This document shows positions 1 through 64,000 of a stretch of DNA of 64,000 nt, piece after piece. Each line of letters starts with the position of its first letter. Within the stretch, counting starts at the first letter, position 1. A model generated the notes under the pieces. The model searched no databases. It was given only the letters and a program-made list of their open reading frames with translations, and was not told the DNA's origin. The position numbers and the translations under genes are program-made. Source of the DNA: Cinnamomum chago. Lineage: Eukaryota > Streptophyta > Magnoliopsida > Laurales > Lauraceae. The stretch covers positions 68,464,001 through 68,528,000 of the forward strand of contig CP142451.1 in the NCBI GenBank assembly GCA_038049695.1, read 5' to 3'.

Positions 1-673
1 ACAAGCAAAGATGCAAACAACATACATTTCCATTTCTAAGATAATGAAACCAAAAGAAAAGGAAATGAAAACATGGAGCATGCTTTAGATGAATATAACT
101 AATGATGTTATAGGCATTTCCATTCAAACAATCTTCAAATCATTTTGAAAAAACAAAATCCAACAATGAGCATAAAAAGAATGATTTTGAAGATCAATTT
201 TCAACATTGTATTTTAAAAGATATAACTTAATTGAAACACATACAAGTTGATTTTTCAAACCAATGATTTTCCATATGAAAATATAACTTAGGAATCCAT
301 GGAAAAACTTGAATTGATTCAAATCATTTGTTCAAAAAAATATTACTATCATATCTACACAAATGATTCAACAACAATTGATCATGAAGAGTCTAGCTAT
401 GAAAGCTTTTGAAATCACAATCAATTGATCATGTAGAAATGCAATGCAAAACATAAATGTGCAAAAAGCAAATCAAACATGATGAAATTATAATCAAAAG
501 ATTTTGAAAACCATGAAGTGTAACTAGAATGGTGCATGAAAACAAAATCAATTGATCATAAAGAAACAATGCATTTAAATAATTGTAACTAAGAAAGAAC
601 AAAATGCAAAGCAACAAGACCAACAAAATGATTTAACTATTAAAGAATAGGTTGGTCAAGTAGGTTCAAGGCC
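1..673 (-). mobile_element. NA-Sire unit 1: non-coding 3' part of internal region (cut by window edge)
   Basis: A-rich non-coding sequence downstream, in the minus sense, of the Gag-like frame. It matches 6081-6753 and 12159-12831 almost base for base. The 5-8 bp motif ATAACTA/ATAACTT recurs. No coding frame worth calling. Confidence 0.8.
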
Positions 674-2242
674 CTAAGGTTTGTCTAGGTAAATAACTTT
701 AGGAATCCACCTAAGGTCTTGAGAGGGTTGAACTTTGAGGTCTATTTTGGACTTCTCACCAACTATAGGAGATTTAACTTGATAAATTTTCAATTTGAAC
801 TTATCACCATGATATTTAGATCTTACTAAATTTGGCTTAGAATGGTGATTAGTCTTTTGATGTTGGTGAGTTTGTTTCTTTGGGGATTGTTTCACTTTTC
901 TTTTCTTCTTACTTTCTCCCTTTACTTGACTTTTGAATTTTAGATTTAACTTAGCAACTTTCTTCAAAAGTTCTTTCATGGGTTCATATAAGGGAGGTAG
1001 GTTGAGAAGCTTTTTGTTCTTAGATTCTTTCAAGCTTGGTTTAACTTGTTTAAGCTTTTTAGAATCTATCTTGGGAGACTCCTTGTTAATTGGTTTAACT
1101 TGTTTAAGCTTTATGGAGTCTTCCTTGGATTTTAGTGTCTTACCCTTCAAGTAAGATTTTACTTTCTTTGGTTCAAAGAAGGGATTAGACACATTGCTTC
1201 TTCTTAGTTTGCACTCAAACCTAAAGTGTCCTTCATTGCCACAATAATCACATTTTGTTTTGGGCAAGTGACAAAGAGTGCTAGAGAAAGAGGACTCACC
1301 TTTCACAAATGTGTTGGTGAATTTAGGGTCATAAGACATATTCCTATTAAATCCAATACCCGTCCTATCTCCATGAGGTTTACCCAATTTAAATAATTTT
1401 TCAAGTCTATCTTCACTTTGGGTAAACTTGCACTCATACTTTTGTTTATACTCTTCAAGTTGAGTGACTTTTGTTTTAAGGGTTGAATTTTCATTTTTAA
1501 CTTTTGTTAGTTCATTTTCAATTCCCTTAAAATTGTTTAGCTCTTCATAGGCAAGTTTTAACTTAGATTTAAGCTCATTAACAACATTTGATCCAAGTTC
1601 TAAAGTTTTTAAATTACTTTGAGCATTAGACAAATTTTCATTGGAAATTGTCAACTTGGATTTTAAATAGTTAATGTTTTCATCTTGTCTTTTAATTGTA
1701 TCTCTTAGGTTCAAATTTTCATTTTTAAGCTCATCACAATTTATCTTAATCTCATTTAATTCATCTTGAGCATTAGATAAATTTTCCTTAGAGATAGTCA
1801 ATTTAGATTCAAGATTGTTAAAGTCTTTACCTTGCCTTTGTAATTGATCTCTTAGTTTTAGATTTTCCTTATTGACATTTTCATAACCCATCTTTAATTC
1901 TTTTAGTTCATCTTGAATGTTGGATAGGTTATTTAAAGAGATCATGAACTTAGAGTCTAGACATTTTATTACTTCTTCTTTCTCTCTAAGTTCATCTTTT
2001 GAAGAGGCTAGCTCTTTGTTTAGTCTATTTGATTCTTCTTTTAGACTTTTATTTCTCTTATCAAGCTTTGAAGATAATGTATATAATTCATTATAGGCTT
2101 GTTGAAGATCATCTTCATCATACTCATTTTCTTCCTCTTTTGAGTCAAATTGATATTCATTTAAGTGAGGGTTTGAATCTCCAATATAAGGAAGAATGAG
2201 GGGTCTAGAAGAATCTACAAAGTCTAGCATAGTGGAGTCCAT
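674..2242 (-). CDS. Gag-derived coiled-coil and zinc-knuckle protein of NA-Sire, unit 1 (uninterrupted frame)
   Basis: A 522-residue frame starting at the ATG at 2242 (MDSTMLDF). An upstream in-frame TTG is not a credible plant start. Residues about 40-275 form a lysine/glutamate/leucine/asparagine-rich coiled coil with repeated blocks (SKLTISKENLSNAQ and similar). A CCHC knuckle, CDYCGNEGHFRFEC, is encoded at 1211-1252. The C-terminal 170 residues are strongly basic and end LRWIPKVIYLDKP. The coiled coil (QQAYNELY), the GDRTGIGF block and the knuckle line up with the Gag C-terminal region of the Sirevirus at 42326 (QQAYNELY, GDKSGIGF, CHFCNSSGHLVPNC). There is no capsid-like domain, protease, integrase or RT. 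Known: the Sirevirus Gag C-terminal coiled coil has been reported to bind LC8 dynein light chains. Inference: retained for host or Gag interaction. Confidence 0.75.
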   Translation of the reverse strand: MDSTMLDFVDSSRPLILPYIGDSNPHLNEYQFDSKEEENEYDEDDLQQAYNELYTLSSKLDKRNKSLKEESNRLNKELASSKDELREKEEVIKCLDSKFMISLNNLSNIQDELKELKMGYENVNKENLKLRDQLQRQGKDFNNLESKLTISKENLSNAQDELNEIKINCDELKNENLNLRDTIKRQDENINYLKSKLTISNENLSNAQSNLKTLELGSNVVNELKSKLKLAYEELNNFKGIENELTKVKNENSTLKTKVTQLEEYKQKYECKFTQSEDRLEKLFKLGKPHGDRTGIGFNRNMSYDPKFTNTFVKGESSFSSTLCHLPKTKCDYCGNEGHFRFECKLRRSNVSNPFFEPKKVKSYLKGKTLKSKEDSIKLKQVKPINKESPKIDSKKLKQVKPSLKESKNKKLLNLPPLYEPMKELLKKVAKLNLKFKSQVKGESKKKRKVKQSPKKQTHQHQKTNHHSKPNLVRSKYHGDKFKLKIYQVKSPIVGEKSKIDLKVQPSQDLRWIPKVIYLDKP

Positions 2243-2592
2243 TCTAATGATTTTCAAATAAGCACTACTCTAGGGTTTTAACTCTAGGTTTTTACACCTA
2301 ATCAAGAGTTCCAAACACTTGATCCTAAGGGATTAGAGCACTTGGCTCTGATACCACTTGTTGAGGGGTCTGAATTTCTTCAAAACCCTTGAGGACCCAC
2401 ATCCTCTTAACACGGATCACCAAATGGTACCTATCAGAGTCCAGACACATGGAGCACGATAGTCCCCCCCCACATGCTTGCCACGAACGGAGAGTCTCTA
2501 TTTATCCGCTATTTCAAGCGAGAGTTTCCGTGGATGCGAGTGATCACGACTCACAAGGAGTTTTTCCGAGGCTCTACAGCTCTGATACCACT
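2243..2592 (-). other. NA-Sire unit 1 leader with two primer-binding sites
   Basis: On the minus strand the LTR end at 2593 is followed by TGGTATCAGAGC (2579-2590), the initiator-Met PBS. The same PBS occurs again at 2345-2356, preceded in the minus sense by CCCCTCAACA, which looks like the end of a different LTR. The 234 bp between them is unlike the leader of the single NA-Sire element at 36226-36240, which has one PBS. The leader therefore looks chimeric. Units 2 (PBS at 8421-8432 and 8655-8666) and 3 (14499-14510 and 14733-14744) carry the same arrangement. Confidence 0.75.
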
Positions 2593-2854
2593 TGAAAGTC
2601 CTCGGGATCCTAACCCTAGAGGGGGGGGGGTGAATAGGGTGTGCTACAACTATGACCAATTTAAACCAATTTTAACTTCTTAAAGCAAACTAGTCACATG
2701 TGATGATAAACCGTACAATATGCGGAAGCTAACAAAACAACCACCACAAATGCAAGCACCACAACACCAAGGTTTATAGTGGTTCGGCCTCAATGCCTAC
2801 ATCCACTACCGGCTTGTGATCCAATCACCCCACCGGATTTCCACTATTTATGCT

Positions 2855-3060
2855 TTTTCAAAGGCTAAGCAATAACCTATACAATGTTGCTTTTCAAGGC
2901 TAAACAACAACCTCTTAATTGTGCTTTTCTAGGCTAAGCAATAACCTTTACAAAATGCTTTTCTAAGGCTAAGCAATAACCTTACAAGATGCTTTTCTTA
3001 GGCTAAGCAATAACCTTACACAATGCTTTTCTTAGGCTAAGCAATAACCTTTACAAATCA
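2855..3060 (-). repeat. 35-bp repeats in NA-Sire R/U5
   Basis: About six units of 34-36 bp with core GGCTAAGCAATAACCT and GCTTTTCTTAGGCTAAGC. The unit contains the near-palindrome CTTAGGCTAAG, so each copy could fold as a small hairpin in RNA. Copy number differs between LTRs in the window (see 25528, 28755, 36495, 41815). Confidence 0.8.
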
Positions 3061-3670
3061 AGATTTCTCTAAGAAAGTGTTTACACAACACTCTAAGAGA
3101 TTACAATTTAAGGCTCAATGAAATTGCCTCTAAATAGGCTAATGTGAAACTGTAATACAAATTACAACCATACACCCAAATATGCTAAAGTGTGTGCACA
3201 AGTGTATGAGTGTGTTTCTTCAATCAATTTCTACAATGAATCTCTTAATTGAATGCATGATGCATTTTAAAATCAAAGCTTATAAAATGATGATTGAAGA
3301 GAAAACTAATCACATGAGAAATTCAAACAACTTTAAGAAATGAACTTAAACAAGTTGTATGAATGTTAAAGTCTAAGGATGCATGTGATTTAGTTAGGAG
3401 AGTTTGCAAACCAATCTAATTTATCAAGGATGATTTTGAGTTTGCTAAACATCTCTAGAAATCATGCATAAGTGAAATTACAAAGAATTAGGCATGCATG
3501 GATTTCATTTTAATGGAAATCAAAATACTAGTAATGTGTACCTTATGAAAAGTCAAGCATTTGATTTCCAAATGGCCCTCTAGCCTTTCCAACTTCTTCC
3601 CCTTTCTTTGGCTCCAAAAAGGTCTCAAAGGTTCATGGTTCAAGCCTTCAAAAAGGTTGGAAATGAATGG

Positions 3671-3844
3671 ACTTTATAGCAAAAAAGTTGCCAACGGCTA
3701 GTCCTCGGTCGACCGCCAAAGAGGTCTCGGTCGACCGGGAAGGCACAACGGTCAGAATTCTGACCGTTGGAGGTTTCAGTTCAGAAACTGCAGAAATTAC
3801 CTCCAGTTGTCTCGGTCGACCGAGACCTGTGTCTCGGTCGACCG
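3671..3844 (-). promoter_or_regulatory. NA-Sire LTR 1 promoter module: four palindromes, MSA-like inverted pair, TATA
   Basis: Reading the minus strand: palindromes at 3835-3844, 3809-3826 (18 bp, perfect), 3728-3737 and 3706-3715 all contain CGGTCGACCG. A perfect 24-bp palindrome at 3746-3769 has CAACGGTCA arms. On the minus strand TCCAACGGTCA matches the plant mitosis-specific activator consensus YCYAACGGYYA. A further CCAACGG copy (3691-3697, plus) lies near the TATA at 3673-3678. The same module is at 9749-9922 and 15826-15999. Confidence 0.75.
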
Positions 3845-4367
3845 GCGACACTGCCGGGACAACCCCCCTTTTTACAAAAAAAAACAACTTTTGCCATTTC
3901 AAAGGTATTTCTTTAGGAGGATTTTTGGGCCACTAAACCAAGCTAGAATACATGTTTTAAGACATTCTAAGATGTTTAAAAAACATGAAAACACAAAGCC
4001 TAAGATGATTCAAAAGTTTAAAACCAAAGGCTAGCTTGATTTGATCAAACTCTTTTCAAATGAAAATGCATACAAAAATGATTCTTTTTGTGAAGAATGT
4101 ATGCAAGACTCAAACCTAAATTCACAAGAAGATTTTCCAAAAGTAATGCACAAGGAAATAGGTTTTCAAAAGAGTTTGGGTTTCAAAACTAATGCATCCA
4201 AGTTTAAAACCAAAACATGCATAAAACAAAAGCTTTTCCAAATCTTAAAAGCTATGCATGTATAAAACTAGATTTCAAGGTTTTCTAAAACAATGCAAGT
4301 GTGAGTTAATCAAATGATGCTAAAGTGCAAATGCATCCATCAAATTGCAAATACAAAATTCCTAACA

Positions 4368-6753
4368 ATCTCCCCCTTTGCAATTTGATGGCAACTTACC
4401 CATCATTGAAATACACACTTAGTCTTCAGCTCCCCCTCAGCTGGACAAGTCTTGAAATCTTCTTCTTGGATGCTCCTTCTCTTAGCTTGGGCTCTTGGGC
4501 TCTTTTCTTCAATCTTCTTGATGCTTGGTGCTTGATCATTCTTCAAGCTTTCTTATCATCTTCCTCTCTATGGCCAAGCATCTTCTTTAGCTCCAAGCTT
4601 TCTTTCTTCTATTTGCTCTCCCCCTTTGACCATGCTTCTTTCTCCTCTTGAGAACTTGAAAGCTTTCTCCCCCTTTGATGGATAGGAGATCTTCGAGTAC
4701 TTGAACTCTCGAACTCTCTCCCCCTTTGATGAGTAGGAGATCTTTGAGTACTTAAACTCTCTCCCCCTTTGACATTAAATTGCAAAGGAACCTACACACA
4801 TGAAATAAGGAAAATACCTTTAGTAGCACCTGTTAACAAATGAAATCGAAAATGAAATACATAACAGGCTATCATGTATGGAAGTTATCTCTAAGGGCTC
4901 AAAGGCAATCCAAGGGTGAATTTGATCAAACTAATACTTCCTATGAAGGTTTACACTCCCCCTCAATCCATTCTCTTCTTTTGTCAAGCTTTTGACAAGA
5001 TATAACTATTAGATTCAAGAAGTATATGGTTTATCCAAGTGAGGGTCAACTTCAAGGAAAGGATTAGATTCATTTAACTATAAGGCTCAAATGATCAAAT
5101 TACCAAAAGAGAGCTAGGTCAAATGAGAGAAACGATCATGGATACCAATTGAAATAAACATATCAATTGAGATTAAAGGATGTGACTATAAACTCAATCA
5201 CTCTAAAATGGATTTAAAAGTATAACTATTAGGAAAAAATCCAAATTGGAATTATCCATGATGCAATGGGGTTTACTAAACATAGCATTAAATAATTTAA
5301 CTATGGAAAGCATATGCTATGTAAAGTTTTGAAAATCATTTCATTCAAACAATAAATATGACTATTAATGTGCAAGAATGAGTGAAATGAAATTCAAACA
5401 TGAAGCCAACCTCAACTAATAACCAACCAATATTATTAACACATAAACATGGTGGTCATGAGATATACCTATATGAGCAAGTGAGGAGGCAACATGAGCA
5501 TTATGATGCTAATGGTGTGTGACATGGAACAATCATATTACTTATCAAGTTCAATCCAATGCACACAAGGTTTATCACATTCACAAGAAATCAAATTAAT
5601 CAAACATTATACTAATTGAATCCAATTGAATTTGATAACATGATAAAGAGCAAGAATGTGACAAAATTCCATCAAGCATCACAAATGCATATTCATCACT
5701 TTTAAAGATATAACTATTGAGCATAGTGATGAACAAGGTAAATTGCAATGCAAAAGGATATTACTTTGAAATGCATGCAATTTCCAAAGTGACATAATCA
5801 TATGAATTCAACTACTAGGATATCCATCAACCATCATAAATGTAAGGAATGGATTTCAAAGAGTTTCATATGATTAAGATCACTACTATGAAGTTGAAAC
5901 ATGTGTAAGGATGATACCAAGAGAATCTACATGAATCAACATCATAACCATCCAAAAAAAAATTGACTATTAGGCATAGAGGATGGATTTGGGTTCTAGT
6001 ATGGTTTCTACATATATTACTAAGATCACAACCATACATTGGAACCAATAGTCATTTGCATATACAAGGAATGTAAACACACAAGCAAAGATGCAAACAA
6101 CATACATTTCCATTTCTAAGATAATGAAACCAAAAGAAAAGGAAATGAAAACATGGAGCATGCTTTAGATGAATATAACTAATGATGTTATAGGCATTTC
6201 CATTCAAACAATCTTCAAATCATTTTGAAAAAACAAAATCCAACAATGAGCATAAAAAGAATGATTTTGAAGATCAATTTTCAACATTGTATTTTAAAAG
6301 ATATAACTTAATTGAAACACATACAAGTTGATTTTTCAAACCAATGATTTTCCATATGAAAATATAACTTAGGAATCCATGGAAAAACTTGAATTGATTC
6401 AAATCATTTGTTCAAAAAAATATTACTATCATATCTACACAAATGATTCAACAACAATTGATCATGAAGAGTCTAGCTATGAAAGCTTTTGAAATCACAA
6501 TCAATTGATCATGTAGAAATGCAATGCAAAACATAAATGTGCAAAAAGCAAATCAAACATGATGAAATTATAATCAAAAGATTTTGAAAACCATGAAGTG
6601 TAACTAGAATGGTGCATGAAAACAAAATCAATTGATCATAAAGAAACAATGCATTTAAATAATTGTAACTAAGAAAGAACAAAATGCAAAGCAACAAGAC
6701 CAACAAAATGATTTAACTATTAAAGAATAGGTTGGTCAAGTAGGTTCAAGGCC
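4368..6753 (-). other. NA-Sire unit 2 non-coding region with multiple polypurine tracts
   Basis: The true PPT touches the LTR (CTCCCCCTTTG at 4370-4380, i.e. CAAAGGGGGAG in the element sense). Four more TCTCCCCCTTTG copies lie at about 4617, 4666, 4719 and 4761, with shorter CTCCCCCT variants near 4430 and 4955. Multiple PPTs are a published Sirevirus hallmark. The rest (4800-6753) is A-rich, non-coding and dotted with ATAACTA-type motifs. The same sequence recurs at 10446-12831. Confidence 0.8.
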
Positions 6754-8318
6754 CTAAGGTTTGTCTAGGTAAATAACTTTAGGAATCCACCTAAGGTCTT
6801 GAGAGGGTTGAACTTTGAGGTCTATTTTGGACTTCTCACCAACTATAGGAGATTTAACTTGATAAATTTTCAATTTGAACTTATCACCATGATATTTAGA
6901 TCTTACTAAATTTGGCTTAGAATGGTGATTAGTCTTTTGATGTTGGTGAGTTTGTTTCTTTGGGGATTGTTTCACTTTTCTTTTCTTCTTACTTTCTCCC
7001 TTTACTTGACTTTTGAATTTTAGATTTAACTTAGCAACTTTCTTCAAAAGTTCTTTCATGGGTTCATATAAGGGAGGTAGGTTGAGAAGCTTTTTGTTCT
7101 TAGATTCTTTCAAGCTTGGTTTAACTTGTTTAAGCTTTTTAGAATCTATCTTGGGAGACTCCTTGTTAATTGGTTTAACTTGTTTAAGCTTTATGGAGTC
7201 TTCCTTGGATTTTAGTGTCTTACCCTTCAAGTAAGATTTTACTTTCTTTGGTTCAAAGAAGGGATTAGACACATTGCTTCTTCTTAGTTTGCACTCAAAC
7301 CTAAAGTGTCCTTCATTGCCACAATAATCACATTTTGTTTTGGGCAAGTGACAAAGAGTGCTAGAGAAAGAGGACTCACCTTTCACAAATGTGTTGGTGA
7401 ATTTAGGGTCATAAGACATATTCCTATTAAATCCAATACCCGTCCTATCTCCATGAGGTTTACCCAATTTAAATAATTTTTCAAGTCTATCTTCACTTTG
7501 GGTAAACTTGCACTCATACTTTTGTTTATACTCTTCAAGTTGAGTGACTTTTGTTTTAAGGGTTGAATTTTCATTTTTAACTTTTGTTAGTTCATTTTCA
7601 ATTCCCTTAAAATTGTTTAGCTCTTCATAGGCAAGTTTTAACTTAGATTTAAGCTCATTAACAACATTTGATCCAAGTTCTAAAGTTTTTAAATTACTTT
7701 GAGCATTAGACAAATTTTCATTGGAAATTGTCAACTTGGATTTTAAATAGTTAATGTTTTCATCTTGTCTTTTAATTGTATCTCTTAGGTTCAAATTTTC
7801 ATTTTTAAGCTCATCACAATTTATCTTAATCTCATTTAATTCATCTTGAGCATTAGATAAATTTTCCTTAGAGATAGTCAATTTAGATTCAAGATTGTTA
7901 AAGTCTTTACCTTGCCTTTGTAATTGATCTCTTAGAGATTTTCCTTATTGACATTTTCATAACCCATCTTTAATTCTTTTAGTTCATCTTGAATGTTGGA
8001 TAGGTTATTTAAAGAGATCATGAACTTAGAGTCTAGACATTTTATTACTTCTTCTTTCTCTCTAAGTTCATCTTTTGAAGAGGCTAGCTCTTTGTTTAGT
8101 CTATTTGATTCTTCTTTTAGACTTTTATTTCTCTTATCAAGCTTTGAAGATAATGTATATAATTCATTATAGGCTTGTTGAAGATCATCTTCATCATACT
8201 CATTTTCTTCCTCTTTTGAGTCAAATTGATATTCATTTAAGTGAGGGTTTGAATCTCCAATATAAGGAAGAATGAGGGGTCTAGAAGAATCTACAAAGTC
8301 TAGCATAGTGGAGTCCAT
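6754..8318 (-). pseudogene. Gag-derived coiled-coil and zinc-knuckle frame, NA-Sire unit 2 (broken)
   Basis: Near-identical to the frame at 674-2242: same coiled coil, CCHC knuckle and basic tail. The frame carries about one break, which unit 3 shares and unit 1 lacks. It is therefore a fossil copy; any product would be partial. Confidence 0.85.
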
Positions 8319-8668
8319 TCTAATGATTTTCAAATAAGCACTACTCTAGGGTTTTAACTCTAGGTTTTTACACCTAATCAAGAGTTCCAAACACTTGATC
8401 CTAAGGGATTAGAGCACTTGGCTCTGATACCACTTGTTGAGGGGTCTGAATTTCTTCAAAACCCTTGAGGACCCACATCCTCTTAACACGGATCACCAAA
8501 TGGTACCTATCAGAGTCCAGACACATGGAGCACGATAGTCCCCCCCCACATGCTTGCCACGAACGGAGAGTCTCTATTTATCCGCTATTTCAAGCGAGAG
8601 TTTCCGTGGATGCGAGTGATCACGACTCACAAGGAGTTTTTCCGAGGCTCTACAGCTCTGATACCACT

Positions 8669-10445
8669 TGAAAGTCCTCGGGATCCTAACCCTAGAGGGG
8701 GGGGGGGGTGAATAGGGTGTGCTACAACTATGACCAATTTAAACCAATTTTAACTTCTTAAAGCAAACTAGTCACATGTGATGATAAACCGTACAATATG
8801 CGGAAGCTAACAAAACAACCACCACAAATGCAAGCACCACAACACCAAGGTTTATAGTGGTTCGGCCTCAATGCCTACATCCACTACCGGCTTGTGATCC
8901 AATCACCCCACCGGATTTCCACTATTTATGCTTTTTCAAAGGCTAAGCAATAACCTATACAATGTTGCTTTTCAAGGCTAAACAACAACCTCTTAATTGT
9001 GCTTTTCTAGGCTAAGCAATAACCTTTACAAAATGCTTTTCTAAGGCTAAGCAATAACCTTACAAGATGCTTTTCTTAGGCTAAGCAATAACCTTACACA
9101 ATGCTTTTCTTAGGCTAAGCAATAACCTTTACAAATCAAGATTTCTCTAAGAAAGTGTTTACACAACACTCTAAGAGATTACAATTTAAGGCTCAATGAA
9201 ATTGCCTCTAAATAGGCTAATGTGAAACTGTAATACAAATTACAACCATACACCCAAATATGCTAAAGTGTGTGCACAAGTGTATGAGTGTGTTTCTTCA
9301 ATCAATTTCTACAATGAATCTCTTAATTGAATGCATGATGCATTTTAAAATCAAAGCTTATAAAATGATGATTGAAGAGAAAACTAATCACATGAGAAAT
9401 TCAAACAACTTTAAGAAATGAACTTAAACAAGTTGTATGAATGTTAAAGTCTAAGGATGCATGTGATTTAGTTAGGAGAGTTTGCAAACCAATCTAATTT
9501 ATCAAGGATGATTTTGAGTTTGCTAAACATCTCTAGAAATCATGCATAAGTGAAATTACAAAGAATTAGGCATGCATGGATTTCATTTTAATGGAAATCA
9601 AAATACTAGTAATGTGTACCTTATGAAAAGTCAAGCATTTGATTTCCAAATGGCCCTCTAGCCTTTCCAACTTCTTCCCCTTTCTTTGGCTCCAAAAAGG
9701 TCTCAAAGGTTCATGGTTCAAGCCTTCAAAAAGGTTGGAAATGAATGGACTTTATAGCAAAAAAGTTGCCAACGGCTAGTCCTCGGTCGACCGCCAAAGA
9801 GGTCTCGGTCGACCGGGAAGGCACAACGGTCAGAATTCTGACCGTTGGAGGTTTCAGTTCAGAAACTGCAGAAATTACCTCCAGTTGTCTCGGTCGACCG
9901 AGACCTGTGTCTCGGTCGACCGGCGACACTGCCGGGACAACCCCCCTTTTTACAAAAAAAAACAACTTTTGCCATTTCAAAGGTATTTCTTTAGGAGGAT
10001 TTTTGGGCCACTAAACCAAGCTAGAATACATGTTTTAAGACATTCTAAGATGTTTAAAAAACATGAAAACACAAAGCCTAAGATGATTCAAAAGTTTAAA
10101 ACCAAAGGCTAGCTTGATTTGATCAAACTCTTTTCAAATGAAAATGCATACAAAAATGATTCTTTTTGTGAAGAATGTATGCAAGACTCAAACCTAAATT
10201 CACAAGAAGATTTTCCAAAAGTAATGCACAAGGAAATAGGTTTTCAAAAGAGTTTGGGTTTCAAAACTAATGCATCCAAGTTTAAAACCAAAACATGCAT
10301 AAAACAAAAGCTTTTCCAAATCTTAAAAGCTATGCATGTATAAAACTAGATTTCAAGGTTTTCTAAAACAATGCAAGTGTGAGTTAATCAAATGATGCTA
10401 AAGTGCAAATGCATCCATCAAATTGCAAATACAAAATTCCTAACA
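8669..10445 (-). repeat. NA-Sire LTR 2 (1777 bp)
   Basis: Essentially identical to LTR 1 apart from a longer homopolymer (12 G on the plus strand near 8697). It has the same promoter module (9749-9922), 35-bp repeats (8931-9136) and termini. Confidence 0.9.
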
Positions 10446-12831
10446 ATCTCCCCCTTTGCAATTTGATGGCAACTTACCCATCATTGAAATACACACTTAG
10501 TCTTCAGCTCCCCCTCAGCTGGACAAGTCTTGAAATCTTCTTCTTGGATGCTCCTTCTCTTAGCTTGGGCTCTTGGGCTCTTTTCTTCAATCTTCTTGAT
10601 GCTTGGTGCTTGATCATTCTTCAAGCTTTCTTATCATCTTCCTCTCTATGGCCAAGCATCTTCTTTAGCTCCAAGCTTTCTTTCTTCTATTTGCTCTCCC
10701 CCTTTGACCATGCTTCTTTCTCCTCTTGAGAACTTGAAAGCTTTCTCCCCCTTTGATGGATAGGAGATCTTCGAGTACTTGAACTCTCGAACTCTCTCCC
10801 CCTTTGATGAGTAGGAGATCTTTGAGTACTTAAACTCTCTCCCCCTTTGACATTAAATTGCAAAGGAACCTACACACATGAAATAAGGAAAATACCTTTA
10901 GTAGCACCTGTTAACAAATGAAATCGAAAATGAAATACATAACAGGCTATCATGTATGGAAGTTATCTCTAAGGGCTCAAAGGCAATCCAAGGGTGAATT
11001 TGATCAAACTAATACTTCCTATGAAGGTTTACACTCCCCCTCAATCCATTCTCTTCTTTTGTCAAGCTTTTGACAAGATATAACTATTAGATTCAAGAAG
11101 TATATGGTTTATCCAAGTGAGGGTCAACTTCAAGGAAAGGATTAGATTCATTTAACTATAAGGCTCAAATGATCAAATTACCAAAAGAGAGCTAGGTCAA
11201 ATGAGAGAAACGATCATGGATACCAATTGAAATAAACATATCAATTGAGATTAAAGGATGTGACTATAAACTCAATCACTCTAAAATGGATTTAAAAGTA
11301 TAACTATTAGGAAAAAATCCAAATTGGAATTATCCATGATGCAATGGGGTTTACTAAACATAGCATTAAATAATTTAACTATGGAAAGCATATGCTATGT
11401 AAAGTTTTGAAAATCATTTCATTCAAACAATAAATATGACTATTAATGTGCAAGAATGAGTGAAATGAAATTCAAACATGAAGCCAACCTCAACTAATAA
11501 CCAACCAATATTATTAACACATAAACATGGTGGTCATGAGATATACCTATATGAGCAAGTGAGGAGGCAACATGAGCATTATGATGCTAATGGTGTGTGA
11601 CATGGAACAATCATATTACTTATCAAGTTCAATCCAATGCACACAAGGTTTATCACATTCACAAGAAATCAAATTAATCAAACATTATACTAATTGAATC
11701 CAATTGAATTTGATAACATGATAAAGAGCAAGAATGTGACAAAATTCCATCAAGCATCACAAATGCATATTCATCACTTTTAAAGATATAACTATTGAGC
11801 ATAGTGATGAACAAGGTAAATTGCAATGCAAAAGGATATTACTTTGAAATGCATGCAATTTCCAAAGTGACATAATCATATGAATTCAACTACTAGGATA
11901 TCCATCAACCATCATAAATGTAAGGAATGGATTTCAAAGAGTTTCATATGATTAAGATCACTACTATGAAGTTGAAACATGTGTAAGGATGATACCAAGA
12001 GAATCTACATGAATCAACATCATAACCATCCAAAAAAAAATTGACTATTAGGCATAGAGGATGGATTTGGGTTCTAGTATGGTTTCTACATATATTACTA
12101 AGATCACAACCATACATTGGAACCAATAGTCATTTGCATATACAAGGAATGTAAACACACAAGCAAAGATGCAAACAACATACATTTCCATTTCTAAGAT
12201 AATGAAACCAAAAGAAAAGGAAATGAAAACATGGAGCATGCTTTAGATGAATATAACTAATGATGTTATAGGCATTTCCATTCAAACAATCTTCAAATCA
12301 TTTTGAAAAAACAAAATCCAACAATGAGCATAAAAAGAATGATTTTGAAGATCAATTTTCAACATTGTATTTTAAAAGATATAACTTAATTGAAACACAT
12401 ACAAGTTGATTTTTCAAACCAATGATTTTCCATATGAAAATATAACTTAGGAATCCATGGAAAAACTTGAATTGATTCAAATCATTTGTTCAAAAAAATA
12501 TTACTATCATATCTACACAAATGATTCAACAACAATTGATCATGAAGAGTCTAGCTATGAAAGCTTTTGAAATCACAATCAATTGATCATGTAGAAATGC
12601 AATGCAAAACATAAATGTGCAAAAAGCAAATCAAACATGATGAAATTATAATCAAAAGATTTTGAAAACCATGAAGTGTAACTAGAATGGTGCATGAAAA
12701 CAAAATCAATTGATCATAAAGAAACAATGCATTTAAATAATTGTAACTAAGAAAGAACAAAATGCAAAGCAACAAGACCAACAAAATGATTTAACTATTA
12801 AAGAATAGGTTGGTCAAGTAGGTTCAAGGCC
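10446..12831 (-). other. NA-Sire unit 3 non-coding region with multiple polypurine tracts
   Basis: Copy of 4368-6753. PPT next to the LTR at 10448-10458 and further CAAAGGGGGAGA copies (element sense) up to about 10850. No coding frame worth calling. Confidence 0.8.
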
Positions 12832-14396
12832 CTAAGGTTTGTCTAGGTAAATAACTTTAGGAATCCACCTAAGGTCTTGAGAGGGTTGAACTTTGAGGTC
12901 TATTTTGGACTTCTCACCAACTATAGGAGATTTAACTTGATAAATTTTCAATTTGAACTTATCACCATGATATTTAGATCTTACTAAATTTGGCTTAGAA
13001 TGGTGATTAGTCTTTTGATGTTGGTGAGTTTGTTTCTTTGGGGATTGTTTCACTTTTCTTTTCTTCTTACTTTCTCCCTTTACTTGACTTTTGAATTTTA
13101 GATTTAACTTAGCAACTTTCTTCAAAAGTTCTTTCATGGGTTCATATAAGGGAGGTAGGTTGAGAAGCTTTTTGTTCTTAGATTCTTTCAAGCTTGGTTT
13201 AACTTGTTTAAGCTTTTTAGAATCTATCTTGGGAGACTCCTTGTTAATTGGTTTAACTTGTTTAAGCTTTATGGAGTCTTCCTTGGATTTTAGTGTCTTA
13301 CCCTTCAAGTAAGATTTTACTTTCTTTGGTTCAAAGAAGGGATTAGACACATTGCTTCTTCTTAGTTTGCACTCAAACCTAAAGTGTCCTTCATTGCCAC
13401 AATAATCACATTTTGTTTTGGGCAAGTGACAAAGAGTGCTAGAGAAAGAGGACTCACCTTTCACAAATGTGTTGGTGAATTTAGGGTCATAAGACATATT
13501 CCTATTAAATCCAATACCCGTCCTATCTCCATGAGGTTTACCCAATTTAAATAATTTTTCAAGTCTATCTTCACTTTGGGTAAACTTGCACTCATACTTT
13601 TGTTTATACTCTTCAAGTTGAGTGACTTTTGTTTTAAGGGTTGAATTTTCATTTTTAACTTTTGTTAGTTCATTTTCAATTCCCTTAAAATTGTTTAGCT
13701 CTTCATAGGCAAGTTTTAACTTAGATTTAAGCTCATTAACAACATTTGATCCAAGTTCTAAAGTTTTTAAATTACTTTGAGCATTAGACAAATTTTCATT
13801 GGAAATTGTCAACTTGGATTTTAAATAGTTAATGTTTTCATCTTGTCTTTTAATTGTATCTCTTAGGTTCAAATTTTCATTTTTAAGCTCATCACAATTT
13901 ATCTTAATCTCATTTAATTCATCTTGAGCATTAGATAAATTTTCCTTAGAGATAGTCAATTTAGATTCAAGATTGTTAAAGTCTTTACCTTGCCTTTGTA
14001 ATTGATCTCTTAGAGATTTTCCTTATTGACATTTTCATAACCCATCTTTAATTCTTTTAGTTCATCTTGAATGTTGGATAGGTTATTTAAAGAGATCATG
14101 AACTTAGAGTCTAGACATTTTATTACTTCTTCTTTCTCTCTAAGTTCATCTTTTGAAGAGGCTAGCTCTTTGTTTAGTCTATTTGATTCTTCTTTTAGAC
14201 TTTTATTTCTCTTATCAAGCTTTGAAGATAATGTATATAATTCATTATAGGCTTGTTGAAGATCATCTTCATCATACTCATTTTCTTCCTCTTTTGAGTC
14301 AAATTGATATTCATTTAAGTGAGGGTTTGAATCTCCAATATAAGGAAGAATGAGGGGTCTAGAAGAATCTACAAAGTCTAGCATAGTGGAGTCCAT
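12832..14396 (-). pseudogene. Gag-derived coiled-coil and zinc-knuckle frame, NA-Sire unit 3 (broken)
   Basis: Copy of the unit 2 frame, with the same single break, so units 2 and 3 are closer to each other than to unit 1. The zinc knuckle and the basic C-terminal tail are present. Confidence 0.85.
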
Positions 14397-14746
14397 TCTA
14401 ATGATTTTCAAATAAGCACTACTCTAGGGTTTTAACTCTAGGTTTTTACACCTAATCAAGAGTTCCAAACACTTGATCCTAAGGGATTAGAGCACTTGGC
14501 TCTGATACCACTTGTTGAGGGGTCTGAATTTCTTCAAAACCCTTGAGGACCCACATCCTCTTAACACGGATCACCAAATGGTACCTATCAGAGTCCAGAC
14601 ACATGGAGCACGATAGTCCCCCCCCACATGCTTGCCACGAACGGAGAGTCTCTATTTATCCGCTATTTCAAGCGAGAGTTTCCGTGGATGCGAGTGATCA
14701 CGACTCACAAGGAGTTTTTCCGAGGCTCTACAGCTCTGATACCACT

Positions 14747-16522
14747 TGAAAGTCCTCGGGATCCTAACCCTAGAGGGGGGGGGGGTGAATAGGGTGTGCT
14801 ACAACTATGACCAATTTAAACCAATTTTAACTTCTTAAAGCAAACTAGTCACATGTGATGATAAACCGTACAATATGCGGAAGCTAACAAAACAACCACC
14901 ACAAATGCAAGCACCACAACACCAAGGTTTATAGTGGTTCGGCCTCAATGCCTACATCCACTACCGGCTTGTGATCCAATCACCCCACCGGATTTCCACT
15001 ATTTATGCTTTTTCAAAGGCTAAGCAATAACCTATACAATGTTGCTTTTCAAGGCTAAACAACAACCTCTTAATTGTGCTTTTCTAGGCTAAGCAATAAC
15101 CTTTACAAAATGCTTTTCTAAGGCTAAGCAATAACCTTACAAGATGCTTTTCTTAGGCTAAGCAATAACCTTACACAATGCTTTTCTTAGGCTAAGCAAT
15201 AACCTTTACAAATCAAGATTTCTCTAAGAAAGTGTTTACACAACACTCTAAGAGATTACAATTTAAGGCTCAATGAAATTGCCTCTAAATAGGCTAATGT
15301 GAAACTGTAATACAAATTACAACCATACACCCAAATATGCTAAAGTGTGTGCACAAGTGTATGAGTGTGTTTCTTCAATCAATTTCTACAATGAATCTCT
15401 TAATTGAATGCATGATGCATTTTAAAATCAAAGCTTATAAAATGATGATTGAAGAGAAAACTAATCACATGAGAAATTCAAACAACTTTAAGAAATGAAC
15501 TTAAACAAGTTGTATGAATGTTAAAGTCTAAGGATGCATGTGATTTAGTTAGGAGAGTTTGCAAACCAATCTAATTTATCAAGGATGATTTTGAGTTTGC
15601 TAAACATCTCTAGAAATCATGCATAAGTGAAATTACAAAGAATTAGGCATGCATGGATTTCATTTTAATGGAAATCAAAATACTAGTAATGTGTACCTTA
15701 TGAAAAGTCAAGCATTTGATTTCCAAATGGCCCTCTAGCCTTTCCAACTTCTTCCCCTTTCTTTGGCTCCAAAAAGGTCTCAAAGGTTCATGGTTCAAGC
15801 CTTCAAAAAGGTTGGAAATGAATGGACTTTATAGCAAAAAAGTTGCCAACGGCTAGTCCTCGGTCGACCGCCAAAGAGGTCTCGGTCGACCGGGAAGGCA
15901 CAACGGTCAGAATTCTGACCGTTGGAGGTTTCAGTTCAGAAACTGCAGAAATTACCTCCAGTTGTCTCGGTCGACCGAGACCTGTGTCTCGGTCGACCGG
16001 CGACACTGCCGGGACAACCCCCCTTTTTACAAAAAAAAACAACTTTTGCCATTTCAAAGGTATTTCTTTAGGAGGATTTTTGGGCCACTAAACCAAGCTA
16101 GAATACATGTTTTAAGACATTCTAAGATGTTTAAAAAACATGAAAACACAAAGCCTAAGATGATTCAAAAGTTTAAAACCAAAGGCTAGCTTGATTTGAT
16201 CAAACTCTTTTCAAATGAAAATGCATACAAAAATGATTCTTTTTGTGAAGAATGTATGCAAGACTCAAACCTAAATTCACAAGAAGATTTTCCAAAAGTA
16301 ATGCACAAGGAAATAGGTTTTCAAAAGAGTTTGGGTTTCAAAACTAATGCATCCAAGTTTAAAACCAAAACATGCATAAAACAAAAGCTTTTCCAAATCT
16401 TAAAAGCTATGCATGTATAAAACTAGATTTCAAGGTTTTCTAAAACAATGCAAGTGTGAGTTAATCAAATGATGCTAAAGTGCAAATGCATCCATCAAAT
16501 TGCAAATACAAAATTCCTAACA
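14747..16522 (-). repeat. NA-Sire LTR 3, right-hand terminal LTR of the array (1776 bp)
   Basis: Same as LTRs 1 and 2 (11 G at the homopolymer; promoter module at 15826-15999; 35-bp repeats at 15009-15214). It ends exactly at CCTAACA (16522). Instead of a PPT, Z-family LTR sequence follows, so this is the outer boundary of the insertion. The next five bases, ATGTC (16523-16527), are the predicted target duplication; its partner would lie left of the window. Confidence 0.85.
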
Positions 16523-16744
16523 ATGTCTCCCATATGTGGATCTCATCCATATACATATATCACATCTAATATACTAATGGGACCCGGTTCATCTCATAAA
16601 CCATCATGTCATATGTATTGGTTATGTGCATTAAGTAATAAAATACCATTCATCTTATGAAAGGAAAGCATGATTTTATTGATAAATAAAGAAATTAATC
16701 AATTTATTACATCAACTAATGGATTGAGTCCATACAATCTAACA
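16523..16744 (-). repeat. Z-family LTR fragment (copy C), host of the tandem array
   Basis: Matches the right-hand 220 bp of the Z solo LTRs at 18325-20083 and 38656-40329, ending ACAATCTAACA. It begins abruptly where the tandem array is inserted, so the remainder should lie left of the array. After 16744 the Gypsy-2 gag sequence starts at once; AGAAC (16745-16749) may be its target duplication. Confidence 0.8.
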
Positions 16745-18324
16745 AGAACAAGTACCAACTCTTGCTTCAAAAGAAGCAAAGCAAGCGCACTCACAAGCGC
16801 CCTAGCAGCTGCCGAAGCGTCATCTCCCTCAACAACTCTTGAACCGGGTCGACCTCTTCTCCCCGGACCATCGTCTTAGGGTCATTGGGACCATTCCCAC
16901 TCCCCGTAGAAGAAACTGTACCTGCCAAGAAGCAGAAAACCGCCCCTAAACATGTCATTACTCTGACACCAAGGGCGATAATCAAAAAGTCTGAAGCCCG
17001 TGGAAACCCCACGAAGCCCTAAACTGCAAGAAATCAAGCCTGCCCCCGAGACCTTCCCCAAAACAAAGGAGGTCCCAAACATCTGCAAAGCCAGCATACC
17101 TGGTCCCTCTCAAGGAGAACCGGTTCTACCCTCTCTCTCACATGAAAGAGGAGAAACCTACCCTCCACCAAACAAACAAATCAACTCAGCATGAGCCGGC
17201 TTGCTCCTACAAGCCCAAAATCAAGTCATGCATCACCAGGCCACTGGAAGAACCTGCTAAGGCCTACACTCCTGTGAGTCGACCCTTCATCTCAATAGGG
17301 GCCGAACTTGCAAAATTCAAAGCCTCACTACGACAGGCAAATGACCGCGTCCAGATCCTGTCCATTCCTAGCTTCAAAGAAGACAAGCTCGGCTACTGCG
17401 CATGGGGGACTACATCCTTCATCGCCAGCGCACAACCAGAGTTGACCAAAGCTCAAATTGCTTGTCGTATACGTTGCCGCACGACATATCGACAAAAAAA
17501 ACTAGAGAAGCAAAGAACCCAGTATTCTACCCTTCAGGTCTCTAAAAAATGGGTCGAAAAATAAAGACCCGACCAAGTTGTTGCTGTCTATATGGTTGGA
17601 AAAACCAGAAGTTGGCAACCAAAATTCATGTCAGACGACCGGTGACTCGCAGCGTCTTCCGGACACGGAGACATAAGGAGGATTCTCCCGCTCCTTCAAG
17701 CCAAGGACTTCGGAGTAACCACTCCTTCGACTCTTCATCCAAAAGAATGAGCTCCAGCTCAGTCACCAAGACGATATCCTCATTCAACTCTTGAAGGATG
17801 AACGTCCTGGTTACAAATGCTGAGCGGCCTCCACCGCATGATGACGTAACAGCATGCATCCTGTAGTTGGAGCAAGGACAGTAGAGAATTGGGGCTCTAA
17901 TGGAAAACCTCCTCCTCACTTTCCAGCGTCCACCGAACAATGAAACTCCTCCGAGTCACCAAGATGATGAGGAAAACAATGAATCACACGCCCTTACCAA
18001 AAAGGACGTTGACGATATCCTCGCTAAAGAAAAAGAAGAGGATACGCTGAAGGAACATGGGATCAAGCCACCATATCCCTTATGGATGGACTCGGTTCCA
18101 TTCCCTGCAAAATTCAAACAACCTACGCTCCAAACATATACGGGGAAAGGTTCAGCCAGACAGCATATCATCCACTCTAAGATCCGGACAGGAGCTATTG
18201 CGGATCAAGACGTCCTCAAGATCCGTCTCTTTGCAAGTACCCTAAAAGGCACGGCCTTCGATTGGTACTCCACTCCGCTGGAGGACTACATCCAAAACTG
18301 GGTCATGCTGGAGACACACTTCCT
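16745..18324 (+). pseudogene. Gypsy-2 piece 1: gag N-terminal to central part (fossil)
   Basis: Aligns along its length with Gypsy-1 gag (from about 50464 to 52075). Shared blocks include KRTYKRP-like basic sequence, the MDSVPFP segment, TYTGKGSARQH, and the start of the Retrotrans_gag domain (ASTLKGTAFDWYSTPLED). It is an old Tat-type Ty3/gypsy copy with multiple breaks. It ends where a Z solo LTR is inserted, flanked by TTCCT at 18320-18324 and 20084-20088. No LTR of this element is in the window. Confidence 0.85.
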
Positions 18325-20083
18325 TATTGGAAGTAGGTGGGCCTTCCAGACATGTTTCAAAAAATTTTGACCCACTTGATGCAGGGATCAATTGTCTAGA
18401 AAGGCAACAAACCCAATCCAGGATGCAATTCCTCAAACTCATAAACCATGTACAGCAATATATCCTATCTAAACTATAGAAAACAACACCTAAACATGCA
18501 ACCACGAAATCTACAACATACAAGGATGTAGATTTATACCTTTGGAGCCTTGTAGTGCTCTAATGGAGAATTTGAGTTCTTTTTTTTATGATGAACACCT
18601 TCACTAACCAAATCAGAATCTCCAACACCTTTTGATCTTCCACGCTATGACCCGTATTAGATCTCTTTTTCTCAAAAAGATGGTGGAATCTTCAAGAGAA
18701 AACCCAACTAGAAACTCCAAGGAACTAGAGGAGAAAGAGATGAGAGAAACTTGTGCAACACTTGCACTATGAGGAGGGCTTTATGTGGAACACAATGGTG
18801 GACGTCCAAGAGGGGTTCATTCCTCTATTTGTAGTCCTCCATTCCACCTCTTTTTCTATTTGAAATAGAAGTTTAACTCCCATTACAAAATAGTAACCTT
18901 CTCCCTTGCTAGTTGCCATAGAAGTCTCACTTCCACAACAATTAATAGCTTTCTCCTTTCTAATTAACATAGAAGTCCTACTTCCATTAATAATTAGTAA
19001 CTTACTATTACCACTATTAGAAGTCTCACTTCTAATAGAAATAGTAACCTTCCTATTAGAGTTCAAGTAGAATTAGTATCTTTCTAATAATTTGGGCTAG
19101 CATGGGGACCACTAGGGATTCCTTAGAAAGCTGGCTCCAACCGGGACACGCTACCCCACATCTCATGTGCAATCCGGGCCCACAGTTAATTGCAAATAAC
19201 TCCACTATATAAATGCAATTGTACTCCAGTCTTAGGAATAAATTACAATGAAGACCCTAAACTTCCTCAGTACCACAAGTAGGCCCCTCTATCATTATCC
19301 ATGGATCAATTGGAATAAATCTGTCTCATCCAATCTTAGATCCACGTCTTATTATCCTTGAGCCCCAATTAATTATAGTGATCATTTGGTACCGCTCCAA
19401 TTAACTCTTAATTGGAATGGGTGCGCACTTACCAATGATAAATCCATTAATCAACATAAGGAGATAATGTAGATAGATTCCATCTTGATCATTGCATGTT
19501 CCCACAGTCCTACTACCACATACCCAAGACACCGAGGTGTTGACCTACAGTTGGCCTCACTCATTGGTGACTCAAAGCAAATGAATAGACAGAAACTTGA
19601 GTTCATCAATGTCTCAGGATTGAGAGCCTATTGCTAGGGAATTATGAAAGCAGTCCTTAAATCGAGACAATATTTCATAAGGTGATTCTCATGGTCCTTC
19701 AATACATCCAATGTACCAGCACTATGATCCAGAATCTTACATTCTGATGATCGAGAAAAATCACACATCTCATAGTGATTAAAGTGCTGCAACCTTGTCA
19801 GATGAGATGCCCAGTCTCATCACTGGTTGTGAAGATATTTTAAGTATAAGATTTGTGACACATATCTCCCATATGTGGATCTCATCCATATACATATATC
19901 ACAGCTAATATACTAATGGGACCCGGTTCATCTCATGAACCATTATGTCATATGTATTGGTCATGTGCATTAAGTAATAAATTATCATTCATCTCATGAA
20001 AGGAAAGCATGATTATATTGATAAATACAGAAATTAATCAATTTATTACATCAACTGATGGATTGAGACCATACAATCTAACA
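18325..20083 (-). mobile_element. Z-family solo LTR, copy A (1759 bp)
   Basis: Exact 5-bp target duplication TTCCT on both sides (18320-18324, 20084-20088). The insert interrupts Gypsy-2 gag, which resumes in register. Minus-strand termini are TGTTAGATTG and CTTCCAATA, unusual in ending TA rather than CA. A weak TATA-like CTACAAATAGAGG lies near 18820-18835 on the minus strand, which sets the orientation. No internal coding sequence, so it is a solo LTR. Class unknown. The small frame at 18767-19066 is not a gene. Confidence 0.85.
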
Positions 20084-22093
20084 TTCCTGACCCACTTCAA
20101 AGGTGAAGATCACCCTATTACTATGTTACAGCTCTGCAGCCTAAAACAGGGAGAGAATGAGTCAACATACGACTTCATTCACAAGTGGAAGGCAATGGTG
20201 TACAAGTGCTCGGATGTACTGCCACAAGTGTCGCTGGTCGACATCTGCCATAACAGCATGAGAGCAAGGATCCGCTCTATGATTATCGGCAACAAATCAA
20301 AAAACCTGGGAGAACTCCTATAAGCAACAATGGAGGCTGAAACGGTGATCAAAGACCTTAATAGTAAGAAATCATCAAAGAAAGAGCCAACCTCCATTAC
20401 GACCTCGAAACCAGAGAAAAAGGAGGTTCTTAATGTGCAAACCAAGTCAGCTCCTCAACAACCAAAGAAAGCTGAAAAAAATTGTAGGTAAAAAACCTGA
20501 ACTCTCTGAAGCCTTCAAAGAACGAGTAGAAAAGAAATACCCGTTCGATGAAGATGTTGAAGAAATTTTTTAGGCTCTCGTAGCAAATGAAAAACTCACA
20601 TTACCTGATCCCAAAAGACCAGGAGATGTTGGCAAAACCAATGATCCTCGGTATTGTCCATACCACTAGATGGTCTCACATCCTCTCAATCAATGCTTCA
20701 TTGTGAGAGAGAAGATCAACGAGATGTGGAAAAACAGAGTCATCACCTTTGACAAAAACTATGGGTCCGCCTCCGTCAACATGGTGTCATATGGACAAAC
20801 TTCCAAGTCACCAAAAGAGAAGATCACTACTTCCTTCAAGGTGATAAAAATGACTCAGACGTCCCGAGAGTTGGTTCCTTATCCAACATCGGACGGACAA
20901 CCCATATGGGTGCATCCCGATCTCCTAGAAGATGAAAATTGGGAGATCGTCAAAACAAAGCCTACCACTTAACAACGAAGGCAAGCCAAGAGACAACTCT
21001 GCAAGCTCAAACAGCAGGAGAAGACTCAATCAAAGCAAGAAGTCCCTGAAAAGGAAGTGACCTCTTCCACTGCTTCACTGGGGGCAAGGGAAGAATCCAA
21101 GACTTCAAAGGCGGTAAGAAAATTCACCCTAGGTGATTTCATGCCACCTCATTATAGAAATGAAACTATGCAGGGGCCATCATACTCTTGCAACTCAGTA
21201 ATTGGATTCTCCATGGATGGGTACGAGTCCAGTGATATTGCCAGTGATACCGATGAGTGGGAAGAATCCCTTGAAACAGGAGAATACCTCACCGATGAGG
21301 AATGGATTCCCGAATCTCATCTTATGCCAGTAATCTGGTATAAACCATTACAGCCACAAGGATCCTGGTCTAATGATGAAGAAGACCAAGACGCTGTTCA
21401 AGAAAGTGTTGTTGATCCAGCATAAGCAAGCGCTCCAATGGAACCCAACATTAATGAACCACGAGGAGCATATGACGAAGAAGATTTGGCCCCTATGCCT
21501 GATCTCGAAGAATATGCCAGAATCTTGCAACGTCTTGCCATAAAGCGGGAGCAAGATCGCATCAATAAACTTCGTCAAAATCAAAATCCAGAACCAGAAA
21601 TCCCGGATTGATGAAAACTGTTGGGTTGATGATCCCCTCACATCTGAAGACGAGTCTGAATCTCAACAGTACGTTGCTTGCAATGCGATAGTTCGGGATG
21701 ATCATGCCTCTGAAGCTTCATCTGTCGATGCCTCAGATTCTCAGACTACATCCGGTAGCATATCTTCTGGAGTTGCATCTCCTCAGGTGACTTCCACAGA
21801 GATATCATCTTCTCAGCCTTCGTCTCCTAAAACTGTGACGTCGGAACTCAAACCACTTCCGACTGATCATCTCGAAAAAGCTCATGCCAATGAAGTCTTC
21901 TTCACTGAAAATCCGGTCAACTGGTCCCAGATACCCGACCTCATAGACGATGTCTGGACCGATAAACTGCTCAACGAAGAAGAGAAGTTGCTAGATGTTG
22001 TTCAGGACTTGCTCTCGGAAAATGCTCCGTGCAACGTGATCACTAAAGACGACAATACTACTACAGAGACGTCTTCAGCAAATGACAAAGATT
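20084..22093 (+). pseudogene. Gypsy-2 piece 2: gag C-terminal part into pol N-terminal spacer (fossil)
   Basis: Continues piece 1. It holds the rest of the Retrotrans_gag domain (HFKGEDHPITM, LCSLKQGENESTYDFIHKWKAM), the VSHPLNQCF segment, the acidic YESSDIASDTDEWEES block and spacer sequence matching Gypsy-1 to about 54015. Some acidic/serine-rich spacer here (about 21700-21790) has no match in Gypsy-1, so the two copies differ by indels. Multiple breaks. It ends at the NA-Sire insertion (AGATT, 22089-22093). Confidence 0.85.
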
Positions 22094-22251
22094 TGAAAGT
22101 CCGGGATCCTAACCCTAGAGGGGGGGTGGATAGGGTGAGCTACAATATGTGACCAATTATGACAAATTTTAACTCCTTTAAAATAAACTAGTCACAAGTG
22201 ATGATAAACAAACAAAATGCGGAAGCTAATAAAAAGAATCACCACAACGCA
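22094..22251 (-). repeat. NA-Sire 3' LTR, first segment
   Basis: Begins TGAAAGTCCGGGATCC and a 7-G tract (about 22119-22125), the minus-strand LTR 3' end. It is interrupted at 22251 by solo LTR D1 (target duplication ACGCA 22247-22251 and 25418-25422) and continues at 25418-26949 and 29151-29304. Confidence 0.85.
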
Positions 22252-25200
22252 TGTAAGACCCCGACCCGAGTGAACCCGATTAGTGCTAATTAAGTTGCGC
22301 GTTAGTTCTAAGCTTGATTAGTGATTTTGGCTAAGTTGGGTCTGGAATAGCTTTTGATATAGTTTTGGGGAATTTTGATTGTCTCGTGTTAGTGGGACCC
22401 TTTGGGGTTTCCCTTTCTATGTCATTGCATATGTTGGAGGATGTATCGGAGATTTTTGCATTCATGGTTTTAATCCCGTTTTATTCGTATTAATAATCCC
22501 TACAACTTTCATGTTGATCCCGCCCCCATTTGAGATCCCGAAACCCAATTGCATAGCCTTGAGGGCAAAACAGTCATTGTGCACTAAATCTGTACCCAAA
22601 CTTGATATTCCCGAAACCCGCGAACCATATATTTTTTGGAAACTAGAAATTTCGACGATCATTTCTTCCTTCTTCGTCGAATCCATCCGAGGTCCCGAAA
22701 GAGATGATTTCAGTCAAACAAGTTCCTTTAGTAGTGGGACCCAACTCATTTGTTAACAAAGGGAAGCCATTCTTCATTCATTTCATTCTTCATGTTCCAG
22801 CACAAGAGGAGAGCCTAGGGTTTCCTTGCAATTCTTCTTCTTCTTCTTCTTGCTTCTCCATCTCCAATCCGTACCAAACCTACATCAATCAGGAAATGGA
22901 GATCACCATCCTTTTCCTCATCTTGCAAGCTTTATCTTGATACCATTTGTGGAGAAATCTTCCAACCTTGAGATCTTCTTTGAGCTAGCTCTCTTCACTT
23001 GGAGGTCATCCAAGTGAGTAATCATTTTCATCTCCTAGATTAGTGTTCCTCTAGCCCTTGAGAAGCTACATTTGCATTATTGTAAGTTCTTTCATTTTCA
23101 TTCTTTGTGTAACCCATTTTAGGGTTTATTTTGGGGTTTTTGCATTGTAGCTTGGACCATTGGCTTGAAAGAATTGTTAGAGCTTGTTTTGCTTGAGTAG
23201 AGACCTAAGGCAAGTGGATGATATGATCTTTTAAGAGTTTTCAATGTTCTTATGAGAAATGTGGTTGGTTTTTATTAAATTTCACTCATGCCTATTTATT
23301 GCTTTCCTTTGAAATAAATGCTCATGAAGAGCCTTGTTAATGCATTTATGGTCATAAAGAAGTATTGGTTCATAGCTTTTAATTCCTCTTGTTTTGTCTC
23401 AAATATATATCTTATGTGAAATGGTTTCCTTCTTCGTTTCCTTGTATTGAATGTGTTGTTGAAGGAGGAGAATGGGATTGATGTTGTTGGAGATTTGAGG
23501 TTGTTTGAATGGGGATTTATACTCCTCACTTAGTGTAGAAAAGTGGCTAAAAAGGGGTTGTAAAAGGAAGAGTTATCGTGGAGCTGAACTGGTCCGGATT
23601 CAGTTTCTGGACAGTTCGCTCGAGCGACCATGACACTTCGCTCGAGTGACCTGTCCAGAAAGGGGCTCGGAGCATTCCAGTAGCTTGGTCGCTCGAGCGC
23701 ACCCTTGGTCGTTCGAGCGCACCCTTGGTCGTTCGAGCGGACATCCCAGAACCTGTTCCAGAGAGTTGTTCGTTCGAATGCATTTAAATATTCGCTCGAC
23801 CCAATGTGTTCGCTTGAGCGACCTCAAAAATTGCTCGAGTGAATCTACCCAGACAACCATTCCAGAGAGCCACTCGCTCGAGCGAACTCTCCAGTCCGCT
23901 CGAACGATGGGCCCCGTTGGGCAGGGCTATGTTGGGACAATGATAAACTATTTTAACGGTTTGGGACTATTCATTTGGGAACCTTTCTATGTCAAGGAGA
24001 TTTACTAAGTAATGTATGTGGCCATTTGAGAAAAAAACCATATCACGAAGTTGTCATTTGAAGTTTTTGAAAATTCGAAGTGTATAAGGAGCCCGGAATG
24101 TCCCCAAACTCAAAGAGTACCAAATTGTTATCAGATTGACATACGGGGTCCCTATTCACTTTAAATAAATATTGAACCCAATACTTTACCCCAAATTCCA
24201 ATTGTTTATTGTATCTTATCGATCCCGAGTTTTATACTACGTGCCTTGTTTTCCCGAAAGTATTGAACTACACTTTATATAGCTACTTGTCTTGAAGTGC
24301 ATTGCACCACATGACATGACAGTGTGCCCTTGAGCACCCCCGTCTTGCCCGTTTATTTATTGTACTTAATTGAATTGCATATGTCTCGATTGTATTTGAC
24401 CTATGAGTCGGCACCACTAAGCTTGGATAACCCTGTTGGTCTGATCCACCGACTTGGAGATCCCCATCTTCTCCCGCCAGCTGCAGTTTGGATCCCGCTA
24501 CCCGGTTATTACCATGGTCTTGTCCCGATGCCGCAGATTGCTACTGTGGTCCCCGATGCCCGGCTCGCTACCGTGGTCATGTATAGTATATGTATATGCA
24601 TATGTATTTATAAGATCCATTGTTTCTCCTCACCTCGAGTGACTGAGATCAGTGCCTAGTTATTGCTCTATCACCTTAGTGATAGAGGACTTAGCTTCGT
24701 GTGGTTGCCATCTTGATTGTTTCCCGTTCCCTTGGTTACCTTTACATGTTTTATGTTGCATACTCGTATTTGAATAAATGTAAATTGTTTAGAGAAATTG
24801 TCATTTTAACAGGTTCAAATGTTTTGGGAGGTAAATTCATGTATTTTTCATAATGTCATTGTGTTTTATCCAATTGCCAAACCGTTGTGTTTGACCCACT
24901 CTTTGGTACTCAGGTCCCGTTGTTGGTTATCCTGAGGAGGAGCACGAGGAGGCGGTCGTAGAACCGCAATAGTTAGTTGAGTGGCGTGCTGATGACGTCA
25001 TGTAGACGTTTGGTTGCTATGAGAGACTTGATATTTTGGGAAACTGTTTAACCATTCTTTGGATTGGTATTTTGCTCATATTGGCTTTGTTGGCCTCTAT
25101 TTTTGGGGAAATGTAATTAAATGATATTTGTATAAACTTTAACTTACTTTGGGTAACATGCTAATGATCATTGCTCATTCTGATATGGTACTACACTTGT

Positions 25201-25417
25201 GTTATTTATCTTTATGATTTGAGATGAATTGAATATTTGATTTGCTACACACTTCCGTACTTAACAGAAATGTTCATATATGGTTGTGATATCCTCACCG
25301 CGAACACCTGTGGGAAATTAAATAAATGTATGTTGTTATTAGACCGATATGGATCATCTCATCCCAAACAGTCCCGATCCCGGATTAGTCCTTCGGGCCC
25401 GGTCCAGGGTCGCGACA
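22252..25417 (-). mobile_element. D-family solo LTR D1 (3166 bp)
   Basis: Termini TGTAAGACCCCGACCC and GGTCGCGACA with an exact 5-bp target duplication ACGCA. Sense is taken as minus because the palindrome cluster (23616-23910) lies upstream of a minus-strand TATAAAT (23515-23521). It is homologous to D2 in inverted orientation: both contain the segment with repeated GGTATCGGGAC-like and CTGCAG sequence (24420-24600 here). No PBS, PPT or coding domain is present, so it is a solo LTR. Superfamily uncertain (gypsy-like length and ends). Frames at 22379-22756 and 24324-24659 are not convincing genes. Confidence 0.85.
23515..23910 (-). promoter_or_regulatory. D1 palindrome cluster (CTCGAG core) with TATA
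   Basis: About ten copies of CGCTCGAGCG or one-off variants between 23616 and 23910, for example perfect TCGCTCGAGCGA at 23616-23627 and 23874-23885, CGCTCGAGCG at 23690-23699, and CGTTCGAGCG at 23710-23719 and 23730-23739. In the minus sense they end about 95 bp before TATAAAT (23515-23521). Their distance from the LTR 5' end (about 1.5-1.8 kb) equals that of the D2 cluster. Confidence 0.7.
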
Positions 25418-26949
25418 ACGCATGCACCATCACACAAGGATTTATAGTGGTTCGGCCTCAATGCCTACATCCACTACTGGCTTGTGATCCAACACCCCAC
25501 CGGATTTCCACTATTTATGCTTGTCAATAGGCTAAGTAATAACCTTTACAACGATGTTTTTCTAGGCTAAACAACAACCTATCAATGTGCTTTTCTAGGC
25601 TAAGCAATAACCTCTACAAGATGCTTTTCCAAGGCTAAGCAATAACCTCTACAAGATGCTTTTCCAAGGCTAAGCAATAACCTCTACAATGTGCTTTTCT
25701 TAGGCTAAGCAATAACCTTTACAAGTAAAATATTTTCTCTCAAAATAGTGTCTACACAAACACTAAAAGAGATACACTTTAAGGCTCAATTACAGTGCTT
25801 CTAAAATAGGCGGATATGAAATTGAAAATCTAACTCAGACAAGCACTATATAAATGCAAAGGTGTATGCTCATGAAGTGGGTGTGTGTGTGTGTGTGCGT
25901 CTGATAACTTCAATCAAGTTAAAAAGAAAGCTCAATTAATATATGCTCAAAGCATTTAAAAGTTTAAGGCACATAAAGAGTTTTGATTGAAATGAAATGC
26001 AAATCACATGTATCAATACAAACTTGTTGATGGAGTGAAAGTCAAAGGCTCGCAAGTTGTATGAAATCAATTAGCTCTAAACATGTGATGCATGTGCAAT
26101 GTTGTTTTCAAAACTAAACAAATTTAACTAAAGTTCAAATGAATGAAAACAACAAATAAAGATTCAACCAAGTAAATGAATCATGCTATAAAATAAATCA
26201 AAGATTTTGGCTAAGCATGATTAAAGAAGGTTTTAAAACAAACTTGGTTTGAAATCAAGGTGAAGAATCCAATCCAACTTAGATCAAAGATTAAAAGAAG
26301 AATGGATTCGACACATCATAGTTATCATGCTAAAATTAATTTACCAATAATGTAAACAAAGCATATAACATATGATTAGTAAAAGTAAAGCTTACTTAGA
26401 GATTTAACTTTATTTATCCAAGCTTTAGCTTCAGTAATGACCCCTTGGTCTCTCTTAGTTCATCCCCTTTGTCTTGTCTCCAAACACCTCAAGGATGGCT
26501 TAATTAAAAATCTCGAATTTCGGCAAAGGAATGGACTTCATTTTATAGTCAAAAAGTGCCCAACGGCTAGTCCCCGGTCGACCTGGAACAGGGCCCGATC
26601 GACCTGCCCTTCAACGGTCATAAAACTGACCGTTTGAAAAGAGCTCTAACGTCTCTTTACCCGGTCGACCACCGAGCCGAGTCCATGGCCTCGGTCGACC
26701 GAGCACACTGCAGGTCGACCCGGGCCCAGGGACCAAAATCCCCAAAAATGCATATTTTACAGTGATTTCTTGTGGACACTATTGGGCTACTGAATCAAGC
26801 TTGGAATCGTGATTTAAATCAAACTAAGGGGTTTAAAAACATGAAACATAAAAATCCTAAAATGATTTGAAAGATTTAAAACTTGGGCTAGCTTGATTTG
26901 ATAAAACTTCTTTTCAAAATAAATTGTATCCAAGATTAAAATCAAAACA
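25418..26949 (-). repeat. NA-Sire 3' LTR, second segment
   Basis: Resumes after D1. Holds about six 35-bp repeats (25528-25735) and a decayed palindrome cluster (26570-26725) with one perfect CTCGGTCGACCGAG. AACGGTCA/TGACCGTT arms lie at 26612-26634, and a minus-strand TATAAAA at about 26540. Ends at AAACA (26945-26949), the target duplication of solo LTR S. Confidence 0.85.
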
Positions 26950-29150
26950 TGTTAGGAATTTTCTAGATTGCAATTTGATGGATGCATTTTCATTCAAAGC
27001 ATCATTTGAATTACACACTTGCATTGGTTTTAAATAAACTTGAAATCTTGATTTATTCATGCATTGTTTTTAAGATCTTGTTTTATGCATGATTTGTTTT
27101 TAAATCTTGGATGCATTTGTTTTAGAAAAGAGTTTTCAAGAAATCAAGCAAGCCTTTGTTTTAAAACTTTTGAAACTTTTTAGGCTTTTTATGTCATGTT
27201 TTAAAAACCTTTAAAATCTTTAAAACATGTTTTCCAAGCTTGATTTAGTGGCCAAAAGGTCCCCCAAAGAAATAACTTTGAAAAGTGCAAAAGTTGGAAA
27301 TTTTGCAAAAAGGGGGGTTGTCCCGGCAGTGTCGTCGGTCGACCGAGAGGCAGGTCTCGGTCGACCGAGACAACTGCAGGCAATTTTTGCCTGGGAGCAC
27401 CAACGGTCAGAAATATGACCGTTGTGTGTTCTCGGTCGACCGAGGCCTGTTTCTCGGTCGACCGAGAACTAGCCGTTGGCCACTTTTCCCTATAAATATG
27501 AGTTCTTTCCCTTGCCAAAAGTTGGGAATTTTTAACCCCTCCTTGAGAGGATTTGAGGCATATCAAAAGGGAAAAGAACCAAGGGATGAAGGGGAAGATT
27601 AGGAAAGCTAAAGCTTGGATTAATGAAGTTAAACTACCAAGTAGGCTCTTCCTTTCTTAATCATATGTTTGCATGCTCTTGTTTTATTTTTGGTAAATCA
27701 TTTCTAGCATGTTAAACTATGTTTGTGTTGTGTCCTTAACATATTTTATGTTTTGAGTTGATTTATTGTTTTGGATATAACATCACATGATTCAATCCAA
27801 GTAGTACTTGAATTGGTAAATCAAAGTAGATCATGTTAATGAAAGAACTTTGGTAAATCATATGTAACATGATCCATATACTTGGTTGAATCTTTGGTTG
27901 TTGTTTTCCATCATAAGAACATCTCTCTCAAAACTAACTTATGTTTTGGATTCAACTTCTTTACAAATCATATGTTTTCATGTTTTGTTTTATCATTGGT
28001 AAATCTTTGTAACATGTTAATCTATGATTTGTTGTATCCTTAGCATATTCTATATTTTGAATAGATCTATTGTTTTGGATACATCACCATTGATTCATCA
28101 AAGTAGTACTTAACTTTGGAAAATCTAAGTAGATCATGTTAATAAAATATGTAACATGATTCATATACTTTGTTGAATCTTTGGATGTTGTTCTTCCATC
28201 ATAAGAAAATCTTTTTCAAATGTATCTTATGTTTTGGATTCAACATGTTTACAAATCATATGTGTATTATTGTTTTAATGCTTCACAACTTGCCTTACTT
28301 TGATTGGTAAATTATTTTCAAGTTGTCTTTATAATTACATATGATTTGTCCCCTAATTTCAATCAAATCTATTTTTATGTTTTGAGCTTCATTGATGATT
28401 TGATTGACATCCCTATGCATCACATGTTTAGAGCTAATCCATTTCATACAACTTGTGTAACTTTGATATCATTAACAAGTTGTTACTTTTAACATGTGAT
28501 TGCATTGCTTCCTCAATCATAAATGTTTTTGAGCTAAAACTTTCAAAAGCCTTAGGCTTACATTTATGAACTTTCATTTTCAAAATGATTGAGGATCACA
28601 CACACACACTTCATTTGTTTTCATCTTTGCATTCATAGTGTGAGTGTGTATTAGATTTTCACTTCCATATCCGCCTATTTAAGAGGCAATGTAATGAGCT
28701 TAATTGAATCTCCATCAAGTGTATATTAGACACTAAATTAGTGAGATAACCAACCTTTGGTTGAAGAGGTTATTGCTTAGCCTATAAAAGCATAATGTAT
28801 AGGTTGATGTTAAGCCTTGAAAAACATCATTGTAAGGTTATTGCTTAGCCTTGGAAAGCATATTGTAAAGGTTATTGCTTAGCCTATTGAAAAGCATAAA
28901 TAGTGGAAATCCGGTGGGGTGTTGGATCTCAAGCCGGTAGTGGATGTAGGCATTGAGGCCGAACCACTATAAATACTTGTGTGATGGTGCTTGCTTTGTG
29001 GTGATTGTTTTTATTAGCTTCCGCATATTGTTTGATAATCATCACTTATGACTAGTTTGTTTTAAAGAAGTTAAAATTGTTAAAATTGGTCATAAAAGAA
29101 GCTCACCCTATTCACCCCCCCTCTAGGGTTCGGATCCCCATGGACTTACA
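26950..29150 (+). mobile_element. Sirevirus-type solo LTR S (2201 bp)
   Basis: Exact 5-bp target duplication AAACA (26945-26949, 29151-29155). Termini TGTTAGGAATTTTC and CATGGACTTACA. It belongs to the same broad LTR group as NA-Sire but is inserted in its LTR in the opposite orientation. Its end carries CACCCCCCCTCTAGGG (7 C) and about four 35-bp repeats (28755-28905) near the 3' end. No internal region, so solo. The inner 27930-28500 sequence is AT-rich with repeated TTGGTAAATC/CATGTTA phrases and no gene. Confidence 0.88.
27335..27498 (+). promoter_or_regulatory. Solo LTR S promoter module
   Basis: Four palindromes on the CGGTCGACCG core: 27335-27346, 27354-27371 (18 bp perfect), 27431-27444 and 27451-27468 (18 bp perfect). 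Between them lies an inverted pair CAACGGTCA/TGACCGTTG at 27401-27424. Then ACTAGCCGTTGG and TATAAATA at 27491-27498. This is the cleanest copy of the module on the plus strand. Confidence 0.78.
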
Positions 29151-29304
29151 AAACATGCATAAATCAATATTTCTACAAGTCTAAAAACCAATGCATGTGT
29201 AAATCAAGATTTCAAGATTTTCTAAATCAATGCATGTGTGAAAATTCAAATGATGCTAAAATGATAATGCATCCATCAAATTGCAATATACAAAAATCCT
29301 AACA
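29151..29304 (-). repeat. NA-Sire 3' LTR, third segment
   Basis: Resumes after solo LTR S and ends AATCCTAACA at 29304. The polypurine tract of the element follows at 29305-29317 (ATCTCCCCCTTTG, plus strand). Confidence 0.85.
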
Positions 29305-29374
29305 ATCTCCCCCTTTGCAATTTGATGGCAACTTACTCAATACTGAATTTACACACTAAGTCTTCAGCTCCCCC

Positions 29375-32300
29375 TGTCACGACCCCGGACCGGTCCGTAG
29401 GACTAATCTGGGATCGGGACGATAATGATAAATAAGGAATGATAACATGCACATTTGTATTCAATTTCCCACAGGTGTCCGCGGTGAGGATATCACAAAC
29501 GTCAATGAACATTTCTTTTTGAGTGCGGAAGCGTGTAAAAAATCAAATAGTCCAACTATCATTAGTCATGAAGATCATAACAATAACATGAGTATGAAAG
29601 ACTGTATCAAAATGAGCAATGATATATAGCAATGTTTCCCAAAAGTTGTTAAAGTTAGACAAGTTATCATTTAGTTACAATCCCCAAAAAGAGAGGCCAA
29701 CAAAGGCCAATATGAACAAAATAATAACCCAAAAGAATGGTTAAAGTATAGCTCCCAAAATGTGCGTCTCTCGTAGCAACCCGATGTCTACATGACATCG
29801 TCAGCACGCCACTCAACTAGAGGTTGCGGCTCTCCTACCGCCTCCTCTGGCCCCTCCTCAAGGAAGCCGGCAACGGGACCTGAGTACCAAAGCAAAGGAT
29901 CAGACACGACGGTCTGGCAAGAGAAAGCAAGGATACAACAACAATAATATAGAGGAAATCTCTTGAAAAGCATATAAATTTGTTTAAGCAAGAACTCTCA
30001 TAAAGCAGGTAAATCATTTGCTATAAAACAAGTAAACAAGATAAAACATATGAGGTAACCAAGGAATCGGGAATAACAAGGTGGCAATCACATAAAGCTA
30101 AGTCCTCTGTCACTAATGTGACAACAGTATCACGGGACGTTGATCTTAGTCACACGAGGTGAGGAGAAACAACGTATACATATATACAATATAATAATAC
30201 GGGAACGGGACCACGGTAGCGAACCGGGTATCGGGACGGGGCCACGGTGGTAAACCGGGCATCGGGATCCAAACTGCAGCTGGCGGGACGGGAGAGGGAT
30301 ATCCAAGTCAGTGGATCAGACTGACAAGGTATCCAAGCTTAGTGATGCCGACACATAGGATAAAACCAATCGAGACATATATGAGTAAATCAAGTACAAT
30401 AAATAAACGGGGAAAACGGGGGTGCTCAAGGCACACTGTCATCTCATGTCGGGCAATACATATCTGGACAAGTCAATACTACTATCATGCTTTCGGGAAA
30501 ACGATTCATGTCAAGTAATGCTTGGAAATAGAGAAATATGATGAACTATACCAATTCGGGAAGGATGATGATTTAAAGATCTATTTGAGTGGATAGGGGT
30601 CTCGTATGTCGATTATAGATATAACTTGGTACTCCTTGAGTTTGAAGACATTCCGGGCTCCTTATGCACTCTTACGATTTTCAAAACTTAAAACGAGCTT
30701 ATGGTTATAACTAGATTTCATACTAGGAAAAATCAAGGTTATAGACGGTCCATCCTAGGCATGACGTTAATTCGGAAACATCGACCAACCTATTCAGTCA
30801 TCGAAAGGAATGGAATTCGCGATAACCAAGGCAAAAGACTTATATTTGGATATAAAGAAGTTATCGCGTCATTCCATCCCGTTCAAGATTGAAACGGATT
30901 GAACTTCGATGCCACCAAACTAACCGTGAGAAGCGTCGGCTCAAGACATCTCACCCATAGTCCAATTAGTCCAAAAAGGGTAGCCAAGGTCCCACCTAGC
31001 ACTAAGGAAAAAATAAAAATCTCAAAATCCACCGGACTCAAACTGAGTCCACCGATCGATCGGACCTTCGGTCCGATCGATCGGCCAAAATTTTCTGAAC
31101 AGGGACCGATCGATCGGCCGAAATTTCTACACAGGGCCCGATCGATCGGTCCAAAAACCCTTACAGTTACTGACAGACCGATCGATCGGTCCTGGGCGCA
31201 GTGCAGGTCCGGGACTTGGATTTTTCTCCTTTTTGTTCCTTTCTTTCCAACACTTCAACAACCACATAGAACTATGATCAAGATGACTAAAACACAAGAT
31301 TCCAAGACATTAAATGAGGCTATCAAGATGCATAAATATCATTTATTGTAACCATGAAAAATCAATAAATGCAATCAATGAAAGCATAAAAATCCATCAA
31401 TGTTTCACCAAATCATTTGAAACTTAAAAACCTCCAAACATTCACTTGCCTCAAGTCCAAGCTAGCAATAAACAAGCCTCTACTCACTTCTCAAGATCAC
31501 TTCCAAGCTACAATAAAAAATCCCCAAAAACAACCCTAAAATGGGTCAAACCATGAAATGACAATGAAACCTTTCAAAAATGCAAATGTAGCTTCCCTAA
31601 GGCTAGAAGATTAACAATCTAGAAGATGAGAGGGATCACTTACTTGGATGACCTCCAAATGAGAAGAACTAGTTCAAAGAAGGTCTCAAGATGGGGAGAT
31701 TGCTCCAAGAATAGTATCAAGGTGAAGCTTGCAAGGAGAGGAAGAAGATGATGAGTTCCCTTTTGAGTTTAGTGCAAGATTGGTGAGGATTTGAGATGAA
31801 GAAGCAAGAAGAAGGTGAGAAACCAAGAAAACCCTAGACTCCAATGGTTGTGCTGGAAAATGAAAGATGAAGTGAATGGAATGGCTTCTCTTGTTAGCTA
31901 AAGAGTTGGGTTGGATTGGGTCCCACAACTAATGAAACTAAATGGGCTGATATCATCTCTCTCGGGTCCTCGGATGAATTCGACGAAGAAGGAAGAATTG
32001 TTCGTTGAAATATCTAGTTTCCAAAAAGTGTATGTTTCGCGGGTTTCGAGAATCTTAAGTTTTTGGGTACAGATTTTGTGTGCAATGACTGTTTTGCCCT
32101 CCGGGCTATGAAATCGGGTTTCGGGGCCTCGAATGGACACGGGATCAACATGAAAGTTGTAAGAATCCACAAGATGAATGCAACGGGCCAAAAACACAAT
32201 TCACAACCAATCGGGAAAATCTCGCAAGAAAACGCAAAGCCGAAAAGGGAAACCCCCAAAGGGCCCCACAAGCTACCAATCACTTTAAAAAGCCCAAAAC

Positions 32301-32410
32301 TAGAAACAAGGTTATTCCAAACCCAACTTAACCACAAACACTAATCAAGCTTAGCACTAACACGTAACTTAATTAGTACTAATCGGGATCACTCGGGTCG
32401 GGGTCTTACA
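29375..32410 (+). mobile_element. D-family solo LTR D2 (3036 bp), opposite orientation to D1
   Basis: Termini TGTCACGACCCC and GTCGGGGTCTTACA, flanked by CCCCC (29370-29374, 32411-32415). NA-Sire internal sequence resumes as expected (CAGCTCCCCC then TAAGCTGGACAGG). It is the inverted homologue of D1, taken as plus-sense with palindromes at 31052-31189 before a TATA-like CATAAATA (about 31330). It contains no retroelement protein. The frames at 30701-31351 and 31898-32344 are not supported as genes. Confidence 0.85.
31052..31189 (+). promoter_or_regulatory. D2 palindrome cluster (ATCGAT core)
   Basis: Five perfect CCGATCGATCGG palindromes at 31052-31063, 31073-31084, 31106-31117, 31138-31149 and 31178-31189. 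The first two are also the arms of one larger perfect inverted repeat (two 15-bp arms around a TTC loop, 31052-31084). GCAGTGCAGGTCCGGGAC follows at about 31200, resembling the CACTGC...GGGAC sequence beside the palindromes of the Sirevirus-type LTRs. Confidence 0.75.
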
Positions 32411-34705
32411 CCCCCTAAGCTGGACAGGTCTTGAAATCTCTTGGATGCTCCTTCTCTTAGCTTGGGCTCTTGGTCTTTTCTTCAATCTTCTTGATGCTTG
32501 GAGCTTGATCATTCTTCAAGCTTTCTTTTCAACCCTCTTTGGCCAAGCATCTTCTTTAACTCCCATGATTTCTCTTCTTTCAGCTCTCCCCCTTTGACCA
32601 TGAACTTATGGACATACTCTCCCCCTTTAGACAACTTGATTGCTCTCTCCCCCTTTGACATTAAATTGCAAAGGTACCTACACACATGAAATAAGGAAAA
32701 TACCTTTTAGTAGCACCTGTTAACAAAAGAAATTGAAAATGAAATACATAACAGGGTATCATGTATGGTTAGTAGTCTCTAAGGGTTCAAAGCCAATACA
32801 AAGGTCAATTTGATCAAAACTAATACTTCCTATGAAGGTTTACACTCCCCCTCAATCCATTCTCTCCTTTTGTCAAACTTTTGTCAAATATTTAACTATT
32901 TGGAGCAAGAAGAAGATGGTTTTATCAATTGAGGGTAAACTTCACGGAAAGAATTAGATACATAACTATAGAGCTCAATATGATCAAATTACGAATATAA
33001 AGAGTAGGGTCAAGGAGAAAAGCGATCATGGATACCAATTGGAAAAACAAAGAATACCAATTGAGATTCAAGGAAGAGACTATTAAATCAATCACTCTAA
33101 AATGGAGTTAAAAAGAATATAACTACTAGGAAAAATCCAAATTAAAGCTATCCATGATGATATGGGGTTTACTCAACATAGCATCAATCAATTTAACTAT
33201 GAGAATCATATGCTATGAAAGTTTTGAAATCATTTCATTCAATCATTAAGTATGACTATCATGTGCAAGATGAGTGAAATGACATTCAAGCATGAAGCCA
33301 ACCTCAACTTATAACCAACCAAGATTATGAATACATAAACATGGTGGTCATGAGATTTACCTATAAGAGCAATTGAGGTGGCAAACATGAAAATTATGAT
33401 GCTAATGGAATGTGACATGGAACAAAAATATATTACTATCAAGTTCAATCCAATGTACATGGTCTATCACATTCTCAAGAAATGACATTAATTGGATATG
33501 AAATCAATCGAAAATTATACTAATTGAAACCGATTGAATTATGACAACATGATTAATAGCAAGGATGTGACAAACATAAAATTCCATCAAGCATCATAAA
33601 TGGTTATTCATCACTTTTAATGATATAGCTAATGAGCATTGTGATGAACAAGAGAAATTGCATTTTGAAAAAATATGACTTGGTAGAGCATGCAATTTTC
33701 AAAGTGTCAAATCATATGAATTCAACATCTAAGATATCCATCAAACAATAGATATAACTATGAAAATACAAGGAATGGATTTTAAAGAGGTTCATATGAT
33801 CAAGATCACTACTATGAAGTGGAAACATGTATAAGGAAGACATCACTTAGAGAATACACATGAATCAACATCATAATCATCCATTTTAAAAAAATGACTA
33901 GAAAGCATAAAGGATGGATTTGAGTTCTAGTATGGTACCTACAAATATAACTAAGATCACAATCATACACGGAACCAATTGACATTTGCATATAAAAAGA
34001 ATGTAACCAAATGAGCAAAGATGCAAATAGCTTATAACAACATTCGTTTCCATTTCTAAGATGATATAATCAAATGCATAAGGAAATGAGAACATGGAAC
34101 ATGCTTCGATGATTATAACTAATGATGTTTTAGAGCATTTCCTTTCATACAATCTTCAAATGATTTCAATAAACAAAATCCAACAATAAGCATGAAAATA
34201 ACGATTTTGAAGATCAATTTTCAACTTTGTATTTTAAAAGATATAACTTATTTGAAACACATACAAGTTGATTTTTCAAAACAATGATTTTCCATATTAA
34301 AGTATAACTTAGAAATCTATGAAAAATCCAAATTGATTCAAATCATTAGTTCAAATAATCTAACTATGACATCTACACAAATGATTTTGCAACAACAATC
34401 GATCATGAATACTCTAGCTATAAAAGCTTTTGAAATCACAATCAATTGATCATATATAGAAATGCAATGCAAGAGATATAACTAAATGTGAGCAAAAAGC
34501 AAATCTAACATGATGAAATTATAATCAAATGATTTTGAAAACCATGATATGTAACTAGAATGGTGCATGGAGACAAAATCAATTGATTACAAATAAACAA
34601 TGCATTTTAAGAAATGTAACTATGAAAGAATAAAATGCAAGTGTAAATATGACCAACAAAATGATTTAACTATAAAGGATAGGTTGGTCTAGGAGGTTCA
34701 AGGCC
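32411..34705 (-). other. NA-Sire (single element) non-coding internal region
   Basis: Resumes after D2 with CTCCCCCTTTG tracts (about 32585-32660), then A-rich non-coding sequence with ATAACTA motifs. It aligns with 4440-6750 of the tandem array. No gene seen. Confidence 0.8.
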
Positions 34706-36126
34706 TTAAGGTTTGTCTAAGTATCTAACTTTAGGGATCCACCTAAGGTCTTGAGAGGGTTGATCTTTGAGATCTGGTTTAGAAATCCCACCAACTTTAG
34801 GAGATTTGACTTGATAATTTTTTAATTTGGACATATCACCATGATATTCAGATTTGATTAAATTTAGCTTAGATTGGTGATTAGTCTTTTGAGGTTGGTG
34901 AGTTTGTTTCTTAGGGGATTGATTCATTTTTCTTTTCTTCTTATTTTCCTCCCTTTATTTGACTTTTGAATTTTAAATTTAACTTTGTTACTTTCTTCAA
35001 AAGTTCTTTCATGTGTTGATTTAAGGGAGATAGGTTGAGAAGCTTTTTGTTAATAGATTCTTTTATACTTGGTTTAACTTGTTTAACCTTTTTAGAATCT
35101 ATATTAGGAGACTCCATTTTAATTTATTTAACTTGTTTAATCTTTTTGGGGTCTTCCTTGATTTTTAGTGTCTTACCCTTCAAAGATTTTGATTCTACCT
35201 TTTTGGGTTCATAGATGGGTTTAGTCACATGGCTTCTTCTTAGTTTGCACTCAAACCTAAAATGCCCTTTAATTCCACAATAATTACATTTAGTCATGGG
35301 CAAGGAAGAATGAGTACTAGAGAATGAGGACTCACCTTTCACAAAAGTGTTGGTGAAGCTAAAGTCATGTGAAATATTCCTATCAAATCTAAGACCCGTT
35401 CTATCTCTTTGAGATTTACCCAATTTAAATAACTTTTCAAATCTCTCTTCACCTTGGGTAAATTTGCACTCATACTTTTTTTTGTAGCTTTCAAGTTGAG
35501 TGACTTGGTTTATAAGGATTGAATTTTCATTTTTAACTTTTAATAGTTTATTTTCAATTTCCTTATAGTTGTTTAGTTCTTCATGAGCAAGTTTTAAATC
35601 AAATTTAAGTCCATTAATAACATTAGATCCAAGTTCTAGAGTTTTTATCTTATTTTGAGCATTAGATAAATTTTCCTTAGAAGAGGTTAACTTGGATTCT
35701 AGGTTGTTAATGTTTTTGTCTTGCCTTTGTAATTGATCTCTTAAATTTAAATTTTCTTTATTAAGCTCATCACAACTTATCTTATTTTCATTTAGTTCAT
35801 CTTTGATATTAGATAGGTTATCTAAGGAGATCATAAACTTAGAGTCTAAACAATGTATGACTTCTTCTTTCTCTCTAAGTTCATCTTTTGAAGAAACTAA
35901 TTCATTGTTTAATTAGATTTTATGATTCTTCTTTTAATTTATTAATTTTCTTAACAAGCTCTAAGGAAAATGCATATAAATCATCATAAGCTTGTTAAAG
36001 ATTATCTTCTTTTTAATTAAATTGAGATTCATTAATTTGAAGGTTTGAATCTCCAATAGAAGGAAGAAGGAGGGGTCCAGAAGAATCTACACAAGAATCT
36101 ATACAATCTAGCATAGTGGAATCCAT
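34706..36126 (-). pseudogene. Gag-derived coiled-coil and zinc-knuckle frame of the single NA-Sire element (broken)
   Basis: Diverged relative of the frame at 674-2242. It keeps the coiled coil (NLRDQLQRQDKNINNLESKL), the RDRTGLRF block, the knuckle CNYCGIKGHFRFEC and the end DLRWIPKVRYLDKP. Several breaks (about three to five), so a fossil. Confidence 0.82.
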
Positions 36127-36225
36127 TCTAATGATTTTCATGAAAGCACAACACTAGGGTTTTCACTCTAGGTTTTTACACCTAATCAAGAGTTCCAAAA
36201 CACTTGATCCTAAAATAGAGGACGA

Positions 36226-36240
36226 GGCTCTGATACCAAT
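36226..36240 (-). other. Primer-binding site of the single NA-Sire element
   Basis: ATTGGTATCAGAGCC in the minus sense directly follows the LTR. It is complementary to the 3' end of plant initiator-Met tRNA. Only one PBS is present, unlike the tandem-array units. Confidence 0.85.
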
Positions 36241-38002
36241 TGAAAGTCCGGGATCCTAACCCTAGAGGGGGGGGGGGGGGGGGGGGGCTGCATAGGGTGA
36301 GCAACAATATGTGACCAATTATGACAAGTTTTAACTCCTTTAAAATAAACAAACAAAATGCGGAAGCTAACAAAACGAATCACCACAACGCATGCACCAT
36401 CACACAAGGATTTATAGTGGTTCGACCTCAATGCCTACATCCACTACCGGCTTGTGATCCAACACCCCACCGGATTTCCACTATTTATGCTTTTCAATAG
36501 GCTAAGCAATAACCTTTACAACGATGTTTTTCTAGGCTAAACAACAACCTATCAATGTGCTTTTCTAGGCTAAGCAATAACCTTTAAAAGATGTTTTTTC
36601 AAGGCTCAGCAATAACCTCTACAATGTGCTTTTCTTAGGCTAAGCAATAACCTTTACAAGTAAAATATTTTCTCTCAAAATAGTGTCTACACAAACACTA
36701 AAAGAGATACACTTTAAGGCTCAATTACAATGCCTCTAAAATAGGCGGATATGAAATTGAAAATCTAACTCACACAAACACTATATGAATGCAAAAGTGT
36801 ATGCTCTTGATGTGTGTGTGTGATAACTTCAATCAAGTTAAAAACAAAGCTCAATTAATATATGCTCAAAGCATTTAAAAGTTTAAGGCACGTAAAGAGT
36901 TTTGATTGGAGTGAAATGCAAATCACATGTATGAATTCAAACTTGTTGATGGAGTGAAAATCAAAGGCTCACAAGTTGTATGAAATCAATTAACTCTAAA
37001 CATGTGATGCATGTGCAATGTTGTTTTCAAAACTAAATAAATTTAACTAAAGTTCAAATGAATGAAAACAACAAATAAAGATTCAACCAAGTAAATGAAT
37101 CATGCTATAAAATAAATCAACGATTTTGGCTAAGCATGATTAAAGAAGATTTTAAAACAAACTTGGCTTGAAATCAAGGTGAAGAATCAAATCCAACTTA
37201 GATCAAAGATTAAAAGAAGAATGGATTCAACACATCATAGTTATCATGCTAAAATTAATTTACCAATAATTTAAACAAAGCATATAACATATGATTAGTA
37301 AAGTAAAGCTTACTTAGAGATTTAACTTCATTGATCCAAGCTTTAGCTTCACTAATGACCCCTTAGTCTCTCTTAATTCATCCCTTTTGTCTTGTCTCCA
37401 AACACCTCAAGAATGGCTTAAAAATCTCTAACTTTGACAAAGGAATGAACTTCATTTTATAGCCAAAAAGTGCCCAACGGCTAGTCCCCGGTCAACCTAG
37501 AACAGGGCCCGATCGACTTGGCCTTCAACGGTCTTAAAACTGACCGTTTGAAAAGCGCTCCAACGGCTCTTTACCTGGTCGACCTGTAGTGGGTCCGGTC
37601 GACCGAGCACACTGCGGGTCCACCCGGGCCCAGGGACCAAAATCCACAAAAATGCATATTTTAAAGTGATTTCTTGTGGAAACTTTTGGGCCACTCAATC
37701 AAGCTTGGAATCATGATTTAAATCAAACTAAAGGGTTTAAAAACATGAAACATAAAAAGCGTAAAATGATTTGAAAGATTTAAAACATAGGCTAGCTTGA
37801 TTTGATAAAACTTCTTTTCAAAATAAATTGTATCCAAGATTAAAATCAAAACATGCATAAATCAATATTTCTACAAGTCTAAAAACCAATGCATGTGTAA
37901 ATCAAGATTTCAAGATTTTCTAAATCAATGCATGTGTGAAAATTCAAATGATACTAAAATGATAATGCATCCATCAAATTGCATTATACAAAAACCCTAA
38001 CA
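36241..38002 (-). repeat. NA-Sire 5' LTR of the single element (1762 bp)
   Basis: Complete LTR, TGAAAGTCC at left to CCCTAACA at right (plus strand). It has a very long homopolymer (21 G at 36267-36287), about five 35-bp repeats (36495-36660) and a decayed palindrome region (37490-37625) with a minus-strand TATAAAA near 37455. It has one fewer 35-bp unit than its partner LTR. Confidence 0.88.
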
Positions 38003-38655
38003 AGATCAACCCCTTGGTCTCAAGGGCAATCTTCCGAACGAAGAACCTTCTCCAGAAGCTCTTGAAGTTAGTAGAGGTACCTGCTCTGGCCGGGATTACG
38101 ACAAGAACTACAACCAACCTTCTTCTTCTTATGTAAATCCTTTGGGAAAACAAATTGTAAACGCCCCAAGTGGCAACAATAATGAAAATGTTGGCCCGAA
38201 GGAGGCTTTCAAGTACGACTTGATTGAGCACTTCAAACACATACCTGCACGACTGCACATCCTTAACTTATTACGAATGTCTCCACAAACTCATGATAGT
38301 CTCATTTCAGAACTACAAAAGCTGAATGCAGATGTCGGCAAACATGCCCTACAAGTCTTACAAATTGAAATGGACTACAGGGTCAAAAAATCAGATATTT
38401 CCTCAAAGGGAAAAAAGAAGAAAACTAAGGGATCAAGCATTGAATGCATCTCGGTTCAAAAAGCAGCAAGTGCAACAATTGCCTTCGATAAGGATGACCT
38501 CTTGTTAGGCGAGACAAAGCACAACTGACCCTTGTACTTCACAGGGTATGTCAAAGAAATGCCAATACACAGAGTCCAGATCGACCCAAGTTCTGCACTC
38601 AATCTCATCTCTACTTCGGCACTTGAAGAGCTGGGCATCCCACCTGGGAAGCTGA
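38003..38655 (+). pseudogene. Gypsy-2 piece 3: pol spacer to protease start (fossil)
   Basis: Aligns with Gypsy-1 from about 54022 to 54666: EAFKYDLIEHFKHIPARLHILNLLRMSPQ-type sequence, then the protease approach (RPLYFTGY-like, SALNLISTSALEELGIP). Several breaks. Ends at GCTGA (38651-38655), the target duplication of Z copy B. Confidence 0.85.
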
Positions 38656-40329
38656 TATTGGAAATAGGTGGGCCTCGTGGATAGGTTTTCAAAACTTTTT
38701 TACCCACTTGACTCAGGGATCAAGTATCCAGAAGGCCATAAACCATATCCAGGATGCAATCCCTCTATCTCATTAATCAAGTACAATAATAAAACCTATC
38801 TAAAAGATAGAAATCAGCAACTACATGCATCCAAAACAATCCACAATAAATAGATAAGTAGATTACACCTTTGGAGCACAGTAGTGCTCTAATGGAGGAG
38901 AAGACAATCAACTTGATCAAGAACTCTTCTTAAAGCAATTAGAGATCTCCAAGACCTTGTTTTCTTCCACGCTATGACCCTTTATCAGATCTCTTTTCTT
39001 AAGAAGATGGGTGGGATCTTAAGAGAAAACCCTACTAGAAACTCTAAGGAAACTAGAAGAGTACTAGAAGAGATAGGAAGAGAAGAGATTTGCAACTCTT
39101 GCACTTGAGGAGTCTTGTGCGTGAATACTAGAGTGGGACGTCTAAGGGGTTTCTTCCTTTATTTATAGCCCTCAAATCTCCTCTTAAGACTCTCTTACTA
39201 ATTGCATTAGAAGTCACACTTCCACACAAATTAGTAGCTTACTATTACCACTATTAGAAGTCCACTTCAAATAGAAATAGTAACTTTCTAATTCCTCCCT
39301 TTTAGAGTTCAAGTAAGATTAGTAACTTTCTAATATATTGGGTTAGCGTGGGGACCATTAGGGATTCCTTAGAAAGCTGGCTCCAACTGGGACATGCGAC
39401 CCCACATCTCATGTGCAATCCGGGCCCACAGTTAATTGTAAATAACACCACTATATAAATGCAATTGCACTCCAGTCTTAGGAATAAATTACAATGAAGA
39501 CCCTAAACTTCCCAATTGTCATAAGTAGGCCCCTCTATCAATATCCATAAATCAATTGGAATAAATTTGTCTCATCCAATCCTAGATCCACAACTTATTA
39601 TCCTTAAGCCCCAATTAATCACAGGGATCATCAGTACCATCCAATTAACTCCTAATCGAGATGGGTGCGCACTTACTAATGATAGATCCATTAATTGGCA
39701 CAAGGGGATAATATAAATAGATTCCATCTTGATCATTGTATGTTCCCACAGTCCTACTACCACATACCCAAGACACCGAGGTGTTGACCTACAGTTGGCC
39801 TCACTTATTGGTGACTCAAAGCAAATGAATAGACAGAAATTTGAGTTCATCAATGTCTCAGGATTGAGAGCCTATTGCTAGAGAATTATGAGAGCAGTCC
39901 TTAAATCGAGACAGATTTTCATAAGGTGTTTCTCATGGTCCTTCAATAAATCCAATGTACCAACACTATGATCCAGAATCTTACATTCTGATGATCGAGA
40001 CAAATCACACTATCTCATAGTGATCAAAGTGCTGCAACCTTATCAGATGAGATGCCCAGTCTCATCACTGGTTGTGAAGATATTTTTAAGTATAAGATTT
40101 GTGACACATGTCTCCCGTATGTGGATCTCATCCATATACATATATCACATCTAATATACTAATGAGACCCGGTTCATCTCAAGAACCATCATGTCATATG
40201 TATTGGTCATGTGCATTAGGTAATAAAACACCATTCATCTCATGAGAGGAAAGCATGATTTTATTGATAAATAAAGAAATTAATCAATTTATTACATCAA
40301 CTGATGGATTGAGGCCACACAATCTAACA
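38656..40329 (-). mobile_element. Z-family solo LTR, copy B (1674 bp)
   Basis: Exact target duplication GCTGA (38651-38655, 40330-40334) inside the Gypsy-2 protease region. Minus-strand termini TGTTAGATTG and ATTTCCAATA. A minus-strand TATA box, GGCTATAAATAAAGG, lies at about 39158-39172. About 85 bp shorter than copy A. No coding content. Confidence 0.87.
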
Positions 40330-40606
40330 GCTGAGTCACACGTCTGTATCCATCTTTGGATACAATGGGAGCACTCAAAGGCCTATTGGTAAAATTAGGT
40401 TCAAATTGCAAATCGGTGATCTTATCTCTGAAGTCACTGTGTACGCAATAAGATCTCCTTCATGCTACAATATCCTTCTTGGACACCCCTGGATACATGA
40501 GAATGGTGTGGTCCCTTCAACTCTACATCAATGCATCAAGTTCGTTGGCAACGACGGCTTAATACATTGAGTGTTTACAGATAAAAAGCCCTTCAAAGGC
40601 AAAGAC
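40330..40606 (+). pseudogene. Gypsy-2 piece 4: protease region (fossil)
   Basis: Aligns with Gypsy-1 from about 54667 to 54943 (GYNGSTQRPIGKIRF-like, FKLQIGDLISEVTVYAI, SCYNILLG..W). It stops where the Sirevirus LTR begins. The remainder of Gypsy-2 should lie beyond the Sirevirus and Gypsy-1, outside the window. Confidence 0.85.
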
Positions 40607-42240
40607 TGTTAGAGTTTTTGTTTTGTTGCAATTTGATAGGATGCATTCAATTTCATAAAGCTTGTCCTCTCATTCATTCATGGTCTTATTCATAGGATCA
40701 TCATGCATATTTCTCATTCTTGATCTTTGTATTTATCATTTGATATGCATGGTTTTCATTTCTGTTTATCTCTTAAGATCATGGAGTTTTTGGTTTCAAA
40801 TTTCTTCCAAGCTTTCCATAGTTTCTATCTTTAAAATCATTATTTTGATTTGGAGTTTTCATGGCTTTAAAAAATTCATTTTTCATCTTCTTTCAGTCAT
40901 GATTTAATGCTTGGTTAATGTGTCTCAAAGTCCCCTGGAAGATGCCCTCAAAAGTTGCATGTTTTTCACTCCTTTTCAAAAAACTGGGCATCTCCCAGTG
41001 TTGCCGGTCGACCGGGACAAGCTTGCCGGTCGACCGGGATCACTGCAACTTTTAAATGCAGTTTTGAGCAGAATTTTCCAACGGTCAGAAATTTGACCGT
41101 TGTGCTTTCCCGGTCGACCGAGACCTGTTTCTTGGTCGACCGAGGACTAGCCGTTGGCAACTTTATCTTTATAAAAAGTGGCTTTTTGGTTGAAGAAAGT
41201 TGCTGACATTAGAGGGACTTTTGAGGCCAAGGATTAGCAACTTCTCAAGAGCATTTTCAAAGGGATTATGAAGCCATTCCATTAAACCAACCTTTGATCT
41301 TCAAATGGGTGTGCTTTTTTTAATCCTAGTCTTTTTGAAATCATGTTTTGTTTCAAATCTTTGATCTCTTTCTAAACATAATTAACAAGTTGCTTTTCTT
41401 TTAGAATGTTGTCTTTCATAACATGCTTAACACTTTAGTAATCTCATATGCTATGAATACAACATATGGTCTATGTTACACATGATTTTACTTTCCTGTT
41501 TCAAAAATCAACTTGTTAGACTTTAGAACATCTTTCTTGAAAACAAGTTATTTCTCATTGTTAATCACATGTGTTAGACATACAACTCTTTCTCCAATAT
41601 ATGATAAACATCTTTGCATCATTTAAGTTTTTATCTTTTCAAAGAGAAAGAGTTATTTCTAGAAAATGCATTTTACATAAACTTTGTCATTCACATGCAT
41701 GTTTCTAGAACTTAAGTTTTCACTTTCTAATTAGCCTAATTAGAGGCACTCAATTGCACCTCATTGTTCTCTTTATCCATGCATTCTTAGGCATATTTCT
41801 TAAGAGAAAAATTCCTTGTTGTAAAGGTTCATGCTTAGCCTTGAAAAGCATATGTTGTAAAGGTTTATGCTAAGCCTTGAAAAGCATAGTGTTGATTGTA
41901 AGGTTTGAGGTGATCCTAAACCTTAATTGAAGTTAGTGAATACCGATAAGTGTATCGGGAGTGGATGTATGCAATTTGGCCGAACCACTATAAATGTGTT
42001 TGTCATGGTGGTTGCTCTTTTGCTCTCTTTTTCATGAATGATTCTCTTTTGGTTGTTTGGAGATTGTTGTTGGTAATTACTTGTGTATGCATATCTTAGA
42101 AATCCTTTTCTATCACAAGATAATTAATCTTCATCACATCTTAATTGACTTAAAAGTTGAAAGAATTAAAATTGGTCTAGGTTGTTAGAGCTCATCTATT
42201 CACCCCCCCCCCCCCTCTAGGATTCGGTCTTGGACTTTCA
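40607..42240 (+). repeat. Sirevirus 5' LTR (1634 bp)
   Basis: Termini TGTTAGAGTTTTTG and TTGGACTTTCA. Contains the palindrome/MSA/TATA module (41004-41176), two to three degenerate 35-bp repeats (41815-41895) and a 13-C tract at 42212-42224 near the end. It shares both ends and the overall plan with the NA-Sire LTRs, which supports a master/dependent relation. Confidence 0.9.
41004..41176 (+). promoter_or_regulatory. Sirevirus LTR promoter module
   Basis: CCGGTCGACCGG at 41004-41015 and 41026-41037, CGGTCGACCG at 41111-41120, and a one-off copy near 41133-41142. An inverted pair CAACGGTCA/TGACCGTTG at 41079-41102, of which TCCAACGGTCA (41077-41087) fully matches YCYAACGGYYA. TATAAAA at 41170-41176. 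Confidence 0.78.
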
Positions 42241-42242
42241 AT

Positions 42243-42254
42243 TGGTATCAGAGC
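42243..42254 (+). other. Primer-binding site of the Sirevirus
   Basis: TGGTATCAGAGC two bases after the LTR end; the initiator-Met tRNA site usual in plant Ty1/copia elements. Confidence 0.9.
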
Positions 42255-42325
42255 AAGGTTGTTCTTGTTTTGGTTTAACCACCTAGAGTTAGAATCCTAG
42301 TGAGTGTTTTTCTTTTGTTGCCACC

Positions 42326-45300
42326 ATGCAATCTCAATTGGGTGAAGGAAATGCCACCAATACACCTCCTCTGTTTAATGGAACACACTATCGCTATTGG
42401 AAAATTAGAATGCAAGTGTTCTTAGAATCCCAAAACTTAGATGTGTGGAACATCATTGAAGATGGCTATCATCCTCCCACTACCATAGAAAAAGACTCTG
42501 AAGGGAATGTTATATCCATAAAAACCAAACCCAAAAATACTTGGACTCAAGGAGAAAAGGATAGAGCTAACTTAAATGCTAAGGCTAAAAATTCTCTATA
42601 TTGTGCTCTATCTCAAAAAGAGTTTAATAGAGTAGTTAATTGCAACACTGCTAAGGAAATTTGGGATACCCTAGAGATCACCCATGAAGGCATGGATCAA
42701 GTCAAGATAGCCAAAATTCAAATGTTAACCTCTAAATTAGAAGACATTAAGATGCTTGAAGAAGAAACATTTGATGAATTCTACTCTAAATTCATGGAAA
42801 TTGTCAATTCTCTTATAGGTCTAGGAGAAAAAATGGATGAATCTAAAGCTGTTAGAAAAATTTTAAGATCTCTCCCAAAAAGATTCAAACCTAAAATTAT
42901 TGCCATAACAGAAAGCAAGGATGTTGATAAAATCAAAATTGAAGAACTAAGAGGAAATCTCCTTACATATGAATTAGATTTTGAAGTTCAAGACAAAAAG
43001 AAAGGAGTAGCTTTTTCCTCTCATTCTAAAGAAAATGAAAGTGATGTTGATAGTGATGAGGACAATGCTTTATTTGTTAAAAAAATTAAAAGTTTCTTTA
43101 AGAACAACAAGAGCAATAGAAAGTTTGATGAAAGCAAAAGTCTTAGATTCCAAAGAAATCCCAAAGGATCTTTTATTAAAAAGGATGTGCAATGTTACAA
43201 TTGCAAGGGGTTTGGACACATTGCTCAAAATTGCTCCACCCCTAAAGAATTTGAAAAAGGAGATAAGAAAGGAAAAAAGGCTTTAAACATAACTTCGGAT
43301 GAGGAAGATGAAGAGTGTGACAAAAATGAATCCTCTAATGATGAAGATGAAAATTACCCTAATTGGCTTCTACTCTCTTCTATTGAAGATCCTAATGAGC
43401 ATAATGCATTAATAGATGACACATTAGGGCAAGAAGAAACTAATGAAGAAGATGAGGATAATGGAATCCAACAAGCTTATAATGAACTATATGAAAATTG
43501 GGAAATCTTACTTAAGAAAAATAAAATTTTAAAAGAAGATTCCAAAAAGCTTGTAAATGAAGTGAGTATCATAAAAGATGAATTGAAATTAACAATCAAT
43601 GAGAAAAACAACTTGGAGCATCAAGTCACCACTCTTAATGAAGATTTAACTCATTCTCAAAAACAAATTCATAATTTACAATCCAAACTTGAATCTAGTC
43701 AACTTGAAACAAGCTCTCTCCAAATAAAACTTAATAAAGGAAAATTCATTGTTTACAAATTCACCTTGGGAAATGACAAATTTTATCAAATGTTGGGCAT
43801 GCATAAAATTTATGGTGACAAGAGTGGAATAGGTTTTGAAGGTTCCCCTAGTAACATGAAGAATAGTTCTCAAACCTCTACTAAGAGTCCCCACAAACCT
43901 ATAGTTGAGAAACTATACACCTAGATGGACTTGTCACTTTTGCAATAGTAGTGGACATTTGGTCCCTAATTGCCCATACAAAATTAGGTTGTCTCTCAAA
44001 AATCCCTCTAGATTACCCTTCGAATTTGTCCCCAAAACCATTCCCTATAAATCTCCTTTATCTACTTGGATGGTAAAAGGAACAAACTTTGAGAGTCTCC
44101 TAGTTCAAACCGCTTTAAAAGCAAAGGAAAACCCTACTTGGTTCTTAGATAGTGGTTGTTCTAAACATATGACAGGAGACTGATCTAGATTCAGCTCTAT
44201 AGTGGAGTATGATGGAGGGAATGTTTCGTTTGGAGATAATAGTAAAGCTCAAATCATTGGCAGGGGAAGTGTGAAAGGAGATCAAATACCAACTTTAAAT
44301 GATGTATTTCTTGTGGAAGGATTGAAACATAATCTTCTTAGCATTAGCCAACTATGTGACAAAGGAAACAAGGTAGTCTTTGACAGTCAATCATGCAAAG
44401 TGGTAAATGATAAAACCCATCAAGTTATTCTTACTGAATCAAGGACAAAAGGAAACATTTACATTATAGAAGAATGTGATGACAATGAATCTAGGTGCTT
44501 GATAACTAAAGATCAAGAGAATTACTTATGGCACCAAAGGATGGGTCACATAAATTTCAAATTGATGAAAACCTTGTCAAAGAATGAAATTGTGAAAGGG
44601 ATTCCCAAGTTAAGTGATGAAAAAGCTGAACTCTGCAAGGCTTGCCAACTGGGAAAACAAATCAAAAAGAGCTTTAAAGCTTTAAAGGATATATCATCTT
44701 CTCGTCCTCTTGAGCTAATCCACATGGACTTAATTGGACCTGCACCAGTGCAAAGTATTGGAGGAAAGAAATTTATCCTGGTCATGGTCGATGATTATTC
44801 TCGTTTTGGATGGGTTGCCTTTCTTCATGCCAAATCGGATGCGGTGGACAATATCATAAGAATTTGCAATAAGATTCAAGTAGAAAGGGACTGCAAAATT
44901 CAGAAGATCAGAAGTGATCATGGGGGAGAATTTGAAAATGAAATGTTTGCTAGATTTTGTGAGAGTCATGGAATTAATCATCAATACTCAGCTCCTAAAA
45001 CTCCTCAGCAAAATGGAGTAGCTGAAAGGAGAAATAGAGTTATTCAAGAAATGGCTAGGACCATGCTTAATGAAAAGAATCTCTCTCGAAATCTTTGGGC
45101 TGAAGCTGTGAATACTGCCTGTTATCTCATCAACAGAGTCTATCTCACTAAGAATACCAACAAAACCCCTTACGAACTTTATTTTGAAAGAAAACCAAAT
45201 TTGGGGTATTTGAAAGTGTTTGGAAGCAAATGTTACATTCTAAGAGATAGGGAGCAGTTAGAAAAATTTGAGCCTAAATCTGATGAAGGAATTTTTCTAG

Positions 45301-46089
45301 GCTATTCTGAAAGGAGCAAAGCTTATAGAGTTTTTAATCATAGAACCATGACCATAATGGAGTCAGCTCATGTTGTCATTGATGACGCGAATCAAGTTGG
45401 AAGAATCCTTCAAGATGATGATGAAATTGAAATGGGTATTGACCAATCTAATCCAAAAGATAGTGATGTGAGCATTCCTTGCAAAGCCATTGTCCCAACA
45501 AAATTAATGAAAAATCACACCTTGGATAATGTTATTGGAAATATCAGCAGTGGGGTTATGACCCGGATACAAGTTCAAAATCTATGTGCTCATTACTCCT
45601 TTGTCTTTCAAATCGAGCCTAAGAACTTTACTGAAGCTGAATCAAAATCTGAATGGATGGAAGCTATGCAGGAAGAATTGAATAAATTTAAGAAAAATGA
45701 TGTTTGGGATCTTGTCCCATTGCCTGCAGAGAAAAATCCCATAGGCACTAAATGGATTTTCAAGAACAAGTCAGATGAATCTAGAAATGTTGTAAGAAAC
45801 AAAGCTAGACTTGTAGCAAAAGGATATGCTCAAATAGAAGGAATTGATTTTGAAGAAACTTTTGCTCCTATAGCCCGTTTGGAGTCCATAAGAATTCTAT
45901 TGAGTTATGCTAGTAGCATGAGGATCAAACTTTTTCAGATGGATGTCAAAAGTGCCTTCTTAAATGGAGAAATTGAAGAAGATGTTTATGTTACTCAACC
46001 TAAAGGCTTTGAAGACCCTCATCATCCTAAGTATGTTTATAAGCTCAAGAAAGCTCTCTATGGATTAAAACAAGCACCTCGGGCATGGT
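42326..46089 (+). pseudogene. Sirevirus gag-pol region (fossil, about two breaks, 3' part absent)
   Basis: The start ATG lies in CCACCATGC context. Gag: UBN2-type domain (about 42480-42970; NAKAKNSLYCAL, EIWDTLE, LRSLPKRF), first knuckle CYNCKGFGHIAQNC (43193-43234), acidic stretch, coiled coil (about 43450-43740), second knuckle CHFCNSSGHLVPNC (43932-43973). Protease WFLDSGCSKHMTG (about 44140-44180). Integrase: HQRMGH...CKACQLGK zinc region (44530-44670), core with [18 protein letters not shown] and [11 protein letters not shown] (about 44710-45080). RT begins near 45640 with [28 protein letters not shown] and [12 protein letters not shown]. It stops in RT at the Gypsy-1 insertion, so the YVDD region and RNase H are not in the window. 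Confidence 0.9.
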
Positions 46090-46249
46090 TGTTGACACCA
46101 AAAATGTCACTTTGCCTCTTCACATCAAAAGCTATATGGAGCCGCATCCTACCAAAAATAGGCAGGCGCCACTTCAAACATCAGATCTTGTCAGAATCAA
46201 ACAAAAACTGCAAGGTCATTCAAAACAGCCGAAAGAGAGGTATACATGA

Positions 46250-47360
46250 AGTTTCAGGCCATTCCGACATCATTTGGCCTAGCTTCACTTCTCCAACAGC
46301 TAAGCAGCAGCTACCAGCGGCGACAGTGTCGAAGACCCCAAATCTTCGATCAGAGCCTACGAATGGTCTCAAAATACCTCTGAAAGGCTACATGTCAAGT
46401 TTCAAGTCAAACCGACACCGTTTGACCCGCCATCAACTCTCAGCAGCAAAATCAAGCCCTTAGGTAGCGAGCACTACCGAGGTCATCACTCATCAAACAG
46501 AGCACATGGGCAGCTCCTACATACCTCCAAAGGGCTACACAACAAATTTCAGGTCATTCCGATGACGTTTGACCCAGTTTCGATGCTCGGAAACAAAATC
46601 AAGCCTACCGGTGGCGGAGCACCCCGGGACCATGGCACCCAATTCGGAGCTTGTGGATCATCTCAAAATGACTCCAGTAGGCTCCCCATCGAATTTCAGG
46701 TCAATCGGACATCGTTTGACCAGAAGTCAAAGCTTGGCATTTCCCTCGCGGTGAAATAAAGGCAAGCGTTTGCATAACTCCAAATGGCTTCAAAACTCAA
46801 ATGAAAGCCTATGGTTGGTCTTATCTACTGATGGGGGAGTCACACGTCGAATTTCAGGTCAATCGGACATCGTTTGACCAGAAGTCAAAGCTCGGCATTT
46901 CCCTCGCGGTGAAATAAAGGCAAGCGTTTGCATGACTCCAAATGGCTTCAAAACTCAAATAAAAGCCTATGGTTGGTCCTATATACTGATGAGGAAGCTA
47001 CCCATCAAATTTCAGGTCAATCGGACATCGTTTGACCAGAAGTCAAAGCTCGGCATTTCCCTCGCGGTGAAATAAAGGCAAGCGTTTGCATGACTCCAAA
47101 TGGCTTCAAAACTAAAACAAAATCCTATGGTTGGTCCTATCTACTGATGAGGAAGCTACCCATCAAATTTCAGGTCAATCGGACATCGTTTGATCGAAAG
47201 TCAAAGGTCGGCATTTCCCTCGCAATGAAAACAAAGTCAAGCATTTACGGGACCCAAAACGGCTTCAAAACCTGAACAAAAGCCTATGGTTGGTCTCTTC
47301 TACTACTCAAGAAGCTACACGTCGAATTTCAGGTCATTCCGACAACGTTTGACCTAGTTT
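46250..47360 (+). repeat. About 158-bp tandem repeats in Gypsy-1 U3
   Basis: The phrase TTTCAGGTCAATCGGACATCG recurs at about 46252, 46397, 46535, 46692, 46850, 47008, 47166 and 47325. The last six are 157-159 bp apart. The middle units (46692-47166) are nearly identical; the outer ones are diverged. It is a minisatellite that grew inside the LTR. Confidence 0.88.
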
Positions 47361-48306
47361 CGACGCTTGACAAAAATCGGCAGTTCTCCACAGCAAAGTC
47401 TTTGGCTTTTCAGAAAATGGGAAACTTTGCGATCCGATTTGCATGGCTTCTCGTCAGGTTTTCTTGAGGGAAATCCAGCCAATAAGTGAGAGGAAATTCC
47501 AAGAAAAATGCAGGAGAAAACAGAAGCAAAAACGGACGAAAAACGGCGAAGAAAAGGCGACCGAAAGACGGCCGACCATTGGGCACAAACCCCATGGTCG
47601 CCGGCGACCATGGAGGTCCGGGCCGCCGGACCTCGCCCAAAAACCCTGTTTTCCGGGTTCTTTTCGCGTTTCGAGTTGATTGGCCCCTGTGATTTTTCCA
47701 AAATCTGATTTTTTGTGCATGATATCCGTCGATCTTCATCAACATCACGGATCCATCACTGGAATCATTAGATCATCATTGGACGCCTCAAGATCGTCAA
47801 ACGGCTGACCAAGAAAGCACACTTTCTGCCCGCCCGATCGCGAAATCGACTGGACAGATGTTGCTGGCCCGTTGACATCAACCAATGTCTGAAATTGGAT
47901 CACCATCCGACATCAAATGGTATGTGGGTCCATTGGTGATCATCGCAAGAAGAATCCCAAAGGATGCGGCATGGCCAGCGACTCTTCAAGCGCCCGGGCA
48001 ATCAATTAATGAAGTTAAATGACCCGTTTATGGCAAGTTAATGTGGTCATTAACTCATTATTTCGAACGGCCCAATCAAAAGCAAGCAAATGGGAGTTAG
48101 AAGTCCAAGTAATCATGACATTATAATCATGAGACTCCCATCATCATGGAGATTAAAGGCGATTAAATGCCCATCACTCTCCATCGGCCAATCAAATTCA
48201 AGGAAAAAGTAGTTACAAAACAAGTAAATAAAAACTTGTAACTCCTCCCATCATGAGCATTAATCCATAAATGCTCATAAACTCTCCTAAATGGCTACCA
48301 AAGGCC

Positions 48307-48314
48307 TATAAATA
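48307..48314 (+). promoter_or_regulatory. Gypsy-1 LTR TATA box
   Basis: TATAAATA in GGCCTATAAATAGGAGGG, a typical plant LTR core promoter, about 0.8 kb before the LTR end. Confidence 0.7.
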
Positions 48315-49112
48315 GGAGGGTCATTCCAAGGGAAACGGGGCCAGAGAAAAATTGCCAGAAAATCATTCAAAAATCCTCGGAGAAATCTTTACAACTCTGC
48401 TCCTTCAAGAAAACTCTGCAGCAACCAACACTACAAGGTGATCAAAGCCCCTTGGGGGGCCACCCCCCCCAAGGCCACCTCTCCTTCTATCCAACATGGC
48501 TAGATGCGGCTTTTCAGCCCGTCTACTCAGCTTCTTACCGGATATAGGACCTTATCTTGGTCCTTATCCTCTAAAAATCTGAGGTTGGAACCAAGCCAAG
48601 AAATCAAGCATCAAAGTTCTCATCTGAAGGACGATGGCGGAGTCCATACATGACTCGCGACCGTCGATCTGAACGGGTCCCCCAACAATCGCATAAAAAA
48701 TTAGATTCCATTTCTTTTCTTTTCTATTGTATTGTATTTTTTTCTTAAAGAGACACAAAATTCACATTTCTTGTCTTTTCATTATTGATGAGATTTGTAA
48801 ACCGCCTTTCACGGCACCAAAATCGCCTTTCACGGCAAACAAAGAAAATCGCCTCTCACGGCATTCAAAACAAACTTGTCTCTTTTCTTTAAAATATGTG
48901 TGCAATGGAAAGTTAGGAAAAAGTTGATTTCCTTTATACTTGTGAAGGTGAATCTCCGGATCACTACTCTAAATTCCAAGTAGAAAAGAAAATCTGACAT
49001 ACCCACAAAAATGTTGATACCCGCCTTTCTTTCTTCCCTCTCCCTCCTTCCGGACCCCGACAGACCCGGGGCGGATGGCAGTGGAGGAGGAACGGAGGGG
49101 CGCGGTCCAGCA

Positions 49113-49862
49113 AGTTGGCACACCCGGTGGGACCTTGTTCATTTGAGAACACGATGCTTGGATTCTTTGGCTCCTTTTTAGTTGGTGGCCTATGTTGGAT
49201 CTTGCATCTAAAAAAAACACATGAGATGGGGTTCTTGGAAATTTCTTCTTTTGAGTTTATTTCCAGTCTTTCTTGTTTCTAAAAGAAAATTCTCAAAAAG
49301 AAACAAAATCTGATTTATAAAAATTTCAGATTTCCCTCTTTTGGGTTTAAGTTGAGAAACTTTGGTTTCTTCCTTTTCGGACTTCGAGATCGCAGAAATG
49401 TTGAACTCATTTTCGGAATGGAACACCATTCGCTCTCTTCTATGAATCCATATAAAAAAATCTTTCAAAAAAAAAACCACTAAGGTTGCACCAATTGCGT
49501 TCTTTGACCAAAGTGGATCTAAGAAAAGCCTTGTCCAGAGTGTGGAGACAGCTAGACTGTTATAGGCAAGGGTCCTCCAAACGGGTTCATTAAGTAATCC
49601 TACCCTTACCTGGGGGCTGATCTATCAATTGAGGTTTCATAAGATCGAATTGGAGATCTATGTGAACTCTTAAAAAAAATCTTCAAAAAAAAAATCTCTA
49701 AAAAAAAAATGGAACAAAAAAAAAACCTCTGTCACTTTTGAATTCATATTTGAGAAATCTTGGTTCCTTCCTTTTCGGACTTTCGAGCTCGCAGAAACGT
49801 TGAGCTCATTTTCGGATTGGAGTACCATTTGCTCTCTTCTATAAGTCCAATCTTGACACTTT

Positions 49863-49895
<33 letters not shown>

Positions 49896-50432
49896 TTCGT
49901 CACTTTTGGATTCACATTTGAGAAATCCTGGTTCCTTCCTTTTCGGACTTTCGAGCTCGCAGAAATGTTGAGCTCATTTTCGGATTAGAATACCATTTGC
50001 TCTCTTTTATGAATCCAATCTTGACCTTTCGAAAATCCCATCTCGTGTCCTTTCCAAGGATGCGATTTGCAACATTTGTGCCTAGCGGTGCTAGTACGCT
50101 CTTTCGGGTCTACTGTATTCGCAACCGACACATTTGTATCTCAACCTTATATCATTTTACCTTGAGTGAGCTTTGCTTCTCGGTAATTTGAATTAAGGTT
50201 CACAATTGCTTCTAGCAGTCACTGGGACGCTCATTCTGAGCTGACCCTACCTGCGTTTAGAACAATTGTGCCCTCTATGGCTTTTCTGCCTTCCTCATGT
50301 TGCTTGGGCTGGGCCATGACCCCTCGGGCAACTTGAAGAGGCGAAACCATAGTATTTTCCATTTATGATCACCATATTCTTGTGATTACTAATGGATATG
50401 GTCTTGTTTCAGAAGTTTTCCAAAAACTAACA
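49113..50432 (+). other. Gypsy-1 leader with PBS-like site and internal repeats
   Basis: TTGGCACACCCGGTGGGACC (49115-49134) sits at the PBS position; I cannot name the tRNA with certainty. A block with CCTTTTCGGACTT, TCGAGCTCGCAGAAA and CTCATTTTCGGATT recurs near 49370, 49770 and 49937. A run of 30 A is at 49864-49893. No coding frame, and it ends at the gag ATG. Confidence 0.75.
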
Positions 50433-53000
50433 ATGGCAGCTTCATTAACCATCACCTTTGATGAGAACAAGTACCAGCTCATGCTCCAAGACAAACAAAC
50501 CAAGCGCACTTACAAGCGCCCTGCCAGCTGCCGAAGCGTCATTTCCCTCGGCAACTCAGAAGACACCGGGTCAAACTCTACTCCCCGGACCATTGTCGTC
50601 GGGTCATTGGGACCATTCCCACTACCCGTAGAAGAAACCGCACCTGCCAAGAAGCAGAGAACCGCCCCTCAACGTATCACTACAGTGATTCCAAGGGCGA
50701 TCATCAAGAAGCCTGAGGCCCGTAGCGCTCCTGCAAAGCCTCAACCTACAAGAAACCAGGTCTACTCAAAGACTTGGTCCCCAAGACCTTCACCCAAACA
50801 AAGAAGGTCACAAACATCAGCAAAGCCAGTATACCTGGCCTCTCTCAAGGAGAACCGGTTCTACCCTCTTGCTTACATGAAAGAGAAGAAACCTACCCTC
50901 AGCCAAACAAAACCAACTCAGCACGAGCCGGCTTGCTCCTACAAGCCCAAAATCAAATTGTGCATCGTAAGGCCTCCGCAAGAACTTGCAAAGGCCTGCA
51001 CTCCTACGAGTCGACCCTTCCTCTCAACAGGGGCTGAACTCGCCAAATTCAAGGCTTCGCTCCGGCAGGCAAAGGACCGCGTCCAGATCCTGTCCCTGCC
51101 AGTCTTCAAAGAAGACAAGCTCGGCTGCTGCGCACCAGGGACTACGTCCTTCATTGCCAGAGCACAGCCGGAGCTAACTGAAGCTCAAATCGCTCGCCGT
51201 ATGCGCCGCCGCACGGCATATCGACAAAAGAGACTAGAGAAGCAAAGAACCCAGGATTCTGCACTTCAGGTCTCCCAAAAATGGGTCGAAAAAGAAAGAC
51301 CTGACCAAGTTGCTGCTGTTTATATGGTTGGCAAAACCAGAAGACGCCAGAAGTCAGCAACTAAAATCCATGTCAGACGTCCGGTGACTCGCAACGTCTC
51401 CCGGACACGAAGACATAAAGAAAACTCTCCCGCTCCTTCAAGCCAAGGACATCGGAGTAATCACTCTTCGAGCTCTTCATCTAAGAGAATGAGCTCTAGC
51501 TTAGTCACCAAGACAATATCTTCATTCAACTCTCGAGGAATGAACGTCTTGGTCACAAATTCTGAGCAACCTCCGCCGCATGATGACGTAACCGCACGCA
51601 TCCAGCAGCTGGAGCAAGGGCAGCAGAGGATAGAGACTCTAATAGAGAACCTAATTCTCAATCTTCAGCGTCCACAAAACAATGAAGCTCCTCCGAGCCA
51701 TCAAGGCGACGAGGAAAACGCGAAAAACAGTGAGTCACGCGCCCTTACCAAAAAGGACGTTGACGATATCCTCGCCAAAGCAAAAGAAGAGGATACACTA
51801 AAGGAGCATGGGATCAAGCCACCATATCCCTTGTGGATGGACTCGGTCCCGTTCCCTATAAAATTCAAGCAACCTACTCTCCAAACATATACGGGGAAAG
51901 GTTCAGCCAGACAACACGTCATCCATTTCAAGATCCTGACGGGAGCTATTGCGGATCAAGATGCCCTCAAAATCCGCCTCTTTGCAAGTACCCTAAAAGG
52001 TACGACCTTTGATTGGTACTCCACTCTGCCGGAGGACTCCATTCAAAATTGGGCCATGCTGGAGACACACTTCCTAACCCACTTCAAAGGTGAGGATCAT
52101 CCTGTTACTATGGCGCAGCTCTGCAGCCTAAAACAGGGAGAGAGTGAGTCAACATATGACTTCATTCACAAGTGGAAGGCAATGGCGTACAAATGCTCAG
52201 ATGTATTGCCACAAGCGTCGCTAGTCGACATCTGCCGTAACAACATGAGAGCAAGAATCCACTCCATGATTATCGGCAATAAATCAAAAAACCTAGGTGA
52301 ACTCCTAGAAGCTTCTATGGAGGCTGAAACGGTGATCAAAGACCTCAACAGTCAGAAATCATCAAAGAAAGAGCCGACTGCCATTGTAACCTCAAAACCA
52401 AAGAAAAAGGAGGTTCTCAATGTGCAAACCAAGTCAGCTCCTCAGCAGCTAAAGAAAGCTGAAAACAAAGCTGCAGGTAAAAAGCCTGAACTCTCTGATG
52501 CCTTCAAAGAACGAGTAGAGAAGAAATACCCGTTCGATGAAGATGTTGAAGAAATCTTTGAGGCACTTCTCGCAAACGGTAAACTCACCTTGCCTGACCC
52601 CAAAAGACCAGGAAATGTTGGCAAAACCAACGATCCTCGGTACTGTCCATACCATCAGATGGTCTCGCATCCTCTCAGTCAATGCTTTGTTGTGAGAGAA
52701 AAGATAAATGAGATGTGGAAAAACGGAGTCATTACCTTCGACAAAAACTATGGGTCTGCCTCCGTCAACATGGTGTCGTGTGGACAAAAACAAAAATCAC
52801 CAAAAGAGAAGATCACTACTTCCTTCAAGGTGATAAAGATGACCCAAACGTCCCAAGAGTTGGTTCCATATCCAACATCAGACGGACAACCCATATGGGT
52901 ACACCCCGATATCCTAGAAGATGAAAATTGGGAGGTCGTCAAAACAAAGCCAACCGCTCGACAGCGATGGCAAGCCAGGAGACAACTCCGCAAGCTCAAA
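50433..53000 (+). pseudogene. Gypsy-1 gag region (fossil element; end approximate)
   Basis: The start is the ATG at 50433 (MAASLTITFDENKY) in AACAATGGC context. An upstream in-frame GTG is not credible. The N-terminal third is basic and proline/serine rich. A Retrotrans_gag domain spans about 51950-52330 (FASTLKGTTFDWYSTL, HFKGEDHPVTM, ESTYDFIHKWKAMAYKC). A cysteine/histidine segment CPYHQMVSHPLSQC lies near 52645-52690, in place of a classic CCHC knuckle. Gypsy-2 pieces 1 and 2 are its older match. Confidence 0.85.
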
Positions 53001-55472
53001 CAGCATTAGAAAGCTCCGAAAAAGCAAGAAGACATTGAAAAGGCAGAGACCTCCTCTACCGCTTCACTGGGGACAACAGAAGAGTCCTCTCCTAAGACTT
53101 CAAAGGCGGCAAGAAAATTCACTCTTGGTGATTTCATGCCACCACACCTCAAAGATGAAACTACGCAGGGGGCATCATACTCTTGCAACTCGGTGGTCGG
53201 ATTCCCCATGGATGGATACGAGTCCAGTGACACCGCTAGTGACATCGATGAGTGGGAGGAATCTCTCGAAATAGGAGAATATCTCTCCGACGAGGAATGG
53301 ATCCCTGAATCTCATCTTATGCCAGTAATCTAGTATAACCCATTACAGTCGCAAGGATCCTGGTCTGATGATGAAGAAGACCAAGAGGCTGTCCAAGAAA
53401 ATACTCCAGTGGAACCCAACCATGTTGAACCACAAGGAGCAGACGAAGAAGAAGATTTGCCCCCCATGCCTGATCTCGATGAATACGCAAGGATCTTGCA
53501 GCACCTTGCTATAGAGCAAGAACAAGGTCGCATCAACCAGCTTCGTCCCAACCCGGCACCGGAAGTTCCTGAAAATCTACAGGAATCTCCTCCGGTAACC
53601 CCGGAAAACGAAGAAAGCTGTTGGATCGATGATCCTCCTACATCTGAGGACGAATCTGATTCCCAACAGTTCATCTTGGAGGCATCTTCCGTCAAAGTTA
53701 CTTGCAATGCAATAGCTCAGGATGATAATTCCTCACCTTCTCAGGCTTCGTCTCCTGGAACAGTGACATCGGAACTCAAACCTCTTCCGACTGATCACCT
53801 TGAAGAAATTCCAGCCGGTGAAATCTTCTTCAGAGAAAATCCTGTCAATTGGTCCCAAATGCCCGATCTCATCAGTGATGTCTGGACCGATAAAATATTC
53901 GATAAAGAAGGAAAGTTGCTGGATGTTGTTCAGGACTTGCTCCCGGAAAATGCTCCATGCAACACAATTACTGAAGATGGCAATGCTGACACAGAGACAT
54001 CTTCAGCAAATGAGAAGGAACAACCCCTCGATCTCGAGGGTGATGTTCCAAACAAAAACCCTTCTCCAGAAGCTCTTGAAGTTGGTAGAGGTACCCGTTC
54101 TGGCCGGGATTATCACAAAAACTACAACCAACCTTCTGCTTCTTATGTAAATCCTTTGGGAAAACAAGCTGTAAACACCCCTAGTGGCAAGAATAATGAA
54201 AATGCAGGCCCCAAGGAGGCTTTCAAGTACGACTTGATTCAGCACTTCAAACACATACCTGCACGTCTGCACATCCTAGACTTATTACGAATGTCACCAC
54301 AGACTCGTGATAGTCTCATTTCAGAACTACAAATGCTGGATGCGGATGTCGACAAACATGCCCCACAAGTCCTACAAATTGAAATGGACTATAGGGTCAA
54401 AAAATCAAAAACTCCCTCAAAAGGAGAAAAGAAGAAAACTGAGGGATCCTGCATCGAATGCCTCTCGGTTCAAAAAGCAGCAAGTGCAACCATCGCCTTC
54501 ACCAAGGAAGACCTCCTGCTAGGCGAGACAAAGCACAACCGACCCCTGTACTTCACCGGGTACATCAAAGAGGTGCCAGTAATCAGAATCCAGATCGATC
54601 CAGGTTCTGCACTCAACCTCATCTCCACTTCGGCACTCGAAGAACTGGGCATTCCGCCTAGCAAACTGAGCCACACGTCTGTGTCCATCGTTGGATATGA
54701 TGGCAGCGCTCAAAGGCCAATCGGCAAAATCAGGTTCAAGTTGCAAATCGGTGATCTTATCTCCGAGGTCACTGTCTATGCAATAAAGACCCCTTCATGC
54801 TACAACATCCTTCTCGGACGCCCCTGGATACACGAGAATGGTGTTGTCCCTTCGACTTTACATCAGTGCATCAAGTTCGTTGGCAATGACGGCATGATAC
54901 ATCGAGTGTTTGCAGACAAAAAGCCCTTCAAAGGTAAAGAAGTCTATTTCGCAGATGCTCAGATGTACAAAGATGAAAAAGAAGAAAGGGAGGAAGAAAC
55001 AACACCCTTTGCCGAAAATCTCCAGAAAGACAAAGGCAAGGCTCCTCAGCAATCACCGGAAGAAAACAAACCCTCTATCAAAACCGAAGAGAATAATCAA
55101 TCTCCCTTCATGGTCTCCCTCAAGTCTTCAAAGCCTCTGGTGATCACCACCAAAGCAAAGAAGACAAAACAAAAGGCTGGGGGCAAGGTTGCTGTCCCCT
55201 TCATATCTATCTTGCAAGACACGGATTCGGACTCAGAGCCAGAAGATGACACATCGTCAAGCCAAGCTGATGATCAACAAGTTCAGCCCGCTCTCACTCC
55301 GATGGAGACAACCGTTGACATAGAAGATCCGACATCTGCTTCCTTCATTGTTCCAGCAACATCAGCAGAAGAAAAGCCAATCTTCTTCCATAAATCGGGA
55401 GTTTCTTCATCAAATTCTTCGCTTGAACCTTTCCAAAATGAAGGTATGCCTCAATTATCCCTGTATAGTCCA

Positions 55473-55568
55473 ATGGCACAAGCTATCATGAAGAAAATGG
55501 GCTACGACGTTCAGAACCCAATCGGTTTGGGAGATGGCCGTGGTATTATCACGCCATTGGAACCAACC
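55473..55568 (+). other. G-patch-like motif between protease and RT
   Basis: Encodes MAQAIMKKMGYDV, then IGLGDGRGIITPLEP. This fits the G-patch pattern (hydrophobic, LxKMGW/Y, then GLG, then GI and P). A G-patch directly downstream of protease is known in betaretroviruses. Its role here would be nucleic-acid binding, by inference. Confidence 0.6.
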
Positions 55569-57626
55569 CTGACCAAAAGTCAACTGGAAGGTTGGAAACC
55601 CCACCGCCACATAGAAAAGTCTTCACATGGGCTGGGGTATGATCTTGACGCTCCCTTGAGACAGTTGACACAAAGGCTGCAAAGTCGTCTTGCCGACCAA
55701 GCCTCAACATCTCATATTAATGAAGACATCGATCTCCCTGGATATCTCTTTGAAGAGTTGACCGTCAAGGATCCAGGAAGTTCATCCAATCGGTACGATT
55801 TCTCTGATGATGAAGAGGAATTGTCCGATGATACAGGCACACGGTTCTCTGGCCCAGAAGAACCACTGTCTCCAAAAGAAGTGCCCTACTTCGACATAGT
55901 TTCAACAGGTGATTGGGACCATCTCATAGCAAATCTTGAGAAAAGTACCAATGAAGAAGACCCATGGACAAAAGCAGAGCCGTGGTCTGTAGATACCTTT
56001 GGAACTCCAGAAGGCTTTGTTGGGCTGGAAGCCTCCGAAAATATTGTGGGGGAACCACCTTCAAACCTTCCAACTGAAGATTCTGTTCAAAAGATAGACT
56101 TGGGAACACCTGATAACCCACGTCCTGTATTCATAAGAAAGAATATAAAGGATGATGAGTTACCCGAGTATATCGCGTTTCTTCATGAGTTCGTTGATTG
56201 TTTTGCATGGTCTTACGCTGAGATGCCTGGCTTAGACCCCAAAATAGCAGTCCACAAACTCAATCTTCAAAAAGATATCAAGCCTGTCAAACAAGGCCAA
56301 AGAAGGTTCCGTCCTGACATGATGGACAAAATTGAACAAGAAGCTCAAAAACTCAAAAGCGTTGACTTCATCCGTGAGGAACAGCATCCTGAATGGTTGG
56401 CCAACATCGTCCCCGTGACAAAGAAAAATGGGCAAATCAGGATCTGCATTTATTACAGAGACCTAAACAATGCATGCCCAAAAGATGAATTCCCGCTCCC
56501 TATACCGGAGGTGATGACCGACAACACCTGTGGGTTCGAGCGAATGACATTCATGGATGGCTTCTCTGGCTACAATCAGATAAAGATGCATCCTGAAGAT
56601 GAAAAACACACAGCATTTCGGACCCCGTTTGGCGTGTATTGCTACACTGTCATGCCATTCGGTCTGAAGAATGCCGGTGCTACATATCAGAGGGCTATGA
56701 TGAAGATATTCCAAGATATACAGCACAAGACGGTCGAATGTTATGTCGATGACCTCGCCGTCAAAAGCAAAAGAAAAGAAGACCATCTCAAAGATCTTCG
56801 AGAAGTCTTCCTCCGACTTCGCAAACACAAACTGCGAATGAATCCCCTCAAATGCTTCTTCGGTGTTTCATCGGGTAAGTTTCTCGGATTCATAGGACGG
56901 AAAGCTGGCATAGAGCTTGACCCCATCAAAGTCAAGGCTATCCTAGAAATGCCATCTCCAAGAACCCTAAGACAATTAAAAGGGCTCCAAGGAAGATTGG
57001 CATACATTCGACGGTTCATCTCCAACCTATCAGGGAAGTGCCGTCCATTCTCTCGGTTAATGAAGAAAGGTGTCGATTTTGTCTGGGATGCTGAATGTGA
57101 AGCCGCGTTCCAGGACATCAAGTCATACCGGACTAAACCTCCAGTGTTGGCTGCCCCCACAACTGGAAAACCATTCCTCTTGTACACAAGAGCCCTTGAC
57201 TATTCTTTAGGCGCTCTACTCGCACAAAAGAATGACGAGGGAAAAGAAGCTGCTCTATATTACCTTAGCCGCATGTTGATAGGTGCAGAGCATCGCTACT
57301 CTCCAGTCGAAAAAGAATGCTTGGCAGTGATGTTCGCCGTACAAAAACTACGTCACTACCTGCTATCCAACACAGTGTACCTGATTTCGAGGATCAACCT
57401 CCTAAAGGTCCTTGTCACAAAAGCAGGTTCTCTCAATGCCCGACTAGCAAAATGGTCCATCCTCCTGTCACAATTTGACATTAGGTATGTACCACAAAAA
57501 GCAATCAAAGGCCAAGCTCTAGCAGACTTCCTCGCGGAGCATCCATTGCCTAAAGATTCTCCACTCAGGGATGACCTCCCAGACGAATCGGTCTACAGTG
57601 TGGAGACTTCCTTATCAAATGCTTCC

Positions 57627-58020
57627 TGGCACATGTACTTCGATGGCGCAACCAAGACAAATGAAAAGGGAAATCAAATATCGGGAATTGGCATTCTCTT
57701 TGTTAGTCCCGATAAATACATGATTCCGCATGCATTCTCGCTACTGGAACCATGTTCAAACAATGCAGCTGAGTACCAAGCCCTGATCATAGGATTGGAA
57801 CTCGCCCTCGAATCCGGCATCACTACGCTGGAAGCTTTTGGAGACTCTCAACTGATCGTCAACCAGATGAATCAGAAATTTGAAGTCAGGAAGCCCGATC
57901 TGTTGCCTTACTACAACAAGGCACAATTGCTTCGACAAAAGTTCGACATCTGTCACATCACCCACATCCTCAGAGGTGAAAACATTCGTGCAGATGCCCT
58001 GGCTGGACTTGCTGCGTTTA
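57627..58020 (+). other. Second (archaeal-type) RNase H domain of Gypsy-1
   Basis: MYFDGATKTNEKG supplies the first acidic residue. NNAAEYQALIIGLELAL and EAFGDSQLIVNQM supply the next, and ENIRADALAGLA the last. The order follows RNase HI. It follows a complete retroviral-type RNase H, the dual arrangement known for the Tat lineage. Confidence 0.8.
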
Positions 58021-59420
58021 TGGCAATCCAAGAAGGGGAAAACATGCAAGTTACAGTGTGTCAAAAAAGGATTCTCCCTCCTCTCAACACACATCAAGCA
58101 GTTGCTGAATGCCACCAATTGGTTGGAAGTCGGATCTCCGTCCTTAAACCTCTGATCGGCGACTGGAGGGATCCGTTCATTGATTACATCATGTTCGGAA
58201 TCCTACCTAAGGATCCAAAAGAGCGGGTAAGCATCCAAAGGCGAACCCCAAACTTTCATTTGGATATTCCTTCAAAAATGCTGTATAGAAAATCCTACAA
58301 CGGAGTACTTCTACGCTGCTTGTCACAACAAGAAGCTGAAGAAACACTCAAAGAGGTACATGCTGGTCTTTGTGGAGCCCATCAGGCTGGCCCTAAGCTC
58401 TACGATCAGATAAAAAGGATAGGTTATTATTGGCCTACCATGGTGGCTGATGCAATGCAATTTGCCAAGCGCTGCCAACAATGCCAAATTCATGGAGACT
58501 ATGTCCACATGCCTCCAGAATGGCTACATCCTACAGCAATCTCATGGCCTTTTGAAGCCTGGGGTATGGACATCATAGGTCCTATCTCTCCCCCATCAAG
58601 CAAAGGTCATCGCTTCATTTTCGCTGCTACGGATTATTTCTCCAAGTGGTCAGAAGCGTTCGCGCTTAATGAAATGAAGACCTCATCAGTCCTTCAGTTC
58701 TTGCGCACCAACATCATTTGTCGCTTCGGCATACCTAAAAGATTCGTCCATGATAACGGACCATAGTTCCACGATCACCGATTCTACAGGTTCTGCGACA
58801 AATACAAAATCCAAAGTTGTCCTTCAACTCCGTACAATCCGGCAGGGAATGGACTAGCAGAGGCTTTCAACAAAACGCTCTGCAAAATCCTCAAGAAAAT
58901 GGTCTCTAGTCACAAAAGAGATTGGAGCGACAAACTGCCTGAAGCTTTGTGGGCCTATCGAACCACCGTTCGAGGACCAACCCATAGCACACCATTCTCC
59001 TTGGTCTATGGATGCGAAGCTGTTGTCCCTTTGGAAGTTCAAATTCCTTCCTTAAGGGTATCTCTGCAAAATGACATGACGCAAGAAAGTAATGTCAAAT
59101 TGAGACTCCAAGAGCTGGATAACCTTGATGAGAGACGGCTCGAAGCTCTACAAAGCATTGAACTCTACCAAGCACGCATGGCAGGATCTTTTGACAAGAA
59201 GGTCAGGCAACGCGCCTACGAAAAGGGAGACTTGGTTCTTACAGTAAAAAGACCAATGGTTTTTGCCAACAAATCCAAAGGCAAATTTGAACCGAAATGG
59301 GAGGGACCTTTCGTCATCGACAAAGTCTTCTCCAACGGCGCATACGCTCTTCTAAACATGGAGGGTGACAGATGTATGCTGCCCATCAATGGAAAGTTCT
59401 TGAAGCGGTACTACCCTTGA

Positions 59421-59789
59421 AGGCTTCTTCCATCGGGTCAGAGCGACGCCTGCACGGCCAAAGCCTATTCCTAGGTATCTGCTCGTCAAACCCACTCCTT
59501 TTGGAATTTTCATCCTCTTGTTGAAATTTCTAAAAAAAAACCCTCAAAACAATGTCTCTTTCATCGTTTCATTGTTCAAAAAAAAAAGCAAATCCAAAAA
59601 TCCAAGTTTAGGAGCCTCTTCCCAAACTTGACCAAAATTTTCGATCCTTGAACCCAAAATTCATGGTTTGAAACAAAATCAGGACCTAGGGATTTCAGCC
59701 CTAGTCCACCCCGACTTTTACCACCAAAATGGTTTTGAGTCAAAATTTACGACCCTCGTGTCTTTAAACAAAAAATGGTTTTTCAAAAA
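59421..59789 (+). other. Start of Gypsy-1 3' untranslated region
   Basis: A-rich sequence after the integrase C-terminus. No gene or repeat seen apart from short A-runs. Confidence 0.6.
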
Positions 59790-60195
59790 CCGCAGGGAAG
59801 CGACGTTCAGTCGATACTTGCAAAACCCAAAATCAGAAGGATGCGAACCCCATTCAATACTTCCAAAACCCCAAAATTTCAAAAATCGTGGAGACGCAAC
59901 GTTCCAGTTGATATCCACAACCCAAATTTCAAAACAAACAAAAAACAAAACAAAGGTTCGAAAAAACCTCAAACTTCAAAAATCATGGGGAAGCGACATT
60001 CCATCGATACCCACAAAACAAAATTTTTGAAGACAAAAGCAGGGAAGCGACGCTTAGTCGATACTTGCACCCAAATCCGCGGGGAGGCGACATTCCATCG
60101 ATACTCGCAACCGAATGAGCAAGGTGGCGACATTCCATCGATACTTGCAATACCATTCAGCAGGGAGGCAACTTTTAGTCGATACTTGCATTTTT
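59790..60195 (+). repeat. Degenerate repeats, CATTCCATCGATACTTGCA type
   Basis: About eight units of 35-70 bp built on AGCGACATTCCATCGATACTTGCA, at about 59798, 59840, 59890, 59988, 60045, 60085, 60125 and 60168. Frames read across them (59668-60197) are artefacts of the repeat. Confidence 0.75.
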
Positions 60196-60665
60196 GAAAA
60201 CCAAAAACCTGGCTTTCACGCCAAAAACTCGGCTTTTATGCCAAAAATCAAAATTCGGCTTCCATGCCAACAAAACAAAACTCGGTTTTCAAAAAAAAAA
60301 TATCTGGCTTTCATGCCAAAAACAAAAAATCTGGCTTCCATGCCAAAAAGAAATTTCGGCTTTCATGCCAAAAACAAAATCTGGTTCTTACACCAAAAAC
60401 AAAACCGACTCTCATGCCACAAACCAAATCTTGGCTCTCATGCTACAAAAAATCTTTGGCTCTCATGCCATCCCAAAATTTGGCTTTCACACCACCAAAA
60501 TCAGCTTTCATGCCACCTCAAAATTTCGGCTTCCACGCCATCCAAAATTTTGGCTCTCATGCCATAAACCCAAATTTCGGCTTTCATGCCATCTCGAAAT
60601 TCGGCTTTCAAACCACACAAAAAAAAACCCTGGCTTTTGCCGCAAAATCTGGCTTTCATGCCAAA
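60196..60665 (+). repeat. Short tandem repeats, GGCTTTCATGCCAAAAA type
   Basis: About 17 to 18 units of roughly 22-31 bp with core GGCTTTCATGCCA followed by an A-rich spacer. The core has GGC...GCC complementarity, so each unit can form a small hairpin. Open frames here (60115-60727) read the repeat as FHAKNK-like peptides and are not genes. Confidence 0.8.
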
Positions 60666-61058
60666 ACAACCCTTTTGACAAAAGATTTTCACAAAATGAC
60701 AACCTTTTGATCAAAATTCTCAAATAAACATTCTCACCCAACCTTTGCTTATTTTCATCAAAAAGAATTTAAGTAAAAGGTACACAGAATACCAAAAATG
60801 TTTTACATAGAGGTACCAAAAAAAGAAGAAGAGAGAAAAGAAGAAAAGAGTTTGTTATAAATCAAGAGCTCAGTCTAGCATGGTCTTCAACCAAAGATCC
60901 AGCTCCTCAAGCAGACTCTTGGCCTTAGCCTCTAAAGCTTCCAGGTCGCGCTTCTTCAAGATCTTGCCATAAAACGCGGCAGAACGCCGCGACCCATCTT
61001 CGGCACGAGGAAGCTCTTCCCAAAGAATTTACCACTGCTCATACTCCTGAGTCTTTCT
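60666..61058 (-). other. Region 3' of the antisense frame
   Basis: The sequence at 60870-61058 continues with coding-like composition in the minus sense (CTTGGCCTTAGCCTC, CTTCTTCAAGATCTTG) but is not open with the upstream frame. It may be a 3' UTR or a decayed end. Nothing else seen. Confidence 0.4.
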
Positions 61059-62545
61059 CTAGAGGTTGCTACCAGCTTCTTCAACCTGGCGAATCAGAGT
61101 TCCCTCTTTAGCACGGGCTTCTACAATGGCAGTCCATTTGGCAGCACTTTGTTCTTGCAATTGCTCAAGGCGCTGCCTAGCTTCTGTGACCTCCCTATCA
61201 AGACAGTGTAGGTCCTGTGTTAGCTCGATGATAGCCAACTCGGTAACGTTCCTCTCCCGAACGAATTGCTTCCGAGCCCGTGAGATCTCATCCATTTCAT
61301 ATTTGATCTTACCGGATGGCTGCAAAAACATCTCATTGAAGAAGTCACCGCTTGGGAAATTCTTGGTCTCAGTCCATTTGTCACCCAAAGCAATGACTTC
61401 ATCAACAAAGGCCTTGGCACTTGCAACGTCCAGACCGACCTCTGCACTGTCAGCAAGGATGTCCTGTACATGCTTGACCATGCCAAAACCAGCTTCCAAA
61501 TGGCCAGAAGAGAGAGTTTCAACCCATGAGCTCAATACACTCTTCAACACCTTCTTTGCATATTGGAGGGATGGCCCAGATGAAGATTCACCACGATCTG
61601 TTGGCTGACTGCCTATGTCAGGTCGTGGAGGAGAAGAAATCAAAAGGCTCTTTCCAATCGGAGCCACTGAAGAAGCAATATCACCACAAAGTCCCGCCTC
61701 CGCCATGACGGGACTGGTAGAAGAAGCCCCTACTTCTGGATCGGCTGCTGGCATCTCCTGCTCTGGCCCTAAGGAAGACGAAGGAACTTCTCTTGTTGCT
61801 TCACAGCCTGCTGGCAAAAACACAAGAAAAGGTATGAATATGATCTTGTCAAAAAAAAATGTCAAGATTATCACTATGAAATACCTTTTTCCATAACTGG
61901 TGGAGTACTTTCTGTCTCCATTTGCTCATCCGAGGCATCGTCGAAAGCCATATCCATAGATGGCTCGAAGTCTGAATCCTCTGGCAAGTCAGCTAAAAAA
62001 AAATGTCAGCAAATTCGAAAAAAAAAAAAAAAGAAAAAAAGAAAAAAAATCATCCTCATACCAGGTGGAGATTCTGGGTCCTCCCCAGAGTCCCTCAATT
62101 CTTCAGATGCCGCAACTGGATCCATCACCGCCTCATCAACAGGAACCTCGGGCATCACCAAGTTTTCATCTGCTGCAAAAGAAAGAAAACAACAGATCAA
62201 AAAAAAATCCCTCATAAAAGAAAAGAAGCGGAAATAGAGAAGAAGGAGAATCATACCAACATCGGCGGTCTCTTCTTCACGACTCCTCTTCTCTGGAGGC
62301 TCATCAGCATCTCCTGATACCTCCTCGGCGATGGTAGAAGGGACTTCCAGATCAAGAGAGTCTTCGTGGCGTCTCTCAGTGCGACGTTGTCCTCTCCTCC
62401 TCTTTTTTCTACGAGCCGGTCTACTTGAAGTACCTGCCTCGCTGTCAAAGTCAGGACTTCCACTCCAAAAGATTTTCAGGTGTGCATCATCATGCTCCCA
62501 ATCCAATTTACCAAAAATCATGCATAAAAGAGAATCATCATGCAC
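61059..62545 (-). CDS. Antisense spliced frame in the Gypsy-1 3' region (unknown protein)
   Basis: The minus strand shows exons joined by three short introns with GT-AG borders: 62173-62256, 61993-62061 and 61811-61884, each starting GTAT. All three lie in phase 1, and the frame stays open through each. The last exon (61059-61810) has a serine/proline-rich stretch, then about 150 residues of coiled-coil character (QDLHCLDREVTEARQRLEQL) and ends EEAGSNL. The first seen exon (from 62257) has a basic ARRKKRRRGQRR nuclear-signal-like run. The true 5' end is uncertain. Known: Tat-lineage elements often carry extra antisense frames here, some with plant-mobile-domain relatives. I do not see that domain and do not assign a function. 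Confidence 0.6.
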
Positions 62546-62893
62546 TAGATGCTAGGAAAACCTTGACAAAATTTGACCAATTCCAACCCAATTTGGTCAA
62601 AATCAAACTTTGTCTAAGTCAAAATTCATGTTGGCTTAGCATAGAAATTCTAGCCTTCTATCTTGATGCATAAAAAAAAAAAAAAAGGAATGCATGAGCA
62701 TCTTGGATTGCATAAATCTCATTATCATGGAGAGCAAAAAGGGGGGAAAAGAAAGTTTTCTTTCTTAAAAAGAAAGAGAGAAAAAAAAAAAAAGAGAAAA
62801 GAAAAATTCTGGGCTGGCCCACAAGCCGAGGCCCACAGGCCGTGGCCCATGGGCCACATGGCCGTACGGCCCAGGCTGTACGGACATGTCCGT

Positions 62894-62940
<47 letters not shown>

Positions 62941-63072
62941 AGAAAAAGAAGAAGAAAAAAAAAGAAAAGGGCGTGTAAAAAAAAAGGAAAAGAACACGGG
63001 CAAAAAAAAAAAGAGAAAAAAAAAATTTGATGAAACTTTCTTTACATGGAATTTCTTGTAAAAAAAAAAAAA
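62546..63072. other. A-rich stretch with a palindromic GC island
   Basis: Long A and GAAA runs, including 31 A at 62902-62932, flank a GC-rich island (62808-62900). The island holds TGGCCCATGGGCCA (62843-62856), GGCCGTACGGCC (62860-62871) and a perfect 20-bp palindrome, TGTACGGACATGTCCGTACA (62877-62896). Frames of poly-Lys or poly-Phe type across it are low-complexity artefacts. On the minus strand it could lie in a pyrimidine-rich first intron of the antisense transcript. Confidence 0.6.
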
Positions 63073-63216
63073 ACTTACTTGAAGCCATGAATGGAGAAGA
63101 AAGAAGAACTTGAAGACTCTTGAAGAAGGAGGATTCTTGATCTTAGAGCAACTCTTGAAGACTTTTGCAAAAAGAAAGCAATAGGAGCAAGAGATCCCAC
63201 CTCCCTTGCTTTTATA
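63073..63216 (-). promoter_or_regulatory. Candidate start of the antisense transcription unit
   Basis: In the minus sense: CTATAAAAGC (TATA complement at 63210-63216), a short leader, ATGGCTTCA (ATG at 63088-63086), and then a perfect donor GTAAGT (63078-63073) opening into a T-rich stretch. This fits a short first exon for the frame at 61059-62545, but the link across 0.5 kb is inference. Confidence 0.4.
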
Positions 63217-63804
63217 GAAGAGAGCAAACCAAAAGAGGAAAGAGGAAAAAAGTAAGGAGGTAAGTGCTAAAAATTGGCAACCTTCCCAAAAGAAAAGAAA
63301 ACTTGGGATATTCTCTCCCAAAACAAAGATTCCTTGAGAAATTCTCTCCAAAAAGAAAAGGAATGATAGATATTCTCTCCCAAAGAAAGATATTTTGAGA
63401 GAATCTCAAAGTCAGGATATTTTTAGATATTCTCCACCAAAAGGAGATATTTTTAGATATTCTCTACAAAAACGACACCATGTGAGATCTAAGCCATCTT
63501 TCAAAGCTTAAGGTCCCATGGGTTAGCCCATATGAGCCAGGTTTGAGCACCTAGGCACTAAAAGTGGCTTTTAGTCAAAATTCCTCTTACCAAGAGCATA
63601 CAAAAAAAAAAAAAAATGGTTTCATGCCTCTTTTGAGTTGATTGGACCATACAAAAATTCCAAGCCTCATGAGCTTCCAAAATCCAAACCATCCCACCCC
63701 ATGAACCAAATTAAGCCAAAATCTTGAAATTGATATTCCACAAAAGCCCAAACCACTCCAATGGACCCAAAATTGTCCCAAAGAGTGAACCAAAAAACCA
63801 AACC
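63217..63804. other. Gypsy-1 3' region, no gene seen
   Basis: Contains repeated GATATTCTCTCC/AGATATTTTTAGATATTCTC phrases (63305-63470) and A-rich sequence. I see no convincing frame and no LTR start. Confidence 0.5.
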
Positions 63805-63810
63805 ATGGTC

Positions 63811-64000
63811 CCCTAACTCGCCACATACAGCATGTTAGGTCACAAGACCAAAACAAAAAAAAATCAAATCCCGACCCCCTAACTTGCCACATACAGCTTG
63901 TTAGGTCACAAGGTCAAAACCAAAACCAAAAACCTGACCCCCTAACCTGCCACATACAGCTTGTTAGGTCACAAGGTCAAAATCAAAACCAAAACCAAAA
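63811..64000 (+). repeat. 63-66 bp tandem repeat at the window edge
   Basis: Three units beginning CCCTAACTCGCCACATACAG (63811), CCCTAACTTGCC (63877) and CCCTAACCTGCC (63940). Each holds CACATACAGC, TTGTTAGGTCACAAGG and CAAAACCAAAA. The array probably continues beyond 64000. Confidence 0.8.

Follow-up and report, generated by a model that had tools for sequence, protein, structure and literature searches.

The stretch of Cinnamomum chago DNA analysed here, a window of 64 kb, raises the question of why several of its LTRs carry clusters of short palindromes on one frame, CGnTCGAn'CG, and what could have built and maintained them. The original prediction of such clusters is borne out: 29 exact palindromes are present in the window, compared with a mean of 0.000 in 60 dinucleotide shuffles, and in ten smaller regions, each shuffled 300 times, no shuffle has more than one site. 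The comparison with shuffled sequence, which the prediction had itself proposed as a check, places the count far beyond chance within the window. A frame-free scan agrees, as the palindromic 10-mers with at least three copies in 300 bp are of three kinds, all of them CGnTCGAn'CG. The LTRs concerned are listed in Table 1, where S denotes Sirevirus LTRs and D a second LTR family.

Table 1. Positions of the LTRs, palindrome clusters, and associated elements in the window.
Feature	Positions	Strand	Description
S1, array LTR 1	2593..4367	-	Sirevirus; two more copies, with ends near 10445 and 16522
Proximal module	3674..3701	-	CTAGCCGTTGG..ACTTT..TATAA; 7 times in the window, one per S module
S1 cluster	3706..3844	-	4 exact CGGTCGACCG, spacings 22, 85, 22; repeated at 9784-9922 and 15861-15999
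D1	22252..25417	-	family D solo LTR, TGT..ACA, 5-bp duplication ACGCA; sits in S3 3' LTR
TATAAAT near D1 cluster	23515..23521	-	about 95 bp downstream in LTR sense
D1 cluster	23617..23906	-	11 CGCTCGAGCG-type sites, 3 exact
S3 3' LTR cluster	26575..26721	-	decayed; 1 exact, 5 at ≤2 mismatches
S2	26950..29150	+	Sirevirus solo LTR, 5-bp duplication AAACA; sits in S3 3' LTR
S2 cluster	27336..27464	+	4 exact CGGTCGACCG, spacings 22, 75, 22
D2	29375..32410	+	family D solo LTR, TGT..ACA, 5-bp duplication CCCCC; adjoins S3 PPT region
D2 cluster	31052..31189	+	5 exact CCGATCGATCGG (12-bp palindrome), spacings 21, 33, 32, 40
S3 5' LTR cluster	37489..37605	-	decayed; 1 exact, 3 at ≤2 mismatches
S4	40607..42240	+	Sirevirus 5' LTR, poly-C signal near end; then ATTGG-TATCAGAGC PBS at 42241-42254
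S4 cluster	41005..41142	+	CGGTCGACCG: 3 exact and 1 with one mismatch, spacings 22, 84, 22
TCCAACGGTCA	41077..41087	+	fits the MSA consensus; left arm of the conserved AACGGTC..GACCGTT palindrome

The exact sites with the G core number four in each of the three array LTRs and four in S2, the remainder being single sites at 26692 and 37596 and three at 41005-41120. The A core is represented by the five sites of D2 (31053-31188), as predicted, and the C core by three sites in D1 (23617, 23690, and 23875). About ten sites had been expected in D1, which does not hold for exact sites but does once decay is allowed for (8 at ≤1 and 10 at ≤2 mismatches). All 28 pairs of exact sites within one LTR, with the array counted once, share the same core, which none of 20000 label permutations reproduces; the tendency to one core per LTR noted in the original prediction thus stands for exact pairs, in a form that is confounded with, and not separable from, shared descent of the sites. 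By our own post hoc arithmetic, four of the 16 palindromes CGnmCGm'n'CG have m = T, so that two further motifs would agree in frame about 1 time in 16, a figure conditional on the palindromes being CpG-rich. The common frame is, by itself, suggestive.

The LTRs with the G core are Sireviruses. Multiple AGGGGGAG polypurine tracts are found upstream of the 3' LTR (seven at 4370-4956, in one array unit), and S3 contains six CTCCCCCT matches, one of which, at 29368, is completed by a T belonging to the D2 insertion. The AT/TG attachment site follows the terminal polypurine tract (AACA-AT-CTCCCCCT on the + strand, at 4370, 10448, and 29307), while CA/ATTGG (or AGTGG) followed by the TATCAGAGC PBS is present in S4, in the array LTR, and in the S3 5' LTR. 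The poly-C-rich integrase signal lies about 21 bp from the LTR end in both LTRs examined, S4 and S1, and the best 120 of 4965 matches in the pol search are plant Ty1/copia proteins with 46-55% identity. The box is a repeated palindrome of the CGG-CCG type upstream of TATA, as in the RM boxes of Sireviruses. It occurs in four copies per LTR in the intact S modules, with no exact box outside the LTRs, which gives four for the array unit. The published boxes number at least eight in an element, with between 3 and 14 in its 3' LTR (PMC2829016), a range that includes the count per LTR found here and a minimum that the array unit does not reach.

The prediction that the palindrome is maintained is supported in these LTRs. 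Among S1, S2, and S4 the boxes are 98% identical and the spacers 64%, the inner AACGG..CCGTT arms and ACTAGCCGTTGG being 100% identical, and conservation falls outside the box. Such a sharp edge is seen only in S, since in D2 the -1, +1, and +3 positions outside the 10-mer are invariant too. The boxes lie immediately upstream of TATA in 7/7 S modules, with the proximal module at 3674, 9752, 15829, 26543, 27469, 37457, and 41147. The consensus of the mitosis-specific activator (MSA) element is YCYAACGGYYA, and the window contains six strict matches to it, all in S modules (mean of 0.15 and maximum of 2 in 60 shuffles); S2 has one-mismatch forms only and no strict match. The contrast between box and spacer, the AACGG..CCGTT pair, and CTAGCCGTTGG before TATA are new here. 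Pattern searches with the S double box, the D2 double box, and the proximal S module gave 0 matches each in viral contigs, and a pattern search of bacterial and archaeal genome contigs also gave 0. Literature searches for an MSA element in a plant LTR, for the LTR-end strings on plant LTRs, and for palindromes in other plant LTRs returned none by title among the matches listed.

D1 and D2, of 3166 and 3036 bp, have TG..CA ends and 5-bp target duplications and lack an internal direct repeat, which identifies them as solo LTRs. The TATAAAT near the D1 cluster may be due to chance, as it is one of six TATAWA matches in D1; in D2 the scan finds no TATAWA downstream of the cluster, as the nearest one (LTR position 1477) precedes the cluster, which starts at about 1679. 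A promoter-proximal position is thus weakly indicated for D1 and unsupported for D2.

The spacings of the sites are close to multiples of 10.5 bp, which is also new here. Those of D1 are 22, 51, 20, 20, 41, 22, 18, 21, 43, and 22 bp, and a phase test devised after the spacings were seen gives a mean cosine of 0.72 at 10.5 bp for D1 and D2 together, reached by 0/5000 random placements, and of 0.63 for the 15 unique spacings of seven LTRs, reached by 1/20000 jittered sets. When periods between 8 and 14 are scanned at intervals of 0.5, the maximum falls at 10.5; if the period may vary freely (9-12.5), 3/5000 jittered sets attain the observed value. For D2 alone the phase is reached by 119/5000 random placements. 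The decayed S3 LTRs show less phasing (mean cosine of 0.56 and 0.53), with a drop to 0.30 in the S3 5' LTR when only sites at ≤2 mismatches are taken. Among the unequal spacings, 32, 33, 43, 51, 75, and 84 fall near phase and 18, 40, and 66 poorly so. Part of the phase could come from duplicated units of about 21 bp.

Local tandem duplication is indeed visible, since sites 23710 and 23730 of D1 have the same mutated core and the same flanks, and a 32-bp tandem repeat contains three of the five sites of D2. Tandem repeats with periods of 20, 22, and 32 overlap the clusters. The 11 sites of D1 contain 12 departures from CGCTCGAGCG, namely 10 C>T or G>A changes and 2 G>C changes.

D1 and D2 had been described as homologous LTRs with the cluster at the same place and a different core at each site, n/n' being switched in concert. 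The two LTRs are indeed homologous by alignment, with flanks of 56-87% identity per 100 columns, and their clusters lie in the same part of the LTR. The tight blocks that bear the clusters, however, have no detectable homology, their alignment score being reached by 30/300 shuffles without the boxes and by 1/300 with them. As this block cannot be aligned once the boxes are removed, no site of D1 has a counterpart in D2 with which it could be compared, and switching of the core site by site is rejected. A wider middle block gives a z of 5.5, its best alignment being the downstream edge, where homology resumes; the z of 14.8 for its masked version is inflated by masked letters pairing with each other and was set aside for the tight-block test. 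Judged from the alignments, the difference in core probably reflects block turnover and local duplication.

The explanation that fits best, and in which we place an intermediate degree of confidence, is that the clusters, which would lie in the upstream (U3) part of the LTR, are operator arrays in phase with the helix and bound by a dimeric factor. Each 10-12-bp palindrome would be a candidate site for the dimer, a partner already suggested in the original prediction and favoured here by the symmetry and the ~10.5-bp phasing. With neighbouring sites separated by roughly whole numbers of helical turns, bound dimers would share one face of the DNA and could cooperate upstream of the TATA box, presumably in activating transcription. 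The arrays may have been built and homogenised by local duplication of a site plus its spacer, and would decay mainly through C-to-T mutation, for which methylation is a probable cause. The cis block of D1 and D2 would have turned over while the flanks remained homologous, the cores differing because a different array was built and not because sites were converted singly. We know of no factor for these box motifs.

A rather unlikely alternative is that the palindromes act through hairpins of RNA or single-stranded DNA, contributing to small-RNA production and to silencing, and that the hairpins drive conversion between sites. The clusters do fold better than dinucleotide shuffles (z of -14.9 for S2, -8.5 for D2, -8.5 for S1, -8.4 for S4, -4.6 for S3 3', -2.2 for S3 5', and -3.8 and -3.2 for the D1 halves, compared with four flanking controls at -0.04 to -1.2), and the palindromes of maize Sireviruses are small-RNA hotspots (PMC5311732, PMC10760457). 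Arrays of identical palindromes, however, fold well by construction, so the z-scores were dropped as independent support. S1, S2, and S4 are predicted to fold into different topologies, helical phasing is unexplained, and conversion would carry the spacers along, whereas in the S LTRs conservation drops outside the box. The hairpin-driven conversion of the original prediction is therefore disfavoured.

Neutral turnover, in which slippage or unequal exchange expands short CpG-rich units, and core homogeneity within LTRs and difference between them are by-products of recent duplication, is in our view very unlikely, although the repeat periods over the clusters, the likeness of 23710 and 23730, and the unalignable D1/D2 blocks all agree with it. 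It would leave unexplained that all three clustered 10-mer palindromes in 64 kb have one frame, that the Sirevirus boxes are far more conserved than the spacers across diverged LTRs, and that unequal spacings still fall near phase, the three poor ones aside.

We have also considered whether D1 and D2 are divergent Sireviruses, with nothing beyond the known family, since the box type is the same, its place in the LTR is similar, and extreme diversity has been published for the LTRs of Sireviruses (mean pairwise score identity of 3.9%). The 3' end of D2 (32291-32410) has no poly-C signal, unlike S1 and S4, which is not decisive, as the signal is present in 17/21 Sireviruses (PMC2829016); the D1 3' end was compared by its last 40 bases only. 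The D LTRs, at 3.17 and 3.04 kb, exceed the published 0.54-1.68 kb (21 Sireviruses, Table 2 of that paper), as do S1 (1.78 kb) and S2 (2.20 kb), and the 4 kb of Maximus is a linker and not an LTR length, which weakens this reading. D and S LTRs have no match of ≥120 bp at E 1e-10, they start with TGTC and TGTTAG, respectively, and the D boxes lack the CGG-CCG signature (CGCTCGAGCG in D1; CCGATCGATCGG, that is CCG-CGG, in D2). D1 and D2 have no internal region, and the one Sirevirus mark testable in them is the poly-C signal, lacking in D2. We regard a Sirevirus origin of D as highly improbable.

Going beyond the operator arrays themselves, one may speculate, as an unlikely extension, that one host family of dimeric factors reads CG-n-TCGA-n'-CG, with n/n' selecting the member, that at least two unrelated LTR lineages independently built phased arrays, and that lineage D replaced its cis block, keeping frame and phase and changing n/n'. 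A swap of one base pair in the operator would then redirect transposable element families from one host regulator to a related one. The locus raises the questions of which protein binds, what role the phase plays, and whether LTR families converge on one host regulator. Helical phase, box conservation, the MYB-type inverted pair, and the second LTR family make the question of the partner directly testable, and a DNA-binding role would become separable from a hairpin or small-RNA role.

The closest known system is that of the Sirevirus RM boxes (Bousios et al. 2010, PMC2829016), which are likewise palindromic, CpG-rich, and near-identical within an LTR, differ between elements, and cluster upstream of the TATA box, in CpG islands. 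A Vitis Sirevirus has exactly CGGTCGACCG as its repeated motif, the one of 13 published boxes in the CGnTCGAn'CG frame (Table 3 there), so the G-core box is not new; the novelty suggested in the original prediction was for the frame in an apparently unrelated LTR family. RM boxes are described as Sirevirus-specific and absent from a classic Ty1/copia set of 30, whereas here C- and A-core boxes occur in D LTRs; given that D2 is without the poly-C signal, their presence in a second family seems to go beyond that paper. The D2 box is CCG..CGG and not the published CGG..CCG, although Tnd-1, one of the 13, also lacks CGG-CCG. The boxes were published without a binding partner and with no common factor across them, and neither spacing phase nor MYB-type sites are known to be described there, "MYB" occurring 0 times in the main text.

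The maize Sirevirus palindromes described in 2016 are similarly clustered in the LTR cis region, map small RNAs, and evolve fast (PMC5311732, PMC10760457), with CACCGGACNNNGTCCGGTG being another sequence in another host. This motif is also the most abundant one in structured regions of maize Helitrons (PMC10760457), giving box-bearing DNA outside Sireviruses some precedent. The MSA elements of plant G2/M genes, which are bound by MYB3R factors, have the AACGG core in common with the S modules, and a tomato yeast-one-hybrid bait, TCCAACGGT, is present letter-for-letter in the S1 and S4 modules (PMC9730800). Unlike in G2/M genes, the putative AACGG sites of the window belong to LTRs, where two of them form an inverted pair and a third copy precedes TATA. 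Palindrome arrays are thus known from one LTR family and found here in a second, apparently unrelated one as well, and they most likely are docking sites for a paired DNA-binding protein.

The CGnTCGAn'CG frame occurs 32 times in the window and is palindromic in 29 of these matches, against a mean of 0.000 in 60 shuffles, so that the predicted excess of palindromes over shuffled sequence was borne out. A frame-free scan for palindromic 10-mers with at least three copies per 300 bp returned three kinds only in the window, all of them this box with n = G, C or A. Each LTR carries one core among its exact sites (all 28 pairs agree, as in none of 20000 permutations), but shared descent is confounded with LTR in this count. 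The D2 motif is the 12-mer CCGATCGATCGG, and positions -1, +1 and +3 outside the box are invariant too. In D1, three sites are exact and 10 lie within two mismatches; 23771 brings the set to 11, and these 11 sites hold 12 departures from CGCTCGAGCG, 10 of them C>T or G>A, as would be expected for the decay of methylated cytosines.

Self-comparison and junction sequences show that the boxes lie in a nest of plant LTR retrotransposons.

Features of the nest (Ty3-type copies, inverted repeat and array identity from self-comparison)
Feature	Coordinates	Strand	Remarks
Sirevirus-type tandem array	1-16531	-	LTR-internal-LTR-internal-LTR, three LTRs, period ~6.08 kb; copies 99.8-99.9% identical
Ty3-type element, two copies	16745-21670 + 38004-40605; 50464-54940		first copy contains Sirevirus insertions
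S3 (second Sirevirus), 3' LTR	22092-22251, 25418-26949, ~29151-29304		three pieces, duplicated target bases apart; 22092-29304 hosts solo LTRs D1 (-) and S2 (+)
S3, 5' LTR	~36241-38002
D1 (solo LTR, C core)	22252-25417	-	target duplication ACGCA
S2 (Sirevirus solo LTR)	26950-29150	+	target duplication AAACA
Imperfect inverted repeat	26133-27920		~1.8 kb; S2 head-to-head with host S3 LTR
D2 (solo LTR, A core)	29375-32410		target duplication CCCCC; inserted beside S3 polypurine region
S4, 5' LTR	40607-42240
Ty1/copia gag, then separate pol frame	42326-46463		directly 3' of S4 primer-binding site; pol 46-55% identical among the 120 matches listed, named ones plant proteins
158-bp tandem repeat	46687-47354		4.2 copies
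Ty3-type gag and pol frames	50382-58766
AACGG (MSA/MYB-like) inverted pair + third copy before TATA	3674-3772, 26543-26660, 27400-27495, 37457-37590, 41077-41174

The S elements carry the Sirevirus marks set out in the consulted parts of Bousios et al. 2010 (PMC2829016): the AGGGGGAG tract (seven copies within one array unit), the AT/TG attachment, CA/ATTGG or AGTGG followed by TATCAGAGC, and a poly-C signal close to the LTR end in both S LTRs inspected. Pfam found neither RT nor integrase in two array internal open frames (674-2257 and 6754-7881), and given these frames the array element may be non-autonomous. D1 and D2 (3.17 and 3.04 kb) are bounded by TGT..ACA and lack direct repeats inside, and are therefore solo LTRs; the D elements are known here from LTRs alone, the internal region being absent. 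They are about twice the longest Sirevirus LTR given in those parts of PMC2829016 (1.68 kb), which S1, the first array LTR (1.78 kb), and S2 (2.20 kb) also exceed. The poly-C signal was not found at the D2 end, and self-comparison gave no match of at least 120 bp between D and S LTRs.

The original prediction held that the D1 and D2 cores had switched in concert, site by site, which the alignment does not bear out. Identity per 100 columns is 63-85% in the leftmost 1400 columns, drops to 36-60% in some 900 central columns and is 56-87% in the last 900 on the right. With boxes removed, the score of the tight block (23397-23957 vs 30774-31304) was equalled in 30 of 300 mononucleotide shuffles; with boxes kept, in 1 of 300 shuffles. 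The wider middle block aligns at its downstream edge, where homology resumes. The cluster block has therefore been replaced, rebuilt or diverged beyond recognition, and its flanks have not. Local duplication is visible in both LTRs: sites 23710 and 23730 of D1 share the non-palindromic core CGTTCGAGCG and an identical upstream flank, and a 32-bp tandem repeat contains three of the five D2 sites.

Start-to-start box spacings fall near multiples of 10.5 bp, the maximum of a period scan from 8 to 14, in a phase test devised after the spacings were seen. The mean cosine is 0.72 for D1 (11 sites; reached by 3 of 5000 sets placed at random) and 0.74 for D2 (119 of 5000); jointly, no placement of 5000 was as high. 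Unique spacings over all seven LTRs gave 0.63 (1 of 20000 jittered sets as high), duplicated units lowering the independence of these statistics. The S3 LTRs are more weakly phased (0.56 and 0.53; 0.30 for the 5' LTR with stricter sites). The D1 set takes in 23771 and the S3 5' set 37510, each three mismatches off its core.

Among S1, S2 and S4, identity is 98% in box columns (120 compared cells) and 100% in the inner AACGGTCA..TGACCGTT palindrome arms (48) and ACTAGCCGTTGG (36), versus 64% in spacers (228), 64% upstream (173) and 55% in the remainder (142). With the decayed S3 LTRs included, the values are 90, 98, 100, 50, 54 and 58%, respectively. Per-position identity at S sites is 0.93-1.00 within the box, falling to 0.64-0.86 at the two flanking positions on each side. 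The window holds seven instances of the pattern CTAGCCGTTGG..ACTTT..TATAA, one in each S module, and the AACGG inverted pair and third copy are kept in all five aligned modules despite diverged spacers. The mitosis-specific activator (MSA) consensus is YCYAACGGYYA. Its six strict matches in the window all lie within S modules (mean 0.15 in 60 shuffles) and represent three lineages, three being array copies and two coming from the S3 pair; S2 has one-mismatch forms only. The AACGG core and the bait TCCAACGGT appear in the consulted part of PMC9730800. MYB-type, perhaps G2/M, input to the S LTRs is a lead, not a result.

A dimeric DNA-binding factor occupying the phased arrays upstream of TATA would account for their symmetry, conservation, phase and position. 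A hairpin or small-RNA role, as documented for maize Sireviruses in the portions consulted of PMC5311732 and PMC10760457, may coexist with that of a dimeric factor. A uniform promoter role is argued against by D2, with no TATAWA downstream of its cluster, and by D1, whose TATAAAT is one of six TATAWA matches.

Regarding known systems, the G-core box is already published for Vitis (PMC2829016, Table 3), as are homogeneity within an element, difference between elements, the place before TATA and CpG islands. The consulted parts of that paper gave no mention of box phasing or of the conserved AACGG pair, and among the paper titles listed none concerned such boxes in other plant LTRs. The same parts term the box Sirevirus-specific among Ty1/copia elements; the maize box has since been reported in Helitrons too (PMC10760457, in part), and relative to what was consulted of PMC2829016 the D-family boxes look new.
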